The notes beneath the pieces were generated by a model. The model saw nothing but the letters and a program-made list of their open reading frames with translations. It searched no databases and was not told the DNA's origin. A stretch of 64,000 nucleotides of DNA from Hyalangium gracile (GTDB lineage: Bacteria; Myxococcota; Myxococcia; Myxococcales; Myxococcaceae), in contig NZ_JAHXBG010000003.1 of assembly GCF_020103725.1 (NCBI RefSeq), forward strand, positions 496,001 through 560,000, read 5' to 3'. The translations under genes were made by a program, and so were the position numbers. Positions 1 to 64,000 of this stretch are shown here, one piece after another. Numbering within the stretch: the stretch's first letter is position 1; every line of letters begins with the position of its first letter.

Positions 1-1
1 G

Positions 2-307
2 GCGGCGCTGGAGCGGCGCTCGCGGAGCATGTTCAAGAAGGGGTTCGTGGAGGCCACGCCCGAGCAGCAGGACGAGCTGCTCACCATCTTCAAGGACAGC
101 GGGGAGGGCACGGGCGAGGGGCACTTCTACGAGATCCTCGTGGTGCTGACGCTGGAGGGCTTCCTGGGAGACCCTTCGTACGGCGGGAACAAGGATCGGG
201 TGGGCTGGCGACTGGTGGGCTTCGACACGGTGGGCACGGTGGCGATGGCGCCTCCCGAGGGCTACGACGGGCCCAAGTGCCTGCGTGAGTGCGGAGATCA
301 CCGATGA
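2..307 (+). CDS. Gluconate 2-dehydrogenase subunit 3 family protein, 3' part
   Basis: The reading frame is open from the first bases, so the true start lies upstream of the window; about 101 C-terminal residues are visible. The segment with FYEILVVLTLEGFLGDPSYGGN and the following GW..VGFD resembles the end of the gluconate 2-dehydrogenase subunit 3 family, the small partner of periplasmic FAD-dependent GMC dehydrogenases. Its stop codon overlaps the ATG of the GMC gene by 4 bp (ATGA), which fits a coupled subunit pair. The family small subunit usually carries a Tat signal at its N-terminus, which cannot be seen here. The family call is from memory of motifs. Confidence 0.75.
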   Translation, partial: AALERRSRSMFKKGFVEATPEQQDELLTIFKDSGEGTGEGHFYEILVVLTLEGFLGDPSYGGNKDRVGWRLVGFDTVGTVAMAPPEGYDGPKCLRECGDHR

Positions 308-1959
308 CGAAGGACGCGGTGGACATCTGCATCATCGGCAGCGGCGCGGGCGGAGCCCCCATGGCGCTGGAGCTGGGCCGGGCGGGCTTCAAGGTGGTGG
401 TGCTGGAGAAGGGCGCGCACTACAAGCCCAAGGACTTCGTCCACGACGAGATCCTCAACAGCCGGCGCAACTTCTTCATGCCGCTGCCGTGGGAGGAGCC
501 GCACCTGTGGCGCCAGGGCTCCAGCGGGCGCTACGAGCGCACGAACTCGGCGTGGACGGCCAACTGCGTGGGCGGTGGCACGGTCCACATGAGCGGGTAC
601 TTCTACCGGCTCAAGCCGGTGGACTTCCGCCTGCGCTCGACGCTGGGAGAGGTCAAGGGCGCCAACCTGGCGGACTGGCCCATCTCCTACGAGGAGTTCG
701 CCCCCTTCTACGACAAGGCCGAGGCGGAGCTGGGCGTCTCGGGCGAGGCCCGGCCCCACCCCTTCGCCGAGCCCCGGAGCGGGCCGTACCCGCTGCCTCC
801 GCTGGACGTGCACCCGATCGCCAAGGAGATCGATCGGGTGTGCGGGGAGATGAAGTGGAACTCGCTCACCACGGCGCGCGGCATCATCAGCAAGCCGTAC
901 CGGGGGCGCTCGGCGTGCTCGTACTGCGCGCTGTGCGGCAGCTATGGCTGCGAGATGGGCGCCAAGAGCGGCACCAACGCCAGCGTCATCCCGGCGGCGC
1001 TGGCCACCGGCAACGTGGAGCTGCGCCCGAAGTGCATGGCGCGCTCCATCGAGGTGGACAAGGAGGGCCGGGCCAGGAGCGTCGTCTACCTGGACGCGGA
1101 CGGCGTGGAGCAGGAGCAGCCGGCGAAGGTGATCGTCGTGTCGTGCACGGCGGTGGAGAGCGCGCGGCTGCTGCTGAACTCCACCTCCTCGCGGTTTCCG
1201 AAGGGGCTGGCCAACGGCAGCGGGCTGGTGGGGCGCAACCTGATGTTCAGCTCCTTCGGCGAGTCGCGCGCGACGTTCCGGATCTCCAAGCAGAAGGCGT
1301 CGCGGCCGTGGCTGACGGCGCCGGATCCGTTCGTGAACCGGAGCATCCAGGACTTCTACCTGATGCCGGACGAGCGCTTCGGCTTCCGCAAGGGCGGGAC
1401 GCTGGGCTTCATGTGGACGCACCCCAACCCGATCTTCGCGGCGGTGGGGCTCGCGGGCTCCGGCAAGGAGGGGGTGTTCGGCAAGGAGCTGAAGGACCGG
1501 ATGCGGGCGTACCGGGACTCGCGCATCCTGCAGTTCGAGGTGTACGGCGAGTTCCTCGCGACGCCGGGCACCTACGTGACGGTGGAGCCGGGCGTGAAGG
1601 ACAAGTACGGCATCCCGGTGGCGGCCATCACCATGGATCGACACCCCAAGGACTTCGCGGCCACGCGCTTCCTGGTGGAGCGCGGCGAGGAGGTGCTGGC
1701 GCGGCTGGATCCGGATGACATCGAGCGGGTGGGCGTCGCGGGCGAGACGACCATCCTGCAGCACGGCACGTGTCGCTTCGGCAAGGATCCGGCCACCTCG
1801 GTGCTGGACAAGGACTGCCGCGCCCACGAGGTGCCCAACCTGTATGTGGTGGACGGCAGCTTCATGCCGAGCGCGGGCAGCGTGCCCTCCACGCTGACCA
1901 TCGCCGCCAACAGCTTCCGCGTGGCCTCCCAGCTCGTCCGCAAGCTGAAGAAGGGCTGA
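304..1959 (+). CDS. GMC family oxidoreductase (FAD-dependent dehydrogenase large subunit)
   Basis: A 551-aa flavoprotein. The FAD-binding Rossmann motif GSGAGG is at residues 12-17, followed by the typical VVVLEKG strand. The C-terminal GMC domain has HGTCRFG and the closing VVDGSFMPSAGSVPSTLT block. A Cys-rich stretch near residue 205 (CSYCALCGSYGC) resembles the cysteines that hold an iron-sulfur cluster in bacterial FAD-dependent glucose and gluconate dehydrogenases. The ATG at 304 was chosen because it overlaps the stop of the small-subunit gene; an upstream GTG at 289 in the same frame is less likely. It probably oxidises a sugar or polyol and passes electrons to a respiratory acceptor. 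The substrate cannot be deduced. Confidence 0.88.
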   Translation: MTKDAVDICIIGSGAGGAPMALELGRAGFKVVVLEKGAHYKPKDFVHDEILNSRRNFFMPLPWEEPHLWRQGSSGRYERTNSAWTANCVGGGTVHMSGYFYRLKPVDFRLRSTLGEVKGANLADWPISYEEFAPFYDKAEAELGVSGEARPHPFAEPRSGPYPLPPLDVHPIAKEIDRVCGEMKWNSLTTARGIISKPYRGRSACSYCALCGSYGCEMGAKSGTNASVIPAALATGNVELRPKCMARSIEVDKEGRARSVVYLDADGVEQEQPAKVIVVSCTAVESARLLLNSTSSRFPKGLANGSGLVGRNLMFSSFGESRATFRISKQKASRPWLTAPDPFVNRSIQDFYLMPDERFGFRKGGTLGFMWTHPNPIFAAVGLAGSGKEGVFGKELKDRMRAYRDSRILQFEVYGEFLATPGTYVTVEPGVKDKYGIPVAAITMDRHPKDFAATRFLVERGEEVLARLDPDDIERVGVAGETTILQHGTCRFGKDPATSVLDKDCRAHEVPNLYVVDGSFMPSAGSVPSTLTIAANSFRVASQLVRKLKKG

Positions 1960-1972
1960 TCGCCCAGCCCGC

Positions 1973-2572
1973 ATGAGCGAACTGACGGAACAGGACCTCG
2001 TCCAGCTCGTCCGCCACTTCTACCCCGCCGGCTCCTTCGAGCCGGCGGACAGCTCCACCCAGGAAGCTCCGTCCTACACACGGACTCCTGAGCACCAGCG
2101 TTGGCTGGGCGCGTGGAAGCGAGCCATGGAGTGGCCGCGATGGGACTCGCTCCTACAGGAGCTGGACCTCACACTCGATGGCGTGGGAGACGTCACCCAG
2201 CCCTACATGGCCGCCTGCCGTCGCTGCTCCAAGTCCATCCGGCGGCCGCCTGAGAATGGGGCTCAGCCTCTCACTCGCATGGTGGCGGCCGTGAGTGTCC
2301 TGGCCCCGCTCTATGTCAGCTACTGCGTCACGCAGAGCGCCCCTCCGCGAGGAGGCTCCGCCGGCCAGAACCTCTCCTTCGAACCTCCTCAGGAAGTGGA
2401 GTCCCAGGCCAACACGCTTCGTCGAAGCATCGAGCGCGTTCTGGGCTACCGCCCCTTTCCCCTTCCGCTGAGCAATATCCGCGTCCCGGACGTCTTCGTT
2501 CCCCACCTGGGCGGCGAGCCCGCCACGCTGCTCACGGCCCTCTTCGATGCGCCGCTCGACAACCTGCCTTGA
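1973..2572 (+). CDS. Hypothetical protein, 199 aa
   Basis: I do not recognise a family. The protein is soluble in appearance, with an acidic N-terminal half (MSELTEQDLVQLVRHFYPAG), two nearby cysteines (CRRC near residue 82) and one moderately hydrophobic stretch around residues 104-118. There is no signal peptide. It starts 13 bp after the GMC gene and could be co-transcribed with it, although no clear Shine-Dalgarno sequence precedes the ATG. Codon use with G/C at third positions is like the neighbours, which supports a real gene. No function is proposed. Confidence 0.65.
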   Translation: MSELTEQDLVQLVRHFYPAGSFEPADSSTQEAPSYTRTPEHQRWLGAWKRAMEWPRWDSLLQELDLTLDGVGDVTQPYMAACRRCSKSIRRPPENGAQPLTRMVAAVSVLAPLYVSYCVTQSAPPRGGSAGQNLSFEPPQEVESQANTLRRSIERVLGYRPFPLPLSNIRVPDVFVPHLGGEPATLLTALFDAPLDNLP

Positions 2573-2972
2573 ATGAGTGCTGCTGAGCCTGCTGCTGCCC
2601 GTCCTCTGGACGGGATGCAGCCATGGACGTCCCCCGCTCAACCCCGTCACCGGAGCATCGAGACCGTCCCCTTTGGTGTCGTGATCCCCACGCGCTGATC
2701 CATCTGGGCGGCGCTCCGTCCCCTCGCGTCTCGCCTGCTTGTGGATTTGTGCCGGGACTACAAGGGATTTCCCGAATTTTCCTCACAAATGAAGAGCCGC
2801 ACAGCTCCCCCCTCCCCGCCAACTGCCTGAACTCACAGGCTTTCTCACATTTTCAGGAGGAAAATGTAGGCAATGAGCAACCACCATCCCCTGCTGTACG
2901 AGAACAAGGGCGGTGGTTGCATCTTTGCCCCCTCACAACCACCCCATAACTTTTCCGTCCTGGAGAATTCCC
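2573..2972 (+). promoter_or_regulatory. 400-bp intergenic region with alternative-pairing leader
   Basis: No convincing gene lies here. The part nearest the repeat-protein gene holds three short segments: A (GCAACCACC, 2877-2885), B (GGTGGTTGC, 2912-2920) and C (CAACCACC, 2936-2943). B is perfectly complementary to A over 9 bp and to C over 8 bp, so only one of the two hairpins can form at a time. The C arm ends about 18 bases before the GGAG ribosome-binding site (2962-2965). The layout resembles an attenuator or other switching leader. The transcription start is unknown, so whether A is in the mRNA is uncertain. Confidence 0.45.
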
Positions 2973-3695
2973 ATGATCAACGGCGTCAAGTCCTCCGGTG
3001 GTTTCTCGGCTGCCTCCTTCCGTCCTGTCGGCAATGAGGCTCGGACGCCCGCGATCGGTCAGCAGGGCCAGGGTGGTCTCCAGGATATCCAGAGCGCGCT
3101 CCAGCAGATCAGCGAGAACCCCATCGTCAAGGCGCTGCTCGGTGAGAGCGGCTTCGACGGCGTGAAGGGCAAGGGCGGCCAGAAGGGCATCGGCAAGGCC
3201 GAGAAGTCCGAGAAGGCCGAGAAGAGCGGCAAGGCTCCCGAGTCGGCCGAGGAGGCCATCAAGCAGCTGGTGGACGGCCTGAAGAAGTTCGTCGAGACGC
3301 TCGAGAAGATGCTCGGCAAGAAGAACGAGACCCAGGCTGGCGCCGAGGGTGCCAAGGCTACGGGTGGCGCCGAGGGCGCCGGTGGCGCCGAGGGCGCGCA
3401 GCAGGCCGGTGGTGCCGAGGGTGCCGGTGGCGCCGAGGGCGCGCAGCAGGCCGGTGGCGCCGAGGGTGCGCAGCAGGCCGGTGGCGCCGAGGGTGCTCAG
3501 GAGGCCGGCGCCGCCGAGGGCGCTCAGGAGGCCAAGGATCCCCTCTCGCAGATCCTCGAGACCCTGAACAAGATCATCGAGCAGCTCCAGCAGCTCCTGA
3601 CCTCGCTCGGCGGGCAGCAGCAGCAGCAGCCTGGCAACACGGGCATCGTTCCCCCGACCACCCGGGAGCAGGCGGACACCACGGCCGCCGTCTGA
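2973..3695 (+). CDS. GGAEGA-repeat protein of unknown function
   Basis: A 240-aa protein without signal peptide. Residues 1-70 are mixed in composition, and residues 75-120 are Lys/Glu/Ala-rich and likely helical. Residues about 122-187 are a run of GGAEGA-type six-residue repeats broken by AQQA and AQEA. The last 50 residues contain a predicted amphipathic helix (LNKIIEQLQQLLTSL) and a short Gln run. The ATG at 2973 follows GGAG by 7 bases; an in-frame upstream start at 2913 has no ribosome-binding site and would add a non-conserved-looking extension. The repeats suggest a linker or a surface/scaffold role, but this is only a guess. A strong hairpin follows the stop. Confidence 0.8.
   Translation: MINGVKSSGGFSAASFRPVGNEARTPAIGQQGQGGLQDIQSALQQISENPIVKALLGESGFDGVKGKGGQKGIGKAEKSEKAEKSGKAPESAEEAIKQLVDGLKKFVETLEKMLGKKNETQAGAEGAKATGGAEGAGGAEGAQQAGGAEGAGGAEGAQQAGGAEGAQQAGGAEGAQEAGAAEGAQEAKDPLSQILETLNKIIEQLQQLLTSLGGQQQQQPGNTGIVPPTTREQADTTAAV
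3338..3533 (+). repeat. In-frame tandem repeats encoding GGAEGA units
   Basis: About ten copies of an 18-bp unit of the form ggtggcgccgagggcgcc, with interspersed cag-cag-gcc variants, encode Gly-Gly-Ala-Glu-Gly-Ala. Units differ mainly at third positions, yet some blocks are nearly identical, which points to recent slippage or recombination. Copy number is likely to vary between strains. Confidence 0.85.
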
Positions 3696-3720
3696 GCCTC
3701 GTCCCCACGCTGAAGCAACA

Positions 3721-3737
3721 CGGCCCGCCAACCTCCA

Positions 3738-3750
<13 letters not shown>
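3721..3750. terminator. Bidirectional hairpin between convergent genes
   Basis: CGGCCCGCCAACCT (3721-3734) and AGGTTGGTGGGCCG (3737-3750) form a 14-bp stem with one G-T pair. It sits 26 bp after the stop of the repeat protein and 27 bp after the stop of the convergent SitI-like gene, so it can end both transcripts. There is no clean T-run. The right arm is part of the 44-bp repeat that recurs at 5257. Confidence 0.7.
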
Positions 3751-4523
<773 letters not shown>

Positions 4524-5243
4524 TCAGGGAGCGAGCAGTTGTGGGCCCGGTGGCGGAACCGGGGAGGAGTAGGAGCGGATGGGCCCTGCGATGTCGTAGC
4601 GGAGGGCCAGCTCAAAGGCTTTTCTCAGCAACTCCTCGCGTGGCACGAAGCCGAAGCCGTTGGCTTTGGCGTACTGCCGCCATGCCTCGTTCCACATGCC
4701 GCCTCGTGCCCCCCTGTGGATGCGGAGGTGGACATGCTCAGGGACGAGCATCGTCCACGCGTGGATGTTGATGCCATTGGCTTTGAACCATCGGGCGAGT
4801 ATGGCCTCCTGTGGAAACAGGTGGTGCTTGATCAGCCTTCCTTCGAGCAGTGGAAAGGCGGGGAGAAAGCCGTCGCGGTAACGGAAGTGGACCGTCATCC
4901 GGGGCCGGGCGTCCTCGCGTAGACCGGCTCGCCTCCAGTTGCGATGGGGTCCAGGGGCCCGAAAGGGCGGGCGGAAACCACGTGCCAGTTCCACGTGACT
5001 GTCGAGAGATGCGTCCGCGACCGCCTCCGGATCCACATCCTCGCAACCGAAGATGCCGCATTCCCCGTCAACACACGCGAACACGACACAGTGATCGGCG
5101 CTGGGTTCCTCACATGTGGCGGGGTCAGCTCGCTGAGCAGCCTCCCACGCGCCCAAAGCGGGCGATGGAGCGGCGCATGCGGACAACAGCAGCGTCACGA
5201 AGGACAGTGGCACGAGAGCGCCTGGGAGGATGGGCTTGGCCAT
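4524..5243 (-). CDS. SitA-like polymorphic toxin lipoprotein (TIGR02269 type)
   Basis: A 239-aa lipoprotein precursor: hydrophobic segment then lipobox LSAC with the lipidated Cys at residue 23. A Cys-rich segment follows (CVVFACVDGECGIFGC), then a linker. The C-terminal half reads HHLFPQ..., GINIH, HVHLRIHRG and MWNEAWRQY, the signature of the TIGR02269 family, to which myxobacterial SitA toxins belong. SitA proteins are moved between kin cells by TraA/TraB-dependent outer-membrane exchange and poison recipients lacking the matching SitI. The His-rich C-terminus suggests an HNH/AHH-type nuclease fold, which is inference. The Shine-Dalgarno is weak. It lies between two copies of a 44-bp repeat. 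Confidence 0.75.
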   Translation of the reverse strand: MAKPILPGALVPLSFVTLLLSACAAPSPALGAWEAAQRADPATCEEPSADHCVVFACVDGECGIFGCEDVDPEAVADASLDSHVELARGFRPPFRAPGPHRNWRRAGLREDARPRMTVHFRYRDGFLPAFPLLEGRLIKHHLFPQEAILARWFKANGINIHAWTMLVPEHVHLRIHRGARGGMWNEAWRQYAKANGFGFVPREELLRKAFELALRYDIAGPIRSYSSPVPPPGPQLLAP

Positions 5244-5256
5244 GATGCTTCAACTG

Positions 5257-5300
5257 GGTTGGTGGGCCGTCGTGCTTCTGGAGCCAGCCGCGCGCTCAGC
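5257..5300. repeat. 44-bp direct repeat, copy 2
   Basis: A 42/44 match to 3738-3781, in the same orientation, 1519 bp away. It contains the stop codon of the 104-aa minus-strand gene at 5296. The left arm that completes the hairpin at copy 1 is missing here, so copy 2 holds only half a terminator. Confidence 0.9.
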
Positions 5301-5610
5301 TCCGGATGTAGCTGCGCTTGATGAGCTCCAGCTCCTCGGAGAGCTTCTTCATCTCCTCGCTCTCCTCGACGACCAGGCCCGTCGACCGGAGGATCGCCCC
5401 GAGCTGCATCTTGAAGACGTCCACGAGCATCGCGGACGCCCCGGCGGCCTCCGGCGGCAGCTGCCGGCCCAGGTCCGCCAGCGACTCCTTCAGGGCCTTG
5501 GTCACCCGCTTCACCTCCACCTCGAGCTGCTCGCGGGTGAGCTGGCCCGCCTGCACGGCGCGGTTCAGCTCCTGGAGCGTGGTGAGCAGGGTGTTCAGGT
5601 CCTGTGCCAT
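5296..5610 (-). CDS. Small helical protein, 104 aa
   Basis: No recognised family. The protein is nearly all predicted helix with heptad-like Leu/Val spacing (residues 3-46 and 68-100), has no cysteines, no signal peptide and no membrane segment, and ends in KRSYIRS. It probably forms a coiled coil or small oligomer. Its stop codon lies within copy 2 of the 44-bp repeat, so before the SitA/SitI-like genes were present it was probably followed directly by the hairpin now found 1.5 kb away. No clear Shine-Dalgarno precedes the ATG. Confidence 0.7.
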   Translation of the reverse strand: MAQDLNTLLTTLQELNRAVQAGQLTREQLEVEVKRVTKALKESLADLGRQLPPEAAGASAMLVDVFKMQLGAILRSTGLVVEESEEMKKLSEELELIKRSYIRS

Positions 5611-5668
5611 GGGTCGATGCCTGGGAGAGAGAGTGCCTACCCCCTGAAGGCTACCGCGTTTCGGGCGC

Positions 5669-6178
5669 TCAGCGGTTGCGCAGCGGGTCCACCTCCACCT
5701 TCAGCACATAGCGCGCCTGCATGTCCGACTCGAACTCCACCAGGTGGTCCCCCACCCCGGTGAGCTCCGCCTCGCGGCTGAACTCTCCCAGCTTCTCCGC
5801 CGAGTCCAGCGCCGCGCGCCCGCTCACCGACTGGCGGATGCGCGCCCGGCACCCCTCCTCGTGGAACGTCACCACCGTCTCCTCGCCCGCCGCCACCACC
5901 TCCTCGAGGAAGAAGCGCACGCGCACCGTGGAGGCCTCCTTCAGCTGGACGATGAACTGCCCTCTGCCCGGCAGCCGCCCCTCCGCGTAGCTCTCCAGCC
6001 CCAGGATGCAGCCTGCCACCCGGCTGCACACCGGCCACTCCGCGTCGCACACGTCCTTCGCGCGTCCGCCGATGAAGTCCGAGCGCCCACTCCCGCATCC
6101 CGCACCGAGCGCCAGCGCCAACGCTGACAGGACGATCACTTGGGTGCTTCTCGCGAACACTGTTACAAACCCAACCAT
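5669..6178 (-). CDS. Hypothetical lipoprotein, 169 aa
   Basis: The N-terminus has a hydrophobic segment and lipobox LGAGC with Cys28 as the lipidation site. The mature part has five cysteines, consistent with an exported, disulfide-bonded protein, followed by a beta-rich stretch (TVRVRFFLEEV, YVLKVEVDP). It is divergent from the lipoprotein gene at 6208 with only 29 bp between start codons, so their promoters must overlap or lie inside the opposite gene. No family recognised. Confidence 0.72.
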   Translation of the reverse strand: MVGFVTVFARSTQVIVLSALALALGAGCGSGRSDFIGGRAKDVCDAEWPVCSRVAGCILGLESYAEGRLPGRGQFIVQLKEASTVRVRFFLEEVVAAGEETVVTFHEEGCRARIRQSVSGRAALDSAEKLGEFSREAELTGVGDHLVEFESDMQARYVLKVEVDPLRNR

Positions 6179-6207
6179 CTTCTGACCCCCACACCGAGGA
6201 GTAAACG

Positions 6208-6654
6208 ATGCGCCTGCGTCACTTGTGGTTCCCCATCATCCTCCTGACCCTGGCTGGATGTGGAGAGGATGATGAGGTGAAGCTGGAGAAGGGCCCCTTC
6301 CTCTTCCTGGATCGCCAGTCCATGGGCTTCGACCAGGAGTTCGGCAGCGGCACGTACGTGGGTGCCTCCACATTCAACGCGCTCTACATCGAGAACCGCG
6401 GGGACGAGCCGCTGGAGATCACCGCGATCACCAAGAGCGCCCCGGCGGAGTTCATCCTGCAGGTGCCCTCGGAGTTCACCGAGGGCCAGAAGCTCACCCT
6501 CCAGAGCCGCGCGCACACCTCCATCCAGGTGCAGTTCAAGCCCAGCCGGGTGCAGACGTACGACGGCAAGTTCACCATCCAGTCCAACGCCAGGAACGCG
6601 CCCCAGCAGGACATCCTGCTGTCCGGCAAGGGCGTGGCGCCTCCCAACCCGTAG
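6208..6654 (+). CDS. Lipoprotein with an Ig-like (ASH-type) domain
   Basis: A 148-aa precursor with lipobox LAGC (Cys18). The rest is one beta-sandwich: the YIENRGDEPLEITAI strand, QVQFKPSRVQTYDGKFTI and the closing ILLSGKG are typical of the ASH/choice-of-anchor-D Ig-like domains common in myxobacterial surface proteins. GAGGAG at 6197-6202 gives a good ribosome-binding site. A single-domain protein of this kind probably acts as a small envelope adaptor. The partner is unknown. Confidence 0.78.
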   Translation: MRLRHLWFPIILLTLAGCGEDDEVKLEKGPFLFLDRQSMGFDQEFGSGTYVGASTFNALYIENRGDEPLEITAITKSAPAEFILQVPSEFTEGQKLTLQSRAHTSIQVQFKPSRVQTYDGKFTIQSNARNAPQQDILLSGKGVAPPNP

Positions 6655-6671
6655 GCCGCACGGCCCCGGAA

Positions 6672-6703
6672 GAGAGGGCGGGCCCCTCCCGACCCGCCCT
6701 CTC
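6672..6703. terminator. Bidirectional terminator hairpin
   Basis: GAGAGGGCGGG (6672-6682) pairs perfectly with CCCGCCCTCTC (6693-6703) across a 10-base loop. It lies 18 bp after the stop of the plus-strand lipoprotein and 6 bp after the stop of the minus-strand gene ending at 6709, so it can serve both. Confidence 0.8.
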
Positions 6704-6708
6704 CCCGG

Positions 6709-8985
6709 TCACGGCTGAAGGGTGAAGCGGCAGCCCGGCGTCCAGGCCGTGCCGCCATCGGCCAGCGTGCCGCCATCCGGCTGCGGCGCGGGGCACATGC
6801 GAGTCCCACCGTCCACCGCGTAGCTCTGCGGGTAGTCCGTGTGGGCGGCGCGGACCGTGTAGTTCACGCGCTCGTAGGAGTCGCGCTCGGCGGCGGTGAC
6901 GTCCACGCGCACGGTGCCGCCCTTGATGAAGCGCGGCTCCAGGCAGGAGCAGGCGTAGGGCAGCACGGTGAAGGTGGTGGCGCCCCCGGACACCTGCCGC
7001 GAGTAGAGCGGCTGCAGCCCGCTGAGGCCTCCGCTGGGCGAGTGCCACGCGCGCAGCGAGTCCGGCCGGTAGGCCAGCGTCAGCGGCGCGCCCCGGCTGC
7101 CCGTGCTCACCGGCGTGCAGCCGCCGCCATCCAGCCGGTTCCCATCACAGAAGGTGAGGTCCAACGCCAGCCCGTGCGGCAGGCCGCCATCCGGCAGGTT
7201 CTGCACCGTCCACTGCAGCTCCCAGGTGCGATCCAGGGGCTCGCCGCGGTTGGGCAGGTTGAGGGTGACGCTGTCCACGTCGGACGGGATGGCGTCATAG
7301 TCCATGGGCCCGCGCACGCCTCGGCCCCTGACGCGATCATCGGCCTGCAGGCGGCCGAAGCCGTAGTTGAGCTGGCCGCTCAGCACGACGGCCGAGGCGG
7401 GCGGCGCCGGGAAGGTGCTGCTCGAGGAGTCATCCGCGAGCTGCACCGGGCTGCCCGGCTGGGAGTCCGGGTCATCCTCCCAGCTCACCACCAGCGAGTA
7501 GTCCCGGTCGTCCGCCCAGTTGGTGCCGTCGTCCTGGACGAGGAAGTAGTAGCGCACCGTCGTGCCGTGGGGCGGCACGGGGATGGCGCCCTCGAAGTTG
7601 CGCAGGTTGGGGAAGCGCTGGGGCTCCTCCTCGCGCGCGGAGTAGAGGCACAGCGGCTCGGGCTGGGAGTTGTTGCAGTACGCGTCCACCAGCGGCTGCG
7701 CGGTGGGCACCTCCGAGTAGCCCTTGGGGCAGGCCGTCACGTCCGTCCTACAGGCCACGCGCCGGTCCGGCGGCGTCGCGCCCTTGGTCACCTGCTGGAA
7801 GACGCGCACCTGGCGGTCCACCAGGCCGGGCAGCGGCGGGAAGCGAGCGCCCCGGGTGCCCTGCCGCAGCTCGAAGTGCAGCAGCGAGGGCTGTCCGTAG
7901 TTGGGCACGTCCACGGCGTACCAGTCCGCATCCGGCACGTAGCCCAGCCGGCCATCGAGCGAGAGGACGCCGGGCGGCGCGGTGCCGAACATCTGCACGT
8001 GCGCGTTGGCCAGTGAGTCGTTGTCCCCGTTCTGATCCTTCGGGTCCTCCTCGTCCATCACCCGCACCTCGAGGGTGTAGCGCAGGCGCAGGTCCCCCTC
8101 GACGGGGGTATTGGTGTTCGCGGGCTTGTAGCCGAGGATCTCCACCTTCCAGGTGCCCGAGTCCTTCACCTTGCGCGCGGTGGCCAGATCCGTGGCGATG
8201 CTGGAGTTGGCCACCTGCCCCTCCACCTCGCGCGTGCCGTTCGGGCGCACCAGCCGGTAGGAGAGCCGGTAGGGCGGGGGCGGCCGGAGCTCCTCCGCGA
8301 ACAGCCGCAGGTACGCCACCTTGCCCGCGGGCACGGTGAAGCTGAACAGGTCCACGTCATCCGTGGTGGCCAGGTAGCCGCTGCCGTTGGCCACCTGGAT
8401 GCCGCCCTGCGGCTGCAGCGTCAGCGCCGTGGGCTGGGTGTCGTTGGGCTCGTTGACGTCCGGGTTGTCCACCACCTCCACCTTCAAGAAGTAGGGCGAG
8501 CGCGCGTCGAACTGGGGCCGGTTGGGGATGGTGGGCTTGTCCTCCAGCAGCAGCAGCAGCCGCGCGTTGGGCTCGGTGAAGGGGAGGATGATCTCCACCG
8601 GCTTGGGCGCGGCCTGGGCGTGGGCATCCACCTCGAGCGCCAGCGACTGCTGGTTGCCATCGGCCCGCAGCAGGTTCACCGAGAGGTTCACCGCCGTGCT
8701 CGTGGCCAGGTAGCCCGCGGAGATGCGCAGCAGCGTGCGCGCGTTGGTGGTGGCGGGCATCTGCACGCTGTACCAGTCCTTGTCGTTGGGCTCGGAGATG
8801 TAGCGCTCGATCTGCTGGCCGAACACCAGCTGGCAGTCGGGCTGCGAGAGCGCCTCCTCGGGGGTGTTGCACAGGTCCGCTGGGAGCTCGGAGCCCCCAT
8901 CCGGATCGGTGGGGCCGTCGTCACCGGGACAGGCGGCGAGGAGCAGCAGGGACGCGAGCGGCAGCAGGCGGGCGAGTCTGGACAT
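6709..8985 (-). CDS. Large lipoprotein with PPC-like beta domains
   Basis: A 758-aa precursor with lipobox LAAC (Cys19). At least three successive segments follow the pattern of bacterial pre-peptidase C-terminal (PPC)-like domains: EPNDKDWYSVQMP, NEPNDTQPTALTL with DVDLFSFTVPAGKVAYL, and DADWYAVDVP. The C-terminal third is Cys-containing and beta-rich without a named family. The ATG at 8985 begins the signal peptide; the frame is open further upstream but that part overlaps the next gene and looks random. It is last in a run of five minus-strand surface-protein genes. It is probably an outer-membrane-anchored binding or structural protein. Confidence 0.8.
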   Translation of the reverse strand: MSRLARLLPLASLLLLAACPGDDGPTDPDGGSELPADLCNTPEEALSQPDCQLVFGQQIERYISEPNDKDWYSVQMPATTNARTLLRISAGYLATSTAVNLSVNLLRADGNQQSLALEVDAHAQAAPKPVEIILPFTEPNARLLLLLEDKPTIPNRPQFDARSPYFLKVEVVDNPDVNEPNDTQPTALTLQPQGGIQVANGSGYLATTDDVDLFSFTVPAGKVAYLRLFAEELRPPPPYRLSYRLVRPNGTREVEGQVANSSIATDLATARKVKDSGTWKVEILGYKPANTNTPVEGDLRLRYTLEVRVMDEEDPKDQNGDNDSLANAHVQMFGTAPPGVLSLDGRLGYVPDADWYAVDVPNYGQPSLLHFELRQGTRGARFPPLPGLVDRQVRVFQQVTKGATPPDRRVACRTDVTACPKGYSEVPTAQPLVDAYCNNSQPEPLCLYSAREEEPQRFPNLRNFEGAIPVPPHGTTVRYYFLVQDDGTNWADDRDYSLVVSWEDDPDSQPGSPVQLADDSSSSTFPAPPASAVVLSGQLNYGFGRLQADDRVRGRGVRGPMDYDAIPSDVDSVTLNLPNRGEPLDRTWELQWTVQNLPDGGLPHGLALDLTFCDGNRLDGGGCTPVSTGSRGAPLTLAYRPDSLRAWHSPSGGLSGLQPLYSRQVSGGATTFTVLPYACSCLEPRFIKGGTVRVDVTAAERDSYERVNYTVRAAHTDYPQSYAVDGGTRMCPAPQPDGGTLADGGTAWTPGCRFTLQP

Positions 8986-9047
8986 GGTGAGGAGCTCGAG
9001 TGCCCCGGACAGGCCGGGGCCATGAGGGTTCCAGCTTCCGGAGAGCC

Positions 9048-10829
9048 TCAGGGCGTCTGAGGCTGGTCCGGGCGGCCAGGACAGGTGGAGAGGAAGTCCT
9101 CCGGGTTCACGCGGATGAGCCCGTCCACGGGGGACTTGATGCCGCCCACGGGGTAGCGCGCGGCGTCGTAGCGGAAGAAGCGGGTGATGGTACGAGCCGT
9201 CGGATCGTCCGCGGGGATCATCGCCACCGAGAGCCAGAGCGAGTTGTACCCCGCCCCGCGCACCACGGGCACGCCGCCGTCCGGCAGCGGAATCACGCCC
9301 GCGTCCACGCCGCCGTCGGCGAACTCGAGCCGCGTCGGCGCCAGCAGCACGTTGTCCACGCGGAAGTCGTAGCACTGGCGCCCGTTCTCGTCCGGCGGCC
9401 CGATGGCCTCCATGGAGTAGCGGTAGCCGTCCACGGACAGGTGCGCGGTGTCCACGTCCACCGGGTTGGTGTGCAGGCGCAGCTCGGCGCGGCTGGACAG
9501 CCCGTCGTTGTCCGGATCCTGCTCCAAATCATTGCTGGAGCCCTGGGTGCCGCCGCGCCACTCCACGCCGTCCGGCACGCCGTCCCGGTCGCTGTCCACC
9601 AGGTTGGCGTTGGTGCCGATGAACTGCTCGTCGCAGTCCAAGAGCCCGTCGCAGTCGTTGTCCACGGAGCGCAGCGGCGGCGGGCAGCCCGGATCCAGGC
9701 CTCCGCCGTCCGGCAGCTGCACCTGCGTGGGGTTGAAGTCCACGCCCTGGCGGCTGAAGCGCACCTCCACGCCGTCGCTGAAGCCGTCTCCGTCCGTGTC
9801 CACCAGGTTGGGGTTGGTCCCCTCCTCCGCCTCCTCCTCATCCGTCAGGCTGTCGCCGTCCGTGTCCGCCGCGTCCTCCGGGCTCCCCATGGGCGCGTTG
9901 AAGTTGGAGGCGATCAGCTCCTTGACGATGAAGGCGCGGCGCACCTGGCCGAAGTTGAAGTCCAGGAAGTTGATGGGCTCGTTGTTGCGGAAGTCGCGGA
10001 AGTTGCCGCCGCCCCGCTGCGCCATCTGCTCCAGGCGGTCCGCGTCCTGGTTGATGATGAGCAGCGGGCAGCCGCCGTCTCCCGACAAGTCACACACCGA
10101 GCTGACCGGCTGCGCCGGGTTGAACACGTGCACCGTGTTGACGCGCACGTCCTCCACCAGGTCCCTCAGCTGGCGGATGCGCACCACCGCGTCGCCCTGG
10201 AGCAGCTCGTCGTCCTGGTTGTTGGTGGGGTGGCCGTCCGACAGGAAGATGACGTTGTAGCGCGCCTGCGCCAGCGCCTGCGCCCCGCCCGGCTCCGCGC
10301 GGCTCCGGGCGATGTCCGCGTTGATGAGCGAGTAGATGTCCGCCAGCGGCTTGACGAAGTCCGTCGAGTCCCGGTTGGGCGAGGTGTCGGGGTTGATGAA
10401 GTTGAGCAGCGTGCGCGTCATCAGCTGCTTCTGGGTGTCCGTGAGGCTGGACACCTGCGCGAAGCCGTCCATCCCGTTGGCGTCCTTGGTGAGGAACGCC
10501 GTGGTGCTGCCCGCGAAGAGCACCACCGCGACGAAGACCTCCGGGTCCGTGGGCAGGTTGTCCAGCAGCTCGATGAGCGCGAGCGCCCGCTGGCCGTCCG
10601 GATCCGTCACCTTCATGGACTGGCTGGCGTCCATGGCGACGACGATCTTGATGGGGCGCAGCACCTCGTTGGTGCCCAGCGTGCAGAAGCTCCCCTGGAA
10701 GGAGACGGCACGGTCCACCGGGACCTGCTGATCGCGCCGCTCGTCATAGAGATAGGCATCCGAGCAGGCGGCGACGATCGCCACCACCGACACCACCAAC
10801 GCCGCTACGAGGCCGGCCCTGCGATTCAC
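9048..10829 (-). CDS. VWA-domain lipoprotein with calcium-type acidic repeats (CglD-like)
   Basis: A 593-aa precursor: lipobox VAAC (Cys22), a von Willebrand A domain from about residue 60 with intact MIDAS DASQS at 67-71, then acidic EF/TSP3-like repeats (DTDGDSLTDEE, DTDGDGFSDG, DSDRDGVPDG) and a C-terminal beta module with YRYS...CYDFRV. The architecture matches the family of the M. xanthus adhesion/gliding lipoprotein CglD, but orthology cannot be decided here. Its ATG overlaps the stop of the upstream VWA gene by 4 bp. It is likely on the cell surface, binding a ligand in a metal-dependent way. Confidence 0.85.
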   Translation of the reverse strand: MNRRAGLVAALVVSVVAIVAACSDAYLYDERRDQQVPVDRAVSFQGSFCTLGTNEVLRPIKIVVAMDASQSMKVTDPDGQRALALIELLDNLPTDPEVFVAVVLFAGSTTAFLTKDANGMDGFAQVSSLTDTQKQLMTRTLLNFINPDTSPNRDSTDFVKPLADIYSLINADIARSRAEPGGAQALAQARYNVIFLSDGHPTNNQDDELLQGDAVVRIRQLRDLVEDVRVNTVHVFNPAQPVSSVCDLSGDGGCPLLIINQDADRLEQMAQRGGGNFRDFRNNEPINFLDFNFGQVRRAFIVKELIASNFNAPMGSPEDAADTDGDSLTDEEEAEEGTNPNLVDTDGDGFSDGVEVRFSRQGVDFNPTQVQLPDGGGLDPGCPPPLRSVDNDCDGLLDCDEQFIGTNANLVDSDRDGVPDGVEWRGGTQGSSNDLEQDPDNDGLSSRAELRLHTNPVDVDTAHLSVDGYRYSMEAIGPPDENGRQCYDFRVDNVLLAPTRLEFADGGVDAGVIPLPDGGVPVVRGAGYNSLWLSVAMIPADDPTARTITRFFRYDAARYPVGGIKSPVDGLIRVNPEDFLSTCPGRPDQPQTP

Positions 10830-12790
10830 GGCGTTGCCCCCGGCGCGTCACCCACGCAGCGCTGCAGGTACTCGTTCATCTCGTTGAGGTCCGCGGGCCG
10901 GCGGAAGTTGCCGTCCTCCAGCGTCAGGTCCGGCCCCAGCGGCACGCGCAGGCCCGGCGGAGCGTACTGCGCCCATGCGCACGCGGTGCGCCACACGCCA
11001 TAGTCGGTGGCCACGCCGCTCTCGGGCGCCTCGGCGAACCACAGCTTGAACAGGTTGTAGCCTTGCTGCACGCCCGAGCGGTTGGGCGGCGTCACCATCT
11101 GCAGGTTGGACACGCTGAAGTCATAGCAGGTGCTGCCGTTGTCCCGCTTCTCGGCCACCGTCACCGAGTACTGGTAGCCATACCGCTCGTGGAAGTCCTT
11201 GTCCCTGCGTGTGGGGTCGCTGCCCGCGCGCAGCTCCTCGTCGTCGCGCAGCCCGTCGCCGTCCGTGTCGATGCCCGACGCGTTCGGCTCGCGCGGATCC
11301 AGCCCGTAGCGGGCCTCGAGCGCGTCCGGCACGCCGTCACCGTCGCTGTCGACGATGCCCGCGCGCGTCTGCAGGTAGCTCTCGGCGAACTGGGACAGGC
11401 CGTCGCCGTCCGTGTCGCGGCACACGCAGCCCTGCGACAGCGGCGAGGCGGGATCGCACCCGCGCGCGTCCAGGTCATTGGAGGGCTCGAAGCCCTGGTC
11501 CTTGCGGCGCGCCTCGAAGCCGTCGTCCAGGCAGTCCCCGTCGCTGTCCATGTCGTAGGCGCCCGTCTTCAGCTCGAAGGAGTTGTCCACCGAGTCCGGC
11601 ATCCCGTCGCCGTCGGTGTCCACCTCGCGGCCGGTCGCCCCCGGCACGGAGCTGAGCGCCTGCACCGTCAGCGTCTTGATGACGTTGCGCGAGGCGAAGG
11701 ACGAGTAGTCCAGCGCGCCCAGGCCCATGTTGTTGATCTCGGCCGTGTCGTTGAACTCCTGGTACACGCCGTTGCCTATCTCCGCGAAGCGCTGCAGCAG
11801 CCACGAGGCGATCTGCTTGGCCGCCTGCGGGTACTCGCCGGGCGGGACGCCGGGATAGGTGCCGTACAGGTCCTGGCAGATGGGGCCGCAGCGGCGCACC
11901 GCCTCCTGGTTGAAGAGCAGCACGGAGTGCATGCGGATGTCGCCCACGTTGTGCTGCTCCTTCAGCTCCATCAGCCGGCGCACGTAGCTGAAGAGCTGGT
12001 AGTTCTGGTTGCGGTCCGTGCCGGGCTCGAAGCCCTCGATGTTGTCGGGCGAGTCGGGATCCAGCAGGTTGCAGAACTCCACCGCGCTGGAGGAGTCCGC
12101 CCACGTCAGGTCCGGGTTGCTCGGGTCCGCGTAGGTGGTGAGGTTGTCGTTGGCCGAGCAGCGCGGGTACGGGGTGCCGTCGGTGAGGAACACCACCACG
12201 TAGCGGGTGCGCGGCAGCACCTCGGGGTTGCTCGCGGACAGCGCGGTGATGTCGCTGGCGATCAGGCTGTACGCGTAGGAGATGGCGCCCTGGTAGTCGG
12301 TGCCCTTGCCCAGCTGGCTCTGCAGGCCACCGATATAGGTGTCCAGCGAGCTGTCCGGCCGGGCGAAGCGGTTGCCGGTGGCGGCCGGAGGCCACACGTT
12401 CTTCACGTTGGTCTCGAAGGGCACCACGGACATCTGCACGTTGGGCTGCTGGCGGAACTGGGCCACCAGCCTGCGCAGCGCGCGCACGCGCGCCGGCTCG
12501 GTGACGCCGGGGGGCACCACCACCGCCACCTGCTGGCAGAAGCCGGAGCCCTCCTGCGAGCCGGGCGGATCCGACACGCACATGCTGCCGGACTGGTCGA
12601 TGACGAGCACCACCTTCACCGGGAACCCCGCGGGGTTCGCCGGGGCGGTGCACACCCGCCCCTTGAGGGTGAGCCGATCATCCTGGAGCGTCTGCTCCAC
12701 GGAGAGCGGCTCCACCAGGGAGTCGGTACAGGCCGCCAGTGAAGCGGCCAGGAGGCCCGCTGCCATCAGCATCCGGGGGTTCAGGTGCAT
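10826..12790 (-). CDS. VWA-domain lipoprotein with calcium-type acidic repeats (CglD-like)
   Basis: A 654-aa precursor and paralogue of the next gene downstream. Lipobox LAAC (Cys21); VWA domain with intact MIDAS DQSGS at 65-69; then TSP3/EF-like repeats (DTDGDGMPDS, DSDGDCLDDG, DTDGDGLSQF, DSDGDGVPDA, DTDGDGLRDD) and the shared C-terminal YQYS...CYDFSV module. The start at 12790 has AGGAGG nine bases upstream; a longer reading to 12814 has none. CglD-type proteins in M. xanthus take part in surface contact during gliding, so this may be a surface adhesin. The gene letter is not assignable. Confidence 0.85.
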   Translation of the reverse strand: MHLNPRMLMAAGLLAASLAACTDSLVEPLSVEQTLQDDRLTLKGRVCTAPANPAGFPVKVVLVIDQSGSMCVSDPPGSQEGSGFCQQVAVVVPPGVTEPARVRALRRLVAQFRQQPNVQMSVVPFETNVKNVWPPAATGNRFARPDSSLDTYIGGLQSQLGKGTDYQGAISYAYSLIASDITALSASNPEVLPRTRYVVVFLTDGTPYPRCSANDNLTTYADPSNPDLTWADSSSAVEFCNLLDPDSPDNIEGFEPGTDRNQNYQLFSYVRRLMELKEQHNVGDIRMHSVLLFNQEAVRRCGPICQDLYGTYPGVPPGEYPQAAKQIASWLLQRFAEIGNGVYQEFNDTAEINNMGLGALDYSSFASRNVIKTLTVQALSSVPGATGREVDTDGDGMPDSVDNSFELKTGAYDMDSDGDCLDDGFEARRKDQGFEPSNDLDARGCDPASPLSQGCVCRDTDGDGLSQFAESYLQTRAGIVDSDGDGVPDALEARYGLDPREPNASGIDTDGDGLRDDEELRAGSDPTRRDKDFHERYGYQYSVTVAEKRDNGSTCYDFSVSNLQMVTPPNRSGVQQGYNLFKLWFAEAPESGVATDYGVWRTACAWAQYAPPGLRVPLGPDLTLEDGNFRRPADLNEMNEYLQRCVGDAPGATP

Positions 12791-12829
12791 GGAAACGAGC
12801 CTCCTGCGAAGCATGTAAGGGGTGAGACT

Positions 12830-14158
12830 CTACTGCGCGCGACGACGGCGGAGCAGCAGGCTGAGGAGCGCGGCACCCAGCGCCACGCCGCCCGCCGGGC
12901 CCGGCAGCGCGGAGCAGTTGCTGGCGTTCTCGCCCACCGCCAGCTTGAGGCTGGAGACGGACTCACGCTGCTCCGGGTACGCACGGTCCGCGAAGGCCAG
13001 CTTCGCCTGCACCTGCAGCTCGTAGTCGCCATCCGCGTCCGCGGTGAAGCTGGGGACGTTGCCGTCCACATACGCGTACTCCCAGTGACGGCTGTTCGTC
13101 ACGGCGCCCTTGGGGTTCTCCACCACGGCCTTGGAGCCAGAGGGGCGCTTCGTCACCGTCCAAGTGTACTCGATGGCGGCGCCGTTGCGGTTGGCGAACA
13201 GCGGCGGGCGCACCTGCTGGCCCTTCTTCAGGCTCAGCGAGCCACCACCCGACACGGTGAAGGGGCTCTTCGGATCCAGGCAGTCGCTGGGGTTGTTCTG
13301 GTCCACCACCACGCAGTACTTCGCGTCGCACGAGTCGCCCACGCCGTCACCGTCGTCGTCCACCTGGTCGCGGTTGGCCACGGCCGGGCAGTTGTCCAGC
13401 GGCTTGCCGCTCGGGTCCACGTTCAGCACGCCGTCATCGTCGATGTCCGGATCGCACACGTCGCCCAGGTTGTCGCCGTCCTTGTCCGCCTGGTTCGGGT
13501 TGGCCTGCTCCGGGCAGTTGTCGCCGTTGTCGGAGACGTTGTCGCCGTCCTTGTCCACGCGGCACTGGGCGGCGTTGGTGGGCATGGACTGATCCGGGTT
13601 GGAGATGCGCGGGCAGTTGTCCTCGCCGTCCGGGCGCCCGTCGTTGTCATCGTCCGAGTCGCACACGTCACCCTGGGCATCGTTGTCCAGGTTGCTCTGG
13701 TCCTTGTTGGGCACCAGGGGGCAGTTGTCCACCGTGTTGGGCACGGTGTCGTTGTCCGCGTCGGCGTCGCAGTCATTGCCCTGGCCGTCGCCGTCGGCGT
13801 CCTGCTGCTGGTAGTTGGCGATGCCCGAGCAGTTGTCGCAGACGTCGCCCACGCCGTCGCCGTCGCTCTCCGTCTGCTCGCGGTTGGAGGCAAACGGGCA
13901 GTTGTCGCGGTCATCCGCCTTGCCGTCGCCGTCCGCGTCGTCCGTGTACGACAGCGTCACGCCGTCATCCGTGTACGCCACCCACACCGAGCAGCCACAA
14001 CCGCAACCGCAGCCACCGCCCTCCTCCTTGGGCCGGCCGCAGCTGCTGCCGAGGCACTCCGGGTTGACGCCATCCTGGGACTGCGCCTGGGCAGGCACCG
14101 AGGAGAGGAAGAAGAGGGCCCCGAGGGCCACGACTTGGGGGAGACGGGCACGTGTCAT
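12830..14158 (-). CDS. Thrombospondin type-3 repeat protein with MYXO-CTERM-like tail
   Basis: A 442-aa exported protein with signal peptide ending near PAQAQS. A Cys/Gly knot-like run (GGGCGCGCGCS) lies near residue 50. Seven or so TSP3 repeats (DADGDG..., DNC, GDVCD) fill residues 60-270, followed by a PKD/Ig-like domain (YTWTVTKRPSGSKAVVEN). The C-terminus is a single Cys (NCSALPGP), a hydrophobic helix and RRRR, the layout of MYXO-CTERM signals, which myxosortase processes for surface lipid anchoring. AAAGGAG precedes the ATG; a longer reading frame to 14245 lacks this. It is likely a calcium-binding surface protein working with the flanking VWA lipoproteins. Confidence 0.85.
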   Translation of the reverse strand: MTRARLPQVVALGALFFLSSVPAQAQSQDGVNPECLGSSCGRPKEEGGGCGCGCGCSVWVAYTDDGVTLSYTDDADGDGKADDRDNCPFASNREQTESDGDGVGDVCDNCSGIANYQQQDADGDGQGNDCDADADNDTVPNTVDNCPLVPNKDQSNLDNDAQGDVCDSDDDNDGRPDGEDNCPRISNPDQSMPTNAAQCRVDKDGDNVSDNGDNCPEQANPNQADKDGDNLGDVCDPDIDDDGVLNVDPSGKPLDNCPAVANRDQVDDDGDGVGDSCDAKYCVVVDQNNPSDCLDPKSPFTVSGGGSLSLKKGQQVRPPLFANRNGAAIEYTWTVTKRPSGSKAVVENPKGAVTNSRHWEYAYVDGNVPSFTADADGDYELQVQAKLAFADRAYPEQRESVSSLKLAVGENASNCSALPGPAGGVALGAALLSLLLRRRRAQ

Positions 14159-14274
14159 GACAACTCCTTTCGCGGCTGGTGCACTAGCAAGACCCGATCC
14201 GCTCACTGGCCGACGCTTGCTGTCAGGAAATTCAGGGATTTGCACAGAAGGGCCCCGGGAGGGGCTGCTGGGTG

Positions 14275-14290
14275 TGGGGGGCAGCCCCCA
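14275..14290 (-). terminator. G/C hairpin downstream of the third VWA-like gene
   Basis: TGGGGG (14275-14280) and CCCCCA (14285-14290) form a 6-bp stem with a GCAG loop, about 40 bp after the stop of the gene ending at 14329. It has no T-run on the transcript strand, so it could be a weak terminator or an RNA-stability hairpin that sets differential expression within the gene set. Confidence 0.4.
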
Positions 14291-14328
14291 GTCGGATCGA
14301 GGGGTCCACCCCCCACTCGAGGAGGGGC

Positions 14329-15930
14329 TCAGGTGCCGAGGATGAAGAGGTCCGGGTTGAAGCTGCGCGGGCCCGCGGGGTTCTTCCCGCTGGTGTCGAA
14401 GTAGCGCAGCTTGTCGTCCACGTAGAGCGAGCCGACGCCCGCGCCGCGCGGATCATTGTCCCGGCCCACCTGCAGGTAGAAGTAGATGTCGTTCTGGCCG
14501 GCGGGGATCGTCACCCCTGGGAAGAGCGGGTGGGGGCGATCCAGCGTCTGGACGACGGAGATGTTCTCCGCGCGCACCTTGTAGCAGGCCCGCCCATCCG
14601 GCGTGGGCGTGGACAGCTCGAGCGAGTAGCCGTAGCCGCGCTCGGCCTGGAAGGCCAGGTCGGCGCTGAGCGGATCACCCCGGACGATGGCCTCGTCGAT
14701 GTTGGGCACGCCGTCGCGGTCGGTGTCGAGGAGATCCTCGGGGACGAGCGGGTTGGTGCGCCCCAGGGCCTCCACCATGTCGGGCAGGCCGTCGGCGTCG
14801 GTGTCGCCCATGCAGGGGTCGGTGCCGAGCACGCGCTCCTCGCAGGTGTTGAGCCGGTCGCCGTCGTCATCCAGCGAGACGTTGCAGCCGTTGATGACGT
14901 TGAGGGCCAGGGGATCCAGGCCCATGCGCAGCTCGATGCCGTCCATGAGGCCGTCGCCGTCGGTGTCCGCCTGGCGGGGGTCCAGGCTCAGGTCCGCCTC
15001 GTCCCTGTCGGCCAGGCCATCCCCGTCGCTGTCGGCGAGCAGCTCGCCGTCGCGCACCTGGACGTTGCGGTTGAAGGCGAGGAAGCGCTTGAGGACGAGC
15101 GACGTCTGGAGCGAGGAGTAGTTGAGGTTGGAGAGGGCATCGCGCAGGCCCTCGGGGTCGGTCTCGATGGCCTCGGTGCCGCCGGCGTTGGCGATGGCGG
15201 CCACCTGGTTCCGGGTGTTGGTGTCCGGCACGGAGCGCACGTAGATGGGCTGGACGACGACTTCACCCGCGCCGAACTGCTGGACCAGGTTCTTGAGCTC
15301 GCCGGTGACGGCCGTCAGCTCGCACTCGCTGCACGCCTGGGAGCCGGAGACGGGGGTGAGGGCGGAGCAGCGCGCGTCGATGCCCACATTGAAGGCGGGG
15401 TTGTCGCAGCTGAGGTCGGCGTTGGTGACGACGAGGACGACCATGTAACGGGTGCGGCCGACGGCGCCGCGGCAGGACGTCTGCATGTCGCCGGAGAGGA
15501 TGCTCTTGGAGAGGCGCAGGGCGGAGCGGATGCTCATGGGCCCCGTCTCCTGATAGCTGGCGTAGCGGGCCAGGGCGGACTGGAAGGTGGAGGCGTCCGC
15601 GAAGCTGCCCTGCAGGCCGGTGGCCACGGTGTGGTAGGCCACGAGGGAGAACGAGATGAAGGGGCCGGAGAAGCGGCTGCTGAGGGTGCCGAGCGCGTCG
15701 GTGGAGTAGCCCACCAGCTCGGAGGGAACGCCCTGCCCGCCGGCGAGGGCGAAGACGACCTTCACGGGGAAGGCATCTCCGCCGGCCAGGGGGATGCATA
15801 CCTCGCCCGTGTAGTCCGCGCGGTCCTTGCCGCTGGGCCCGCGGCCATCGAGCGCATAGAGGCCCGCGTCGGTGCAGGAGAGCAGCAGCAGGGGGACCAG
15901 GATCCAGATCAGCTTCGAGGAGGAGCGCAT
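14329..15930 (-). CDS. Degenerate VWA lipoprotein with acidic repeats (MIDAS lost)
   Basis: A 533-aa precursor, third paralogue of the VWA set. Lipobox LLSC (Cys19). The segment that aligns with the MIDAS strand of its paralogues (FPVKVVLVIDQSGS) reads FPVKVVFALAGGQG, so the metal-binding Asp and both Ser are gone. Acidic TSP3/EF-like repeats (DSDGDGLADR, DTDGDGLMDG, DTDADGLPDM, DTDRDGVPNI) and the YGYS...CYKVRA C-terminal module are kept. It is the first gene of the minus-strand set and starts at an ATG preceded by a GGGGGG tract; a longer frame to 16047 has no signal peptide at its start. It may be a structural partner rather than a metal-dependent adhesin. Confidence 0.8.
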   Translation of the reverse strand: MRSSSKLIWILVPLLLLSCTDAGLYALDGRGPSGKDRADYTGEVCIPLAGGDAFPVKVVFALAGGQGVPSELVGYSTDALGTLSSRFSGPFISFSLVAYHTVATGLQGSFADASTFQSALARYASYQETGPMSIRSALRLSKSILSGDMQTSCRGAVGRTRYMVVLVVTNADLSCDNPAFNVGIDARCSALTPVSGSQACSECELTAVTGELKNLVQQFGAGEVVVQPIYVRSVPDTNTRNQVAAIANAGGTEAIETDPEGLRDALSNLNYSSLQTSLVLKRFLAFNRNVQVRDGELLADSDGDGLADRDEADLSLDPRQADTDGDGLMDGIELRMGLDPLALNVINGCNVSLDDDGDRLNTCEERVLGTDPCMGDTDADGLPDMVEALGRTNPLVPEDLLDTDRDGVPNIDEAIVRGDPLSADLAFQAERGYGYSLELSTPTPDGRACYKVRAENISVVQTLDRPHPLFPGVTIPAGQNDIYFYLQVGRDNDPRGAGVGSLYVDDKLRYFDTSGKNPAGPRSFNPDLFILGT

Positions 15931-16073
15931 CAGCCCCCCATTGTAGAGCGCAGGGGCCGGGAGGGTTTCAAGCGATCCGACCGGAAGTGCAGCCGGATCC
16001 GCCCCGGGGTCTCGCCTTGGAGGAATCTTCCACCGGGCGCGGTCCATCCCCTGCCGGTTAATGTGCGTCGCCC

Positions 16074-16454
16074 ATGGAGACCTCTCATCCCCAGCCTCTG
16101 ATGATCCTCGTCGCCGGCCCCTACCGCTCGGGTACGAACGACGAGCCCGCGAAGATGGCGGCCAACGTCACCGCGATGACGGAGGTGGCGCTGCGGCTGT
16201 ACCGCGCCGGGCACCTGCCGGTGGTGGGAGAGTGGTTCGCCCTGCCCCTGGTCGAGGCGGCGGGCTCCACGAAGGTCGGCGACGCGGTCTTCAACGAGCT
16301 CTTCCACCCCATCGCGCACCGCATCCTGGAGCGCTGTGATGCCTGCCTGCGAATGGGCGGAGCCTCGCAAGGAGCGGACGAGATGGTGCGGACGGCCCAG
16401 GCCCAGGGCAAGCAGGTGTTCTACCGGCTGGAGGACGTGCCGGGTTGCGGCTGA
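16074..16454 (+). CDS. DUF4406-type protein (nucleoside deoxyribosyltransferase-like fold)
   Basis: A 126-aa soluble protein. ILVAGPYRSGT near residue 11, the LYRAGHLPVVGEW segment and CDACLRMGGASQGADEMV fit the DUF4406 / nucleoside 2-deoxyribosyltransferase-like fold, where the GPY loop and late SxGAD motif bind nucleotide or sugar. Substrate and role are unknown. It is convergent with dbpA, with only 21 bp between the stops. The ATG at 16074 was chosen because the conserved fold begins ten residues later. Confidence 0.7.
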   Translation: METSHPQPLMILVAGPYRSGTNDEPAKMAANVTAMTEVALRLYRAGHLPVVGEWFALPLVEAAGSTKVGDAVFNELFHPIAHRILERCDACLRMGGASQGADEMVRTAQAQGKQVFYRLEDVPGCG

Positions 16455-16475
16455 GCCCTGGACGGGACAGGTGGC

Positions 16476-17861
16476 CTACTTCACCCACTCGATCCAGTGC
16501 TTGCGGCCCTTGATGCGGCCGGCCTGGAGCGCCTTGAGCGCCACGCGCACCACGCGCTTGGAGACGGCGACGTAGGCCTGGCGGTCCTGGATCTCGATCT
16601 TGCCGACGTCCGAGGCGTTCAGTCCGCCAGCCTCGCCCGTCAGGGCGCCGAGGATGTCACCCGGCCGCATCTTGTCCTTGCGGCCGGCGGAGATGAGGAG
16701 CGTCTCCCAGGGCGACTCGAGCGGCATCCGGCCCGCCGCATCCATCGGAGGGAGCGCCTCCACGCTGCCGGGCTCCAGCTTCACGCCGGTGGCCTGCACG
16801 ATGTCCTCGACCTTGCGCTCGTCTCGCGGGGTGACGAGGGAGATGGCCAGGCCCGTCCTCCCGGCGCGCCCCGTGCGGCCGATGCGGTGCACGTAGGGCT
16901 CGGGCTGGAACGGCATGTCGTAGTTGATGACCGCATCCAGGGCCTCGACGTCGATGCCGCGCCCCGCCACGTCGGTGGCGACGAGGACCCGGATGCTCTG
17001 ATTGCGGAACCTGGCCATGACGCGGTCGCGCTCGCTCTGCTCCAGGTCTCCCTGGAGGCCCGCCGCGCTCACGCCCGCCTCGCCGAGCGCCTGCGTCAGC
17101 TCGACGACGGTCGCCTTCTGGTTGCAGAACACGATGGCGGAGCCCGGCTGGTACTGCCGCAGGATGCGCAGCAGGAGCGACGTCTTCTGCTCGGGCTCGC
17201 ACGGGTAGCGCAGCTGCTGGATGTCGGGCGGCGCCTCGGCCTCGACGACCGTCACGCGCGTGGGATTCTTCTGGAACGCCCGGCTCATCTCCTCGATGGT
17301 TGGAGGGAACGTGGCCGAGAAGAGCACCGTCTGACGCGAGGGAGGCGTGGCCCCGAGGATGCGCTCCATGTCCTCCCGGAAGCCCATGTCGAGCATGCGG
17401 TCGGCCTCATCCAGCACCACGGTGGCGAGCTGACCTGTCTCGAGCACCTCCCTGTCGAGGAGGTCCATGACGCGGCCCGGAGTTCCGACGGCGATGTGGG
17501 CGCCCTTCTCGAGCGCGTTCACCTGGGGCCGGATGGGCTGGCCTCCCGCGAGCACGAGCACCTGGAGTCCGGGCAGTCTCCGGCCGAGGCGGCGGATCTC
17601 TCCGGCCACCTGGGCGCACAGCTCGCGGGTCGGGCACAGCACGAGCGCCTGGACGCGCCGCCGAGCGAGCTGGATCTTCTGGAGGATGGGCAGCGCGAAG
17701 GCGGCGGTCTTCCCGCTGCCTGTCTGCGCCTGACCGATGAGGTCTCGCCCCTGCAGGAGCACCGGGATGCTCTGGGCCTGGATGGGCGTGACAGTCTGGA
17801 ACTCCAGTTCCTGGAGGACCTGGAGCAGCGGCGGAGAGAGCGGAAGCGAGGCGAAGTCCAT
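16476..17861 (-). CDS. dbpA: ATP-dependent RNA helicase DbpA
   Basis: A 461-aa DEAD-box helicase. Visible motifs in order: Q motif (TPIQAQSIP), Walker A AQTGSGKT, PTRELCAQV, TPGRVMD, DEAD in VVLDEADRML, SAT in FSATFPP, and motif VI HRIGRTGRAGR. The C-terminal domain (SPWETLLISAGRKDKMRPGDILGAL) is the RNA-recognition fold that in DbpA binds 23S rRNA hairpin 92 during large-subunit assembly. A longer frame reaches 18476, but the upstream part overlaps the next gene; the ATG at 17861 starts directly before the Q-motif region. Confidence 0.9.
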   Translation of the reverse strand: MDFASLPLSPPLLQVLQELEFQTVTPIQAQSIPVLLQGRDLIGQAQTGSGKTAAFALPILQKIQLARRRVQALVLCPTRELCAQVAGEIRRLGRRLPGLQVLVLAGGQPIRPQVNALEKGAHIAVGTPGRVMDLLDREVLETGQLATVVLDEADRMLDMGFREDMERILGATPPSRQTVLFSATFPPTIEEMSRAFQKNPTRVTVVEAEAPPDIQQLRYPCEPEQKTSLLLRILRQYQPGSAIVFCNQKATVVELTQALGEAGVSAAGLQGDLEQSERDRVMARFRNQSIRVLVATDVAGRGIDVEALDAVINYDMPFQPEPYVHRIGRTGRAGRTGLAISLVTPRDERKVEDIVQATGVKLEPGSVEALPPMDAAGRMPLESPWETLLISAGRKDKMRPGDILGALTGEAGGLNASDVGKIEIQDRQAYVAVSKRVVRVALKALQAGRIKGRKHWIEWVK

Positions 17862-17969
17862 CGGGGTCTCGGGGCCCCTTGTAACAGCTCGGACGACTTG
17901 ATGCGGCGGGAGTGGCTGGGGATGCTGGCGGGTACGGTCTACCCGACAGTCCGGGGCCAGAGGGTCACC

Positions 17970-19409
17970 ATGAAGATGTCTTGCGTCCTGATGCTGTTCG
18001 TCCTGGGGGGCAGCGCCCTCGCCGCGGAGCCGCCGCGGTTGCAGGCGTTGACGGCCACCTCGGGCACCGGCGTGGAGCTGCTGCTCGACGGGGACCCGGC
18101 CACGTTCTGGCGACCCGCGGGAGATCCTGGGGATGAGGGCGTGTTCCTGTGGCTGGACAAGCCGGCGGCCCTGGAGGGCATCGCGCTGCACCCCTGCCCC
18201 GGCTCGCCCGAGCTCCGGATCGATGTCTACCTGGATGGCCAGGCCCACACCTTCTATGACACGAAGTTCGCGGCGGCGAAGGAGACGGTGTTCAAGTTCC
18301 CGAAGAACAAGGGCCAGCAGCTCTTCGTAAAGCTGGTGCCGCCCACGCCGGCAGAGGCCTGCCTGAGCGAGCTCCGGCTCATCATGGACGGAAGGCCGCT
18401 GGCTCTGAAGCCGCCGCGCAGCGTCCCGGGACGAGTCCAGGCCACCTCCGTGCTGGAGCCCGCGGACTCCTACCACCCTGGCCTGCTCTTCGACGGACGG
18501 CCCGAGTACGGCTGGGCGGAGGGCGCCTCGGGCCCCGGAGCCGGGCAGTCACTCACGCTCACGCTGGAGGAGCCCATCGAGCTGGTGGCGCTCGAGCTGT
18601 GGAACGGCTACCAGCGCACGGAGGACCACTTCCGGAAGAACGCGCGGGCGAGCCAACTCTCCCTCTCCGTGGATGGCGGGGCGCCCATCCCGCTGAAGGT
18701 GAAGGACGCGCAGGGCGCGCAGCTGCTCGAGCTGCCCAGGCCCGTGAAGGGCCGCACACTGGTGCTGAAGGTGGACAAGGCCGTCGCGGGCAAGAAGTAC
18801 GCGGATCTCGTCCTCAGCGAGCTGTACCTCGTGGACGCGCAGGGGCCGGTGACGGTGCGCACGCCCGACGTGGAGGAGCGGCGCAAGGCGTTCCTGGCGC
18901 AGCTTGCGGGCACCAGCCTCGAGAAGCTCGTGGACCGGAGCTGGCACAAGCGCTGCCCGGATGAGTCCTATGTCATCCGCACGCTCAAGCCCCGCAGCGA
19001 CCACACCTTCTACCTCCTGGACGTCGTGGGCGAGACGGGAGGCGAGCGGCACGAGTACGACCTGATCCTCGAGGGCTCGTGGGCGGTGAAGAAGGCGGAC
19101 AAGCCCTGGAGCACCCTCGAGCTGATCGGGAAGCAGCGGCTCGTGGACACGAAGCTGGTGGGAGAGCCCGGAGACCTGAGCCCGGAGGAGACGGAGTCCC
19201 TCGGTGCCGGGGGAGGCAAGCTGGAGGTGGCCCGGGTGGCGGACCTGGACGAGAAGGCGTTCCAGGCGCTCATCGCCGAGTGGACCCGGGGCCCACACAA
19301 GCTCGTGGTGAACTGCGTGGGCAAGCCGGGCCACACCTACAAGGAGCTCGTTGCCGCGGACGCCATCCTGGTCCGAGGCAAGCCCATGACCGAGCTGCTC
19401 GCGCGTTAA
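17970..19409 (+). CDS. Secreted protein with NADase-type glycan-binding (discoidin-like) domains
   Basis: A 479-aa protein with signal peptide (MKMSCVLMLFVLGGSALA). Two discoidin-like segments follow: residues 20-125 (LLLDGDPATFW...) and 155-280 (LLFDGRPEYGWAEG, LELWNGYQ, ARASQLSLS), the second matching the NADase-type glycan-binding domain. The last 180 residues form an unnamed C-terminal domain (DESYVIRTLKPRSDHTFYLLDVVGE). It lies divergent from dbpA across about 110 bp. It probably binds polysaccharide in the envelope; no catalytic motif is apparent. Confidence 0.75.
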   Translation: MKMSCVLMLFVLGGSALAAEPPRLQALTATSGTGVELLLDGDPATFWRPAGDPGDEGVFLWLDKPAALEGIALHPCPGSPELRIDVYLDGQAHTFYDTKFAAAKETVFKFPKNKGQQLFVKLVPPTPAEACLSELRLIMDGRPLALKPPRSVPGRVQATSVLEPADSYHPGLLFDGRPEYGWAEGASGPGAGQSLTLTLEEPIELVALELWNGYQRTEDHFRKNARASQLSLSVDGGAPIPLKVKDAQGAQLLELPRPVKGRTLVLKVDKAVAGKKYADLVLSELYLVDAQGPVTVRTPDVEERRKAFLAQLAGTSLEKLVDRSWHKRCPDESYVIRTLKPRSDHTFYLLDVVGETGGERHEYDLILEGSWAVKKADKPWSTLELIGKQRLVDTKLVGEPGDLSPEETESLGAGGGKLEVARVADLDEKAFQALIAEWTRGPHKLVVNCVGKPGHTYKELVAADAILVRGKPMTELLAR

Positions 19410-19582
19410 CGCCCCGCCGGGAAGTTGGGTAAGGGAGAGGGAAGCGAAGCCAGGCGCCAAAGAAGACCTGAGCCAACAGGCAGGCCGATGGGCTCGTGGA
19501 CAGGAGGGGGCCGTCGCCTCGAACGTGAGGCGCCCACATGAGCGCTGGCGAGCACCCACTCCCAATGCGTCGCCGGGCTCAG

Positions 19583-20764
19583 CTACGCAGGCTCCTCCGT
19601 GTCCCCGGGCAGAGGGGCCTGGCGTTCGCTGGGGACAGGCTGCCTTTCCCCGGCAGTTGAAGCTTCCAGGGACGAGGGAGGTGGGCCTGCCCCGTCTGCT
19701 GCCGGTACGCCCACGGAGGAAGGAGGCGCCCAGGCGAGAAACAGCGTGGGCGGAGGACAGGGCCTGCCAGGAACAACCCCAGTGGAGAAGCGAGGGGCGC
19801 AAGGGGCCGCAATGGATTCGGAGCCGCAGGAATCCTCCTGCCACTCGCCAGCGGGGAACGGAGCGGGTGGGGCCGAGGGTGCGTTCCGGCTCGAAGTGGC
19901 ACACGCGAGGGTGTCCCCCTCCTCGTGGACCGGGGGCCTCCCTGTCGGCTCGACTTGTTGCGAACTGGTATGACAAGCATACCAGCTGCTGGCGTTCTCG
20001 CCCGACTCGGGCACCTCCCCGGCAGGCGGTGGGGGCTCGGGCGCGGCGTGTGCGTCGCGCATCGGGGCAAGGCGGTCGAGCAGCGGCTCATCGGCCGCCT
20101 TCAGCAGCGCCGGCAGCTGTTGGCGCAGGGCCAGGGCGTCACGGTCGGCCAGGGAGTTGAACACGCACTGGGCCCAGTGCTGGAGGGCCTCGGGTTGCAG
20201 CGCGGGGAGCAGCGCGTCGGCCAGCCCTCGGAAGGCCTTCTCCAACGACATCAGAAGCAGCAGGTGGCCTGGACGGTCCGCTGCTTGGGCCGCCAGCCGC
20301 AGCAGGTCGAACTCTCGCTCCACCCACCGGCTGCGCTTCTCCTGCCAGCGGGCCTCATCTCTCAACGCGAAGCTGGCATTGAGCAGCTGCTCCACGTCTT
20401 GCTGGCTGGCGTGCTCGCAGCAGGCGGCCAGTAGCACCACCGTCACCTCCCGCTTGAGGGCGAAGTACCCCTCGAGCAGCGGCCGGCGGTCCATGTCTTG
20501 GCGGCCCTCGAGCAGCAGCAGCTTCAGGCTCTCCAGCGACAGCGCTTCACCGAGTGGCACCGTGCGGCTCTGTCGCCCGGGGTGTTGACGGATGAGTCCT
20601 CTGGCGGCCAGCCCCTGGAGGGCTCCTCGGATGGTGGTGCGCGACACTCCATAGCGCTGGGCCATCTGCCGCTCGGAAGGCAGCCTGCCCTTGGGCCACT
20701 GCTCCAGGGCAATTGTTTGCTCCAACTGCTCCGCCACTCTCGACACCAGCCCCTTGTGTTCCAT
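19583..20764 (-). CDS. GntR family transcriptional regulator with unusual C-terminal tail
   Basis: A 393-aa reading frame. Residues 5-70 are a GntR winged helix (LPSERQMAQRYGVSRTTIRGAL...LIRQHPG). Residues 85-240 are all-helical, like a FadR/FCD effector domain. From about residue 245 the sequence becomes Pro/Ala/Ser-rich and poorly structured, and it reads through a dispersed palindrome (19965-19985). This tail of about 140 residues is probably not part of the ancestral fold and may not be functional. GAGGAGGG precedes the ATG at 20764. The upstream minus-strand gene is a TauE-type exporter; the regulator may control it, but no evidence beyond proximity is visible. Confidence 0.75.
   Translation of the reverse strand: MEHKGLVSRVAEQLEQTIALEQWPKGRLPSERQMAQRYGVSRTTIRGALQGLAARGLIRQHPGRQSRTVPLGEALSLESLKLLLLEGRQDMDRRPLLEGYFALKREVTVVLLAACCEHASQQDVEQLLNASFALRDEARWQEKRSRWVEREFDLLRLAAQAADRPGHLLLLMSLEKAFRGLADALLPALQPEALQHWAQCVFNSLADRDALALRQQLPALLKAADEPLLDRLAPMRDAHAAPEPPPPAGEVPESGENASSWYACHTSSQQVEPTGRPPVHEEGDTLACATSSRNAPSAPPAPFPAGEWQEDSCGSESIAAPCAPRFSTGVVPGRPCPPPTLFLAWAPPSSVGVPAADGAGPPPSSLEASTAGERQPVPSERQAPLPGDTEEPA
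19965..19985 (-). repeat. Palindromic element, copy 1 (TGCTTGT-loop hairpin family)
   Basis: CTGGTATG (19965-19972) and CATACCAG (19978-19985) form a perfect 8-bp stem; the spacer on the plus strand is ACAAG. Read on the strand of the GntR transcript the centre is TGCTTGT. It lies inside the low-complexity 3' tail of the GntR reading frame. Related copies are at 20892-20916 and 35901-35929. Confidence 0.75.
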
Positions 20765-20891
20765 CCCCGCCACCCTCCTCGTTGCAAGCCGCTTCCATCC
20801 AAGCAGAGGCCTCTGACAACGCGTACGGCAGTCCGAGGGAGGGGCTGCGTTCATCTCCGGCAGCAGCACCGATCTAGCGGAGCGCCGGACA

Positions 20892-20916
20892 AACCTGTCC
20901 TACAAGCAGACAGGTT
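20892..20916 (-). repeat. Palindromic element, copy 2, downstream of the TauE gene
   Basis: AACCTGTC (20892-20899) and GACAGGTT (20909-20916) form a perfect 8-bp stem. On the minus strand, the sense of the TauE gene that ends 28 bp away, the loop is TGCTTGTAG. It matches the copy at 35901 at 18 of 25 positions, with the arm differences mostly preserving pairing. It may act as the 3' terminator of the TauE gene. Confidence 0.65.
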
Positions 20917-20943
20917 CCGCACGAGTGCGCCGGCCGGGTCGAC

Positions 20944-21693
20944 TCAAGAGGTACGCCAGAAGAAGGCCAGCGTCATGGTCGCGGTGAGCAGGATGACACC
21001 GCCACGGAGCAGCCGGGGCTCGAGGTGGCGAGCCTGGCGCGCGCCCACGTAACCGCCAACCACCGCGGCGATCAGCATGACGAGGGTCTCCTTCCACCAG
21101 ACCTGGCCAGCGGAGATGAAGCAGAGCACCGCAGCCGCATTGGTCGCGGCGACGAGCAGGGTCTTGGGCGGGTTCATCGCCTTGACGTCGACGGTGCTCA
21201 GCAGGCTCCAGGTCGCCATCATCCTGATGCCGACGGCGCCCCCGAAGTAGCCGCCATAGACCGCGAGCAGCCCCTGCGCGAGGAGAAGCGCCACCGGCTC
21301 GATGCGCAGGAGGCGACGCAGCGCCAGCCCTGCCCGGTGCCCGAAGGCGAAGGCGAGCGTCGCCACGAGCAACAACCACGGGAGGATCTCATCGAGCACC
21401 GCCGAAGGCGTGACGAGCAGCAGCACCGCGCCCGCGGCGCCCCCTGCCAGGCTCACCGGCAACAAGGTCCGAAGCGAGACCGTGCCGATGCCGACGAGGT
21501 CGCGGCGAAAGGCCCAGGTGCTGGCGAGGCTCGCGGGGAAGAGAGCGACGGTGCTGGATGCATTCGCCGCCACCGAAGGCAGGCCGGCGAGGAGCAGGGC
21601 AGGAAGCGTGAGGAAGGAGCCACCGCCAGCGACCGCATTCATCGCGCCCGCGAGGAATCCAGCTCCGGCCAGCACCCATATCGACCGAGTCAT
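20944..21693 (-). CDS. Sulfite exporter TauE/SafE family permease
   Basis: A 249-aa membrane protein with about eight hydrophobic helices in two repeats. The N-terminal GAMNAVAGGGSFLTLPALL and the second-half YGGYFGGAVGIRMMA and MNPPKTLLVA are the hallmark repeat motifs of the TauE/SafE family, which exports sulfonates, sulfite or other organosulfur anions. Length is typical. The substrate is not predictable. The gene lies upstream of the GntR gene on the same strand, with a TGCTTGT-loop hairpin between them. Confidence 0.85.
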   Translation of the reverse strand: MTRSIWVLAGAGFLAGAMNAVAGGGSFLTLPALLLAGLPSVAANASSTVALFPASLASTWAFRRDLVGIGTVSLRTLLPVSLAGGAAGAVLLLVTPSAVLDEILPWLLLVATLAFAFGHRAGLALRRLLRIEPVALLLAQGLLAVYGGYFGGAVGIRMMATWSLLSTVDVKAMNPPKTLLVAATNAAAVLCFISAGQVWWKETLVMLIAAVVGGYVGARQARHLEPRLLRGGVILLTATMTLAFFWRTS

Positions 21694-21723
21694 CCCGCGA
21701 GCTTGCCCCCCGGGGGTACAGGG

Positions 21724-21912
21724 TCACAATCTGGAAGACACGGAGGCAGCCTTCGGCCCGAGCGAAGGCTGGCGCCACCCTGTGGAGGATGCACCCGGGA
21801 TACAGCGCGGTGCGGGCCTCCGGGACCTCTCCCTCAGCAAGGCGAAGAGCCCAGCACGCTCGAGCCGATGGGCGACGACGTACGACTGATAGAGCTCTTC
21901 GGTCCGCGACAT
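21724..21912 (-). pseudogene. Frameshifted 5' fragment of a conserved hypothetical gene
   Basis: The first 27 codons read MSRTEELYQSYVVAHRLERA..., which looks like a genuine protein N-terminus. The frame then turns into random sequence, whereas a one-base shift near 21831 restores EARTALYPGC. From memory, VVAHRLERAGLF followed by ALYPG is the start of a family of uncharacterised bacterial proteins several times longer. No continuation is present before the TauE gene. So this is a truncated, frameshifted remnant sitting 14 bp beyond the stop of the next gene. Confidence 0.4.
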
Positions 21913-21926
21913 GGCGGGCCCCGAGC

Positions 21927-24236
21927 CTACAGCGTCAGGAGGAACGCGAGCAGGTCATCCCGCTCCTCGGGCGTCAGGGCCTGGGCGTTTCCGTGCTGAG
22001 GCCCGGCGCTCTCGAGCACCGCCCTCAGCGGGAAGCGCGTGCCCACGACGAGCCGATCCCCCTTCACCTCGTAGCCCGCCGCAGCGCTCGTGAGCATGGG
22101 CCACACGTCCCAGGAGCCGATGAGCGCGGGCGGCGCCGCCCCCGGCACCAGCTCCTGCTGATCCAGCCGCAGCGGCAGCGCGATGGGCGTGCCCACCTCC
22201 AGGTACTTGCCTCGCGTGGCGGGCTCCTGATCCAGCGTGTAGAGCGGCGCCGGGTGACAGGCCACGCACCCGCCCTTGCCCTCGAACAGCGCCCGCCCCT
22301 CCGCGGGCCGGCCCGCGCGCCCGTCGGGCAGCGAGAGCGTCTCCGGCGGCGCCCCGTCCTCGCCCCTGAAGGGGTTGGGCAGCGTGGGCACCAGCGCGGA
22401 GTAGAGCGTCAGCGCCTCCACCTCCGTGTCCGTGAGCTGCGGGTTCTGGTAGCGGTTGCGGTTGCCCACCGTCTTGATCGTCTCCGCGATGCTGTGCGTG
22501 CTCGCCGGCGTGAAGTACGGCGGCGTATCCCGGCTGCCGCGCACCGTGGTGGAGCGGTAGATGCGCATCGGCTTCGTCTTCTCGAAGAAGACGCCGCCCG
22601 TGTGGCCCTCCAGGTGGCACGCATCGCAGCTCATCGCCGTGCGCCCCATGTCCGCGTAGTAGAGCACCTGCCCCAGCCGGCGCTTGGCCTGCGTGCGCAT
22701 CTCCGTCACCGGGAGCTGGCGCACCACGCGCGCCTGGCCCGACTTCGCCTGCGTCACGTCCACCACCGCCACCGTCCCGGTGTGCCGGTTGAGCACGTAG
22801 AGGGTGCGCCCATCCGGCGCCAGCGCCAGGCAGCGCGGCCCCGAGTGCAGCTCCACCCCCGCCCGGCCCTCCTTGCCGTAGTCCTCGTCCGGCCGCGCCC
22901 GGGGCGTCTTCTCCGGCAGCGGCATGGGCAGTTCCTGGAGCAGCGCCTTGCGCGCCCCCTCCTCGCTCTCCCCCAGCTTCCGCGCGTCCACCACCCGCAC
23001 GAGCCCCAGCCCGATGTCCGCCGCGTAGAGCAGCCCCGTGGCCTCGTCCAGCGCCAGCCCCTCCGTCACTCCCGCGCCAAAGCCCCGGTGACGCACCACC
23101 GTGCCGCGCTTCGGATCCAACACCGCCACGCCGCCGTTGGCGCTCACCTCCATGCGCTCGGCGTTGGGCCCCACGTTCGGCCCCAGGCTGGCGACGAAGA
23201 GGCGCCCCAGCCGCTCGCTGGCCACCATCCCGCGCGTCGCCTTGCCTCCCATCACTTGCTTCGAGAAGCGCTCCGTCCCGCCTCCGACGATGGGCACCCC
23301 AGGCCCCGGCACCAGCGTCGACACGAGCCCCCCATCCGACTGGCGCAGCACCTCCACCTGCCCCGTCTGCAGGCTGCCCACCGCGAGCAGCCCCTCGAGC
23401 GCCGCGAGCTGCCGCGGGTTCGGATCCACCGCCGTCGCCCACCGCTCCTTCCCATCCACCAGGGACAGCGCGCGCACCGTGTCCCGCACCTGCTCCGCGA
23501 CGAACGCCTCCTCGCCCTTCGCATCCACCACCAGCCCCATGGCCCCCACCGGCGCCGGCAGCACGCGCGGCGCACTCCCCGGAGCGTCCAGCGCATACAG
23601 GCGCAGCTCCGGGCTGAACCGGTGCGCCACCGCGAGCCAGGACTGCCCAGCTACATCCTTATATGTAGCGATAGCGCTCGGCCCATCCGCCGTGGCCAGC
23701 GCCGTCACCTGCCCCGAGCCCACGTCCAGCGCGAACACCGTGTCCGTCGGCGGCGAGGCGATGAAGGCCGTCCGGCCATCCGGCGACAGCGCCAGCGCGA
23801 ACAGATCCGGAAACGCCGCGTCGTTCACGACATCCAGCCGAGCCTCCCCCTCTGGAGCCGGCTTCCCCGCGGGGGCGATCAGCCGCGCCGTCACGCTCGC
23901 GATCGGCAGCTCCGGCGGGAGCGAGACATCCGCCGGCAGCCGCGCATACCCGTGTCGCGCGTCCACCACCTTCAGCGGCAGCTCGCGAGACACCGGAGGG
24001 CCCAGCGCCAGGCGCATGCCCTGCTCCAGCCCCTCGCCGTACACCGACAGCGGCTCCGAGGTCTGATTGCTCGTCAGCCGCGGCCCCACCGACAACAGCC
24101 TCGCGGCGGGCGCGGCCGGAGCCTGCGCATCGGGGCGGGCCGCCGGCGGCTCACCCGAGCCAGAGCGCGCGACGAGCACGGCCACCACGCCCAGGCACAG
24201 CACCAGCGCCACCACCACGGGAAGGGTGCGTTTCAT
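21927..24236 (-). CDS. Beta-propeller di-haem cytochrome c protein
   Basis: A 769-aa exported protein with one N-terminal membrane/signal segment. Residues 120-510 have repeating propeller blades of the YncE type (ALSPDGRTAFIAS, LALAPDGRTLYVLN). The C-terminal 250 residues are a cytochrome-c-peroxidase-like module with two haem-binding motifs, CDACH near residue 535 and CVACH near residue 655, and the conserved LTDTEVEALTLYSALV helix. It probably acts in periplasmic electron transfer or peroxide reduction. The ATG at 24236 starts the signal; a longer frame to 24749 overlaps the divergent operon. It is divergent from the Glt/Nfs-like operon. Confidence 0.8.
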   Translation of the reverse strand: MKRTLPVVVALVLCLGVVAVLVARSGSGEPPAARPDAQAPAAPAARLLSVGPRLTSNQTSEPLSVYGEGLEQGMRLALGPPVSRELPLKVVDARHGYARLPADVSLPPELPIASVTARLIAPAGKPAPEGEARLDVVNDAAFPDLFALALSPDGRTAFIASPPTDTVFALDVGSGQVTALATADGPSAIATYKDVAGQSWLAVAHRFSPELRLYALDAPGSAPRVLPAPVGAMGLVVDAKGEEAFVAEQVRDTVRALSLVDGKERWATAVDPNPRQLAALEGLLAVGSLQTGQVEVLRQSDGGLVSTLVPGPGVPIVGGGTERFSKQVMGGKATRGMVASERLGRLFVASLGPNVGPNAERMEVSANGGVAVLDPKRGTVVRHRGFGAGVTEGLALDEATGLLYAADIGLGLVRVVDARKLGESEEGARKALLQELPMPLPEKTPRARPDEDYGKEGRAGVELHSGPRCLALAPDGRTLYVLNRHTGTVAVVDVTQAKSGQARVVRQLPVTEMRTQAKRRLGQVLYYADMGRTAMSCDACHLEGHTGGVFFEKTKPMRIYRSTTVRGSRDTPPYFTPASTHSIAETIKTVGNRNRYQNPQLTDTEVEALTLYSALVPTLPNPFRGEDGAPPETLSLPDGRAGRPAEGRALFEGKGGCVACHPAPLYTLDQEPATRGKYLEVGTPIALPLRLDQQELVPGAAPPALIGSWDVWPMLTSAAAGYEVKGDRLVVGTRFPLRAVLESAGPQHGNAQALTPEERDDLLAFLLTL

Positions 24237-24441
24237 GGAGGATCCGCTCCAAATAAAGGAGGACCCGGACTCTACCTTTCCAGCCCGCCCACACCCTCTA
24301 CCTGAAAGGTCAGTGCAGGTGGGGGCTGCATCCCCCAACTGGGGTGGACTGCTCCCCACACTGCTCGCCTGCTCGTGAGGGAACCCGTGAAGCACGTGCG
24401 TTGACAGAGCGGTACAACCATCGCTTAACCTGGAACTCCGA
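24237..24441. promoter_or_regulatory. Divergent promoter region with TTGACA box for the envelope operon
   Basis: The plus-strand promoter is suggested by a perfect TTGACA at 24401-24406 followed, after 17 bases, by CTTAAC at 24424-24429. This would start the transcript within a few bases of the ATG at 24442, giving a very short leader. The rest holds a TGGGGG/CCCCCA hairpin at 24320-24337. No transcription data are available. Confidence 0.5.
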
Positions 24442-24858
24442 ATGCGACGCCTTCTCCTCGGCCCTCTCGTCGCCAGCCTCCTTGGCCTTGCTCCTCTTCC
24501 GATGCTCAGCTCGGAGGCATGGGCGCAGCGCGGGCGTGCGTCTCGCGCTGCGTCGAAGAGCAAGTCCAAGAAGCCCGCGCCCTCCAAGTCCGCCCCCAAG
24601 CCCGAGCCTCGCTCGGAGCCGGCGGCCACCACCCCGGATCCCGTCACCGGCGAGGCCTCGTCCACCGCCTCCGCCTCGACGCCTCCGCCCAGCCGCGGCC
24701 CCTCGCGCATCGACTTCGATGACCGCCTGATCCAGGGCCAGACGAACAAGTCCGGCGCCGTCTATCTCTACGACCGCAAGGAGCTCAAGACGCGGTCGAT
24801 GATCAAGGAGCGGGACAGCTTCCGCTCCGAAACCCTCTCCACCGTCTACGACCAGTAG
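24442..24858 (+). CDS. Small exported protein, first gene of Glt/Nfs-like operon
   Basis: A 138-aa protein with signal peptide (cleavage near AWAQ), a Lys/Ser/Pro/Ala-rich middle and a conserved-looking C-terminus: SRIDFDDRLIQGQTNKSG, YLYDRKELKTRSMI and TVYDQ. I recall this block next to AgmX/PglI-type genes in myxobacteria, where it may correspond to the small periplasmic GltF/NfsF component, but I cannot prove the match. It begins the operon, 35 bp upstream of the FHA/TonB-like gene, and is likely periplasmic. Confidence 0.75.
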   Translation: MRRLLLGPLVASLLGLAPLPMLSSEAWAQRGRASRAASKSKSKKPAPSKSAPKPEPRSEPAATTPDPVTGEASSTASASTPPPSRGPSRIDFDDRLIQGQTNKSGAVYLYDRKELKTRSMIKERDSFRSETLSTVYDQ

Positions 24859-24893
24859 GGCTCGGCCCACCGCCCTCGAAAGGGAGTGTCCAC

Positions 24894-27245
24894 GTGAGCG
24901 CTCAGCCCTCCGTCCTCCAGGTCGTCATCCTCCGCGACGGGCTGCTCGTCGGCACGGAGGTCTTCGTCCCTGGCACCTACGCCATCGGCTCGGATCCGTC
25001 CTCGGATCTGCGGCTGGATGACGCGTCCATCGATTCGCGCCACGCCCTGCTGTACTTCCAGAACGGGCGCTCGGCCATCCAGGACGCCGGCTCCAACGGC
25101 GGCGTCTACGTCAACGGCCACCGCGTCACCGCGTGCGAGATCCGCTCCGTGGACGAGGTGCTCTGCGGCCCCTTCGTGCTGAAGACGCGCGTGCTCTCGC
25201 AGAAGCCCGCCGAGAAGCCGCCCCCGTCCCCCGAGGTGGCCGCCCTGCTCGGTGGCGCCTCGCCGCCCGCCGCGCCGCCGCCCCAGGCCGCCGTCCATCC
25301 GCTCCGGCCTCCTCCGGCGGCGACGATGCCCGCGCGCCCTGCTCCGCAGCCGGCCCCGGGCCCGACGCCCGGCGAGCTGATGGCCTCCACGGTCGCCACC
25401 GGCTACGCGCCCCAGAACGCCCCCCGAGGCCCGGCGCCGCAGGCCGCCGTCGTCCCCATGCCGCAGCCCGCCGCGCAGCGAGGCCCTCCGGCCGCCGCCT
25501 CGCGCGGAGGCCCCGCCGTGGCCCACGCCCCACGCCCCGCGCCCGCGGTGATGCCCGTGCAGTCCGCGCCGGCCGCGCCCGTGCCCGCCAACACGGTGCC
25601 CTCCGCGCGCCGCCGCGCCACCCAGGACGTGATGCCGGCGGCGGACGCAGGCCCCGCCATCCAGCTGGCGGATGATCTCTTCGGAGACCTGCTGCCCGAG
25701 CCGGCGCAGCCGCAGGCGGAGGAGCCCCTCTTCACCGACGCCGCGCCGCAGGCTCCGGTGGCTCGACCCGCGCCGCGCCAGGCGCCGGCCCCGGCCCCTG
25801 CACCGGCACCCATCGCCCGAGCGGCCTCGCACGGCTCACACGCCCCCAGCGAGCTGCCGCCGGATCCGCCCCGCCCCACGCACGCCCCCAGCCTGGGGCC
25901 CGGCAAGGGCAAGACGCAGCTCTACCTGGAGCTGTACTGGGGCGGAATCCGCCGCGAGGCCCGCAGCTTCCAGGGCGGCAAGGAGCCCCTGAAGACCACC
26001 GGCGAAGAGAAGACCGCCATGCCGCTGTGGGGCTTCTCGCTGCCCGAGGAGGGCTTCACGCTCGCCGAGTCCCTCAACGGCGCCTACCGCCTCTACGTGC
26101 CCCCCGGCTCCACGGTGGAGAAGGCCAACTCCGGCGGCCGCTACACGCCGGTGCAGCTCACCGCGCTCGAGGCCGACGGCACGCGCCGCTTCATCACCCT
26201 GCGTGACGGCAGCGCCGCCCGCCTGAGCCAGGGACAGATGTCGCTGGTGGCCTACGCGGCGCCCAAGCCCGAGAAGGTGTGGGTCAACCCGCTCTCGGGC
26301 CTGCCGTGGCTGGCGCTGGCGTGCTTCTTCCTCTTCGGTGGTGCCTTCGGCGCCTTCGTCGTGCTCAGGCCGCAGTCGCCCGAGTCCCCGGACTTCCAGC
26401 AGAAGAACCTCCCGCCCGTCGCCCTGCGCCTGCTGGCGCCGGAGCCGAAGAAGAAGGAGGAGGCCAAGAAGAAGCTGGAGGCCATCAAGGAGAAGGCCAA
26501 GACGGCCGAGAAGAAGCCGGAGAAGGCCGTCGAGAAGCCCAAGGTGGTGGAGAAGACGCCGCCTCCCAAGCAGAAGGAGGTGGCCCCGCCGCCTCCGCCC
26601 GAGTCCAAGGCCCTCAAGGCGCTGGCCAAGCTGTCGGCCGCCGGCCCGGCCACCAATGACGTGCTGGCCGCGGTGGACAAGCTGGGCAGCGGCCCGGGCA
26701 GCAAGAACGTGAAGACATCCAACTACAAGCTGTCGGGCCTCATCGGCAAGGCGCCCATCGCCAACGCGGGCCTGGGCACCTTCGGCCTGGGCGGCGGCGG
26801 CAAGGGCGGCGGCGCCACGCTCGGCGCGGAGCTGCTGCGCGGCAAGGGCGGCGGCGGCATCGGAGCGCTCGGCGCGGGCGGCGTGGGCAAGGGCCAGGTG
26901 GGCGGCGTGGTGACGCGCGCCACCTCGCGCAGCGTCGCCGCGACGCAGGGCAGCATCGACCGCGAGGCCGTGGCCAAGGTCATCAACAGCCACCTGCAGG
27001 AGGTGTACGCCTGCTACGAGCGCGCCCTGCTCAAGGACACGGGCCTGGCCGGCAAGGTGGTGCTCGAGTGGACGATCGGCGGCAACGGGAGCGTGGTGGC
27101 AGCCAAGACCAAGTCCTCCACCCTGCGCAACGGCACCGTCGAGGCCTGTATCCTCAGCAGCCTGAAGAAGTGGACCTTCCCCGCTCCCAAGGGCGGCGTC
27201 GTCATCATCAGCTACCCGTTCATCTTCAACTCGGTCGGCTACTGA
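24894..27245 (+). CDS. FHA-domain AgmX/PglI-type (GltG/NfsG-like) inner-membrane protein
   Basis: A 783-aa protein. Residues 25-95 are an FHA phosphopeptide-binding domain (IGSDPSSDLRLDD, SRHALLY, NGGVYVNG). A long Pro/Ala linker follows, then a conserved segment at about 340-460, one transmembrane helix near 468-490, and a Lys/Glu/Pro-rich periplasmic stalk. A Gly-rich stretch then leads to a C-terminal AgmX/PglI TonB-like domain (VINSHLQEVYACYERALL, LKKWTFPAPKGG). This is the architecture of the GltG/NfsG/PglI proteins that link inner-membrane motors to outer-membrane parts in gliding and spore-coat assembly. GTG start with AGGGAG upstream. Confidence 0.85.
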   Translation: MSAQPSVLQVVILRDGLLVGTEVFVPGTYAIGSDPSSDLRLDDASIDSRHALLYFQNGRSAIQDAGSNGGVYVNGHRVTACEIRSVDEVLCGPFVLKTRVLSQKPAEKPPPSPEVAALLGGASPPAAPPPQAAVHPLRPPPAATMPARPAPQPAPGPTPGELMASTVATGYAPQNAPRGPAPQAAVVPMPQPAAQRGPPAAASRGGPAVAHAPRPAPAVMPVQSAPAAPVPANTVPSARRRATQDVMPAADAGPAIQLADDLFGDLLPEPAQPQAEEPLFTDAAPQAPVARPAPRQAPAPAPAPAPIARAASHGSHAPSELPPDPPRPTHAPSLGPGKGKTQLYLELYWGGIRREARSFQGGKEPLKTTGEEKTAMPLWGFSLPEEGFTLAESLNGAYRLYVPPGSTVEKANSGGRYTPVQLTALEADGTRRFITLRDGSAARLSQGQMSLVAYAAPKPEKVWVNPLSGLPWLALACFFLFGGAFGAFVVLRPQSPESPDFQQKNLPPVALRLLAPEPKKKEEAKKKLEAIKEKAKTAEKKPEKAVEKPKVVEKTPPPKQKEVAPPPPPESKALKALAKLSAAGPATNDVLAAVDKLGSGPGSKNVKTSNYKLSGLIGKAPIANAGLGTFGLGGGGKGGGATLGAELLRGKGGGGIGALGAGGVGKGQVGGVVTRATSRSVAATQGSIDREAVAKVINSHLQEVYACYERALLKDTGLAGKVVLEWTIGGNGSVVAAKTKSSTLRNGTVEACILSSLKKWTFPAPKGGVVIISYPFIFNSVGY

Positions 27246-27264
27246 GGCGGATTCCTCCGCCTCA
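27243..27264 (+). promoter_or_regulatory. Intra-operon hairpin including a stop codon
   Basis: TGAGGCGGA (27243-27251) and TCCGCCTCA (27256-27264) form a perfect 9-bp stem with a TTCC loop. The stem contains the TGA of the FHA/AgmX-like gene and sits 30 bp before the next start. With no T-run it is more likely to protect the mRNA end or reduce downstream expression than to stop transcription fully. Confidence 0.55.
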
Positions 27265-27294
27265 GGCCGTCCTCACGACCGGACAGTCCCCATC

Positions 27295-27930
27295 GTGCGA
27301 TACGCCCTGCTTCTCCTTCTGTCCCTGGCTCCCGGCCTCGCGCTCGCGCAGGCCGAGGCGCTCGAGAACCCTGGCACCACCTCGGCCGTGCAGGATCGGC
27401 TGTACCAGCTCAACCACGAGCTGATGCTCGGCCTCGGCGTGCTGCCGGCCGACGCCTTCTACAAGGGCTACTACGCCGGGCTCAGCTACACCTACCACTT
27501 CAGCGATCACTTCGCGTGGCAGGTGGGCCGGGGCGGCTACAGCTACAACGTGAAGACGAGCCTGCGCCGCCAGCTCGAGCGCGACTTCGGCGTGGCCCCC
27601 ACCGACACCTCCTTCGAGGACGAGGTGCAGTGGTTCGTGGGCTCGGACGTGATGTGGAGCCCCTTCTACGGCAAGACGTCCATCCTCAACCAGAAGGTGC
27701 TGCACTTCGAGGCCTTCCTGCTGGGTGGCGCCACCGTCTTCAAGCTCAACCGGGAGGGCGGCTTCCGCCCCGGCGCCAACGTGGGCCTGGGCCTGCGCGT
27801 CTTCAAGAGCAACCACATCTCCTTCCGGCTGGACGTGACGAACAACGTCGTCTTCGCCGGCGCCTCCCGCATCATCAACATCCCCTCGATCCAGCTCGCG
27901 ACCGCACTCAACTTCGGCGCCACGGAATGA
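27295..27930 (+). CDS. Outer-membrane beta-barrel protein (GltH/NfsH-like)
   Basis: A 211-aa protein with signal peptide (LAPGLALAQA). Alternating hydrophobic strands such as YYAGLSYTYHFSDHFAWQVG and ANVGLGLRVFKSNHISFRLDVTN suggest a small eight-strand barrel. It follows the AgmX/PglI-type gene, as gltH and nfsH follow gltG and nfsG. It probably forms the outer-membrane end of the complex. The start is a GTG without a clear ribosome-binding site; the stop overlaps the next ATG. Confidence 0.78.
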   Translation: MRYALLLLLSLAPGLALAQAEALENPGTTSAVQDRLYQLNHELMLGLGVLPADAFYKGYYAGLSYTYHFSDHFAWQVGRGGYSYNVKTSLRRQLERDFGVAPTDTSFEDEVQWFVGSDVMWSPFYGKTSILNQKVLHFEAFLLGGATVFKLNREGGFRPGANVGLGLRVFKSNHISFRLDVTNNVVFAGASRIINIPSIQLATALNFGATE

Positions 27931-29546
27931 TGCCCCGCAAACTGCTCGCCGCGCTCAGCAGCGCCGCGCTCCTCGCCCTCCCTGTCACCTCCCGGGCTGG
28001 CGCTCCTCCCGCCACGCCCGCGCCGGCCCCCGCCGCGCCCGCCGCGGCTCCGGCCACGGCTCCGGCCAACGCCACCAATGCGCCCGCGCCCGCCGCGGAC
28101 GCCAGCAAGCCCGCGCCCGCCGAGGGCCAGGCCGCCGCTCCCAAGCCGGAGGAGGCTCCCCCTCCCCCGCCGCCGGAGAAGGTGGACCCCAAGCTCTTCG
28201 ACGAGGCCCTGGCGGACTACTTCGACGGCGATCCCCGCGCCGCCGCCGGGCCGCTGTACGCCTGGCTGTCGGCCGCGCCGAAGACGGACGACAACTACGC
28301 CTGGGGGCAGTACTTCCTGGCGCGCAGCCTCATCGATCTCGGCCTCACCCACGCGGGCGCCGTGTACCTGGCCCGCATCGCCCGTGAGCGCACCAACCCC
28401 AACGTGCTGCCCCGCGCGCTGGAGCTGCTCAAGTCGCTGACGGACAAGCCGCACGACGAGGTGATGATCGACGAGCAGGTGTTCGCCGCGCTGGACCTGG
28501 GCTTCCTGGAGCAGGAGGCCGGCGCCTACGTGCACTACCAGCAGGGCCTGGTGGACCTGCGCGTGGGCAACGAGCGCTGGGCCAACACCCACTTCTCCAA
28601 GCTGGACGAGGGCAGCGCCGAGGCCAGCCGCGCGAAGTTCGTCCTGCTCGTCACCCGCCTGAAGACAGTGAAGGAGCCCTCGGAGGAGCTGGTCAACGAC
28701 TTCCTGGCGCTCTCCAAGGACGAGAAGCTCACCCGCGAGGCGCGCAACGAGGCGGCGCTCGCGGTGGCCCGCCTGCGCTACGAGCGCAAGGACTACAAGG
28801 GCGCGCTGGAGGCCTACTCCCTGGTGCAGCTGCCCGAGCTGGATCCGGGCCGCGCCACGCTCTACCTGGAGGAGGCGTGGACGCGCTACAAGATGGGCGA
28901 GCTGCGCGCCGCGCTGGGCATCCTCACCACGCTGGACGCGCCCTCCTTCCGCGACGAGTTCCTCCCGGACAAGTACCTGCTGCGCGCCCTCATCTTCCGG
29001 GACCTGTGCCACTACCTGCCCGCCAAGCGCTCCGCCAAGGAGCTGACGCGGCGCTTCGCGGACTCGCTGGACGCCATCGCCGAGCGGGATGACCTGACGC
29101 AGGACCTGCGCCTGCGCCGGGCCGCCGAGTCCCACGGCTCCACCCGCCGCGCCGCGCGCTTCAAGGGGCTGCTGGAGCTGGAGTCCGAGCGCCTGGGCCG
29201 CTTCGCCGGCAGCTTCGGAGACCGGCTCCAGTCGCACCTGACGAAGCTCTACGCCCTGTCCCTGGGCGAGGCCGAGCGCGTCTACCAGGCGCGGCTCACC
29301 GAGGCCGTGCGCCAGGAGGCCGACACGCTGCTGCGCGCCGCCGAGCAGGTCCGCCTCATGGAGTACGAGGTGGGCCTCAAGCTCTACGAGCGCGTGAAGA
29401 AGGGCTCGAAGATCGTGCTGCCGCCCGAGGAGGAGCTGCTCAAGCCCTCCCAGGTCGCCTTCCGGTTCGAGGGCGAGTACTGGAACGACGAGCTGAAGTC
29501 CTACCGGGTCCGCATCGACAGTCGTTGCATCGAGGAAAACCAATGA
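27927..29546 (+). CDS. Exported helical-repeat (TPR-like) protein, 539 aa
   Basis: Signal peptide (cleavage near TSRAG), an Ala/Pro-rich linker to residue 80, then alpha-helical repeats of TPR type to the end (for example YFLARSLIDLGLTHAGAVYLARIA and AALAVARLRYERKDYKGALEAY). It is coupled to the genes on both sides by ATGA overlaps, at 27927 and 29543. In Glt/Nfs systems periplasmic TPR proteins bridge the inner- and outer-membrane parts. I cannot assign it to one named component. Confidence 0.75.
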   Translation: MMPRKLLAALSSAALLALPVTSRAGAPPATPAPAPAAPAAAPATAPANATNAPAPAADASKPAPAEGQAAAPKPEEAPPPPPPEKVDPKLFDEALADYFDGDPRAAAGPLYAWLSAAPKTDDNYAWGQYFLARSLIDLGLTHAGAVYLARIARERTNPNVLPRALELLKSLTDKPHDEVMIDEQVFAALDLGFLEQEAGAYVHYQQGLVDLRVGNERWANTHFSKLDEGSAEASRAKFVLLVTRLKTVKEPSEELVNDFLALSKDEKLTREARNEAALAVARLRYERKDYKGALEAYSLVQLPELDPGRATLYLEEAWTRYKMGELRAALGILTTLDAPSFRDEFLPDKYLLRALIFRDLCHYLPAKRSAKELTRRFADSLDAIAERDDLTQDLRLRRAAESHGSTRRAARFKGLLELESERLGRFAGSFGDRLQSHLTKLYALSLGEAERVYQARLTEAVRQEADTLLRAAEQVRLMEYEVGLKLYERVKKGSKIVLPPEEELLKPSQVAFRFEGEYWNDELKSYRVRIDSRCIEENQ

Positions 29547-32500
29547 CCGGGCAGTTGACGGGGATCATCACCGCGGCGCTGCTGGCCGCGAGCTCCGCCG
29601 GGCCTCAGCGCCTGGACCGGAACCTCAACCCCATCGTCTCCAAGGCGAAGGAGCGCGAGGAGCTCATCACCAAGCTCAAGCGGGACATCTTCAAGGTGGA
29701 CCGCGCCATCGGCGAGACGGAGAAGCTCATCTCCAAGAGCCGCAACGCGCCCTACCTGCCGGACCTGCAGTTCCGGCTGGCCGAGCTCTACGTCGAGAAG
29801 AGCCGCTACGTGTACTACCTGCAGGCCGAGCAGCGGCCGGAGGGGGCCTCGGGCGCCATCGTCTCTCCGGAGACGCGGCTGATGAAGAACAAGGCGGTGC
29901 AGCTCTACCTGCGCCTGCTGCGCGAGTACCCGGACTTCCACGACGGCGACAAGGTGACGTTCTACCTGGCGCACGAGCAGCGCGAGCTGGGCACCTTCGA
30001 CGAGATGCTCAAGACGCTGGGGGACCTCATCCGCAAGTACCCCACCAGCCCGCTGCGGCTGGAGGCCGAGCAGATCATCGGCGACTACCACTTCGACAAG
30101 GCGGACCTGGTGGAGGCGGAGAAGCACTACACCGCCATCCTCGCCCAGCCCCCGTCGCCGGTGCATGACCTGGCCCGCTACAAGATGGGCTGGATCCGGG
30201 TGAACCAGGCCAAGCACGCCGAGGCCGTGGTCTTCTTCGAGGCCGCCGCCGCCAGCGAGCCGCTGCCGGGCGTGGACGCCAAGAAGGCGCTCAACGTCAA
30301 GCGCGAGGCGCTGCTGGACCTGGTCTACAGCTACACCGAGGCCAAGCCGGCCAAGGGCGCGCTCAACTACTTCGAGAAGCTGAGCGACAGCCGCGCCACG
30401 TTCGCGCTGGCGCTGGACAAGCTGGGCAACCGCTACTTCATCAAGCAGCAGTACGAGTGGGCCATCCCCGCGCTGCGCAAGCTGATGGAGATCCAGTTCG
30501 ACCCGGAGCTGGACCTGGAGCGCGGCCAGAAGCTCTATGACGCGCTGAAGGCCTCCAAGGGCAAGGTGATGCCGGAGCCGCAGGACATCCGCTTCCTGGT
30601 GCGCGCCGCGGTGCAGAGCAAGACGGACCCCGAGCTGGACGGCACCGAGCGCAAGAAGCAGCTCGCGGAGCTGGAGGAGATGTCGCGCGACCTCTCCACC
30701 CAGCTGCACCTGGCCGCCCAGAAGAAGAACGACAAGGCGATGTTCATCACCGCGGCCACCGCCTACCGCGAGTACCTGAGCCTGTTCCGCCCCGACCAGT
30801 ACGTGCGGCCCATCATGAAGAACCGCGCGGACGCGCTCTTCGAGGCGGGCAGCTTCCCCGAGGCCGGGCGCCAGTTCGAGGAGCTGGCCCGCTACGAGGA
30901 GAAGGCGAAGCAGCGGGACGAGAAGGCCATCGACGCCGCCATGTACGGCGCCCTGCTGTCCCACTTCTCCACCGTGAAGCCGGAGGAAGCCGCCAAGCGC
31001 ACCACCTTCGAGGTGGCGGACGCGCGCCAGGCCCTCAAGGTGCTGGGCTCCAACTACGTCACGCGCTTCCCCCAGAGCCCCAACGTGCTCGAGGTGAAGT
31101 TCAACATCGCCCGCGCCTACTACGAGGACGGCGACTACCCGAAGGCCTCCGAGCTCTTCACCGCCTTCGCCCTGGCCCACCCGCAGCACAAGGACGCCGC
31201 CGTCGCCGGCAACCTCGCGCTCGACAGCCTGCGGCAGATCAACGACTTCAAGGGCCTGGAGGCCACGGGCAAGAAGTTCCTCGGCACCGCCCTGCCCGCG
31301 AAGTTCCAGGACGACGTGAAGAAGATCCTCGCCCAGAGCAAGGCCGAGGCGCTGGATGAGCTGGCCCTCAAGAGCGCCGAGGAGACGGGCGACGTCATCA
31401 CCGGCCTGCTCAAGGTGGCCGACGAGAACAAGAACTCGGAGATCGGCGAGAAGGCCCTCTACGGCGCCTTCACCGCCGCGCGCGAGAAGCGGGATTTGAC
31501 CAACGCGAGGGACCTCGGCAACCGGCTGATGAACGAGTACCCCAAGAGCCAGTACCTCTCGGACGTGCTGCTGACGCTGGGCCGGTACTCGGCGGAGGCC
31601 GGCTCGTTCGGCGAGGCGGCCGAGTGGTTCGACAAGGTGGGCCAGAAGCTCGGCAGCGACGTGGCCGGCCTGGACGGCTACCTGTCCGCCGCCAAGCTGC
31701 GCATGGCCATGGGTGACTACAAGGAGGCGGCCAAGAGCCTGGAGACGGCCTCCGCCAACGCCGGCGCTCGCAAGGGCGAGGTGCTGGTGCTGCTGGCCGA
31801 GGCCCACCTCAAGCAGAAGGACTACGCCGCCGCCCGCCGCGCCGCGGAGAGCGCGCTGGCCCTGGACAAGACGAGCACCGGCGCCGCCGCCGTCATCGCC
31901 GAGGTGCAGGCCACCACCGCGCCGAACGAGCCGCCCGACAAGCTCATCTCCACCCTCACCACCGCGGTGCAGGGCCCCAACGGGCAGACGGAGGAGGCCG
32001 CCAAGGGCCTGTGGTTCCTGGGAGAGATCCTCTACCGCGGCTACAAGGGCCTGGCGGCCGACAAGGTGGAGGAGAAGGTCGCCGCGCTGCAGGGCATGGA
32101 GGGCATCTACACGCAGGCCGCCTCGCTGGGCTACCCGGAGTGGGCGGTGGCCTCGCTGTGGAAGCTGGGCATGGCGTACTCGCACCTGGCGGACGTGGTG
32201 GACGCGACGCCGGCTCCGGCGGGCGCCTCCGCGGCCGACGTGAAGGCCTTCCAGCAGGCGGTGAAGGAGCAGGTGGCGCCGCTGCGTCAGCGCGCGGACG
32301 AGGCCTTCAAGGCATGCCTGGCCCGCGCCGAGCAGCTCGACGTGTTCAGCGCCGCGGTGGTGGGCTGCCGCTCGCGCACCGACACGGCGTCACTGCCGGT
32401 GCCCAACCCGGGCGCGCCCACGCGCAGCGCCTCGCTGGAGGAGGTGCGCAAGAAGGCCGAGGCCACGCTCACCGCCGAGGCGCTCGAGGCGCTGGGCATG

Positions 32501-32818
32501 GCGTACCTGGAGAACCGGCAGTACGGCCTGGCGCAGCTCACCTTCGGCCGCGTGACGGAGCTGCAGGACACGCGCGCCTCGGCGCACAGCGCGCTGGGCT
32601 GGGCGCTGCTCAACCAGGGTGACGCGATGAACGCGCGCGCCGCCTACGCCAAGGCGCTCGAGGCGGACCCGACGTACGGCAAGGCCCGCCTGAACCTGGC
32701 CGCCCTGCGCTGCCGCTTCGGCGACACCGAGGGCGCCAAGCGCGAGCTGTCCGTCCTCAAGGACATGGGCTCGCTGGGTGGACCGGACGTGGACGCGGGG
32801 TGGAAGGCGTGCAAGTGA
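29543..32818 (+). CDS. Large TPR protein, AgmU/GltD/NfsD-like
   Basis: A 1091-aa protein with a short signal-like N-terminus, then TPR/Sel1-like helical repeats over almost its whole length (for example FRLAELYVEKSRYVYYL, RLEAEQIIGDYHFDKADLVE, NIARAYYEDGDYPKASELFTAFA, YLENRQYGLAQLTFGRVTEL). Size, repeat content and location agree with the periplasmic scaffold AgmU/GltD of M. xanthus gliding, or its spore-coat paralogue NfsD. The ATG at 29543 overlaps the preceding stop, with GAGG nine bases upstream. A TTG at 29525 in frame is unlikely. Confidence 0.75.
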   Translation: MTGQLTGIITAALLAASSAGPQRLDRNLNPIVSKAKEREELITKLKRDIFKVDRAIGETEKLISKSRNAPYLPDLQFRLAELYVEKSRYVYYLQAEQRPEGASGAIVSPETRLMKNKAVQLYLRLLREYPDFHDGDKVTFYLAHEQRELGTFDEMLKTLGDLIRKYPTSPLRLEAEQIIGDYHFDKADLVEAEKHYTAILAQPPSPVHDLARYKMGWIRVNQAKHAEAVVFFEAAAASEPLPGVDAKKALNVKREALLDLVYSYTEAKPAKGALNYFEKLSDSRATFALALDKLGNRYFIKQQYEWAIPALRKLMEIQFDPELDLERGQKLYDALKASKGKVMPEPQDIRFLVRAAVQSKTDPELDGTERKKQLAELEEMSRDLSTQLHLAAQKKNDKAMFITAATAYREYLSLFRPDQYVRPIMKNRADALFEAGSFPEAGRQFEELARYEEKAKQRDEKAIDAAMYGALLSHFSTVKPEEAAKRTTFEVADARQALKVLGSNYVTRFPQSPNVLEVKFNIARAYYEDGDYPKASELFTAFALAHPQHKDAAVAGNLALDSLRQINDFKGLEATGKKFLGTALPAKFQDDVKKILAQSKAEALDELALKSAEETGDVITGLLKVADENKNSEIGEKALYGAFTAAREKRDLTNARDLGNRLMNEYPKSQYLSDVLLTLGRYSAEAGSFGEAAEWFDKVGQKLGSDVAGLDGYLSAAKLRMAMGDYKEAAKSLETASANAGARKGEVLVLLAEAHLKQKDYAAARRAAESALALDKTSTGAAAVIAEVQATTAPNEPPDKLISTLTTAVQGPNGQTEEAAKGLWFLGEILYRGYKGLAADKVEEKVAALQGMEGIYTQAASLGYPEWAVASLWKLGMAYSHLADVVDATPAPAGASAADVKAFQQAVKEQVAPLRQRADEAFKACLARAEQLDVFSAAVVGCRSRTDTASLPVPNPGAPTRSASLEEVRKKAEATLTAEALEALGMAYLENRQYGLAQLTFGRVTELQDTRASAHSALGWALLNQGDAMNARAAYAKALEADPTYGKARLNLAALRCRFGDTEGAKRELSVLKDMGSLGGPDVDAGWKACK

Positions 32819-33297
32819 GCCCGCGCATCCTCCCGGCCCTCGCACTGGCGGGCCTGCTCACCGGCTGCGGTCAGGGACCGCACCTGGAGGGCAGCGTCAC
32901 GCCGCTGCTGGATCTGCACTACGAGAAGGCGGAGGCCCTGGCCGACGAGGACGAGGCCTCCGTGCGCTTCCTCACCGCGCAGGGCTCCGGCGAGAACACC
33001 ATCCTCAAGGTCGCGGCGCGGCTGGACAGGCTCCAGCTCACGCCCGGCACTCCCATCGATCTGGCCGAGCTGCTCGGCGAGGAAGAGGACGCTCCGCAGC
33101 GCGGCACGGTGAGCCGCAGCGTGCTGGACGAGCCCGCGCGCGACTTCCCGCGCATCCTCCGGGGCACCCTCACCTTCGACGGGGCCCTCACCCCCGCCGC
33201 GAAGGTGCCGGGCAGCTTCCACGTCACTTTCGTCAACGGCACCGACGTCTACTCCGGCCGCACCATCTTCGGCCGTTTCGAGGCGACTGTTCCATGA
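32815..33297 (+). CDS. Small lipoprotein in the Glt/Nfs-like operon
   Basis: A 160-aa precursor with lipobox LTGC (Cys18). The mature part is beta-rich (ILKVAARLDRLQL, GTLTFDGALTPAAKVPGSFHVTFVNGT), consistent with a single sandwich domain. The GTG start overlaps the stop of the preceding gene (GTGA). No named family is recognised. Its position between the TPR scaffold and a coiled-coil lipoprotein suggests an outer-membrane inner-leaflet part of the same complex. Confidence 0.7.
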   Translation: MSPRILPALALAGLLTGCGQGPHLEGSVTPLLDLHYEKAEALADEDEASVRFLTAQGSGENTILKVAARLDRLQLTPGTPIDLAELLGEEEDAPQRGTVSRSVLDEPARDFPRILRGTLTFDGALTPAAKVPGSFHVTFVNGTDVYSGRTIFGRFEATVP

Positions 33298-33929
33298 AGC
33301 GCATCCTCCTGCTCACCCTTCCCCTGCTCGCCGCGTGTGGCCCGCGCTACGGCATGCGCGTGCCGGACGACATGGTGAAGAAGCTGCCCTACGAGACGCG
33401 CATCGAGCTGCTCGAGGCGGAGAACGACCTGGCGCTGGCCATCGACAAGGTGGACCAGGCCAGCAGTGAAATCCTGCGCGCCCGCGACAACATCCGCCGC
33501 GCCCGCTCCCGCGCCAGGGCCGCCGAGGACGAGCTGGATCGCGCCGAGGACAACGTCTCCAAGGAGGTGGCGCAGCTCACCATCGACGAGGCGGAAGCGC
33601 GCGTGGAGTACCTGCGCTCGCGCCAGCGCCTCAACGTGGCCCTGCTGGAGGTAGAGGAGCTGGCGCTGCGCTGCGCCTTCGCCCGCTTCGAGCTGGCGCG
33701 CGTGACGGCCGCTCGCAAGTCCAAGGTGGAGGGCAGCGAGGAGCTGGACCCCAAGGAGTTCGAGGCCCAGGTGGCCGAGTGCGACGCGGCGGTGAAGGAG
33801 GAGCGGGCCGACCTCGGCTCGGACACCGCCGAAGAGAAGGCCGCGCGTGAGGCGTGGGAGGCGAAGAAGGCGGCCCTGGCCAAGAAGACCTTCGACGCGA
33901 GAACCAGTCCCTACGTGGAGAACCTGTGA
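33294..33929 (+). CDS. Coiled-coil lipoprotein in the Glt/Nfs-like operon
   Basis: A 211-aa precursor with lipobox LAAC (Cys15). Residues 40-200 are almost continuous charged helix with heptads (ELLEAENDLALAIDKVDQAS, AEDELDRAEDNVSKEVAQL), so a long periplasmic coiled coil is expected. The start overlaps the preceding stop (ATGA) and the stop overlaps the next start (TGATG), so translation is coupled. A lipid-anchored rod would suit a spacer or tether in the periplasm. Confidence 0.75.
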   Translation: MKRILLLTLPLLAACGPRYGMRVPDDMVKKLPYETRIELLEAENDLALAIDKVDQASSEILRARDNIRRARSRARAAEDELDRAEDNVSKEVAQLTIDEAEARVEYLRSRQRLNVALLEVEELALRCAFARFELARVTAARKSKVEGSEELDPKEFEAQVAECDAAVKEERADLGSDTAEEKAAREAWEAKKAALAKKTFDARTSPYVENL

Positions 33930-35854
33930 TGACTCGAGCCGGTGTCCTCGTCCTCCAGCTCCTGACGGCGCAGGCTCCCGCGCCGGCCACCCCCGAGGCC
34001 GCGCCCGCGGCCGCCACCGCCGAGGCCGCCCCGCTGCCTCCGGACGTGGACGCCCTCTACAAGCTGGGCGTGGCCTTCCTGAACCAGGGCCAGCCGAAGA
34101 AGGCCGCTCCGCCGCTGAAGAAGCTGTTGGAGAAGGCCCCCGAGGTCATCGCCGCGCGCGTGGCGCTGGCCCGGGCGCTGCGGCTGTCCGGCGAGACGGA
34201 GGAGGCGCGCACGCTGCTGGACGGCTCCATCGCCATGTACCCCGAGGAGTCCACCCTGCGCGCCGAGCGCGGCCTGCTGGCGCGGGTGATGGACGAGTCC
34301 GACGTGGCCATCAGCCAGTACTCGGTGGCCGTGGAGCTCTCCCCCAAGGACGCGGAGCTCCAGTTCAACCTGGGCGAGGCGCTCCATCGCGCGGGCCGCA
34401 CGGACGACGCCATCAGCGCCTACGAGGACGCGCTGAAGCTGGACGCGAAGCTCACCTCGGCCCGCATCAACCTGGCCAAGGCCCAGGCCGAGAAGGGGCT
34501 GATGGGCGAGGCCCGGGAGACGCTCAAGGAAGCGCTCCAGGTGGCGCCCAACGACGCCGAGGCCCACTACAACATGGGCGTGCTGATGATGCGCGCCAAT
34601 GACCTGGTAGGGGCCATGTCCGAGTACCAGAAGGCCCTGGAGCTCAACCCCAAGCACGCCATGGCGCACAACAACGTGGGCGTGGTGTACGACGGGCTGG
34701 GCCAGCACCAGAAGGCGACCGAGGCCTTCAAGAAGGCCATCAGCGCGGACCCGAAGTACGCGGAGGCGCACTTCAACCTGGGCCTGGCGTACTTCTGGCT
34801 CGGCCAGCAGGTACAGGCGACGAAGGCCTTCGAGAAGGCGCTGGAGCTGGAGCCGCGGCGCTCCAGCGGCCCGTACACGCAGCTGGGCCACCTCTACCTG
34901 CAGCAGGGCAAGAAGGACCGCGCCGTGGAGGCCTTCAAGAAGGCCATCGAGGCGAGCGCGGACGACGGCAAGAAGACCACCGAGGCCTACCAGGGCCTGG
35001 CGCGCGCCTACCTGGCCCAGGGCAAGGTGGAGGACGCCGTGGCCACGCTCAAGAAGGTGGTCGACGACTTCCCCAAGGACGCCAGCGCGCGCGCGGCCTA
35101 CGGCGATGCGCTCAAGGCCAAGGGCGACCTGGACGGCGCCATCACCCAGTACGAGGAGGGCGTGGCGCTCTCGCCGACGACGGAGGCGCGGCTGGCGCTG
35201 GCCAACGCGTATTCGCGCAAGCGCGTGGGCGCCAAGGCCCAGCCCATCCTCGAGGCCATCCTGAAGGACGAGCCGGGCCACCGCGTGGCGAAGCTGGAGC
35301 TGGCGGACCTGTACCTCGCCATGGGCCGCTACGCGGAGGTGGAGCAGCTGCTGCAGGCCAAGGACGGCGAGACGACGGACACCGGCGCGCTGGCGCGGCT
35401 GGGCGTCATGCACTCGCGCATGCAGCGGCCGGACAAGGCGCTGGGCATGCTGGAGCAGGTGGCGAAGCGGGATCCGTCGCAGCTCGACGCGCGCGCGGAG
35501 CTGGGGCAGATCTACCTGCGCGGCGGAGACTCCGAGAAGGCGGTGCGGGTGCTGGGCGACGTGCTGGCCATCGAGCCGCGGCACTCGCTGGCGCTGCTGT
35601 ACACCGGCCAGGCGCTCTACCAGCTGGGCAAGGCGAAGGAGGCCGAGCAGTCCTTCCGGGCGGCGGCCCAGGTGGACCCCCACTTCGCCGAGCCGCACAA
35701 CGCGCTCGGGCAGCTGCTCGAGCAGGCCAGGCGCGTGGACGAGGCGAAGGCGGAGTACGCCAAGGCCGTGGAGCTCCAGGCGAACCACGAGGACGCGAAG
35801 GCGGCCCTCAAGCGGCTGGGCGGCGCGGCGGCCTCGGCGAAGACGACGCCCTGA
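33929..35854 (+). CDS. TPR-array protein, last gene of the Glt/Nfs-like operon
   Basis: A 641-aa protein: short signal-like N-terminus, Ala/Pro/Glu linker to about residue 35, then some sixteen canonical TPRs (for example AEAHYNMGVLMMRANDLVGA, AMAHNNVGVVYDGLGQHQKA, AEAHFNLGLAYFWLGQQVQA). Residues with the W-LG-Y-A-F-A-P spacing are clear. GltE/AglT and NfsE are TPR components of the related systems; this could be the counterpart, though no lipobox is visible. It ends the operon and is followed by a 12-bp-stem hairpin at 35901. Confidence 0.75.
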   Translation: MTRAGVLVLQLLTAQAPAPATPEAAPAAATAEAAPLPPDVDALYKLGVAFLNQGQPKKAAPPLKKLLEKAPEVIAARVALARALRLSGETEEARTLLDGSIAMYPEESTLRAERGLLARVMDESDVAISQYSVAVELSPKDAELQFNLGEALHRAGRTDDAISAYEDALKLDAKLTSARINLAKAQAEKGLMGEARETLKEALQVAPNDAEAHYNMGVLMMRANDLVGAMSEYQKALELNPKHAMAHNNVGVVYDGLGQHQKATEAFKKAISADPKYAEAHFNLGLAYFWLGQQVQATKAFEKALELEPRRSSGPYTQLGHLYLQQGKKDRAVEAFKKAIEASADDGKKTTEAYQGLARAYLAQGKVEDAVATLKKVVDDFPKDASARAAYGDALKAKGDLDGAITQYEEGVALSPTTEARLALANAYSRKRVGAKAQPILEAILKDEPGHRVAKLELADLYLAMGRYAEVEQLLQAKDGETTDTGALARLGVMHSRMQRPDKALGMLEQVAKRDPSQLDARAELGQIYLRGGDSEKAVRVLGDVLAIEPRHSLALLYTGQALYQLGKAKEAEQSFRAAAQVDPHFAEPHNALGQLLEQARRVDEAKAEYAKAVELQANHEDAKAALKRLGGAAASAKTTP

Positions 35855-35900
35855 GTCGGTCCGGGCGTCCGGTCCGCCCTCGTGCCGGGCGGACCTTGGC

Positions 35901-35929
35901 CCAACTGGTCTGCTTGTCATACCAGTTGG
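35901..35929 (+). repeat. Palindromic element, copy 3, between convergent genes
   Basis: CCAACTGGTCTG (35901-35912) and CATACCAGTTGG (35918-35929) form a 12-bp stem with one mismatch. On the plus strand, the sense of the TPR gene ending 46 bp upstream, the centre is TGCTTGT. It shares AACTGGTATGACAAGCA with the copy at 19963 on the opposite strand. It can serve as a terminator for the operon. Confidence 0.75.
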
Positions 35930-35992
35930 GGACCGGTTCGAGACCAGGGCGCCTCCCTGCCGGGTTGCGCGCACCTCCTCGGAACGGCTTCG

Positions 35993-36844
35993 TCACGCCG
36001 GCCAGCCCAGCAGCACCGCGCCCGAGATCACCAGCGCCGCCCCGGAGAGCTGCTTGCGCCCGGGGCGCTCGCCCTGCAGCACCGCGAGCCCCAGCGCGAA
36101 GGCGATGGACGTGTTGCGCAGCGTCAGCACGGCCCCCGCCCCCGCCTGCGCGAGCGCCGTGAGCAGCAGCCCGAAGGACAGCGTGCACACCCCGCCGGTC
36201 GCCAGCAGCAGCAGCGGCCGCAGCCTCGCCGCGCGCAGCACCGCCCCCAGGCCCCCTTCGCCCATGCGCGCCAGCACCAGCATGGGCAGCGACACGCACA
36301 TGGGCACGACGAAGAGCGCGGCGGCCTGCGCGCCCTCCCCCAGGGCCTGCTTGTAGGCCAGGTGGTAGCAGGCGATGCACACCGCGCTCACCGCCGCCCA
36401 GAGCAGGCCTCGGCCCACCGAGCCACCCTCGGTCCGAGCCAGCCCCGTCACCACCAGCCCCGCGCCCAGCACGAGTGCTCCCGTCACCGTCAGGGGGGTG
36501 ACAGCCTCGCCCAGCCACACCACGGACACCGGCCACACCAGCAGCAGCGCGCCGCCGCGCGCCACCGTGTACGCAAGTCCGAGCGGGGCGTAGCGCAGCG
36601 AACGCGCGAGCGAGAACAGGTAGATGCCCTCCCAGAAGCCCGCGACGAGCGCCCACACCCAGGCGGCGCGCGTGGGAAAGGCCTCCGCCTGCAGCCCCAG
36701 CGTCCACACCGAGCCCAGCGCGATGGCCACGGCGACGACGCACACCATGGAGGACTCGGGATCCTCCTGCCGCTTGAGCAGCGCGTTCCACAGCGCGTGC
36801 AGGAACGCGGACATCAGCACCAGCGTGAGGGCGACAGGCTCCAA
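35993..36844 (-). CDS. EamA-type (DMT superfamily) transporter
   Basis: About 283 aa with ten hydrophobic helices in two EamA halves; landmarks are FLHALWNALLKRQEDP near the N-terminus, LGLAYTVARGGALLLVWPVSVVWLGE closing half one and VLTLRNTSIAFALGLAVLQGERP closing half two. The start is set at a TTG (36844) because GGAG lies five bases upstream and helix one begins straight after. An ATG further in would remove part of that helix, and a longer frame to 36964 has no ribosome-binding site. Substrate unknown; the family exports amino acids or metabolites. Confidence 0.82.
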   Translation of the reverse strand: MEPVALTLVLMSAFLHALWNALLKRQEDPESSMVCVVAVAIALGSVWTLGLQAEAFPTRAAWVWALVAGFWEGIYLFSLARSLRYAPLGLAYTVARGGALLLVWPVSVVWLGEAVTPLTVTGALVLGAGLVVTGLARTEGGSVGRGLLWAAVSAVCIACYHLAYKQALGEGAQAAALFVVPMCVSLPMLVLARMGEGGLGAVLRAARLRPLLLLATGGVCTLSFGLLLTALAQAGAGAVLTLRNTSIAFALGLAVLQGERPGRKQLSGAALVISGAVLLGWPA

Positions 36845-37088
36845 CTCGGCTCCGGGGGACACGACCTGGGAAGGAGGCCCGGTTCTACCCTCCTCCGGGC
36901 ATCCCCACAGGGCAGAGATTTTCCAACGACAGGAGGGCTTGCCGCCCCGGCGCCCGAGACACACCGTGCCCGATGGGGTCGGGTCGGCGGAGGGGTTCGA
37001 AAAAAGCGTCCGCTCGCCAATCCATCCGAGAACTCGGCGACCGGTTCGTGTACACTAGATCCGGAATTCTCGGAGCAATCGGAAAATT

Positions 37089-37997
37089 ATGCCCCAGCCC
37101 GATTCTCGCGTGGCCCCTGTGCTGGATGTTCCGAACCTCGCGGTCCACGCGCTCTGGGGGGCGTGGTTCACGGGGGTGCTGTGGGGCTGGAGCTCCTGGT
37201 CTCCGGGATTGCGCACCGCGGCAATGGCCGTCGGCGTGGCGGTGATGTTCTGGAACTACGCGGTGCTTCACAACCACATGCACGTGCCCATCGCGAGGCC
37301 TCGGGCGCTCAAGTGGCTGGTGTCGCGGACGCTGGGGCTGGCGTGCGGCTTCGCCTACCGCGCCTATTACATCCACCACTTCAACCACCACAGATACAAC
37401 GACGGCCCGGGGGACTGGGGCCGGCCGAGGCCCGGCGAGGGCGCGCTCCACTACTGCCTGCGCTGGGCGCTCACGCCGTGGTTCTGGCCGTGGGAGGCGG
37501 TGGGGCTGGTGTGGAAGAGCTGCAAGACGCGCGGGCAGCGGCTGGAGCTGCTGCTGGACTTCGTGGTGGTGGACGGCACGCTGCTGGCGCTCTTCGCGTG
37601 GCAGCCCTCGCTGGGGCTGTCGCTGCTGGCCATGCTGCTGGTGGGGCAGACGTGCATCCACTACCTCAACCTGGCGGCGCACGCGGGCTCGGACTCCACG
37701 GACCGCACGGCCCTGGCGGTGACGTCCACCTCGCGCTTCTACAACCGCTGGTTCTTCAACGCGGGCTACCACCAGGCGCACCACCTGAAGCCGCAGGCAC
37801 CGTGGCGCGCCCTGCCCGCGCTCACCGAGGAGCTCGTCCGCCAGGGGCAGCACCGCCCCTCGCTCTACGTGGAGCCCGCCCCCATCCACCCCGCGTGGAT
37901 CGCCGGCGTCGCGGCCTTCCGCCGCGCCACGAGCGAGCGCGAGCGGCGAGCCCCCGTGCCGCGCCCAGTCGCGAGGACGTCCGGCACCTCCTCCTGA
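37089..37997 (+). CDS. Fatty acid desaturase family membrane protein
   Basis: A 302-aa integral membrane protein with four or more helices and three histidine boxes: HNHMH near residue 61, HHFNHH near 97 and HQAHH near 228. These bind the di-iron centre in membrane desaturases and hydroxylases. AGHXS-like features of carotenoid enzymes are absent, so a lipid acyl substrate is more likely. The stop is one base from the stop of the convergent kinase gene. It lies divergent from the EamA gene across about 245 bp with no other gene. Confidence 0.8.
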   Translation: MPQPDSRVAPVLDVPNLAVHALWGAWFTGVLWGWSSWSPGLRTAAMAVGVAVMFWNYAVLHNHMHVPIARPRALKWLVSRTLGLACGFAYRAYYIHHFNHHRYNDGPGDWGRPRPGEGALHYCLRWALTPWFWPWEAVGLVWKSCKTRGQRLELLLDFVVVDGTLLALFAWQPSLGLSLLAMLLVGQTCIHYLNLAAHAGSDSTDRTALAVTSTSRFYNRWFFNAGYHQAHHLKPQAPWRALPALTEELVRQGQHRPSLYVEPAPIHPAWIAGVAAFRRATSERERRAPVPRPVARTSGTSS

Positions 37998-37998
37998 G

Positions 37999-40344
37999 TC
38001 AGCAGGCCGCGCTCGTGCGCGAGCTCAGCGTGCGCACCATCTCCAGCACCTCCGAGAGGCGCACCGGCTTGCTGAGGTAGGCATCCGCGCCGGCCTCCAG
38101 GCACCGCTCGCGGTCGCCCGGCATGGCCAGGGCGGTGAGCGCCACCATGGACAGGTGGGCGGTGTCCGCCCCCGCGCGGAGCTGGCGGATGGCGTCCAGC
38201 CCGTTGAGGCGTGGCATCTGGATGTCCATCAGCACCACGGCGGGCCGCACCTCGCGGCACATGCGCACCACCTCCTCGCCATTGCGGGCGATGAGGATCT
38301 TGAAGCCGTGGGCCTTCAGGTAGTCCTCCAGGTGCTGGGTGTTGGCCTCGCTGTCGTCGGCGATCAGCACCGTGCACGCGGTGACACCCGCGACAGGCAC
38401 CGGCGCCTGGGCGCGCAGGCTCGCCAGCACGGCGGCGCCCTCCTCGGAGTTGGCCGGCGGCTCCACCGACAGCACCACCGTGAAGCGGCTGCCCTTGCCT
38501 ACCTCGCTCCGCAGCTCCACCCGGCCGTGGTGCAGCTCCACCATGCGGCGCACCAGGGCCAGGCCCAGGCCCGAGCCCTCGTGGCGCCGATCCAGCCCCG
38601 CGTCCAGCTGCACGAAGGGCTCGAAGATGCGCTGCCAGTGCGCCTCGGCGATGCCGGGCCCCGTGTCCCAGACGGTGAAGGCCACCTCGCCGCCGGGGCG
38701 CGCCGTCACGTCCAGGCCGATGCGCCCGCCCTCCGGGGTGAACTTCTGCGCGTTGGCCAGCAGGTTGAGCAGCACCTGCCGCAGCCGCCGCCGGTCCGCC
38801 CACACGTGCGTCACCAGGCCGTCGCTGGCGTAGGTGACGGTGATGCCCTTGCGGCGCGCCTGCTCGCGCACCAGGCGCAGGCTCTCCTGGCACACCTCCT
38901 CCACCGGCACCGAGCCCAGGTTCAGCTCCAGCCGCCCGACGCTGCTCTTGGTGATGTCGAGCACGTCGTTGATGAGCGACAGCAGGTGCCGGCCGCTCTC
39001 CTCGATGGTCTTCAGCGAGGACAGCTGCTCCTCGGTGACGGGGCCGAAGATGCTCTCGCTCATCGCCTCCGCCTGCCCCAGCACGGCGTTGAGCGGGGTG
39101 CGCAGCTCGTGGCTCATGTTGGCCAGGAACTCGTCCTTCATCCTCGCCAGGCGCTGCAGGTCCTCGTTCGTCTTGCGCAGGTTCTCGCGCAGCAGCTCCT
39201 GCTCCGCCTCGCGCGCCTTCCGCGCGGTGATGTCCACGTGGTAGCCGGTGACGCGGACGCCCTGGCCCTCCCTGTTGCGCCCCACCAGGCCGTAGCTGGC
39301 GATCCACCGCCACGAGCCATCCTTGGCGCGCATGCGGAACTCGTTCACGTAGCGCTCGCCGCCGGCGGGGTCCCTCACGTACTGGTTGGACACCTCCAGG
39401 GCCCGGTCGCGATCCTCCGGGTGCATGAGGTCCTTCCAGGTGTCCCGGGTGTTGGGCAGCTCGTTGTCCTCGTAGCCCAGCTGCGCCTTCCAGATGGGCG
39501 AGAAGTACATCTTGTCGGCCGTCACGTCCCAGTCCCACAGGCCGAGCTGGCCCGCGCTCACCGCCAGCTCCAGGCGCCGGTTGGCCTCGTGGAGCAGCTC
39601 CGCCATGCGCTTGCGCTCGGTGATGTCCACCGAGATGCCCAGCACGAAGTCCTCTCCGTCGGGCGCGCGTAGCGGCCGCTTGCGCGTGTCGAACCAGCCC
39701 ACCGCCCCGTCCGCCCGGGTGAAGCTCTCCTCGATGCGCACCTCGGACTGGGTGACGAGCACCGCCTGATCCACCGCGTCGAAGACCTTGAGCTCCCCCT
39801 GGTCGGCGTGGATGGCCGCGTTGTGCTTGAGCACCACCTCGTCCGGCGGCGCGGAGAAGAGGTCCGCGCACGCCTGGTTCACGAAGATGAAGCGCCCCCG
39901 GCGATCCTTCACGAAGATGAGGTTGGGGTCCGCGTCGAAGATGGACAGCATGAAGGCCCGCTGCTGCTCGGCCAGGTCCCCCTGCGGCTGGATGTGCTTG
40001 CGGCTGAGGCGGCGCTCCCAGGCGGCGGGCACCTCCGCCACGGACGTCTTCAGCTCCCCACCGCAGATGAGCAGCCCACCGCCTCCCAGCCGGTGCCGCT
40101 CCAGGCGCCACGGGCCGGGCTCGGAGTCCCCCAGGGAGACCGGACACGCCCACTCCACGTCCCCGGCCTCGGAGGACAGCAGCCGCCTCGCCAGCGGCTC
40201 GCCGAACAGCTCCGCCAGCCCGCGGCCCCGAGGGTTGCCGCCCAGCAGCCGGGCGCTGCCGGGAGAGCAGGTCTGCACCGTCCCCAAGGCATCCGTGAGC
40301 AGCCAAAGGGGGTGTTCGGCCACGGAGGGCGCGGGAGTACTCAT
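37999..40344 (-). CDS. PAS-containing hybrid histidine kinase
   Basis: A 781-aa soluble protein. Domains: a degenerate PAS-like segment (1-95), PAS at about 130-235 with a PAC end (VLGISVDITERKR), PAS/PAC at about 250-375, and HisKA with the phosphorylatable His in MSHELRTPLN near residue 415. HATPase with DTGPGI and GSGLGLAL follows, and a C-terminal receiver with Asp in VLMDIQMP near 695. No membrane segment, so it senses a cytoplasmic signal. It is the third of three minus-strand kinases, 19 bp after the REC-HK gene. No DNA-binding output is encoded nearby. Confidence 0.88.
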   Translation of the reverse strand: MSTPAPSVAEHPLWLLTDALGTVQTCSPGSARLLGGNPRGRGLAELFGEPLARRLLSSEAGDVEWACPVSLGDSEPGPWRLERHRLGGGGLLICGGELKTSVAEVPAAWERRLSRKHIQPQGDLAEQQRAFMLSIFDADPNLIFVKDRRGRFIFVNQACADLFSAPPDEVVLKHNAAIHADQGELKVFDAVDQAVLVTQSEVRIEESFTRADGAVGWFDTRKRPLRAPDGEDFVLGISVDITERKRMAELLHEANRRLELAVSAGQLGLWDWDVTADKMYFSPIWKAQLGYEDNELPNTRDTWKDLMHPEDRDRALEVSNQYVRDPAGGERYVNEFRMRAKDGSWRWIASYGLVGRNREGQGVRVTGYHVDITARKAREAEQELLRENLRKTNEDLQRLARMKDEFLANMSHELRTPLNAVLGQAEAMSESIFGPVTEEQLSSLKTIEESGRHLLSLINDVLDITKSSVGRLELNLGSVPVEEVCQESLRLVREQARRKGITVTYASDGLVTHVWADRRRLRQVLLNLLANAQKFTPEGGRIGLDVTARPGGEVAFTVWDTGPGIAEAHWQRIFEPFVQLDAGLDRRHEGSGLGLALVRRMVELHHGRVELRSEVGKGSRFTVVLSVEPPANSEEGAAVLASLRAQAPVPVAGVTACTVLIADDSEANTQHLEDYLKAHGFKILIARNGEEVVRMCREVRPAVVLMDIQMPRLNGLDAIRQLRAGADTAHLSMVALTALAMPGDRERCLEAGADAYLSKPVRLSEVLEMVRTLSSRTSAAC

Positions 40345-40363
40345 GAGGGGACCTCGATGCGAA

Positions 40364-41554
40364 TCAGGAGGGTGTGCCGGGCGCGGGGGGCGTGGCGGAG
40401 GGGATGTCGATCACCATCCGCGTGCCGCTCCCCGGCTTGCTCTGGACCTGGATGGTGCCGCCCCAGGACTCGACGAGCTGCTTGACGACCGGCAGCCCCA
40501 ACCCCGAGCCGGAGCCCGTGGGCTTGGTGGTGAAGAAGGGCTCGAAGATGCGGTTGAGCACCTCCTCGGGCATGCCCGGGCCGTTGTCCTGCACCCACGC
40601 CTCCACCCGGCCTCCGGGGTTGGCGCGCACGCCGATCTCGATGCGCGGCTCGCGCCGGTCCGCCACCGCGTCCGCGGCGTTGCTGAGCAGGTTGAGGAAC
40701 ACCTGCTGGGCATGCACCTTGTTGGCGCGGATGAGACAGGCCTGCTCGGGCATCACCAGGTCCACGATGGCGTGCCGCGTGCGCCCGGTGAGCCGCAGCA
40801 TGTTGCGCACCTCGTCCAGCGTCCGGGACAGATCGATCTCCAGGACGCCCTGATCCTTCGGGCGCGAGATGTTGAGGATGGTGCGCGCCAGCTCGGTGAT
40901 GTGGCCGCCCACGTGCATGAGGATGTCCCGGACGTTGAGGATCTCCTCGGTGGTGTTGGCGGGCGCCTCGAGCGCGCCGCGCATCACCTGGGCGATGTTG
41001 TTCAGTTCGTGGCTGACGCCGGCGGCGAACGTGCCCAGCGTGGCCAGCCGGTCCGCGCGCAGCACCTGCTGGCGCAGCTCGTCCACCATGGCCAGGGCCC
41101 TGTCCCGCTCGGAGGCCACCAGCCGGTGGTAGTCGCGCACCTTGAGCAGGTTGGACACGCGCGCGCGAAGCTCTGCGCCGTGCACCGGCTTGTGGAGGAA
41201 GTCGTCGGCGCCCGCCTCCAGGCCTCGGACGACGTCGCTGCGCCCGTCCAGCGCGGTGATCAGGATGATGGGCACGTAGTCCGCGCCCAGCCGGGTGCGC
41301 AGGCGGCGGCACACCTCGAAGCCGTCCAGGCCCGGCATCATCACGTCCAGCAGCACCAGGTCCGGCGGCTCCTGCTCCGCCGCCGCAAGGGCCTCCTCAC
41401 CGTTGGCGGCGAACCGGATGATGTGCCCCGCGGGGGACAGCAGCGCCGCGACCGTGTTGCGGCTCGCGGTGTCGTCATCGGTGATGAGCAACCGCCGAGG
41501 TGAGCTCGAGGGCCCCGGCCTGGCAGCCTGCGTGGAAGAGGGCTTATCGGGCAT
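40364..41554 (-). CDS. Receiver-histidine kinase, tandem paralogue 2
   Basis: A 396-aa cytoplasmic protein with an N-terminal receiver (phospho-acceptor Asp70 in LVLLDVMMPG), a short coiled linker (LKVRDYHRLVASERDRALAMVDELRQQVL), HisKA with FAAGVSHELNNIAQV, and HATPase with VQDNGPGMPEE and GSGLGLPVV. The REC-HK order suggests control of the kinase by an upstream kinase. It is closely similar to the 395-aa protein encoded just upstream, which points to a tandem duplication. Confidence 0.88.
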   Translation of the reverse strand: MPDKPSSTQAARPGPSSSPRRLLITDDDTASRNTVAALLSPAGHIIRFAANGEEALAAAEQEPPDLVLLDVMMPGLDGFEVCRRLRTRLGADYVPIILITALDGRSDVVRGLEAGADDFLHKPVHGAELRARVSNLLKVRDYHRLVASERDRALAMVDELRQQVLRADRLATLGTFAAGVSHELNNIAQVMRGALEAPANTTEEILNVRDILMHVGGHITELARTILNISRPKDQGVLEIDLSRTLDEVRNMLRLTGRTRHAIVDLVMPEQACLIRANKVHAQQVFLNLLSNAADAVADRREPRIEIGVRANPGGRVEAWVQDNGPGMPEEVLNRIFEPFFTTKPTGSGSGLGLPVVKQLVESWGGTIQVQSKPGSGTRMVIDIPSATPPAPGTPS

Positions 41555-41672
41555 TTTATGAAGTTTTTAACACGACTTCCGGGCTTCAATCCAACGCGCC
41601 CCCTGGGTCCGGATCATCCCCCCCGAGGCGAGCGGGCACCCCATCCTCAGGCCACCTACCCTCGCCTCGCGC

Positions 41673-42860
41673 TCATGGGCGGGCCTCGACGGAGTGCGTC
41701 GCGCTGGCGGCCGGAATCTCCATCACCATGCGAGTGCCCCTCCCGGGCTGGCTGTGAACATGGAGGCGTCCGCCCCAGGACTCGACGAGCTGCTTGACGA
41801 CCGGCAGCCCCAGCCCCGTCCCAGCGCCAGGAGGCTTGGTGGTGAAGAAGGGCTCGAAGATGCGGCCGAGCACCTCCTCGGGCATGCCGGGGCCGTTGTC
41901 CTGCACCCACGCCTCGAGCTGCCCGCCCGGCGCGGCGCGCACGCCCGCCTCGATGACGGGCTGGGGCATGTCCGCCACCGCGTCCGCGGCATTGCCGAGC
42001 AGGTTGAGGAACACCTGCTGGGCGTGCACCGGGCTGGCGCGGATGACACAGGCCTGCTCGGGCACCGTCACCACCAGCCGCGCGTGCCGGGCCCGCCCGG
42101 TGATGCGCAGCATGTTGCGCACCTCCTCCAGCGTGCGGCGGAGATCCGTCTCCGGCAGCAGCCCCTCCGTGGGGCGAGCCATCCGCAGGATGGTGCGCGC
42201 CAGCTCGGTGACGTGGTTCAGCACGTGGTCGAGCACCTCGGGGGTGGGCATCTCCTCCCCCTCCGCCGCGCCCGGGCTGTCCGGGGACGGCAGCTCCAGG
42301 GCAGCGCGCAGCACCTGGGCGATGTTGTTCAGTTCATGACTGACGCCGGCGGCGAACGTGCCCAGCGTGGCCAGCCGATCCGCCTGGAGCACCTGCTGGC
42401 GCAGCGCATCCACGGTGGCCAGGGCCTTGTCCCGCTCGGAGGCCACCAGCCGGTAGTACTCGCGCACCTTGAGCAGGTTGGACACGCGCGCCCGGAGCTC
42501 CGCCGACTGCACCGGCTTGCGCAGGAAGTCGTCGGCGCCCGCGCCCAGCCCTTGGAGGACGTCGTCGCGCTCGTCCAGCGCGGTGATCAGGATGATGGGG
42601 ATGTAGTCCTCGCGCAGGCGCTCGCGCAGCCGGCGGCACACGTCCAGCCCCGTCAGCCCCGGCATCATCACGTCCAGCAGCACGATGTCCGGGGGCTCCT
42701 CCCTCACCGCGGCCAGGGCCTCCTCGCCGCTGGGGACCAGGCGCAGGTGGTAGCCCACGGGTGATAACTGCGCCGCAACCGTGCTCCGGCTCGCGGGATC
42801 GTCATCCACGATGAGCACCCGCCACGGCGGGGTTGCCTTCTCCGAAGCATTTCCAGACAT
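41673..42860 (-). CDS. Receiver-histidine kinase, tandem paralogue 1
   Basis: A 395-aa protein with the same plan as its downstream neighbour: receiver with Asp63 in VLLDVMMPGL, coiled linker, HisKA motif FAAGVSHELNNIAQV, and HATPase with GTGLGLPVV. The main differences are a Pro/Ser/Glu insertion after the His helix (SPDSPGAAEGEEMPTPEV) and the N-terminal tail. It is first in the three-kinase set, with an AT-rich 5' region. No output regulator is next to it, so signalling partners are likely encoded elsewhere. Confidence 0.88.
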   Translation of the reverse strand: MSGNASEKATPPWRVLIVDDDPASRSTVAAQLSPVGYHLRLVPSGEEALAAVREEPPDIVLLDVMMPGLTGLDVCRRLRERLREDYIPIILITALDERDDVLQGLGAGADDFLRKPVQSAELRARVSNLLKVREYYRLVASERDKALATVDALRQQVLQADRLATLGTFAAGVSHELNNIAQVLRAALELPSPDSPGAAEGEEMPTPEVLDHVLNHVTELARTILRMARPTEGLLPETDLRRTLEEVRNMLRITGRARHARLVVTVPEQACVIRASPVHAQQVFLNLLGNAADAVADMPQPVIEAGVRAAPGGQLEAWVQDNGPGMPEEVLGRIFEPFFTTKPPGAGTGLGLPVVKQLVESWGGRLHVHSQPGRGTRMVMEIPAASATHSVEARP

Positions 42861-43188
42861 GTTACATTTTTATACCAACGACTCCTTCGTGAGCCATGGG
42901 GGGCGTGTTTTGTGTATGTCTGAGCCGCATCAGCCCTCACCCAGACATGCATCAAGCACGCTGCGCTGGGTAGGCCCGAGTCCCCCCGCGTCACACTGCG
43001 CCCCCGTGAGAAGTGGCTCCTTCTTCCACGTGCCTTTTCACGGCAACGCCGCTATGGAGGGGCGCCGACTCACGACTCCTGAGGAATCCGCTCGAGCACT
43101 GCTCAGACCGTGAAACATTTAATTCAAGCAAAAGGTGCTTATTTAGCAATCTCAGACAATATCTGACCTAGCAGGAGAACTTGGAACG
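42861..43188. promoter_or_regulatory. Divergent intergenic region, AT-rich near the radical SAM gene
   Basis: This 328-bp stretch separates the minus-strand kinase operon from the plus-strand radical SAM gene. Bases 43110-43170 are far more AT-rich than the rest of the window (for example cttatttagcaatctcag, gacaatatctg), as expected for a promoter. AAGCA-N5-TGCTT near 43127 could form a small hairpin. I see no clear -35/-10 pair or sigma-54 site, and no gene. Confidence 0.4.
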
Positions 43189-43221
43189 ATGCACAATTGT
43201 ATTTACACTGCATTTCCATGA
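43189..43221 (+). CDS. Ten-codon upstream ORF, coupled to the radical SAM gene
   Basis: ATG at 43189 follows AGGAGA (43173-43178) by ten bases and encodes MHNCIYTAFP before a TGA that overlaps the ATG of the next gene (43218, ATGA). The radical SAM start has no ribosome-binding site of its own, so translation of this mini-ORF may deliver ribosomes to it. The peptide is too short and featureless to be a modified natural product. Alternatively, translation may start at the TTG at 43197 in the radical SAM frame. Confidence 0.4.
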   Translation: MHNCIYTAFP

Positions 43222-44396
43222 TCCCTCTCAGCCGCCCGCCAGATGTCATCTGGGATGTCACCTATGCGTGCCCGCTGCGCTGCACGCACTGCTACTCGGA
43301 ATCCGGGCGACGCGCGTCTCGGCAGCTGAGACACGAGGAGATGCTGCGCGTGGCGGATGCGCTCATCTCGCTGCGGCCCTCGTCGGTGCAGCTCAGCGGC
43401 GGCGAGCCGATGCTCGTCAAGGGGCTGGTCCAGCTCGCCGAGCGCTTCCAGCAGGCAGGCATCTCGGTGGCGCTCTACACGAGCGGCTGGCTGATGACGC
43501 CGGAGATTGTCCCAGAGCTGTTCCGGGTGTTCTCGCAGATCCACGTCAGCGTGGACGGAGCGACGGCGCGCGTCCACGAGGCCATCCGCGGCCGGGTCGG
43601 CGGCTTCGAGCGCGCCATGCGAGCGCTCACCCTCCTGGACGCCGCGGCGCGCGAGGAGCGGGAGCGCACCGGCAGGTCCGTCACCTTCGGCGTGGACTGC
43701 GTGGTGGTGCGCAGCAACCTCCACCAGCTGGAGGCGTTCTGCACGGACCTGGTGCCGCGCTTCCCGGAGCTGAAGTTCCTCTTCTTCGGGGTGGCCATCC
43801 CCTCGGGGCTGGCGAGCCGGCAGGGCTTCGCCGAGCGCGAGCTGCTGACGGAGGAGCAGCGGCAGCGGCTGATGAACCCGGACTTCGTGGGGCACCTGCG
43901 CTCGCTCGTCCCGCCCTCGGTGCGCATCCGCGTGTCCGACGGCATGGCGCTGCAGATGCACCCGGAGCACCTGGCCCGCGGCCGGGCGGCCCGCTACTCG
44001 ATGCAGGTGGAGCCCGACGGCGCCGTGCGCGGCATGGCCATCTACGAGGGCACCGTGGGCAGCCTGCTGGAGGAGCCCGCGCAGGTGCTCTGGGAGCGAG
44101 TGCTCGCGCGGCCGCATGATCCGTTCGTGGCGGAGACCTTGAGCCCCGTGCGCACGCGGCAGGAGTGGGCGGAGGCGGTGCGCCGCATCGACTACCACTT
44201 CGGCACCGAGGAGGTGCGCGCCCGGATCGACCGCCGGCCGGAGTTCCCCACCCCGCGCCCGCCCATCACCGTGCTGGAGCCGGCCGTGGACTGGGCCAAG
44301 ACGTCGGAGCTGCCCTCGGTGGAGCCGGAGCACCCCGCCCTGGAGGCCTCGGGGCTGGAGTCGAAGCTGGAGTTGGAGCGCCCGTCGCTGACGTGA
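43218..44396 (+). CDS. Radical SAM protein
   Basis: A 392-aa protein with the 4Fe-4S/SAM motif C18-x3-C22-x2-C25 (ACPLRCTHC), the GGEP motif in QLSGGEPML and further TIM-barrel landmarks (VALYTSG, HVSVDGAT). There is no Cys-rich SPASM extension; the last 100 residues include a conserved-looking MQVEPDGAVRGMAIYEGTVGSLLEE followed by a variable tail. Peptide or cofactor modification is the usual role of such proteins, but no precursor peptide or partner enzyme is adjacent. Start at ATG 43218, coupled to the mini-ORF. Confidence 0.82.
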   Translation: MIPLSRPPDVIWDVTYACPLRCTHCYSESGRRASRQLRHEEMLRVADALISLRPSSVQLSGGEPMLVKGLVQLAERFQQAGISVALYTSGWLMTPEIVPELFRVFSQIHVSVDGATARVHEAIRGRVGGFERAMRALTLLDAAAREERERTGRSVTFGVDCVVVRSNLHQLEAFCTDLVPRFPELKFLFFGVAIPSGLASRQGFAERELLTEEQRQRLMNPDFVGHLRSLVPPSVRIRVSDGMALQMHPEHLARGRAARYSMQVEPDGAVRGMAIYEGTVGSLLEEPAQVLWERVLARPHDPFVAETLSPVRTRQEWAEAVRRIDYHFGTEEVRARIDRRPEFPTPRPPITVLEPAVDWAKTSELPSVEPEHPALEASGLESKLELERPSLT

Positions 44397-44418
44397 GGCC
44401 GCAGGCGCTCCCCTGCCC

Positions 44419-46572
44419 TCACTCCGGGGGCAGGGTGATGGTGATGAGCGTGCCCACGCCGGGCTGACTCTCGGTGCGCAGCGTGCCGCCCAGGCTGGTG
44501 ATGATGGCGTGGCTCACCGACAGCCCCATGCCCAGGGCGTTGGGGCGCGTGGTGAAGAAGGGCTCGAAGATGCGCGCCATCACCTCGGGCGTCATCCCCA
44601 CGCCGGTGTCCTGCACCTCGACGATGATCTCCCCGGCGGGGCTGGCGCGGGTGCTCACGCGCAGCACGTTGCGCGCCGCGTCCCGGTCGGACATGGCCTG
44701 CACGGCGTTGAGCAGCACGTTGAGGAACACCTGGCCCAGTCGCGCCTCGTCCGCCTCCACCAGCGGCACGGGCTGGAAGTCCTTCTCCAGGCGGGCGCGG
44801 TGGCGCAAGTCGTTGCGCACCAGCTTCAGGCTGTCCTCCAGCACCTGCTGCACGTCCACCCAGGCGCGGTGGGTGGGGGGCTCGCGCACCAGCAGGTGCA
44901 GATCCTGGACGATGACGCGCAGCCGGTCCGCGCCGTCCCAGGACTCGGTGAGCGCCTCCAGCACCTCGTCGAACTCCTCCAGCGTCTCCTCGCGCCGCTC
45001 GGTGCGCAGCGCCTGGCGCAGCCGGTTGATCTCCTCGCGAGCGAAGGAGAGGTTGGCCATGAGGTAGGCCAGGGGGTTGTTCATCTCGTGGCCCACCCGG
45101 GCGGCCAGCGAGCCCAGGGCGGCCATGCGATCGGCGTGGAGCAGGCGCGCCTCCATCTGCTTGCGCGCCGTCACGTCCTTGGCGAACACGCGGATGACGC
45201 CGGCCTCCTCCATGGAGAAGACCACCAGCTCCCAGTGCTGCTTGGCGACCTCCACCACGGGCGGGGAGCTGCCGGACTCCTCGCGCTGGAGCCACGCCTG
45301 CGCGGCGCCCACCAGCGGGTGCTGCGAGCCGAGCACCATCAGGTCCGGGAAGGCCTTGTGCGCGGCGGGGTTGGCGTAGTGCAGGGTGCCGTTCTGCCCC
45401 AGCTCCAGCATGGGCTCGGGGTGGAGCAGCGGGAAGGAGGCCAGCCGGTACAGCTCCGTCTCCAGGGCGTGCTGCTCGGTGATGTCGCGCACCAGCAGGA
45501 CGGTGCCCGGGGCGGGCTCGCCAGGCGCCGCGGACAGGGGCGAGGCCTCGGCGGCGTACAGTCGCGAGTCCCCGCCCGTCTCCAGGCGGTACTCGGCCCG
45601 GCCGGCGATGCCGTGGTGGCGCGCCTCGCGGGCGAGCGCCTGCAGCGGGGCGGCCGCCTCGGCGGGCAGCACCTGCATCAGCGTCTGGCCCTCCCGGCCG
45701 TGGAAGTCCTGTCCGAAGACGGCGCCCGCGGAGGCGCACAGGCGCAGGAAGCGCTCCTCGCGATCCAGCTCCGCCGCCAGGAACTCGGCGCGCTGGGCCT
45801 GCAGCGCCGGGGGCCGCTGGGCCTGCGTGGCCAGCGCGAAGCCATCGATCATGAAGAGGCCGAGCAGCGGCTGCAGCCCCTCCTGGGTGAGCCCGGTGAG
45901 CGCGGCCACCATGCTGGCCGCATCCGCCTCCGACAGCCGCCGGGTGAGGATGATGCCGTCCGAGAGGGTGGGCTCGGTGTAGCCGAAGGTGGTGAGCAGG
46001 TGCTCGGAGGCGCCCACGCGCTGGGCCAGGCCGGCGCGCACGGTGACTTCGTCCGGGTGGGTGGTGAACAGCGAGGTGACGTCCGCCTCGCCATGGAGCA
46101 CGGCGAGCAGGGCGTTGCGGTAGCTGCCCACGAAGCGCTGCTCGGCGAAGACGTCCTCGAGCACCAGGCCCCGGGCCTCCAGGTGGCGGCGGGCCAGCAG
46201 GTAGCCGCCGGTGGACAGCGGCGCCACCCAGGCGGCGCGAGTGCCCTTCAGCGACTCCAGGGTGACGGGCTTGTCGGCCCGGCAGATGAGGGCGGCGTGG
46301 TAGTACAGGCGCCCGGCCCGGACGGCGCGCAGCACCGCGTGGGCCTGGGGCTCGAAGGCGTTGCACTGCTCGGCGGTGGCCCAGGCCATGTCCACGCGGC
46401 CCGCGGCCAGCTCCTGCTCCACCATCTCGTAGGTGCGCGCCACCTCGACCACGATGGGACGGCCGGCTCTCTGGGAGAGCAATCTCCCGAAGAACTCGAT
46501 CCTCACGTGCTCCTTGACCTCACCCAGGGAGGGATAGATGAGGAATCGGATGGGAGGACTCAGCGATGACAA
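44419..46572 (-). CDS. Histidine kinase with PhnD-like binding-protein domain
   Basis: A 717-aa protein. Residues 8-245 resemble a phosphate/phosphonate (PhnD-type) periplasmic binding protein (IRFLIYPSLGEVKEH, GRVDMAWATAEQCNAFE, STGGYLLARR, GSYRNALLAVLHGEADV). PAS-like segments follow at about 275-460 (VLLVRDITEQ, FAKDVTARK), then HisKA with LGSLAARVGHEMNNPLAY and HATPase with VQDTGVGMTPE. No signal peptide or membrane helix is visible, so the binding domain would be cytoplasmic. The TTG at 46572 was chosen because AGGAG lies six bases upstream; a TTG at 46677 extends the frame without support. Confidence 0.82.
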   Translation of the reverse strand: MSSLSPPIRFLIYPSLGEVKEHVRIEFFGRLLSQRAGRPIVVEVARTYEMVEQELAAGRVDMAWATAEQCNAFEPQAHAVLRAVRAGRLYYHAALICRADKPVTLESLKGTRAAWVAPLSTGGYLLARRHLEARGLVLEDVFAEQRFVGSYRNALLAVLHGEADVTSLFTTHPDEVTVRAGLAQRVGASEHLLTTFGYTEPTLSDGIILTRRLSEADAASMVAALTGLTQEGLQPLLGLFMIDGFALATQAQRPPALQAQRAEFLAAELDREERFLRLCASAGAVFGQDFHGREGQTLMQVLPAEAAAPLQALAREARHHGIAGRAEYRLETGGDSRLYAAEASPLSAAPGEPAPGTVLLVRDITEQHALETELYRLASFPLLHPEPMLELGQNGTLHYANPAAHKAFPDLMVLGSQHPLVGAAQAWLQREESGSSPPVVEVAKQHWELVVFSMEEAGVIRVFAKDVTARKQMEARLLHADRMAALGSLAARVGHEMNNPLAYLMANLSFAREEINRLRQALRTERREETLEEFDEVLEALTESWDGADRLRVIVQDLHLLVREPPTHRAWVDVQQVLEDSLKLVRNDLRHRARLEKDFQPVPLVEADEARLGQVFLNVLLNAVQAMSDRDAARNVLRVSTRASPAGEIIVEVQDTGVGMTPEVMARIFEPFFTTRPNALGMGLSVSHAIITSLGGTLRTESQPGVGTLITITLPPE

Positions 46573-46799
46573 ACCGTTCTCCTGCCCCAGGGTCTCCCGC
46601 GGACCCGACGCTGCAATTATCGGAGCATGCCGAACGTCCCGCCGCGAATACACGATGATCTCGGCTCCCCGACTCAACCTGCTTCACCCGGAGCGTAATA
46701 CCAGGGGCTGAGAAGAAGTCACGGTTGACCCCGCTGGGGCCGATTTCACCATCGGGTGACGCCTTGGGGGGTGGGATGTACCCCGGTCTTCCCAGGGGC

Positions 46800-47438
46800 T
46801 CAGTGGAGCTTGGGAGTGCGTGCTCCGGCCTCGCGCGCCACGCGGGGCTTGGGCGTCACCATGCGGGCGATGCCGTAGAAGAGTTGATCCTCGGTGTAGA
46901 CCTTTCTCACGCGCGAGTGACCTGGGACATAGGAAGAGCCGGGGCGCTCCAGCCACTGGAGCACCCGCACCTCGCCGCGGTGGGCGAAGGCGGCCTTGAG
47001 CTCGGGGGGACACTCCTTGAGGTAGCGGCGCACCAGGGGCCGGAGGCGACGGGCGAAGTACTTGCCCAGCACGTCGTGCCGCCGCCCGGCGTGCAGCGTC
47101 CCGTCGAAGCGGCGCGAGCAGTGGAACAGCTCGTGGATGACGGTCTCGATGCGGGCCTTGGCGGTGGAGCCGCGGAAGAAGAGCGGGCGCAGGGTGATGC
47201 AGTAGAGCATCCGCCGGCCGCGGATGCGGATGACGGGCTTGCGGCGGCCGGTCCGGTCCGTGCTCTTGCCGCCGCGGAAGCACAGGGGCTTGACGGTGCC
47301 GCGCGAGGCCCGACGCGCTTCTCCGGCCACCACGAGGATGCGGCTGGCCCTCACGTGGCCGAACTCCGGCATACGGGTGGCGATGTCGCGGATGAGGGCG
47401 CGGAGCGCCTTGTTGAAGTTGGGGCGGCGTGGGGCCAC
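46800..47438 (-). CDS. Putative zinc metallopeptidase
   Basis: A 212-aa, very basic protein with a zincin motif HELFH at residues 102-106, preceded by a hydrophobic helix (ARIETVIHELFH). Upstream strands (LYCITLRPLFFRG) and the GRRHD segment, which may give the third ligand, fit a small HExxH peptidase. No signal peptide, so it is intracellular or non-classically exported. The gene is divergent from the LEA-type lipoprotein gene by 66 bp. Target unknown. Confidence 0.7.
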   Translation of the reverse strand: MAPRRPNFNKALRALIRDIATRMPEFGHVRASRILVVAGEARRASRGTVKPLCFRGGKSTDRTGRRKPVIRIRGRRMLYCITLRPLFFRGSTAKARIETVIHELFHCSRRFDGTLHAGRRHDVLGKYFARRLRPLVRRYLKECPPELKAAFAHRGEVRVLQWLERPGSSYVPGHSRVRKVYTEDQLFYGIARMVTPKPRVAREAGARTPKLH

Positions 47439-47504
47439 GAGTGGTGGACAGTCTAGCGGAAATCCTCTTGGGAGCAGCCCGCCAGCCCCTCACAATGTTG
47501 GCCT

Positions 47505-48341
47505 GTGAAGCCCTCTACCCTCTCCAAGACCCTGGTCCCCGCCCTGCTGGGCGCTCTCTGGCTCGGCTGTGCCTCGGCCCCCGCTCGGCCGGAGACGCCC
47601 CCCGCCCTCACCCTCCAGGAGGCCACCGTGCCCACCCAGGGGCTGACGGAGGCCACCGTCCGCTACGCCGGCCAGGTGGTGAGCCCCGTGCCCGGCGTCA
47701 TCGAGAAGGCCGACTACGAGCTCGTCTCCGACGGGCAGGTGGTGAAGACGGGGACGGCCTCGCTCGACGTCCCGGTGACGCCCAACCAGCCCACCTCCTT
47801 CTCCTTCGAGGAGCGCGCCGCCTACGTGCGCGGCCCGGACGACCTGAAGGCGATGAGCGAGCGGGGCGGCTCGCTGCTGCTGGCGCTGCGCGGCACGCTG
47901 ACGGTGCGCTCGGGCCAGCAGGTGGAGACGCTGCCGTTCGCCGCTTCGCGCTCGGTGCGGGTGCCTCGGCTGCCGGAGGTGGTGCTGGAGAGCATGGACG
48001 CGGCGCGCTACTCGGACACGGAGGTGGGCCTCACCTTCCGGGTGGGGGTGAAGAACCCCAACCCCTTCCCGCTGCGCCTGGACCAGCTCACCTATGAATT
48101 GCAGGTGAATGGCAAGTCGCTGGGCACCGGCCAGCTGACCAAGGCGGACACCGTGGACGCGTCCGCCACGGGCGTCTATCCGCTGGAGGCCTCGGTGTCG
48201 GCCGCCACGTGGGGCCCGGAGGTGAAGAAGCTCATCGCCAAGAACGTGCTCACCTACACGCTCGCGGGCCAGCTGAAGGGCCCGCTGCTCGAGCAGCCGT
48301 ACTCGCTCATCGGGGACGTGCGGCTCAACGTCTCCAAGTAG
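47505..48341 (+). CDS. LEA type-2 family lipoprotein
   Basis: A 278-aa precursor with lipobox WLGC (Cys22). Two tandem LEA type-2 (WHy-like) beta domains follow: residues 40-150, and 155-275 with EVGLTFRVGVKNPNPFPLRLDQLTYELQVNG, the family's NPNPFP signature. These proteins are usually envelope-located and linked to desiccation or stress. GTG start; the next gene, aat, follows within 26 bp. A second, single-domain member is encoded at 53703. Confidence 0.82.
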   Translation: MKPSTLSKTLVPALLGALWLGCASAPARPETPPALTLQEATVPTQGLTEATVRYAGQVVSPVPGVIEKADYELVSDGQVVKTGTASLDVPVTPNQPTSFSFEERAAYVRGPDDLKAMSERGGSLLLALRGTLTVRSGQQVETLPFAASRSVRVPRLPEVVLESMDAARYSDTEVGLTFRVGVKNPNPFPLRLDQLTYELQVNGKSLGTGQLTKADTVDASATGVYPLEASVSAATWGPEVKKLIAKNVLTYTLAGQLKGPLLEQPYSLIGDVRLNVSK

Positions 48342-48367
48342 CGGCCGGCTCCCGGTAGGCTTCGGCC

Positions 48368-49051
48368 GTGCCCATCTACCTGCTCGATCCCGAGGATCCG
48401 GAGGCCTTCCCCCCGCCCGAGAAGGCGGACCGCAGCGGCGTGCTGGCGGTGGGTGGCGACCTGAGCCCGGAGCGGCTGCTGTCCGCGTACTCGCGCGGCA
48501 TCTTCCCCTGGCCCGTGGAGGGCCAGCCCCTGCTGTGGCACTCGCCGGATCCGCGCTTCGTGCTGGAGCCGGCGAAGCTCCACGTGGGCCGCAGCCTGCG
48601 CAAGACGATGAAGGCGGGCACCTACGAGGTGCGCTGGGACACGGCCTTCGCGGAGGTCATCGCCGCGTGCTCGGAGACGCCGCGGCCCGGCCAGGCGGGC
48701 ACGTGGATCACCGACGAGATGCGCGAGGCGTACATCACGCTGCACCGGCTGGGCTTCGCGCACTCCATCGAGTCCTGGGAGGGAGGCCGGCTGAAGGGGG
48801 GCCTCTATGGCGTCTCGCTGGGCGCGGCCTTCTTCGGCGAGAGCATGTTCGCGCACGGGCCGGACGCCTCGAAGGTGGCCTTCGCGACGGCCGTGGAGCG
48901 CTTCGCACAGTGGGGCTTCCACTTCGTGGACTGCCAGGTGGAGACCGAGCACCTGGCCCGCTTCGGCGCCGAGCACTGGCCCCGCCGCCGCTTCCTCACC
49001 GCGCTGAAGAAGGCGCTCGGGGAGCCCACCCGCCGCGGGCCGTGGACCTGA
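48368..49051 (+). CDS. aat: Leucyl/phenylalanyl-tRNA-protein transferase
   Basis: A 227-aa protein of normal length for Aat, which adds Leu or Phe to N-terminal Lys/Arg of proteins and so feeds them to ClpS/ClpAP. Diagnostic blocks are FPPPEKADRSGVLAVGGDL near the N-terminus, YSRGIFPWP, WHSPDPRFVL, TWITDEMREAYITLH, GGLYGVSLGAAFFGESMF and FVDCQVETEHLARFGA. GTG start. Its stop is 3 bp from the stop of the convergent 543-aa gene. Confidence 0.93.
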   Translation: MPIYLLDPEDPEAFPPPEKADRSGVLAVGGDLSPERLLSAYSRGIFPWPVEGQPLLWHSPDPRFVLEPAKLHVGRSLRKTMKAGTYEVRWDTAFAEVIAACSETPRPGQAGTWITDEMREAYITLHRLGFAHSIESWEGGRLKGGLYGVSLGAAFFGESMFAHGPDASKVAFATAVERFAQWGFHFVDCQVETEHLARFGAEHWPRRRFLTALKKALGEPTRRGPWT

Positions 49052-49054
49052 GGC

Positions 49055-50686
49055 TCAGTCCGAGGCGGAGGCGCCCTCGCGGCTCCTGAGCTTCTGGGCA
49101 CGCGCCTCGCGGAGGAGCTGTCGGGCCACCTCCTCGGCGGAGCGCGGCTTGCCACACTCCTCGGGCTTCACGTCCTGCATGTAGAGGACAGGCCTGGGCG
49201 CGCAGACGGGGACGTTCCGGGAGGGAGTGGCGAGCACCGCCTGGAGGAGCCGCTCCGCCTCGCTCCAGTCCTTCTCGTCCCTGGCGAGGAGGGCGAGCCG
49301 GAGCATGCCCTCGAGGAGCAGCGAGTCGGTGCCGAGCCGCCGGAGGATGCCCGACTCTTCCAGCCCCGCCACGCCGATGCTGTACAGCCGGGTGGCCAGC
49401 TCCCGGTCCTGGAGCTGCTCGGCCATCAGCCCGAGCATGATCAACGCCTCGGGACAGCCGCTGCGCAGCTCGCCCTCGGTGCTGGAGGGCAGCTCGAGCA
49501 GGGCCGCGCTCGCCTTTCCGGCCGAGCGCAACAGGCGCTCCAGGCTCCGCGCGGCCCGGGCGCGGGTCGGCTCGCCGGGGTCCGCGCAGAACGGCACCGT
49601 CTGCCAGAAGTCCTGGAGGGCCTCGAGCCCGTTCATCAACACGGGAAAAGCGCTCTGGGTGCGCAGCAGCTCATCGCGCTGGACGAGCGTCTCGGCGAGC
49701 TGCCTGGCGGTCCCTCCCTGCTCGTAGAGGTGCACGAGGGCGAACATCCGGGCGTATGGGGAGGGGTGGGGCTGCTCGAACATCTTCAAGGCGTAGGCCC
49801 CCGCCTCCTCGGGCATCCGACTGGAGAGCGCGCGGAGGATGGCGACGTCCCGCTCCGGCTCCGCGAAGGCGAGCCGGCGCAGGAACTGGAGGTCCAGCTC
49901 GGCGCCGGTGGAGCCCAGCGCCGTCACGGCGATGGGGAGGATGGCGCGCGGCGTCTTGGGATCGCCCAGCACATCCATCCAGAAGCGGGGAACCTCGTAT
50001 ATCACCTTCGAGCGGTCCTCCCGGGAGGTGCCCCAGAGCTCGTCCACGATGCGCAGGCGGGTGAGCGGATCCTCTTCCTGGCGGTACAGCTTGATGAGCT
50101 CCATCGGGGGCCTGGAGAGCACCGCGGGAAACCGGTCCATCTGCCCCAGGGAGGAGATCACGAAGGCGACGTACCGGGACTCGCGGGAGAAGCCGACCGG
50201 AGCCCCGACGGGGACCACGAAGGAGAAGGTGCTGCCCTCCACCTCCAGCTGGTCCGCCCACGCCTTGTCCCCGCATCGCTCCCAGTCGCGGGGGATCCGC
50301 GCGATCTCGGAGCGGGTCAGCACGTTCTCGAAGGGCCAGGAGCCGAGCGTCTCGCCGGCACTGCCATGAAGCACGAACTTCGCGCGAGGCCGGCTGATGA
50401 CCAGGACGGCGGTCCCGTCATGGGAGATGAGGACGTCCTCGGAGGGCAGGAGCTGATCGACGGTGTGACTCCAGAGGACCTTCCCCGATCGCCGGTCCCG
50501 GAGGCCGAGCCGGGCGTCGGTGATGACCCCCGGTGCGGACTCCTTCATGCTCAGCTCGAAGCGTCCATCCGGCGAGCGCTTCGTCCAGGACTTGAGCTCC
50601 GGCGGACGGCACGCCAGCGCCACACGGGGCCCGATGAGGACCAGGACCGCCAGCACCAGGCACCAGGGCATCGAGCGTCGAGCCAT
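49055..50686 (-). CDS. Exported hypothetical protein, 543 aa
   Basis: Signal peptide (LIGPRVALAC). Residues 30-180 are beta-rich with WD-like character (SPDGRFELSMKES, LWSHTVDQLLPSEDVLISHD, SRYVAFVISS). Residues 190-540 are helical repeats of HEAT/TPR type (ALKMFEQPHPSPYARMFALVHL, RDEKDWSEAERLLQAVLATP). The combination is common in myxobacteria but I know no function. It likely sits in the periplasm. The gene lies downstream of no obvious operon partner. Confidence 0.7.
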   Translation of the reverse strand: MARRSMPWCLVLAVLVLIGPRVALACRPPELKSWTKRSPDGRFELSMKESAPGVITDARLGLRDRRSGKVLWSHTVDQLLPSEDVLISHDGTAVLVISRPRAKFVLHGSAGETLGSWPFENVLTRSEIARIPRDWERCGDKAWADQLEVEGSTFSFVVPVGAPVGFSRESRYVAFVISSLGQMDRFPAVLSRPPMELIKLYRQEEDPLTRLRIVDELWGTSREDRSKVIYEVPRFWMDVLGDPKTPRAILPIAVTALGSTGAELDLQFLRRLAFAEPERDVAILRALSSRMPEEAGAYALKMFEQPHPSPYARMFALVHLYEQGGTARQLAETLVQRDELLRTQSAFPVLMNGLEALQDFWQTVPFCADPGEPTRARAARSLERLLRSAGKASAALLELPSSTEGELRSGCPEALIMLGLMAEQLQDRELATRLYSIGVAGLEESGILRRLGTDSLLLEGMLRLALLARDEKDWSEAERLLQAVLATPSRNVPVCAPRPVLYMQDVKPEECGKPRSAEEVARQLLREARAQKLRSREGASASD

Positions 50687-50719
50687 GGCCCCGAGGCTAG
50701 CCTTGCTCGGTGAGCCCTG

Positions 50720-51292
50720 TCACGGCGCGGCCGGGTCGCCTTGTCGGCCGAAGCCGCCGGGCACCACGTAGACATAGATGGGGGTGCGGTACAGGTCATC
50801 GACCACGAGCGTGCGCAGCGGCTTCCAGCCTCGCAGCGCGAAGGTGTGGCTGAGGACGCGTGTGCCGGGAGACAGCTCCGCCAGCAGCTTGGGAGCCAGC
50901 CGGCTCATGGCGCCCGGGTAGAGGTAGGAGACGACGACCGCCGCGCCCGAGAACGAGGCCCGAAGGAAGTCCTGGCGCCGGAGCTCGAGGTTGGCGCGAG
51001 GCGCGAGGCGCTGACGCAGCCAGCAGAAGGCGAACGGGAGCGGAGACAGCTCGAAGGCCACCACCTTCGCCCGAGGGCAGCGGTCCGCCAGGGCGAAGGC
51101 GAGCGTCCCCCACCCGGCGCCGAGCTCGAGGATGGTGCCCTCGAGGTCCGGCTCGAGCAGGGGCAGCAGCTGGCGGCGGACCTTGCCCAGGGTGGGCATG
51201 GGGGAGATGCCGGTCCTCAGCGTATAGAGGACGATGGACAGCATCCCTCCGAGGAGGAGGGCCCCCAGGAGCAGGCCGAGCGCTCCCGTCAC
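50720..51292 (-). CDS. Membrane-anchored class I SAM-dependent methyltransferase
   Basis: A 190-aa protein beginning with one transmembrane helix (GALGLLLGALLLGGMLSIVLY), then a Rossmann methyltransferase fold with SAM motif ILELGAGWGTLAFAL near residue 60, an acidic strand end (VVAFELSP) and VVSYLYPGAM. The fold resembles small methyltransferases acting on lipids or membrane substrates. The GTG start overlaps the stop of the upstream gene (GTGA), so the two are translationally coupled. A longer frame to 52009 would overlap that gene completely. Confidence 0.8.
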   Translation of the reverse strand: MTGALGLLLGALLLGGMLSIVLYTLRTGISPMPTLGKVRRQLLPLLEPDLEGTILELGAGWGTLAFALADRCPRAKVVAFELSPLPFAFCWLRQRLAPRANLELRRQDFLRASFSGAAVVVSYLYPGAMSRLAPKLLAELSPGTRVLSHTFALRGWKPLRTLVVDDLYRTPIYVYVVPGGFGRQGDPAAP

Positions 51293-52092
51293 TTCGTCGG
51301 CGCCCCGCGCTTGCGCTTGCCGGGTGTCCGCGGCTCCTCGGTCGGTGCCGCCCCCGCGTCCACGGGCCCGGTGCCCGCGTCGGGTGTAGCCTCTGGCGTG
51401 AGGACCTTCACACGGTCCTCCAGCGGGACGCGGCCCACGGACTGGCGGAACAGCTCCCAGAGGGCGCGCCGGTGGGCCTCGGGGGTGGACGTCCCCTGAA
51501 GGACGATGCCCGCGCCGCTGTAGCGCGCCTCCAGCCCCAGCTCCTTCAAGCGGTCCGTCACGGCCGAGAGCTGCTCCTGGAGCATGGGCAGCTCGAAGGT
51601 GACCTCCAGCTCTCGCGCCAGCCAGGCATCCGTCTGGAAGAGGGACAGGAGGGCCTTGCGACAGGCGCTGTCCTTCACGGTGGCGAGGAGCAGGCGCTCG
51701 GAGCCCTCGTTGGCCTGGAGCCCGGGACAGGCCTTGCGGGCGGCGGCGAGCAGCTCCGGCGCGGGCTCGGGCGTGTGGCGGGAGCCCGGCGCGGTGACGA
51801 CGAGGCGCCAGACGCCCATCTTGCCCTCGGCATAGAGGAGCATGAGGGTGCTCCCGGGGCGCTTGCCGGTGATGAGCAGCTCGTTGCTGCCGGAGAGCAG
51901 CTCCACGGTGGCCACGGAGGGGTCCTCCACGTCCACCCAGTCCACGGCGGTGAGCTTGTGGAAGCGGTCCGCCCCGGTCTCCACGGGAAAGACGAGGTCC
52001 ACCGGCCATGCGAGGGCTTGCAGGGGCAGGAACAGGAGAGCGGCAAGCAGGACGCCCCCCAGCCCCGTCCTGAAGGGCACAGGTGCGAACAT
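51289..52092 (-). CDS. Exported protein with pilus-assembly (RcpA/CpaC N-terminal) domain
   Basis: A 267-aa precursor with signal peptide (LPLQALAWP). Residues 35-100 (VDWVDVEDPSVATVELLSGS, NELLITGKRPGSTLMLLY) match the N-terminal domain found before secretins in tight-adherence pilus systems. A Cys-containing middle domain, a BON-like stretch (TDRLKELGLEARYSGAGIVLQG) and a Pro/Lys tail follow, but no secretin. GGAGG lies five bases before the ATG. Coupled to the membrane-anchored methyltransferase; no other pilus genes are near, so the role is open. Confidence 0.75.
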   Translation of the reverse strand: MFAPVPFRTGLGGVLLAALLFLPLQALAWPVDLVFPVETGADRFHKLTAVDWVDVEDPSVATVELLSGSNELLITGKRPGSTLMLLYAEGKMGVWRLVVTAPGSRHTPEPAPELLAAARKACPGLQANEGSERLLLATVKDSACRKALLSLFQTDAWLARELEVTFELPMLQEQLSAVTDRLKELGLEARYSGAGIVLQGTSTPEAHRRALWELFRQSVGRVPLEDRVKVLTPEATPDAGTGPVDAGAAPTEEPRTPGKRKRGAPTK

Positions 52093-52146
52093 CGGGCCTC
52101 CGGCGAAGTGGTGTGACCCCTTAGCACAGGTTAAGAAGGGGGCTCC

Positions 52147-53547
52147 ATGCCTACCTGGGCCCTCTGGGTCGCCTGTCTGGCCCTCTGCCTCCTGCGCGCG
52201 CTCGTCGCCGCCGCCGAGTCCGCTCTCTACGGTACGTCCGACATGCGGGCGCAGGAGCTGGCGGAGACGAACGGCCGTGCCGGAAAGCGGGTGCTGCGCC
52301 ACAAGACGGAGCGCGAGGCCACCGCCACGGCGCTGCGCCTGGGCAGCGTGCTGAGCGGCTTCCTGGCCGCGGCGATCGGCGCCCTGGCGCCCCCGCGGAT
52401 GCTGGACTTCAACCGCCTGGGAGACGACGCGTGGCTGCCGGTGGCCACGGTGACGGCGGGAGCGCTCTTCGTGGGCGTGCTGGCCAGCCTGATGGAAGTG
52501 ACGATGCGCGGCCTGGCCAACGCGGGCGCGGATCGCTGGGCCCTGCGGCTATCGGGGCTCGTCTCGGTGCTGGTCATCCTGTTCTACCCGCCCATGCGGG
52601 TGCTGCTGGGGGTGCTCAACCTGATGGCGCGCACCTTCGGGCGCACGCTGCGCTTCGAGCCGCCCCCGCCGCCGCTGGAGGAGCTGGAGAAGCTGCTGAC
52701 GGCGCAGGCGGCCAACAACGAGGTGGACAAGAGCGCCCCGCAGCTCATCCGCTCCATCTTCGAGCTGTCCGACAAGCGCTGTCGGGACGTGATGGTGCCG
52801 CGCACGGAGGTCATCACGGTGGAGATGTCCACCCAGCCCACGGAGGTGCTGCGGCTGTTGGCGGAGGAGAACCACTCGCGCATCCCGGTGTACCGGGACG
52901 ACGTGGACCACATCGTGGGCATCCTGCACGCACGGGACTTGATTCCCCTGCTCCAGCACCCGGAGCTCATCGTGTTGCAGGACGTCATCCGCCCGGCCAA
53001 CTTCGTGCCGTGGATGAAGCCGATTGGCGATCTGCTGCGCGAAATGCAGAAGAAGCGCATCCACATGGCGATGGTGGTGGATGAGTACGGCGGCTTCATG
53101 GGCATCGTCACGCTGGAGGACATCCTCCGGGAGATCGTCGGCGACATCGGCGACGAGTTCGAGGTGGACGAGAAGCAGGTGGAGAAGCAGTCCGACGGCA
53201 GCTTCCTGGTGGACGCGGCGCTGGAGGTGGAGCAGTTCACGCAGACGTTCGGCTTCGAGCTGCCGGAGGGAGACTTCGACACGCTGGGAGGCTTCCTCTC
53301 GTCGCTGGCGGGCCACCTGCCGGACGTGGGCGAGCGCTTCACCTACGGTGGGCTGCAGTTCACCGTGGCGGCGAAGGAAGGCGCGCGCATCGACCGGGTG
53401 CGCGTGGTCCGGCTGAAGGCGAGCGCCGCCACCAAGGAGAAGGACGCCCGGGGGGATGGAAAGGCCGAGCTGGCGTCAGGAGACAGCCGCGCCGAGCCGG
53501 CCACGGGAGAAGGCCGCTCCGAGCCGCCGCCGACCGTGAAGGTCTGA
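52147..53547 (+). CDS. CNNM/CorC (hemolysin-type) transporter-associated protein
   Basis: A 466-aa membrane protein: N-terminal CNNM (DUF21) transmembrane domain with three to four helices to residue 180, then a CBS pair (residues 205-330; RDVMVPRTEVITVEM, HSRIPVYRDDVDHIVGILHARDL, MAMVVDEYGGFMGIVTLEDIL). A CorC/HlyC domain follows (LPEGDFDTLGGFLSSLAGHLP), then a variable charged tail. Family members move or regulate Mg2+/Co2+. Reads divergently from the pilus-domain gene. The start has an AAGGGGG-like site upstream. Confidence 0.88.
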   Translation: MPTWALWVACLALCLLRALVAAAESALYGTSDMRAQELAETNGRAGKRVLRHKTEREATATALRLGSVLSGFLAAAIGALAPPRMLDFNRLGDDAWLPVATVTAGALFVGVLASLMEVTMRGLANAGADRWALRLSGLVSVLVILFYPPMRVLLGVLNLMARTFGRTLRFEPPPPPLEELEKLLTAQAANNEVDKSAPQLIRSIFELSDKRCRDVMVPRTEVITVEMSTQPTEVLRLLAEENHSRIPVYRDDVDHIVGILHARDLIPLLQHPELIVLQDVIRPANFVPWMKPIGDLLREMQKKRIHMAMVVDEYGGFMGIVTLEDILREIVGDIGDEFEVDEKQVEKQSDGSFLVDAALEVEQFTQTFGFELPEGDFDTLGGFLSSLAGHLPDVGERFTYGGLQFTVAAKEGARIDRVRVVRLKASAATKEKDARGDGKAELASGDSRAEPATGEGRSEPPPTVKV

Positions 53548-53548
53548 G

Positions 53549-53660
53549 CACCTCACCCGCTCCGGTCAGGATGCGCAGGACATCCTCGGCCCGAGCCCTG
53601 GCCAGCCCTTCCGCCAGCAGCTCGAGCGTTCGCTGGAACGGATTTCTACCCTGCTACATC
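53549..53660 (-). pseudogene. N-terminal remnant of a DUF2379-like paralogous family protein
   Basis: On the minus strand the codons read QGRNPFQRTLELLAEGLARA followed by RAEDVLRILTGAG, preceded directly by ATG-TAG. From memory this is how small Myxococcus paralogous proteins of the DUF2379/TIGR02267 family begin. Here a stop falls after the first codon, and the frame then runs into the CNNM gene without the rest of the family. It looks like a broken fragment left in the convergent gap. The family match needs a search. Confidence 0.35.
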
Positions 53661-53702
53661 AGGCGGAGAGCCTCGTACAGCCTCCCCCCTGAGGCGCCCT
53701 GC

Positions 53703-54182
53703 TCACTCCAACATCGGCTCGGGAGGCGGCAGCCAGGGCAGCTCCATGATGCGCTCCACGCGGAAGGGCGCACGGCGCTCCGTCCTCGGGCCATAGCGCA
53801 GCAGGGCTCCACCGTTCAGCTGCACCCGGTGCGAGACATGGGACGCCGTCCCCGGCGCCCCCTGGGACACGAGCGGGAAGGACACCTCCACCGGGTGCGC
53901 CTGCCCATCGTCACTGAGCGGCACCTCCAGCTGCTGGAGCCCCTCGGCCAGCCGCCGCCCGTCCACCGCCAGCTCGAAGTCCACCCCGACGAGCAGCGCC
54001 AGGTCCGAGGACGGGTTGCGCACCTCCAGCTTCAGCGCCAGCAGGCCCGTGCCGTCCGGCGCGAAGCGCAGCTCCAGCGCCTCCACCCGCACCGCCGCGT
54101 CATAGGCCTCGGGCCGCCAGGGCACCCCACGGCACCCGGCGAGCAGCATCAACCCCAGCACCACCCAGAGCGCGCGCATCAC
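53703..54182 (-). CDS. Single-domain LEA type-2 lipoprotein
   Basis: A 159-aa precursor with lipobox LAGC (Cys17), then one LEA type-2 beta domain (VEALELRFAPDGTGLLALKLEVRNPSSDLALLVG, followed by FELAVDGRRLAEG). It overlaps the upstream kinase gene by 4 bp (ATGA), so the two are coupled. Probably a periplasmic or outer-membrane stress-type lipoprotein. Weakly similar in plan to the two-domain lipoprotein at 47505. Confidence 0.78.
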   Translation of the reverse strand: MMRALWVVLGLMLLAGCRGVPWRPEAYDAAVRVEALELRFAPDGTGLLALKLEVRNPSSDLALLVGVDFELAVDGRRLAEGLQQLEVPLSDDGQAHPVEVSFPLVSQGAPGTASHVSHRVQLNGGALLRYGPRTERRAPFRVERIMELPWLPPPEPMLE

Positions 54183-55102
54183 CCGCCCAGCAGCGGCCGC
54201 AGCGCCTCCACCGAGAGCGGCCAGCCGGCCCGCTGGGCCAGCACCTCGAGCGCCTTGATGAACTCCGCGGCCGTCTGGTACCGGCGCGTCCTGTCCGCGA
54301 ACAGCGCCTTGCGCACCACCTGCACCGCGTAGTCCGGCATGCCCAGGTTGAGCGAGGACAGCAGCGGCGCCCGCGCATCCCTCACCCGCAGCATCAGCTC
54401 CGCCTCGCCCCCCTGCTCCGTGCCGTACAGCCGCCGGTTGGCGAACAGCTCCCAGAGGATGACGCCCACCGCGTACAAATCACTGCGCGCGTCCACCGAC
54501 TGCCCCAGCACCTGCTCCGGGCTCATGTACGCCACCGTGCCGCGCAGCGCGCCCGCCTCGCCCGCCATCACCCCGTCCACCTCCGCCACGCCGAAGTCGG
54601 TGAGCTTCACGTCCCCCTGCACCCCCAGGAGGATGTTGGTGGGGTTCACGTCCCGGTGGACGATGTTGGCGCCGTTCTCCCCCACCTTCGCCCGGTGGAT
54701 GTAGTCCAGCGCCTTGAGCACGCACCAGGCGATGTAGCAGGAGGCCTCCGGCGGCATCGAGGTGCCCACCTTCATGAGCAGCCCCTGCATGAACGCCAGC
54801 GTCCGGCCGCTCACCAGCTCCTGCACCATGAGGTAGTCCGGCCCCGCCTTGAAGAGCCGGAACGTCCGCACGATGTTCGGGTGGCGCAGCCGCACCGTGA
54901 GCTTCGCCTCGTCCACGAAGGACTTCACGTACGCCGCGTCCGCCCGGAACGACGGGTGGAGCCGCTTGAGCACGACCTCCTCGGGCTCGCCCGGCGAGCG
55001 CTGGGTCGTGGGCCGGGCACGGGCCTGGTACACCTCGGCCATGCCGCCCACTGCCAGGCGGCCGATGACTTCGTACCCTCCCAACTCCAGTGCTTCCGCC
55101 AC
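54179..55102 (-). CDS. Serine/threonine protein kinase
   Basis: A 307-aa Hanks-type kinase consisting only of the catalytic domain. Visible: glycine loop GRLAVGGMAEVYQ, VAIK-type Lys in VVLKRL, HRDVNPTN catalytic loop (Asp kept, Lys of HRDxKPxN replaced by Asn, as often in myxobacteria), DFGVAEV, and APE-like SPEQV. No transmembrane or sensor domain, so it is cytoplasmic. It is coupled to a lipoprotein gene downstream, and glgA lies upstream on the same strand. Target unknown. Confidence 0.87.
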   Translation of the reverse strand: MAEALELGGYEVIGRLAVGGMAEVYQARARPTTQRSPGEPEEVVLKRLHPSFRADAAYVKSFVDEAKLTVRLRHPNIVRTFRLFKAGPDYLMVQELVSGRTLAFMQGLLMKVGTSMPPEASCYIAWCVLKALDYIHRAKVGENGANIVHRDVNPTNILLGVQGDVKLTDFGVAEVDGVMAGEAGALRGTVAYMSPEQVLGQSVDARSDLYAVGVILWELFANRRLYGTEQGGEAELMLRVRDARAPLLSSLNLGMPDYAVQVVRKALFADRTRRYQTAAEFIKALEVLAQRAGWPLSVEALRPLLGG

Positions 55103-55135
55103 GATCGTGAGCCTACCGCGCCTGACCCCGCCCTA

Positions 55136-56563
55136 CTATTCCTTGCGCAGGGTGAAGAAGAGAGTCTCATATCTCCGGGCAGAGACCGCCCAGGAGAAAT
55201 CCCGCTCCATGCCCCGCCGCCGGAACGCCTCCAGCCGGGGCGGGTCCGCATAGAGCGCCAGCCCCCGGCGGATGGCCGCCAGCAGGGCCGCCGGGTGGAA
55301 CGCCTCGAAGAGGATGCCGTTGCCGTCCAGGCCCCCCTCCACCGTGTCCACCAGCCCACCCGTCGCCCGGACGATGGGCACCGTCCCATACCGCAGGGAG
55401 TACATCTGGTTGAGGCCACACGGCTCGTAGCGGCTGGGCATCACGAAGAAGTCCGCCCCCGCCTCCACCAGGTGGGACAGGCCCCGGTCGAAGCCGATGT
55501 GGACCCCCACCTGCTTCGGGAAGCGCGCCCGCAGCGCCCGCAGCCCCTCCTCGTAGTGCCCCTCGCCGCTGCCCACCGCCACGAAGCGCAGGTCCGCCTG
55601 CAGCGCCGTGGGCAGCACGTCCATGAGCAGATCCACCCCCTTCTGCCACGCCAGCCGGCTGACGATGCCCAGCACCGGCGCCTCGTCATCCGGCAGCCCC
55701 ATGCGCCGGAGCAGCTCGCGCTTGCACACCGCCTTGCCGGACATGTCCCCCGGGCTGTAGCGCGCTGGCAGCAGGGTGTCCGTCGCCGGGTCCCACTCGT
55801 GCGCGTCGATGCCGTTGACGATGCCGACCAGCCGCCCCTGGTGCCGCCGCAGCAGCCCGTCCAGGTTGCAGCCCAGCTCCGGCGTCTGGATCTCCCTGGC
55901 GTAGGTGGGCGACACGGTGGTGATGGCGTCCGCGAACGTCAGGCCCGCCTTGAGGAAGTTCACCGTGTCGTAGAACTCGACGCCGTCATGGGCGGTGAAC
56001 AAGTCCCACGGCAGCCCCAGCTCCCCCATGATGTCCTTGCCGAACTGCCCCTGGTAGGCCAGGTTGTGGATCGTCATGACGCAGCGCGCCCGAGACAGCG
56101 GGGTGTGCTGGAAGCCGCGCCGCAGCGCCACCGCCGCCAGCCCCGTCTGCCAGTCGTTCAGGTGGACGATGTCCGGGATGAACTGAAGCCGCTGGGCCGC
56201 CTGGAGCGCGCCCATGCTCAGGTAGGCATAGCGCTGGTGGTTGTCGCCGAACTCGCCGAAGGCATCCCCGTAGATGCCGGGGCGCCCGAAGAACCGCTCG
56301 TTCTCCAGGAAGAGCACCTCGTGGCGCTCGGCCTGGCGGACGGCGAGGATGGGGCCCCCCTGCTCGCCGAAGGGAAAGCGCAGCCGCACGGAGTGCCCGG
56401 TCGGGGTCAGCCGAGGATCCTTCACGTCCGCGTAGCGCGGGGTGACCACCTTCACGTCATGGCCGAGCGCGGCCAGCGCCGCCGGCAGGGCGCCGGCCAC
56501 GTCCCCGAGTCCGCCCGTCTTGGAGAAGGGGGCGACCTCGGAGGCGATGAACAGGATCTTCAT
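55136..56563 (-). CDS. glgA: Glycogen synthase GlgA
   Basis: A 475-aa GT5 glycosyltransferase that extends alpha-1,4-glucan from ADP-glucose. The ADP-glucose motif KTGGLGD is at residues 15-21; further hallmarks are HLNDWQTGLAAVALRR, TTVSPTYAREI, GIVNGIDAHEWDPATD and the C-terminal PSRYEPCGLNQMYSLRYGTVP. Length and both Rossmann domains are complete. Transcribed away from pdxH. No other glycogen genes are in the window. Confidence 0.93.
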   Translation of the reverse strand: MKILFIASEVAPFSKTGGLGDVAGALPAALAALGHDVKVVTPRYADVKDPRLTPTGHSVRLRFPFGEQGGPILAVRQAERHEVLFLENERFFGRPGIYGDAFGEFGDNHQRYAYLSMGALQAAQRLQFIPDIVHLNDWQTGLAAVALRRGFQHTPLSRARCVMTIHNLAYQGQFGKDIMGELGLPWDLFTAHDGVEFYDTVNFLKAGLTFADAITTVSPTYAREIQTPELGCNLDGLLRRHQGRLVGIVNGIDAHEWDPATDTLLPARYSPGDMSGKAVCKRELLRRMGLPDDEAPVLGIVSRLAWQKGVDLLMDVLPTALQADLRFVAVGSGEGHYEEGLRALRARFPKQVGVHIGFDRGLSHLVEAGADFFVMPSRYEPCGLNQMYSLRYGTVPIVRATGGLVDTVEGGLDGNGILFEAFHPAALLAAIRRGLALYADPPRLEAFRRRGMERDFSWAVSARRYETLFFTLRKE

Positions 56564-56657
56564 GCCCGAACCATGCCGTGTAGGGCCTGTGAGTCAACCT
56601 TAAGAAGAAGCGTGTCGCCGGTCTTCCCTGGGCGAGCGGGATTGTTAGGGTGGCCCC

Positions 56658-57242
56658 ATGGAACTGCCCCAGGACCCCATCGAGCGCTTCGCCGTCCTCT
56701 ACGAGCAGGCGAAGAAGGCCATCCCCGTGGACCCGAACGCGATGATCGTCGCCTCGGTGGGAGATGACGGCCGGCCCTCGGCCCGGGTGGTGCTGCTCAA
56801 GGACTTCGATGCCCGGGGCTTCGTCTTCTTCACCAACCTCGAGAGCCGCAAGGGCCGGGAGCTGCGCGGCCACCCCGCCGCGGCGCTCGTCTTCTACTGG
56901 CAGCCGCTCGAGCGGCAGGTGCGGGTGGAGGGGCGCGTGGAGACTGTCTCGGAGGAGGAGGCGGACGCGTACTTCCAGAGCCGGCCCCGGGGCAGCCAGA
57001 TCGGCGCCTGGGCGAGCCACCAGAGCCAGCCGCTGCCCTCGCGCCAGGTGCTGGAGGAGCGGGTGGAGTCCCTCACCCGCCAGCACGAGGGGAAGACCAT
57101 TGCCCGGCCGCCCCACTGGTCTGGCTTCCGGGTCGTCCCGGACCGTATCGAGTTCTGGCAGGCCCGCCCCAGCCGCCTGCACGAGCGCATCGTCTACACG
57201 CGCACCGGCGACGGCTGGAGCACCGAGATCCTCTACCCGTGA
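56658..57242 (+). CDS. pdxH: Pyridoxamine 5'-phosphate oxidase
   Basis: A 194-aa FMN flavoprotein that makes pyridoxal 5'-phosphate. Motifs: [68 protein letters not shown] and the C-terminal [19 protein letters not shown]. xanthus FprA, encoded beside csgA, is a flavoprotein of this family; here too the gene is convergent with csgA, with 17 bp between the two, which supports the identity of both. Confidence 0.92.
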
Positions 57243-57259
57243 GCGCCAGCCCCCGGCCC

Positions 57260-57287
57260 CTACCAGGGCACTTCCTTGCCCTGGTAG
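57260..57287. terminator. Hairpin spanning the end of csgA, shared with pdxH
   Basis: CTACCAGGGCA (57260-57270) and TGCCCTGGTAG (57277-57287) are a perfect 11-bp inverted repeat with a CTTCCT loop. The stem is formed by the last codons and stop of csgA (YQGKEVPW), and lies 18 bp after the pdxH stop. As I recall, M. xanthus csgA and fprA were reported to share a terminator; this is a good candidate for the equivalent. Confidence 0.75.
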
Positions 57288-57970
57288 TCCAGAAACCGGC
57301 CGCTGTTGGCCAGGGTGAGCTCGTCTATCACCCGCAGCATCCCCTGCACGGACTCCTCGGCGCGCGTGGGAGCGATCTTCCCTCCCAGGTCGGTCTGCAC
57401 CCACCCTGGATTGAGGACGGCGGTGATGAGCCCCTGCTCATGGAAGTCCACGGCCATGGTGCGCATGCCCGCGTTGAGCGCGGCCTTGGACATGCGGTAG
57501 GCGTACGCCCCGCCCGCGAAGCCGTAGACGCCCACCGGCGTGTTGTCCGCCAGCGAGGCCATGCGCGTGGTCAGGTGGATGATCTTCCGCGTGCCGCCCT
57601 TGAGCACGTTGGGGATCAGCGCGGAGGACAGGCGCATGGGACCAATGGCGTTGGTCTCCATCACGCGCGCCATGTCCTCGAAGTCCACCTCGGCAAAGGC
57701 GTTCCACTTGCCGCCGATGCCCGCGTTGTTGATCAGCACGTCGATGGGCGATCCGCTCAGCGTGGTGGCGAAGGCCCGCACGCTGTTGGGGTCCGTGACA
57801 TCGAGGGTGTGGATGCGCAGGCGACCACCCGCCTCTCGCGCCAGGGAGGCCAGCTGCCGGGCCTCCGAGGGGACGCGAGCCCCAGCTTCGACGGTGTCGC
57901 CACGTGCGAGAAGTTGTCGGACGAATTCGAGGCCAATGCCGCGACTGGCCCCTGAGATGGCGTAGCGCAT
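57260..57970 (-). CDS. csgA: CsgA (C-signal precursor), short-chain dehydrogenase family
   Basis: A 236-aa SDR protein. Start MRYAISGASRGIGLEFV, NNAG at residues 81-84, YxxxK in AYAYRMSKAAL (Tyr158, Lys162) and the C-terminus SGRFLDYQGKEVPW closely match M. xanthus CsgA as I remember it. Two differences: a seven-residue insertion before the YxxxK helix, and Thr at position 135 where CsgA has the catalytic Ser (TTRM instead of TSRM). CsgA is needed for fruiting; its N-terminus binds NAD and it is cut to p17. Gene order with pdxH and hemG supports orthology. No Shine-Dalgarno is present before the ATG. Confidence 0.85.
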   Translation of the reverse strand: MRYAISGASRGIGLEFVRQLLARGDTVEAGARVPSEARQLASLAREAGGRLRIHTLDVTDPNSVRAFATTLSGSPIDVLINNAGIGGKWNAFAEVDFEDMARVMETNAIGPMRLSSALIPNVLKGGTRKIIHLTTRMASLADNTPVGVYGFAGGAYAYRMSKAALNAGMRTMAVDFHEQGLITAVLNPGWVQTDLGGKIAPTRAEESVQGMLRVIDELTLANSGRFLDYQGKEVPW

Positions 57971-57975
57971 ACATG

Positions 57976-59439
<1,464 letters not shown>

Positions 59440-59539
59440 CGACCGCTCACCCCGCTCCCGCGACCGTTCAGCCCGTTCCCAGCCACGTCGGGGCCGAGCG
59501 GCATCATCCTCACTCCATCGCGCCGTCCCGGAGTGAGCC

Positions 59540-59650
59540 ATGACCTCGATCTCGATGCCGCTGCTGGTTCTCTGCGCCGTCCTCCTCTTCCCGCTGGTGC
59601 TCGTGGGCTCCCTCGTCATGGACCTGACCGAGGCGGAGGTGGAGCCGTGA
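59540..59650 (+). CDS. 36-aa single-pass membrane peptide
   Basis: ATG at 59540 follows GGAG (59530-59533) by six bases. The peptide has an N-terminal MTSISM, a hydrophobic span (PLLVLCAVLLFPLVLVGSLV) and an acidic end (MDLTEAEVEP). Its TGA overlaps the GTG of the sugar transferase gene (GTGA), so the two are coupled. Together these features make it a credible small membrane protein, perhaps a partner of the monotopic transferase. No family recognised. Confidence 0.65.
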   Translation: MTSISMPLLVLCAVLLFPLVLVGSLVMDLTEAEVEP

Positions 59651-60219
59651 ACAGCAAGCGCCTGCTGGACCTCGCCCTGCTGCTGCCGTTCGTGCCCTTC
59701 TTCGGGCTGGGCGTGGGCGTGCTCGCCCTGGCCGTGCTGCTCATGGACGGCCGGCCCGTGTTCTTCACCCAGCCCCGGCTGGGCCAGGGACGCCGGGTGT
59801 TCCGCATCTTCAAGCTGCGCACCATGACGTGCGAGCCAGACATGCGGGCCCGGCGCCCGACGCGGCTCGGCCACCTGCTGCGCCACCACGGGCTGGACGA
59901 GCTGCCCCAGCTCTTCAACGTCCTCATCGGTGACATGAGCCTGGTCGGCCCCCGGCCCCTCACCCCCGAGGACGCCGAGCGGCTGATCGCCGCGCACCCT
60001 CCCCTGGCGGCCCGCTTCGAGGTGCCGCCGGGCATCACCGGGCTGGCGCAGGTGTGCCAGGCCCGGGGGGCGGCGCTCACGGCGCAGCTGGATGCCGAGT
60101 ATGCTCGGACCCGGAGCGCCTCCGTGGACATCCGCATCCTCCTCCGCACCACCTGGATCAACGTCGTCGGCAAGCGCCGGGGTGCGCGCCCGTTGCCGCC
60201 GCACCTCGTGCCGAGATGA
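59647..60219 (+). CDS. Bacterial sugar transferase (undecaprenyl-phosphate phosphosugar transferase)
   Basis: A 190-aa monotopic enzyme. One N-terminal hydrophobic segment (LLLPFVPFFGLGVGVLALAVLLM), then GRPVFFTQPRLGQ, FKLRTM, the HHGLDELPQLFNVLIGDMSLVGPRP block and GITGLAQV, all standard for the PglC/WbaP catalytic core. It moves a sugar phosphate to a polyprenyl carrier to start polysaccharide or glycan synthesis. The four-helix N-terminal domain of WbaP is absent. GTG start overlapping the small peptide gene; the stop overlaps the kinase ATG. Confidence 0.87.
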   Translation: MNSKRLLDLALLLPFVPFFGLGVGVLALAVLLMDGRPVFFTQPRLGQGRRVFRIFKLRTMTCEPDMRARRPTRLGHLLRHHGLDELPQLFNVLIGDMSLVGPRPLTPEDAERLIAAHPPLAARFEVPPGITGLAQVCQARGAALTAQLDAEYARTRSASVDIRILLRTTWINVVGKRRGARPLPPHLVPR

Positions 60220-61271
60220 GCGAGTCCCCGGAAGGCTCCATCGTCCGCGCCACCCTGCGCGGCCTCATGGCTCCCAAGCGGCTGGCGCCGCTGCTGCTGG
60301 TGTCGGCGTCGCTCGTGTTCGCCCAGGGCCGGTTCAGCAGGGATCCGCTGGCCGTCCCCCTGGGCATCATGCTGTGCGTGCTGTTCGTCGCGGTGGCCCC
60401 CGTCTCCTACCGCGTCCTGTTCCCCGAGGGCCTCGAGTTCAGCCACGGCGGCGTGCGGCTGCTGCTCTACGGAGCGGTGGGCAGCGGGGTGGTGCTGTCC
60501 TCGGGCTACGTGCTGCCGAAGCTCCTGCGCATGGCGCCGACCTTCCTCACCCAGCCGGTGAACCTGGCCGTCTGCGGCGCCCTGTACCTGGTGGGCGGGT
60601 GGGGCCTGGGGCGGGACATCGGCTTCGAGGAGTCCCTGGCCCGGGAGCGCGCGCGGGCCGCCCGACTCGAGCTCGAGGCCGAGCAGGCCCAGCTGCTGGC
60701 GCTGCGCAGCCACCTGGATCCGCACTTCCTCTTCAACACGCTGAACGCCATCGCCGAGTGGTGCCGCACCGATGGCGCCGTGGCGGAGGCCGCCGTGCTC
60801 CGGCTGTCGGCCATGCTGCGCAGCGTGCTGGCCGGTGTGCGCAGCGCGACGTGGCCGCTGGACCGCGAGCTGGAGCTGCTGCGCACCCTGTTCGAGCTGC
60901 ACCTGCTGAGGGATCCGGAGCTGTTCCAGCTCTCGTTCGAGGTGGCGCCCGGGCTGGGCGAGGTGCCGGTGCCGCCGCTCATGCTGCTGCCGCTGGCGGA
61001 GAACGCCGTGAAGCACGGGCCGGCGGCCGGGCACCGCGGGCGCATCGCGCTCGACATCAGCTCGCGAGACGGTGAGCTGGTCTTCACCGTGGAGAACCCG
61101 GGGGCGTCCAAAGGTCCACGAGAGGGCAGCACGGGCCTGCCCACGGTGGAGCGGCGGCTCGCGCTGGCCTACGGTGGGAAGGCTCGGTTCTCGCTGGAGA
61201 GCGCCGAGGGCCGTACCCGCGTCACCGTCACCCTGCCCCGCTCGGGCCCCCTGCTGGGAGTCATCACGTGA
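60216..61271 (+). CDS. LytS-type sensor histidine kinase
   Basis: A 351-aa protein with four hydrophobic helices in residues 20-140, a coiled linker, then a His-kinase domain (LDPHFLFNTLNAI, probable phosphorylated His near residue 167) and HATPase with LLPLAENAVKHG. This is the LytS/YehU class. ATG overlaps the transferase stop; its stop overlaps the GTG of the LytTR regulator, so the two form a coupled two-component pair, possibly controlling the polysaccharide made with the transferase. Confidence 0.87.
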   Translation: MSESPEGSIVRATLRGLMAPKRLAPLLLVSASLVFAQGRFSRDPLAVPLGIMLCVLFVAVAPVSYRVLFPEGLEFSHGGVRLLLYGAVGSGVVLSSGYVLPKLLRMAPTFLTQPVNLAVCGALYLVGGWGLGRDIGFEESLARERARAARLELEAEQAQLLALRSHLDPHFLFNTLNAIAEWCRTDGAVAEAAVLRLSAMLRSVLAGVRSATWPLDRELELLRTLFELHLLRDPELFQLSFEVAPGLGEVPVPPLMLLPLAENAVKHGPAAGHRGRIALDISSRDGELVFTVENPGASKGPREGSTGLPTVERRLALAYGGKARFSLESAEGRTRVTVTLPRSGPLLGVIT

Positions 61272-62035
61272 GCCAGTCCCTGCGTGTCCTCATCGCCGAT
61301 GACGAGCTGCTGGCTCGCAAGCGCCTGGCGCGCCTGCTGAGCGCGCTCCCGGACGTGGAGGTGTGCGGCGAGGCGGCGGATGGAGAGGCCGTGCTGGCCG
61401 CGGCGCGCGCGGGCGGGCTGGACGTCATCCTGCTGGACATCCACATGCCGGGCCTGAGCGGGCTGGATGCGCTGGCGCTGCTGCCCGAGGACGGGCCGGG
61501 CGTCATCCTGTGCACCGCGCACGCCGAGCACGCGGTGGATGCCTTCGAGCACGGCGCGGTGGACTACGTGCTCAAGCCCGTGGAGGCCGCGCGGCTGCAG
61601 AAGGCGCTGGACCGGGCCCGGGCACGGCTTGGGGCGAAGGACGGGCAGGAGCCGGCGAAGGGACAGGCCCCGGGCTCGAAGGGGCTGACGCGGCTGCCCA
61701 TCCCCACGCGGCAGGGCATCGTCCTGGTGGATCCGGAGACCATCTCCCACGCGACGCTGGAGGGAGAGCTGGTGACGGTGTTCACCACGCAGGGCGAGTT
61801 CCTCACGGACTTCACGCTCAACGAGCTGGCCGACAAGCTGCCGGTGGAGGGCTTCCAGCGCGTGCACCGGCGCGCGCTGCTGAACCTGGCCCACGTGACG
61901 CGGCTGGAGCCGCTGGAGACGGGGGGCTACATCGCGCGCACCTCGCGCGGGCACTCGGTGGAGGTCAGCCGCCAGTCCGCCCGCGAGCTGCGCCGGATGC
62001 TGGGCCTGCGTCGCGGGGCCGAGGAAGAGGGCTGA
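61268..62035 (+). CDS. LytTR-type response regulator
   Basis: A 255-aa protein: receiver with phospho-acceptor Asp57 in VILLDIHMPG and YVLKPVEAARL; linker; LytTR DNA-binding domain (residues 145-245; LPIPTRQGIVLVDPETI, FQRVHRRALLNLAHV). GTG start within the kinase gene's last codons. It would be activated by the LytS-type kinase upstream. Targets cannot be read from the sequence; no obvious tandem LytTR repeats were found upstream of the operon. Confidence 0.88.
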   Translation: MSQSLRVLIADDELLARKRLARLLSALPDVEVCGEAADGEAVLAAARAGGLDVILLDIHMPGLSGLDALALLPEDGPGVILCTAHAEHAVDAFEHGAVDYVLKPVEAARLQKALDRARARLGAKDGQEPAKGQAPGSKGLTRLPIPTRQGIVLVDPETISHATLEGELVTVFTTQGEFLTDFTLNELADKLPVEGFQRVHRRALLNLAHVTRLEPLETGGYIARTSRGHSVEVSRQSARELRRMLGLRRGAEEEG

Positions 62036-62038
62036 GGC

Positions 62039-63526
62039 TCAGTCCAGGGGCCACTGGTGCACGGGCGCGCCGGAGTCGGCGTGCTCGCGGTAGCGCTCCA
62101 GCAGCGCGGCCAGCGCGTCCTGTCTCGGCAGGTGCTCCTCCAGCTTCGTAAGGACGCGCCGCTGCCAGCCGGCTCCGCTGCGCCGCGACGCCACGCGGGC
62201 CGCGATGATGTCGAGCATCGCGTCCGCGTCGGAGGCCTCCACGCCCGCCTCCACCAGGCCGCGCCGCGCGATGGGCAGCAGCCTGGGCACCAGCTCCGTC
62301 ACCGGCACCCGCTGGGGCGAGGGCGCCGTCTCCGAGGGCCAGAGCAGCTCCGCGTCCATTCCCTGCTGCGCGGCCTTGAGGAAGTTGCCCCGCGCCCAGT
62401 GGAAGGGCATCGCCGGCAGCAGCGCGTCCATCTGGTCCGCCAGGCCCAGCGTCAGCCCGAGCAGCAGCGCGCCGTTGGCCACCATGTCCACCACCGTGGG
62501 GCCCGCCGGCAGCGCCCGGAACTCGATGCGCAGGTGCCCCCCGCTCTTCGGATCATAGATGGCGCGGTTCCAGTTCCAGATGGTGCTCTGGTGCAGCCGC
62601 AGCTCGTCCAGCCCCGGGAGCTGTCCGCGCGCCACGCACTCCAGCGGGGACTCCGGGCCCACCACCGGCAGCAGCGGCGCGTGCAGCGCCACCGCCTCCG
62701 CGAACAGCTCCAGCGCGCCCTCCCTCGCCCAGCCGTGGCCGAACGTCACGCGCGCGTGAGAGCCGGCGCCCTCGTGTGACTCGCCCCGATCGTCCACCGC
62801 CTGCCGGAAGAGCGCCACCCGCGTCTCGTCCCACAGCCTCCGCCCGAGGAAGAACGGCGAGTTGGTGGACACCGCCAGCACGGGCGCCGTCACGAACTGC
62901 GCCGCGTTGTACATCCGGGCGAACTCCGAGGGCTCCACGCGCAGGTGGAACTGGAGCGACGTGTTGGCCCCCTCCAGCGTCACGTCATCCCAGGTGAGCG
63001 ACAGGGAGTCCTCTCCCGCGATGGCGACCTGGAAGGGCGCGTCTCCCCGCCGGCTCCGGATGGCGGCGGAGAGCGCCCGGTAGCGCGGCTTGCCCGTCAG
63101 CGCGTGGCTGCCCAGGTCCTTCTCTCTCAAGGTGGGGAGGATGCCCGTGACGACCACCTGGGCGCCCTGTGTCGCCGCCGCGCGACGCACCTCGCGCAGC
63201 GCGTCCTCGAACTCCTTGCGCAGGGCGGTGAAGGGGCGCCCGGCCAGCGAGGAGGGGCGCAGGTTGCATTCCAGGTTGAACCGGTCGAGCTCCAGCGTCA
63301 CCCGGGGGTCCACCGTCTGGCTCAGCACCTGCCGGTTCACCGGCAGCGGGAAGCCCGCGGAGTCCACCAGGAACATCTCCAGTTCGGCGCCCACCGTGCG
63401 TGGGCCGGTGCCGAAGCCTGGCCGCGAGAGCACTCTGCGCAGCGCCTCCAGGTTCTCGGAAAGGCGCTGCGAGAAGCGCCGGTAGTCCTCGGGAGAGAAA
63501 TCCTCGCGTTCGATCGCCAGACCCAT
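62039..63526 (-). CDS. Glutamate-cysteine ligase family (GCS2) protein
   Basis: A 495-aa protein of the GCS2-type ATP-dependent carboxylate-amine ligase family. Motifs: VGAELEMFLVD near residue 45, FNLECNLRP, GANTSLQFHLRV (the metal/nucleotide region) and HLRIEFRALPAGPTVVDMVAN. It may form gamma-glutamyl bonds, as in glutathione or related small thiols, but substrate assignment within this family is often uncertain. Convergent with the LytTR gene by 3 bp, and divergent from the partial DUF1499 gene. Confidence 0.82.
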   Translation of the reverse strand: MGLAIEREDFSPEDYRRFSQRLSENLEALRRVLSRPGFGTGPRTVGAELEMFLVDSAGFPLPVNRQVLSQTVDPRVTLELDRFNLECNLRPSSLAGRPFTALRKEFEDALREVRRAAATQGAQVVVTGILPTLREKDLGSHALTGKPRYRALSAAIRSRRGDAPFQVAIAGEDSLSLTWDDVTLEGANTSLQFHLRVEPSEFARMYNAAQFVTAPVLAVSTNSPFFLGRRLWDETRVALFRQAVDDRGESHEGAGSHARVTFGHGWAREGALELFAEAVALHAPLLPVVGPESPLECVARGQLPGLDELRLHQSTIWNWNRAIYDPKSGGHLRIEFRALPAGPTVVDMVANGALLLGLTLGLADQMDALLPAMPFHWARGNFLKAAQQGMDAELLWPSETAPSPQRVPVTELVPRLLPIARRGLVEAGVEASDADAMLDIIAARVASRRSGAGWQRRVLTKLEEHLPRQDALAALLERYREHADSGAPVHQWPLD

Positions 63527-63633
63527 GTGTGAGACATGGGCACTGCCCCCATTCCCGGCAGGCGGCCCACCGCTGGCCCGCTCCTGCTCGCCTGCCCCAG
63601 GGACGGTCAGGGCTTGACCGGCGGGCTGCCTCC

Positions 63634-64000
63634 ATGCAAGGCGAGCAGGCGATGAGCCTGCTCACCGCCCTGACCCGGAACGTCGCGGAGACCTCGCCCC
63701 AGCACGAGGATCCCCGCCTGCGCACTCGTAGCTATCCCCTGTCCCGTGAGACGGTGTGGAGCACCGTCCAGGAGCTGGCGACCTCCCAGGAGGGCTGGAC
63801 GATCGTCCGGACGGACCCCGCCGAGGGCGTGCTGGAGGCCGAGGCCCGCACCCGCCTCTTCAAGTTCGTGGACGACGTCACCCTGCGCGTGCGCCCCGCC
63901 AGCGGCCAGCGCATCTCCGTGGACCTCTCGTCCCGCTCCCGCGTGGGCAAGGGAGACCTGGGCACCAATGCCCGGCGGATCGGCCGGTTCCTCGCCGCGC
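63634..64000 (+). CDS. DUF1499-type protein, 5' part (cut by window end)
   Basis: The reading frame starts at ATG 63634 (another at 63652) and is still open at the window end after 122 codons. TRSYPLSRETVWSTVQELA, GWTIVRTDPAEGVLEAEARTRLF, FVDDVTLRVR and SRSRVGKGDLGTNARRI fit DUF1499, a family of small proteins of unknown role. Only the last few residues should be missing. Divergent from the glutamate-cysteine ligase family gene. Confidence 0.75.
   Translation, partial: MQGEQAMSLLTALTRNVAETSPQHEDPRLRTRSYPLSRETVWSTVQELATSQEGWTIVRTDPAEGVLEAEARTRLFKFVDDVTLRVRPASGQRISVDLSSRSRVGKGDLGTNARRIGRFLAA

Follow-up and report, generated by a model that had tools for sequence, protein, structure and literature searches.

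A separate Glt/Nfs-type operon, G5, adjoins Mts cell-cell cohesion genes in Hyalangium gracile

A 64-kb stretch of the Hyalangium gracile genome (hereafter, the window) contains a cluster of eight plus-strand ORFs (24442-35854) whose products resemble those of the gliding (Glt) and spore-coat (Nfs) machines, which raises the question of whether they form a machine of their own and, if so, with which cargo and which motor it would work. Both the span and the eight genes had been given in a sequence-only reading and were confirmed. That reading had counted six overlapping or touching junctions, but with the starts used here five of the seven overlap by 4 bases, while the first two are gaps of 35 and 49 bases. 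Profile comparison gave the order GltF-GltG-GltA/B-type barrel-GltC-GltD-lipoprotein-lipoprotein-GltE-like TPR; of the previously proposed order, F-G-H before D, the F-G start stands whereas H must be replaced by a barrel of the A/B type. The same order was present in every family locus with a complete cluster and, therefore, the arrangement is not due to chance. Homologues of GltC, GltD and GltG, as expected of a Glt-type core complex, occur together in the operon. The annotation is provided in Table 1, and the cluster is called G5 for the reasons given below.

Table 1. Genes of the operon (g1 to g8) and of its Mts neighbourhood, in window positions.
Gene	Coordinates	Strand	Assignment	Basis
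	9048..10829	-	MtsD-like TSP3 lipoprotein; perhaps mtsE	NF047639 137 bits, below cut-off; conserved order
	10826..12814	-	MtsD, VWA/TSP3 cell-cell cohesion protein	NF047639 1346 bits, cut-off 800; VWA_2, TSP3
	12830..14245	-	MtsC, TSP3 MYXO-CTERM cell-cell cohesion protein	NF047638 610 bits, cut-off 350
	14329..16047	-	MtsD-like TSP3 lipoprotein; perhaps mtsB	NF047639 83 bits, below cut-off
	21927..24236	-	Divergent beta-propeller protein, two CxxCH motifs; perhaps mtsA	Gene order (for mtsA)
g1	24442..24858	+	GltF/CglF-type small exported protein	Alignment: C-terminal segment strongly conserved
g2	24894..27245	+	GltG-type inner-membrane protein: FHA domain, one TM, AgmX/PglI C-terminal domain	
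g3	27295..27930	+	Outer-membrane barrel of the GltA/GltB/NfsA/NfsB kind	TIGR04565
g4	27927..29546	+	GltC-type exported TPR-like protein	NF033756 E 2e-26
g5	29543..32818	+	GltD-type TPR protein	Profile and GltD tree
g6	32815..33297	+	Beta-rich lipoprotein	Invariant Cys; AF2 pLDDT 91
g7	33294..33929	+	Helical lipoprotein, G5 marker gene	Invariant lipobox Cys; AF2 pLDDT 86
g8	33926..35854	+	Exported TPR array, GltE-like (weak assignment)	Position and best paralogue match

The GltF-like small protein of the earlier reading is g1, which matched NF033764 below the cut-off of 90 (E 6.5e-7, 29 bits) and whose G5 profile retrieved the GltF of the paralogue loci. Its FHA/TM/AgmX-PglI protein is g2, with an FHA domain (PF00498), a single TM, a match to NF033768 above the cut-off (115 bits against 40) and one to NF033760 (E 1e-62, 213 bits) under the equivalog cut-off of 650. 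The product of g3 scored 124 bits to TIGR04565 (cut-off 60) and its G5 profile matched only GltA/B and NfsA/B of the paralogue loci, by which its identification as a GltH/CglE barrel was ruled out. In the same loci the g4 profile matched GltC and NfsC only, and that of g5 the GltD of glt, nfs and G4 (best E about 1e-60). The g8 product has no lipobox and its TPR profile scores were generic; given that TPR profiles match everything, its GltE label is weak. The two lipoproteins that had been proposed agree with the invariant cysteines of g6 and g7. No counterpart of g6 was found by profile search of the glt, nfs and G4 loci, and no fold match by Foldseek at E <= 0.001, the best VIA match (LpqH, Z 6.8) being within the range of common arrangements; however, a g6 homologue is present in the separate M3 motor locus (see below) of two distant genomes (L287 and L288). 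The marker gene g7 occurs in 104 of 195 genomes of the phylum. A PDB structure search with g7 and GltC yielded nothing useful.

No function had been assigned to clusters G4 and G5 of M. xanthus, or to the M2 motor, in their 2011 description (Luciano 2011; PMC3169522), where G5 (MXAN_1327) appears as a homologue of GltD without linkage to glt, nfs or mglA. The operon corresponds to this G5 cluster by elimination and chromosome position: G4 is placed by mglA (MXAN_1925), which adjoins the G4 locus (L012/L128), and once nfs and glt are also assigned only MXAN_1327 remains, with which the position of the operon in the collinear genome G023 is in agreement. Therefore, the third paralogous machine suggested by the sequence-only reading is not new, although it is indeed separate from Glt and Nfs, as the GltD tree below indicates. 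Main-text sections 6, 7 and 11 to 13 of the 2011 paper do not describe the gene content of G5, its two lipoproteins, a motor clade of its own or its mts linkage. What is new here is the placement of G5 as a deep clade, the M3 motor of family f11, the proposed assignment of M2 to G4 and the linkage of G5 to Mts.

In the window, MtsC and MtsD, both full equivalog matches, are encoded beside the operon. The cohesion role of MtsC is given by its NCBIfam name and by the introduction of PMC11980579, which credits the mts cell-cell cohesion locus to Zhang 2007 and reports its importance for social motility. Of the 14 f1 loci whose upstream flank extends for 8 kb or more, MtsC adjoins G5 in 12 and is absent within the available flank of the other two (L019 and L030); in five of six f11 loci it lies on the same strand just upstream of G5, all five proteins scoring above the curated cut-off. 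Additionally, MtsD-like genes adjoin GltF in L199 and L238, while in L287 and L288 they are found beside the M3 motor; the MtsD-like gene at 14329..16047 is conserved beside G5, and most f1 loci keep the propeller gene adjacent to g1. Mts genes were found in none of the 92 control loci (1.47 Mb). Past the propeller gene and mts, the flanks of the 39 loci searched showed nothing notable except, in 11 of them, a downstream EamA gene. It must be noted that linkage of genes is not the same as interaction.

The cargo, left as unknown in the earlier reading, has a candidate in these adjacent cohesion genes. On the basis of the linkage we propose, with middling confidence, that the Mts cohesion system has its trans-envelope platform in G5, which would hold, cluster or pull the adhesins. 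GltG would be located in the inner membrane, with the FHA domain inside, a TM and a periplasmic tail; the GltC, GltD and E-like TPR proteins, GltF and the two lipoproteins would lie between the membranes; and the GltA/B-type barrel would be in the outer membrane, where MtsC, MtsD and their relatives would be held, clustered or pulled so that cells cohere. The Glt complex acts likewise with CglB in gliding. Against this proposal, MtsC can do without G5 for its export, since it carries a MYXO-CTERM tag and proteins of this class are sorted through type II secretion and a myxosortase according to PMC11980579. Nor is G5 strictly required for the role of Mts in social motility, for which the mts locus matters, because a polar MXAN_1327 mutant is reported to show no appreciable change in motility, the figure legend naming hard and soft agar (PMC3169522). 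This mutant, together with the retention of G5 by L030 without mts nearby, would also fit a separate envelope task for G5, its place beside mts reflecting shared regulation or an old neighbourhood and not a joint machine. Nevertheless, we consider this rather unlikely, given that MtsC lies just upstream of the operon in another class of the phylum, that MtsD-like genes are found by M3 in f9/f17 despite an otherwise changed neighbourhood, and that the control loci were devoid of Mts genes.

With respect to the motor, no AglRQS-type genes were found in the window, and all eight MotA/ExbB homologues of the genome lie elsewhere. Two of them belong to Agl-type motors, M1 and M2, which were alone in the Agl-type clade of a tree comprising seven of the eight. 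In family f11, however, the G5 operon includes its own TolQR-type motor, clade M3 (support 98/95), which adjoins G5 in the six f11 genomes possessing it, while in G161 (f9) an M3-type motor is about 20 kb from G5. The G5-linked motors are thus a third clade, separate from M1 and M2, and the absence of motor genes noted by the earlier reading applies to this window and lineage but not to f11. M3 was not found in the nine genomes probed (six f1 and three f6/f7/f8), and the "missing motor" of G5 in the myxobacterial lineage looks like a loss. Although the scores of the first f11 motors had favored M2 over AglR, M2 was rejected as the G5 motor, since its orthologues sit in G4 operons and co-occur with G4 and the G5-linked motors form another clade; in six distant genomes the G4 operon contains an M2-type motor, not M3. 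The orphan M2 therefore appears to belong to G4.

Ancestral G5 would have worked with M3, whereas myxobacterial G5 might borrow AglRQS (M1) or M2, or serve as a static scaffold. In the last case G5 and Mts would still be one system, with G5 here motorless and only anchoring the Mts lipoproteins or adhesins across the envelope; the negative M3 search, the restriction of Agl-type motors to M1 and M2 among the homologues in the tree and, less clearly, the altered GltG TM and juxtamembrane segment in f1 and f6/f7/f8 are in its favor. A histidine in the GltG TM was present in 0/27 f1 G5, 3/10 distant G5, 14/21 GltG4, 1/24 GltG1 and 0/1 NfsG rows (L013 and L235 dropped beforehand). The GltG that contacts AglR in two-hybrid tests (PMC3169522; PMC3858216) also has no TM histidine. 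Neither this residue nor an RFAK-like juxtamembrane motif in GltG is a clear sign of motor coupling. Against a static scaffold, G5 GltG retains its TM and tail, and unlinked AglRQS is borrowed by both Glt and Nfs (PMC3858216), so that an unlinked motor is normal for such machines; we regard a static G5 as rather unlikely.

Comparative linkage offers partners for both clusters, namely the Mts adhesins and an ancestral M3 for G5, and M2 for G4 beside mglA. Going beyond the platform proposed above, we suggest, tentatively, that G5 and Mts might be a dedicated, ancestrally M3-driven cell-cell adhesion machine, whose cargo would be intercellular TSP3/VWA adhesins and not substrate adhesins or spore-coat glycan, with M3 lost in myxobacteria and the machine now using a shared motor or frozen; as M2 would go with G4, each of these Glt-type machines would have had its own motor clade. 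If this is true, Glt-type machines would be a general class that moves or holds different cargoes at the cell surface, be they adhesins for the substrate, the spore coat or adhesins between cells. The cohesion of cells in a social bacterium would then be a process of the envelope, either active or scaffolded.

The phylogeny that the sequence-only reading had suggested, made here with GltD, places the G5 rows on one side of a branch with an SH-aLRT of 100, apart from Glt, G4 and Nfs, the last represented by a single NfsD row on a long branch. The search for other copies that it had also advised revealed glt and nfs, as well as G4, elsewhere in the H. gracile genome. G5 is present in several Myxococcota families, including distant ones, and is lacking in the genomes labelled g12 and g9 and in four of those labelled g8 (not to be confused with the operon genes). 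G5 is a deep, ancient clade of its own and not a recent copy of Glt or Nfs; although component families are common to the three, a recent glt or nfs duplicate acting in gliding or sporulation is very improbable in view of the tree, the distant families and the unimpaired gliding of the MXAN_1327 mutant in the 2011 account (PMC3169522).

G5 resembles the Glt complex (GltA-K, with AglRQS) in its GltA/B, C, D, F and G types, its E-like TPR protein and its inner membrane-periplasm-outer membrane layout. It differs in having two lipoproteins without Glt counterpart, in a GltD outside the Glt GltD clade and in the absence of GltH, I, J or K types (GltI and GltK sought through NCBIfam only, whose models may not cover them; no operon gene matching the entire CglE or GltJ protein with NCBIfam and paralogue profiles); the Glt motor, M1, is unlinked. 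The Nfs complex (NfsA-H) is likewise encoded at a single locus that includes barrels as well as C, D, E, F and G, but its order is A-B-C-D-E-F-G-H against F-G-A/B-C-D-g6-g7-E in G5, a difference that the earlier reading had recognized; G5 has no H and does not group with the single long-branch NfsD row. G4 (MXAN_1922) is another paralogous machine with GltC/D/E/F/G types and likewise without assigned function, which differs from G5 in its location beside mglA and in the M2-type motor of its operon in the six distant genomes.

The G5 gene cluster of Myxococcus xanthus and its lack of assigned function were already known. In this study, we add the delimitation of G5 as a clade, the apparent loss of its motor, the pairing of the M2 motor with G4 and the linkage to the mts cell-cohesion genes. 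Clusters G1-G5, M1 and M2 were named by Luciano 2011, whose accessible text (PMC3169522) places G4 at MXAN_1922 and G5 at MXAN_1327, neither with a known function there and polar mutants being motile. Given that mglA is MXAN_1925 (accessible part of PMC3983030) and that one GltD paralogue locus carries mglA (L012/L128), L012 corresponds to G4 and, by elimination, the window to G5. In a one-contig genome (G023), the G5 orthologue, G4 and glt lie at 1.57, 2.33 and 6.01 Mb, respectively, which roughly matches the spacing expected from the MXAN locus tags. Besides Luciano 2011, full-text search found MXAN_1327 in one paper only, listed with a Tad-like pilus. The sequence-only reading had left open whether glt and nfs copies exist elsewhere in this genome, and nfs, gltD-H and gltA/B/C were all found. 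An orphan GltG copy was noted in L011, its transmembrane segment nearly identical to that of the glt-locus GltG, with no other glt genes nearby.

Loci and features referred to in the text (L, locus; the first six rows and the window belong to the same genome)
Feature	Locus	Position	Strand	Remarks
nfs locus	L009
gltD-H	L010
gltA/B/C	L155
Glt-type locus adjoining mglA	L012
Motor M1 (AglRQS)	L121			one MotA/ExbB and two ExbD-like genes
Motor M2	L122			one MotA/ExbB and two ExbD-like genes
Orphan GltG	L011	9444-11510	-
mts genes	window	9048-16047	-	MtsC, MtsD, two MtsD-like TSP3 lipoproteins
MtsC	window		-	NF047638, 610 bits (cut-off 350)
MtsD	window		-	NF047639, 1346 bits (cut-off 800)
Propeller gene	window	21927-24236	-	divergent from G5; beta-propeller, two CxxCH motifs
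Kinase genes	window	37999-42860	-
Cassette by M3 motor	L287	10038-15250		f9/f17 pair
Cassette by M3 motor	L288	4022-9371
M2-type motor inside G4 genes	L217, L218, L220, L222, L232, L234

The window (G000:C3:496001-560000) comes from an 11.7 Mb genome in 81 contigs, of family f1, whose named relatives are species of Myxococcus, Pyxidicoccus, Corallococcus and Hyalangium. The operon coordinates first proposed, 24442-35854, were correct, with eight forward-strand genes. Instead of the six overlapping or touching junctions claimed, there were 4-base overlaps at five of the seven, the first two being gaps of 35 and 49 bases. The Pfam domains were FHA for gene 2 and TPR for genes 5 and 8. NCBIfam assigned gene 1 to CglF (= GltF), gene 2 to GltG with an AgmX/PglI tail, gene 3 to OMP_myx_plus and gene 4 to GltC; the GltF, GltG and GltC scores were under the equivalog cut-offs, as expected of paralogues. 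Profiles of the G5 genes, whose main source was the window plus 26 orthologous loci after exclusion of 13 that were partial or duplicate, were searched against ORFs from 56 loci of paralogues and motors. There, the gene 3 barrel matched GltA/GltB and NfsA/NfsB only and never GltH/CglE, gene 4 matched GltC and NfsC, gene 5 matched GltD, and genes 6 and 7 (the lipoproteins g6 and g7) had no matches; the best matches of gene 8 were GltE proteins, but TPR profiles are promiscuous. Therefore, the gene order is F-G-A/B-C-D-g6-g7-E-like, and not F-G-H before D as previously read. It was identical in all f1 loci with a complete cluster, with a 4.4 kb insertion separating g2 from g3 in L114/L032 and a longer gap ahead of g5 in L115. 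The predicted structures of g6 and g7 were beta (pLDDT 91) and helical (pLDDT 86), respectively, and no confident structural relative was found for g6 or, in a search by sequence only, for g7.

The g7 profile had matches in 104 of 195 genomes of the phylum (80/96 in f1, the rest across 13 other families), several on contigs too short for judging operon presence. In the fetched loci, the operon was F-G-A-C-D-g6-g7-E in f6, f7 and f8, F-G-A-A'-C-D-g7-E in f11, F-G-A-C-D-g7-E in f9, f17 and f24, and reduced to A-A'-C-D-g7-E in f27 and f28; around one weak match (L216) there was no cluster. The phylogeny suggested earlier, run here on GltD (50 rows, midpoint rooting only), set G5 apart from Glt, G4 and Nfs: each of G5, Glt and G4 was separated from all other rows by a branch of SH-aLRT 100, and Nfs was a single, long row. 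On these sequence grounds, G5 is an ancient clade.

In f11, an R-Q-S motor (M3, a TolQR-type clade) precedes the G5 operon. It lay within the G5 locus in all six M3-bearing f11 genomes (L211, which is rearranged, L235, L237, L290, L291 and L292). A profile of f11 R proteins, searched over 21 genomes, gave M3-type matches (E <= 1e-66) in 10 of them; G182 had an additional, divergent match, which the tree puts inside the clade (98/95; 91/64 without that row). No M3 was found by this profile in six f1 genomes, in f6, f7 and f8, or in the f11 genome G059, whose G5 contig stops just upstream of GltG. This distribution is consistent with M3 having been lost on the branch leading to f1/f6/f7/f8. In a first motor tree, a branch with support 100/100 set the Agl-type motors apart from five further MotA/ExbB proteins encoded in the genome of the window. 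It must be noted that G189 (L223) has an M2-like and an M3-type triplet, both of the Agl type, arranged in tandem, and that G192 (L225) has one further, M2-like triplet.

The orphan M2 motor is of the MXAN_3003-3005 type. In six distant genomes of f10, f11, f15 and f28, M2-type R-Q-S genes were flanked within one locus by G4-type genes (an E-like TPR gene, GltG4 and, where the contig extends far enough, both GltC4 and GltD4), and these motors formed one clade with M2 (97/95). M2, scored as present at a best E <= 1e-50, and GltG4, at a best E <= 1e-60, were concordant in 123 of 132 genomes (89/96 of f1, 23/24 of f3 and 11/12 of f2); the nine disagreements (G117, G119, G123, G124, G129, G135 and G027 in f1, G109 in f3, G083 in f2) were all drafts of at least 430 contigs. 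Judging from linkage and co-occurrence, the M2 motor belongs to G4, and it is predicted to drive it. mglA adjoins the G4 locus in distant families too (L012, L128, L129, L132, L133, L136, L140, L144, L218, L220, L232), an adjacency that would connect this machine with the polarity GTPase.

Regarding the mts genes, the propeller gene starts divergently about 20-270 bases from GltF in most f1 loci. It is directly followed by the four mts genes in several genera besides that of the window; in the window, about 6 kb more separates the propeller gene from them. Among f1 G5 loci whose upstream sequence extended to 8 kb or more, MtsC was found at 12 of 14, the exceptions being L019 and L030; a further 24 in f1 had shorter flanks and were left out of this count. 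In 5/6 f11 loci, a co-oriented MtsC gene scoring above the curated cut-off closely precedes the motor (GltF in the case of L211), and the sixth contig starts where it would sit. The M3 locus of f9 and f17 carries MtsD-like lipoproteins and a g6 homologue, and an MtsD-like gene adjoins GltF in f8 and f24. Beside the M3 motor, L287 and L288 share a cassette of a beta-propeller-like gene, an MtsD-like lipoprotein, a homologue of g6 and a roughly 500-aa lipoprotein, also related to genes adjoining g6 in L201 and L203. No Mts genes were found in 92 control loci (1.47 Mb). The two-CxxCH propeller would place a haem protein beside an adhesion system.

A role for MtsC in cohesion, social motility and development is given by the NCBIfam names together with one passage in the introduction to PMC11980579, where the name is spelled "MstC" and Zhang 2007 is the source cited; literature searches located no open paper on the G5-Mts pairing. 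As to function, we infer that G5 would serve the Mts system as an envelope-spanning platform. Against this, motility of the MXAN_1327 mutant is normal in the accessible text of PMC3169522, and MtsC has a sorting route of its own; therefore, G5 may serve to cluster adhesins or to supply force, and not to display them. Glt and Nfs, which have one unlinked motor in common (accessible part of PMC3858216), follow the same logic as this proposed G5-Mts platform with different cargo. Additionally, the kinase genes of the window encode a PAS histidine kinase with a receiver; after it come two proteins that have a receiver at the N-terminus and a HATPase domain at the C-terminus.

Follow-up and report, generated by a model that had tools for sequence, protein, structure and literature searches.

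The csgA gene of the window (the whole stretch of 64,000 nucleotides of Hyalangium gracile DNA analyzed here) encodes a threonine at position 135, which is occupied by the catalytic serine in CsgA of the Myxococcus xanthus type. Thr135 is fixed throughout the Stigmatella/Hyalangium clade, which comprises at least eight species, and has a single origin. The gene is a true csgA orthologue, present in single copy, and not a paralogue. We consider it probable that its product is a functioning SDR with a Thr-Tyr-Lys triad, a co-adapted pocket and an altered substrate fit, in which catalysis would be retained, the exchange compensated and a part in C-signalling kept. The gene, its relevant sites and its neighbors are located in the window as follows.

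55136..56563, minus strand: glgA-type glycogen synthase, named by eye from the sequence; synteny kept
56658..57242, plus strand: pdxH/fprA, pyridoxamine 5'-phosphate oxidase (identity confirmed by NCBIfam TIGR00558); convergent neighbor and marker of the csgA locus
57260..57970, minus strand: csgA orthologue, sniffer-type classical SDR of 236 aa; start ATG at 57970, 236 codons plus stop
57485..57499, minus strand: Y158RMSK162 with the catalytic Tyr and Lys, which correspond to Tyr151 and Lys155 of M. xanthus CsgA
57518..57538, minus strand: 7-residue insertion PVGVYGF, residues 145-151, within the loop that links strand 129-133 to the YxxxK helix
57566..57568, minus strand: codon ACG for Thr135, the catalytic-serine position
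57953..57955, minus strand: codon TCA for Ser6, within the coenzyme motif TGxxxGxG; M. xanthus-type CsgA has Thr6
58075..59439, plus strand: hemG/hemY-type protoporphyrinogen oxidase, named by eye from the sequence; divergent neighbor, synteny kept

The protein contains the motifs SGASRGIG, NNAG, LT-T135-RM, Y158RMSK162, and NPGWVQT, and matches Pfam PF00106 with 100 bits. It thus has the hallmarks of a classical SDR, namely a Rossmann fold with TGxxxGxG (Ser replacing the first Thr), NNAG, and YxxxK; the Ser of the Ser-Tyr-Lys triad is absent and Thr135 is found instead. An open frame of 238 aa lies antisense to csgA (window positions 57239-57955, plus strand), which the high G+C codon usage most likely explains.

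The assignment as csgA is based on phylogeny, synteny and copy number, and the identity of residue 135 plays no part in it. The gene order glgA-pdxH/fprA-csgA-hemG is common to other genera of the family, including the deeper genus g21. In a maximum-likelihood tree of 93 sequences, the clade of the window CsgA has a support of 100/100 and is sister to the CsgA clade of genera g5, g6, and g19, home of the M. xanthus type; its stem measures 0.35 changes per site. We take g6 and g19 to be the genera of Myxococcus- and Corallococcus-type CsgA, and the proteins of L055 and L057 to be M. xanthus-type CsgA, since 164-165 of 166 residues agree with the C-terminal sequence of CsgA. Tree, gene order and single copy bear out the earlier note, which had called the gene a CsgA orthologue without recourse to its neighbors. 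That note had also named a second, canonical csgA elsewhere in the genome as the finding that would make this copy a divergent paralogue. The own genome, 11.73 Mb in size and 100% complete, yielded none with the window CsgA, M. xanthus-type CsgA, and the second-copy type from Myxococcus as queries; the next matches are generic SDRs with 39-40% identity or below. A second CsgA-like gene does exist in Myxococcus, Corallococcus, and others, with 44-49% identity to the window CsgA, and could have lent weight to a canonical csgA lying elsewhere. However, no other full-length match above about 40% occurs in the own genome with any of the three query types, and tree and gene order place the window copy in the csgA line, so that the divergent-paralogue reading was ruled out and retains hardly any credibility.

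This second CsgA-like gene (L095-L113, 226-229 aa) resides at another locus in many genomes of the Myxococcus/Corallococcus/Archangium group and forms its own strongly supported branch. Its product (e.g., the 228-aa protein of L098) is also a CsgA-class SDR with an SSxLGS motif and of the same length class as the window CsgA, but it belongs to a separate branch, has Ser at position 135 and carries no insertion. The type is absent from the clade of the window.

M. xanthus CsgA (p25, C-factor; Ser135-Tyr151-Lys155) and the window CsgA share the same neighborhood, a single-copy csgA and the same SDR motifs, and are 59-61% identical, with 139 identical residues overall in the comparison with the M. 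xanthus-type proteins (L055, L057). They differ by Ser135->Thr, Thr6->Ser, Gly138->Ala, Met160->Ala (167 in the window CsgA), His180->Asn (187 in the window CsgA), and the 7-residue loop insertion. The earlier note had described an alignment without gaps up to position 135 with Thr for Ser, a Ser in place of Thr6 and seven additional residues before YxxxK, and all three are found: residues 1-135 align with 0 gaps (79/135 identical) and end in codon ACG, residue 6 is encoded by TCA, and the insertion comprises residues 145-151.

We compared 60 syntenic CsgA sequences, eight from the Thr135 clade and 52 others. Thr135, Ser6 and the insertion, whose core GVYGF is invariant within the clade, occur together in all eight orthologues from the own GTDB genus and its sister genus g8, while Ser135, Thr6 and the lack of an insertion characterize 52 out of 52 other orthologues. 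The alignment of CsgA from many myxobacteria at position 135, which the earlier note had proposed, thus separates the two residues completely, and what that note had framed as a peculiarity of this species turns out to be clade-wide. One of the eight members (G079) is presumably S. aurantiaca DW4/3-1, and another (G082) has the CsgA sequence of Hyalangium versicolor. All eight form one clade, which indicates a single event rather than repeated convergence. The Thr135 codon is ACG in all eight species genomes and the Ser135 codon is TCG in 46/52, so one base change is enough for the exchange. In 51 other distinct SDR open reading frames of the own genome, the catalytic-serine column never contains Thr; it is occupied by Ser (43), Ala (4), Pro (2), Asp (1), or Gly (1). 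The identical ACG codon in eight genomes rules out a sequencing or assembly error and, together with the 0/51 count, shows that Thr135 is neither an error nor a chance change. We treated Ser6 as a conservative exchange and not as a meaningful loss; Ser is found there also in some second-copy CsgA proteins (L108, L110, L112).

Other positions near the active-site motifs, which the earlier note did not mention, changed along with residue 135. Position 138 is Gly and position 167 is Met in 52/52 Ser135 orthologues, and in all eight Thr135 proteins they are Ala or Ser and Ala or Val, respectively. Position 176 is Leu in 52/52 and Phe in the Thr135 clade, position 187 is His in 50/52 and Asn in the clade, and position 184 changed from Val to Ala in the clade. 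Several of these positions lie next to the catalytic Ser, the YxxxK helix or the PG motif, which would place them on the substrate side of the SDR active site. We therefore infer a rebuilt pocket that would accommodate Thr135; the basis is that these residues became fixed together on a single branch, i.e., in one event. All 60 orthologues agree in Tyr158, Lys162, Arg10, Asn107, the coenzyme-motif glycines and PGW..T. The dN/dS ratio within the Thr135 clade (0.086, GY model) is similar to that of the Ser135 groups g3 (0.086) and g19 (0.084) and a little higher than that of the Ser135 group g6 (0.063). Relaxed selection or a pseudogene was ruled out by this value and the intact frames.

The predicted structure also looks like that of a maintained enzyme. 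The AlphaFold model has a mean pLDDT of 95.2, decreasing to about 81 in the block with the inserted loop, and is closest to NADPH-bound chicken carbonyl reductase (3wxb), with a Z of 35.0 and an rmsd of 1.4 over 230 residues; Drosophila Sniffer (1sny) aligns with Z 34.2. The likeness to these Sniffer-type carbonyl reductases extends over the full-length fold, with Z values of 34-35 and an rmsd of 1.1-1.4 for 228-230 residues, but identity is 32-40% and the window gene sits in the myxobacterial csgA locus. The comparison with 1sny and 3wxb concerns the fold and overall identity, and the window CsgA has Thr at the catalytic-serine position.

On the stem branch of the Stigmatella/Hyalangium clade, the catalytic Ser changed once to Thr, for which the replacement of one T by A (TCG to ACG) was enough, and Thr6 -> Ser, G138A/S, M167A/V, L176F, H187N, and the 7-residue loop with its fixed GVYGF core before the catalytic Tyr arose on the same branch. 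We propose the following mechanism. NAD(P) binding and SDR activity would be retained. The hydroxyl of Thr135 may polarize the substrate oxygen in place of serine, beside Tyr158 and Lys162, with its extra methyl group fitted by the co-fixed changes, and the inserted loop may reshape the substrate pocket. The earlier note had offered a choice between an enzyme that tolerates Thr in this background, signalling without a need for catalysis, and a C-signalling that differs in this species. The first of these fits best, given the invariance of Tyr, Lys and the coenzyme site, the normal constraint and the changes that accompanied S135T at positions that do not vary otherwise; the other two are less supported.

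The outcome of Ser-to-Thr exchanges in other SDRs varies. The S138T mutant of Comamonas 3beta/17beta-HSD had kinetics comparable to wild type (as cited in PMC3519566), MabA S140T was inactive and did not bind NADPH (PMC3519566), and FabG S138T was one of the variants in an assay whose triad mutants remained active (PMC7973133). The exchange thus leaves some enzymes active and abolishes the activity of another, and the effect depends on the background. E. coli FabG still works when the triad is missing (PMC7973133), and the conservation of Tyr and Lys alone is therefore no proof of a triad mechanism. The engineered mutants of 3beta/17beta-HSD, FabG, and MabA carry the same exchange at the catalytic serine as the window CsgA, but they are laboratory changes in unrelated SDRs, whereas the exchange in the clade is natural, fixed and accompanied by other changes. 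The authors of the Comamonas mutagenesis call Thr ‘conspicuously absent’ at the catalytic-serine position of SDRs (quoted in PMC3519566). A keyword search of the literature yielded no SDR with a natural Thr, and the clade of the window supplies one at the very position of that remark.

Alternatively, catalysis could be dispensable in this clade. CsgA would then be only a precursor that is cut to the p17 C-signal by a secreted protease, which in M. xanthus is PopC, and the serine would have been free to drift. There are two current models of C-signalling, protease-made p17 and a product of the CsgA phospholipase, possibly both, and the p25-to-p17 model, which is a live one, requires no enzyme activity (PMC6434023; PMC11559036). 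NAD-dependent cardiolipin cleavage is reported for the family of M. xanthus CsgA, Sniffer, and HSD10 (cited in PMC11559036, PMC9587951). The in vivo lipid activity of HSD10, the human relative, is contested, and the dispute about the physiological weight of its cardiolipin-phospholipase activity likewise favors dispensability (PMC9587951). We nevertheless judge a dispensable catalysis to be quite improbable, as the catalytic, coenzyme-site and glycine-motif residues named above are invariant in all 60 orthologues, dN/dS is not raised, and Thr is fixed in 8/8 instead of variable; drift should yield Ala, Gly, or Cys too.

A shift in substrate or role has different support. In that case, the CsgA of the clade would act on another lipid or a ketone, and C-signalling would be chemically different or proceed via another protein. 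The long stem branch, the new conserved GVYGF loop that lies between the catalytic Ser/Thr and Tyr, and H187N and G138A at otherwise nearly fixed positions all point in this direction. So does the complete loss of csgA in the related genus g7, which marks the C-signal system as evolutionarily labile. Yet gene, neighborhood and constraint are kept as in other genera, and the shift overlaps with the functioning Thr-Tyr-Lys SDR, which already allows an altered pocket; as a separate explanation we find it unlikely.

M. xanthus CsgA with the S135T exchange reportedly fails in development. The residue that is said to inactivate the M. xanthus protein is the wild type in Stigmatella/Hyalangium, and the co-evolved pocket (G138A/S, M167A/V, H187N, GVYGF loop) may have changed the chemistry or the substrate of C-signalling, such that the C-signal would differ from that of M. 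xanthus. We propose this tentatively and consider it doubtful. A clade whose only csgA carries a substitution reported to be inactivating in M. xanthus represents a natural test of the need for the enzyme, and the co-fixed residues provide a few named candidates to swap. Whether C-signalling proceeds via CsgA enzyme activity or via the proteolytic fragment only is a long-standing dispute (PMC11559036, PMC9746145).

The csgA locus varies among relatives. In genus g7 of the same family, csgA is cleanly lost (L172-L174, L176; genomes G073-G076), with glgA, pdxH, and hemG retained and a spacing of about 20-38 bp from pdxH to hemG. Elsewhere in these four genomes, no CsgA-class protein with an identity above about 37% over the full length was found. 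G075 is presumably the fruiting species Cystobacter fuscus DSM 52655. In G074 (C22:2347-2508), a 130-aa frame includes 54 residues that match the beginning of the second-copy CsgA-like protein with 69% identity and possibly represent a remnant of this paralogue in g7. Some g3 and g6 genomes contain about 1.5-2.6 kb of extra DNA between csgA and pdxH (L066, L067, L073, L074, L075), and the tight csgA-pdxH pairing is thus broken there.
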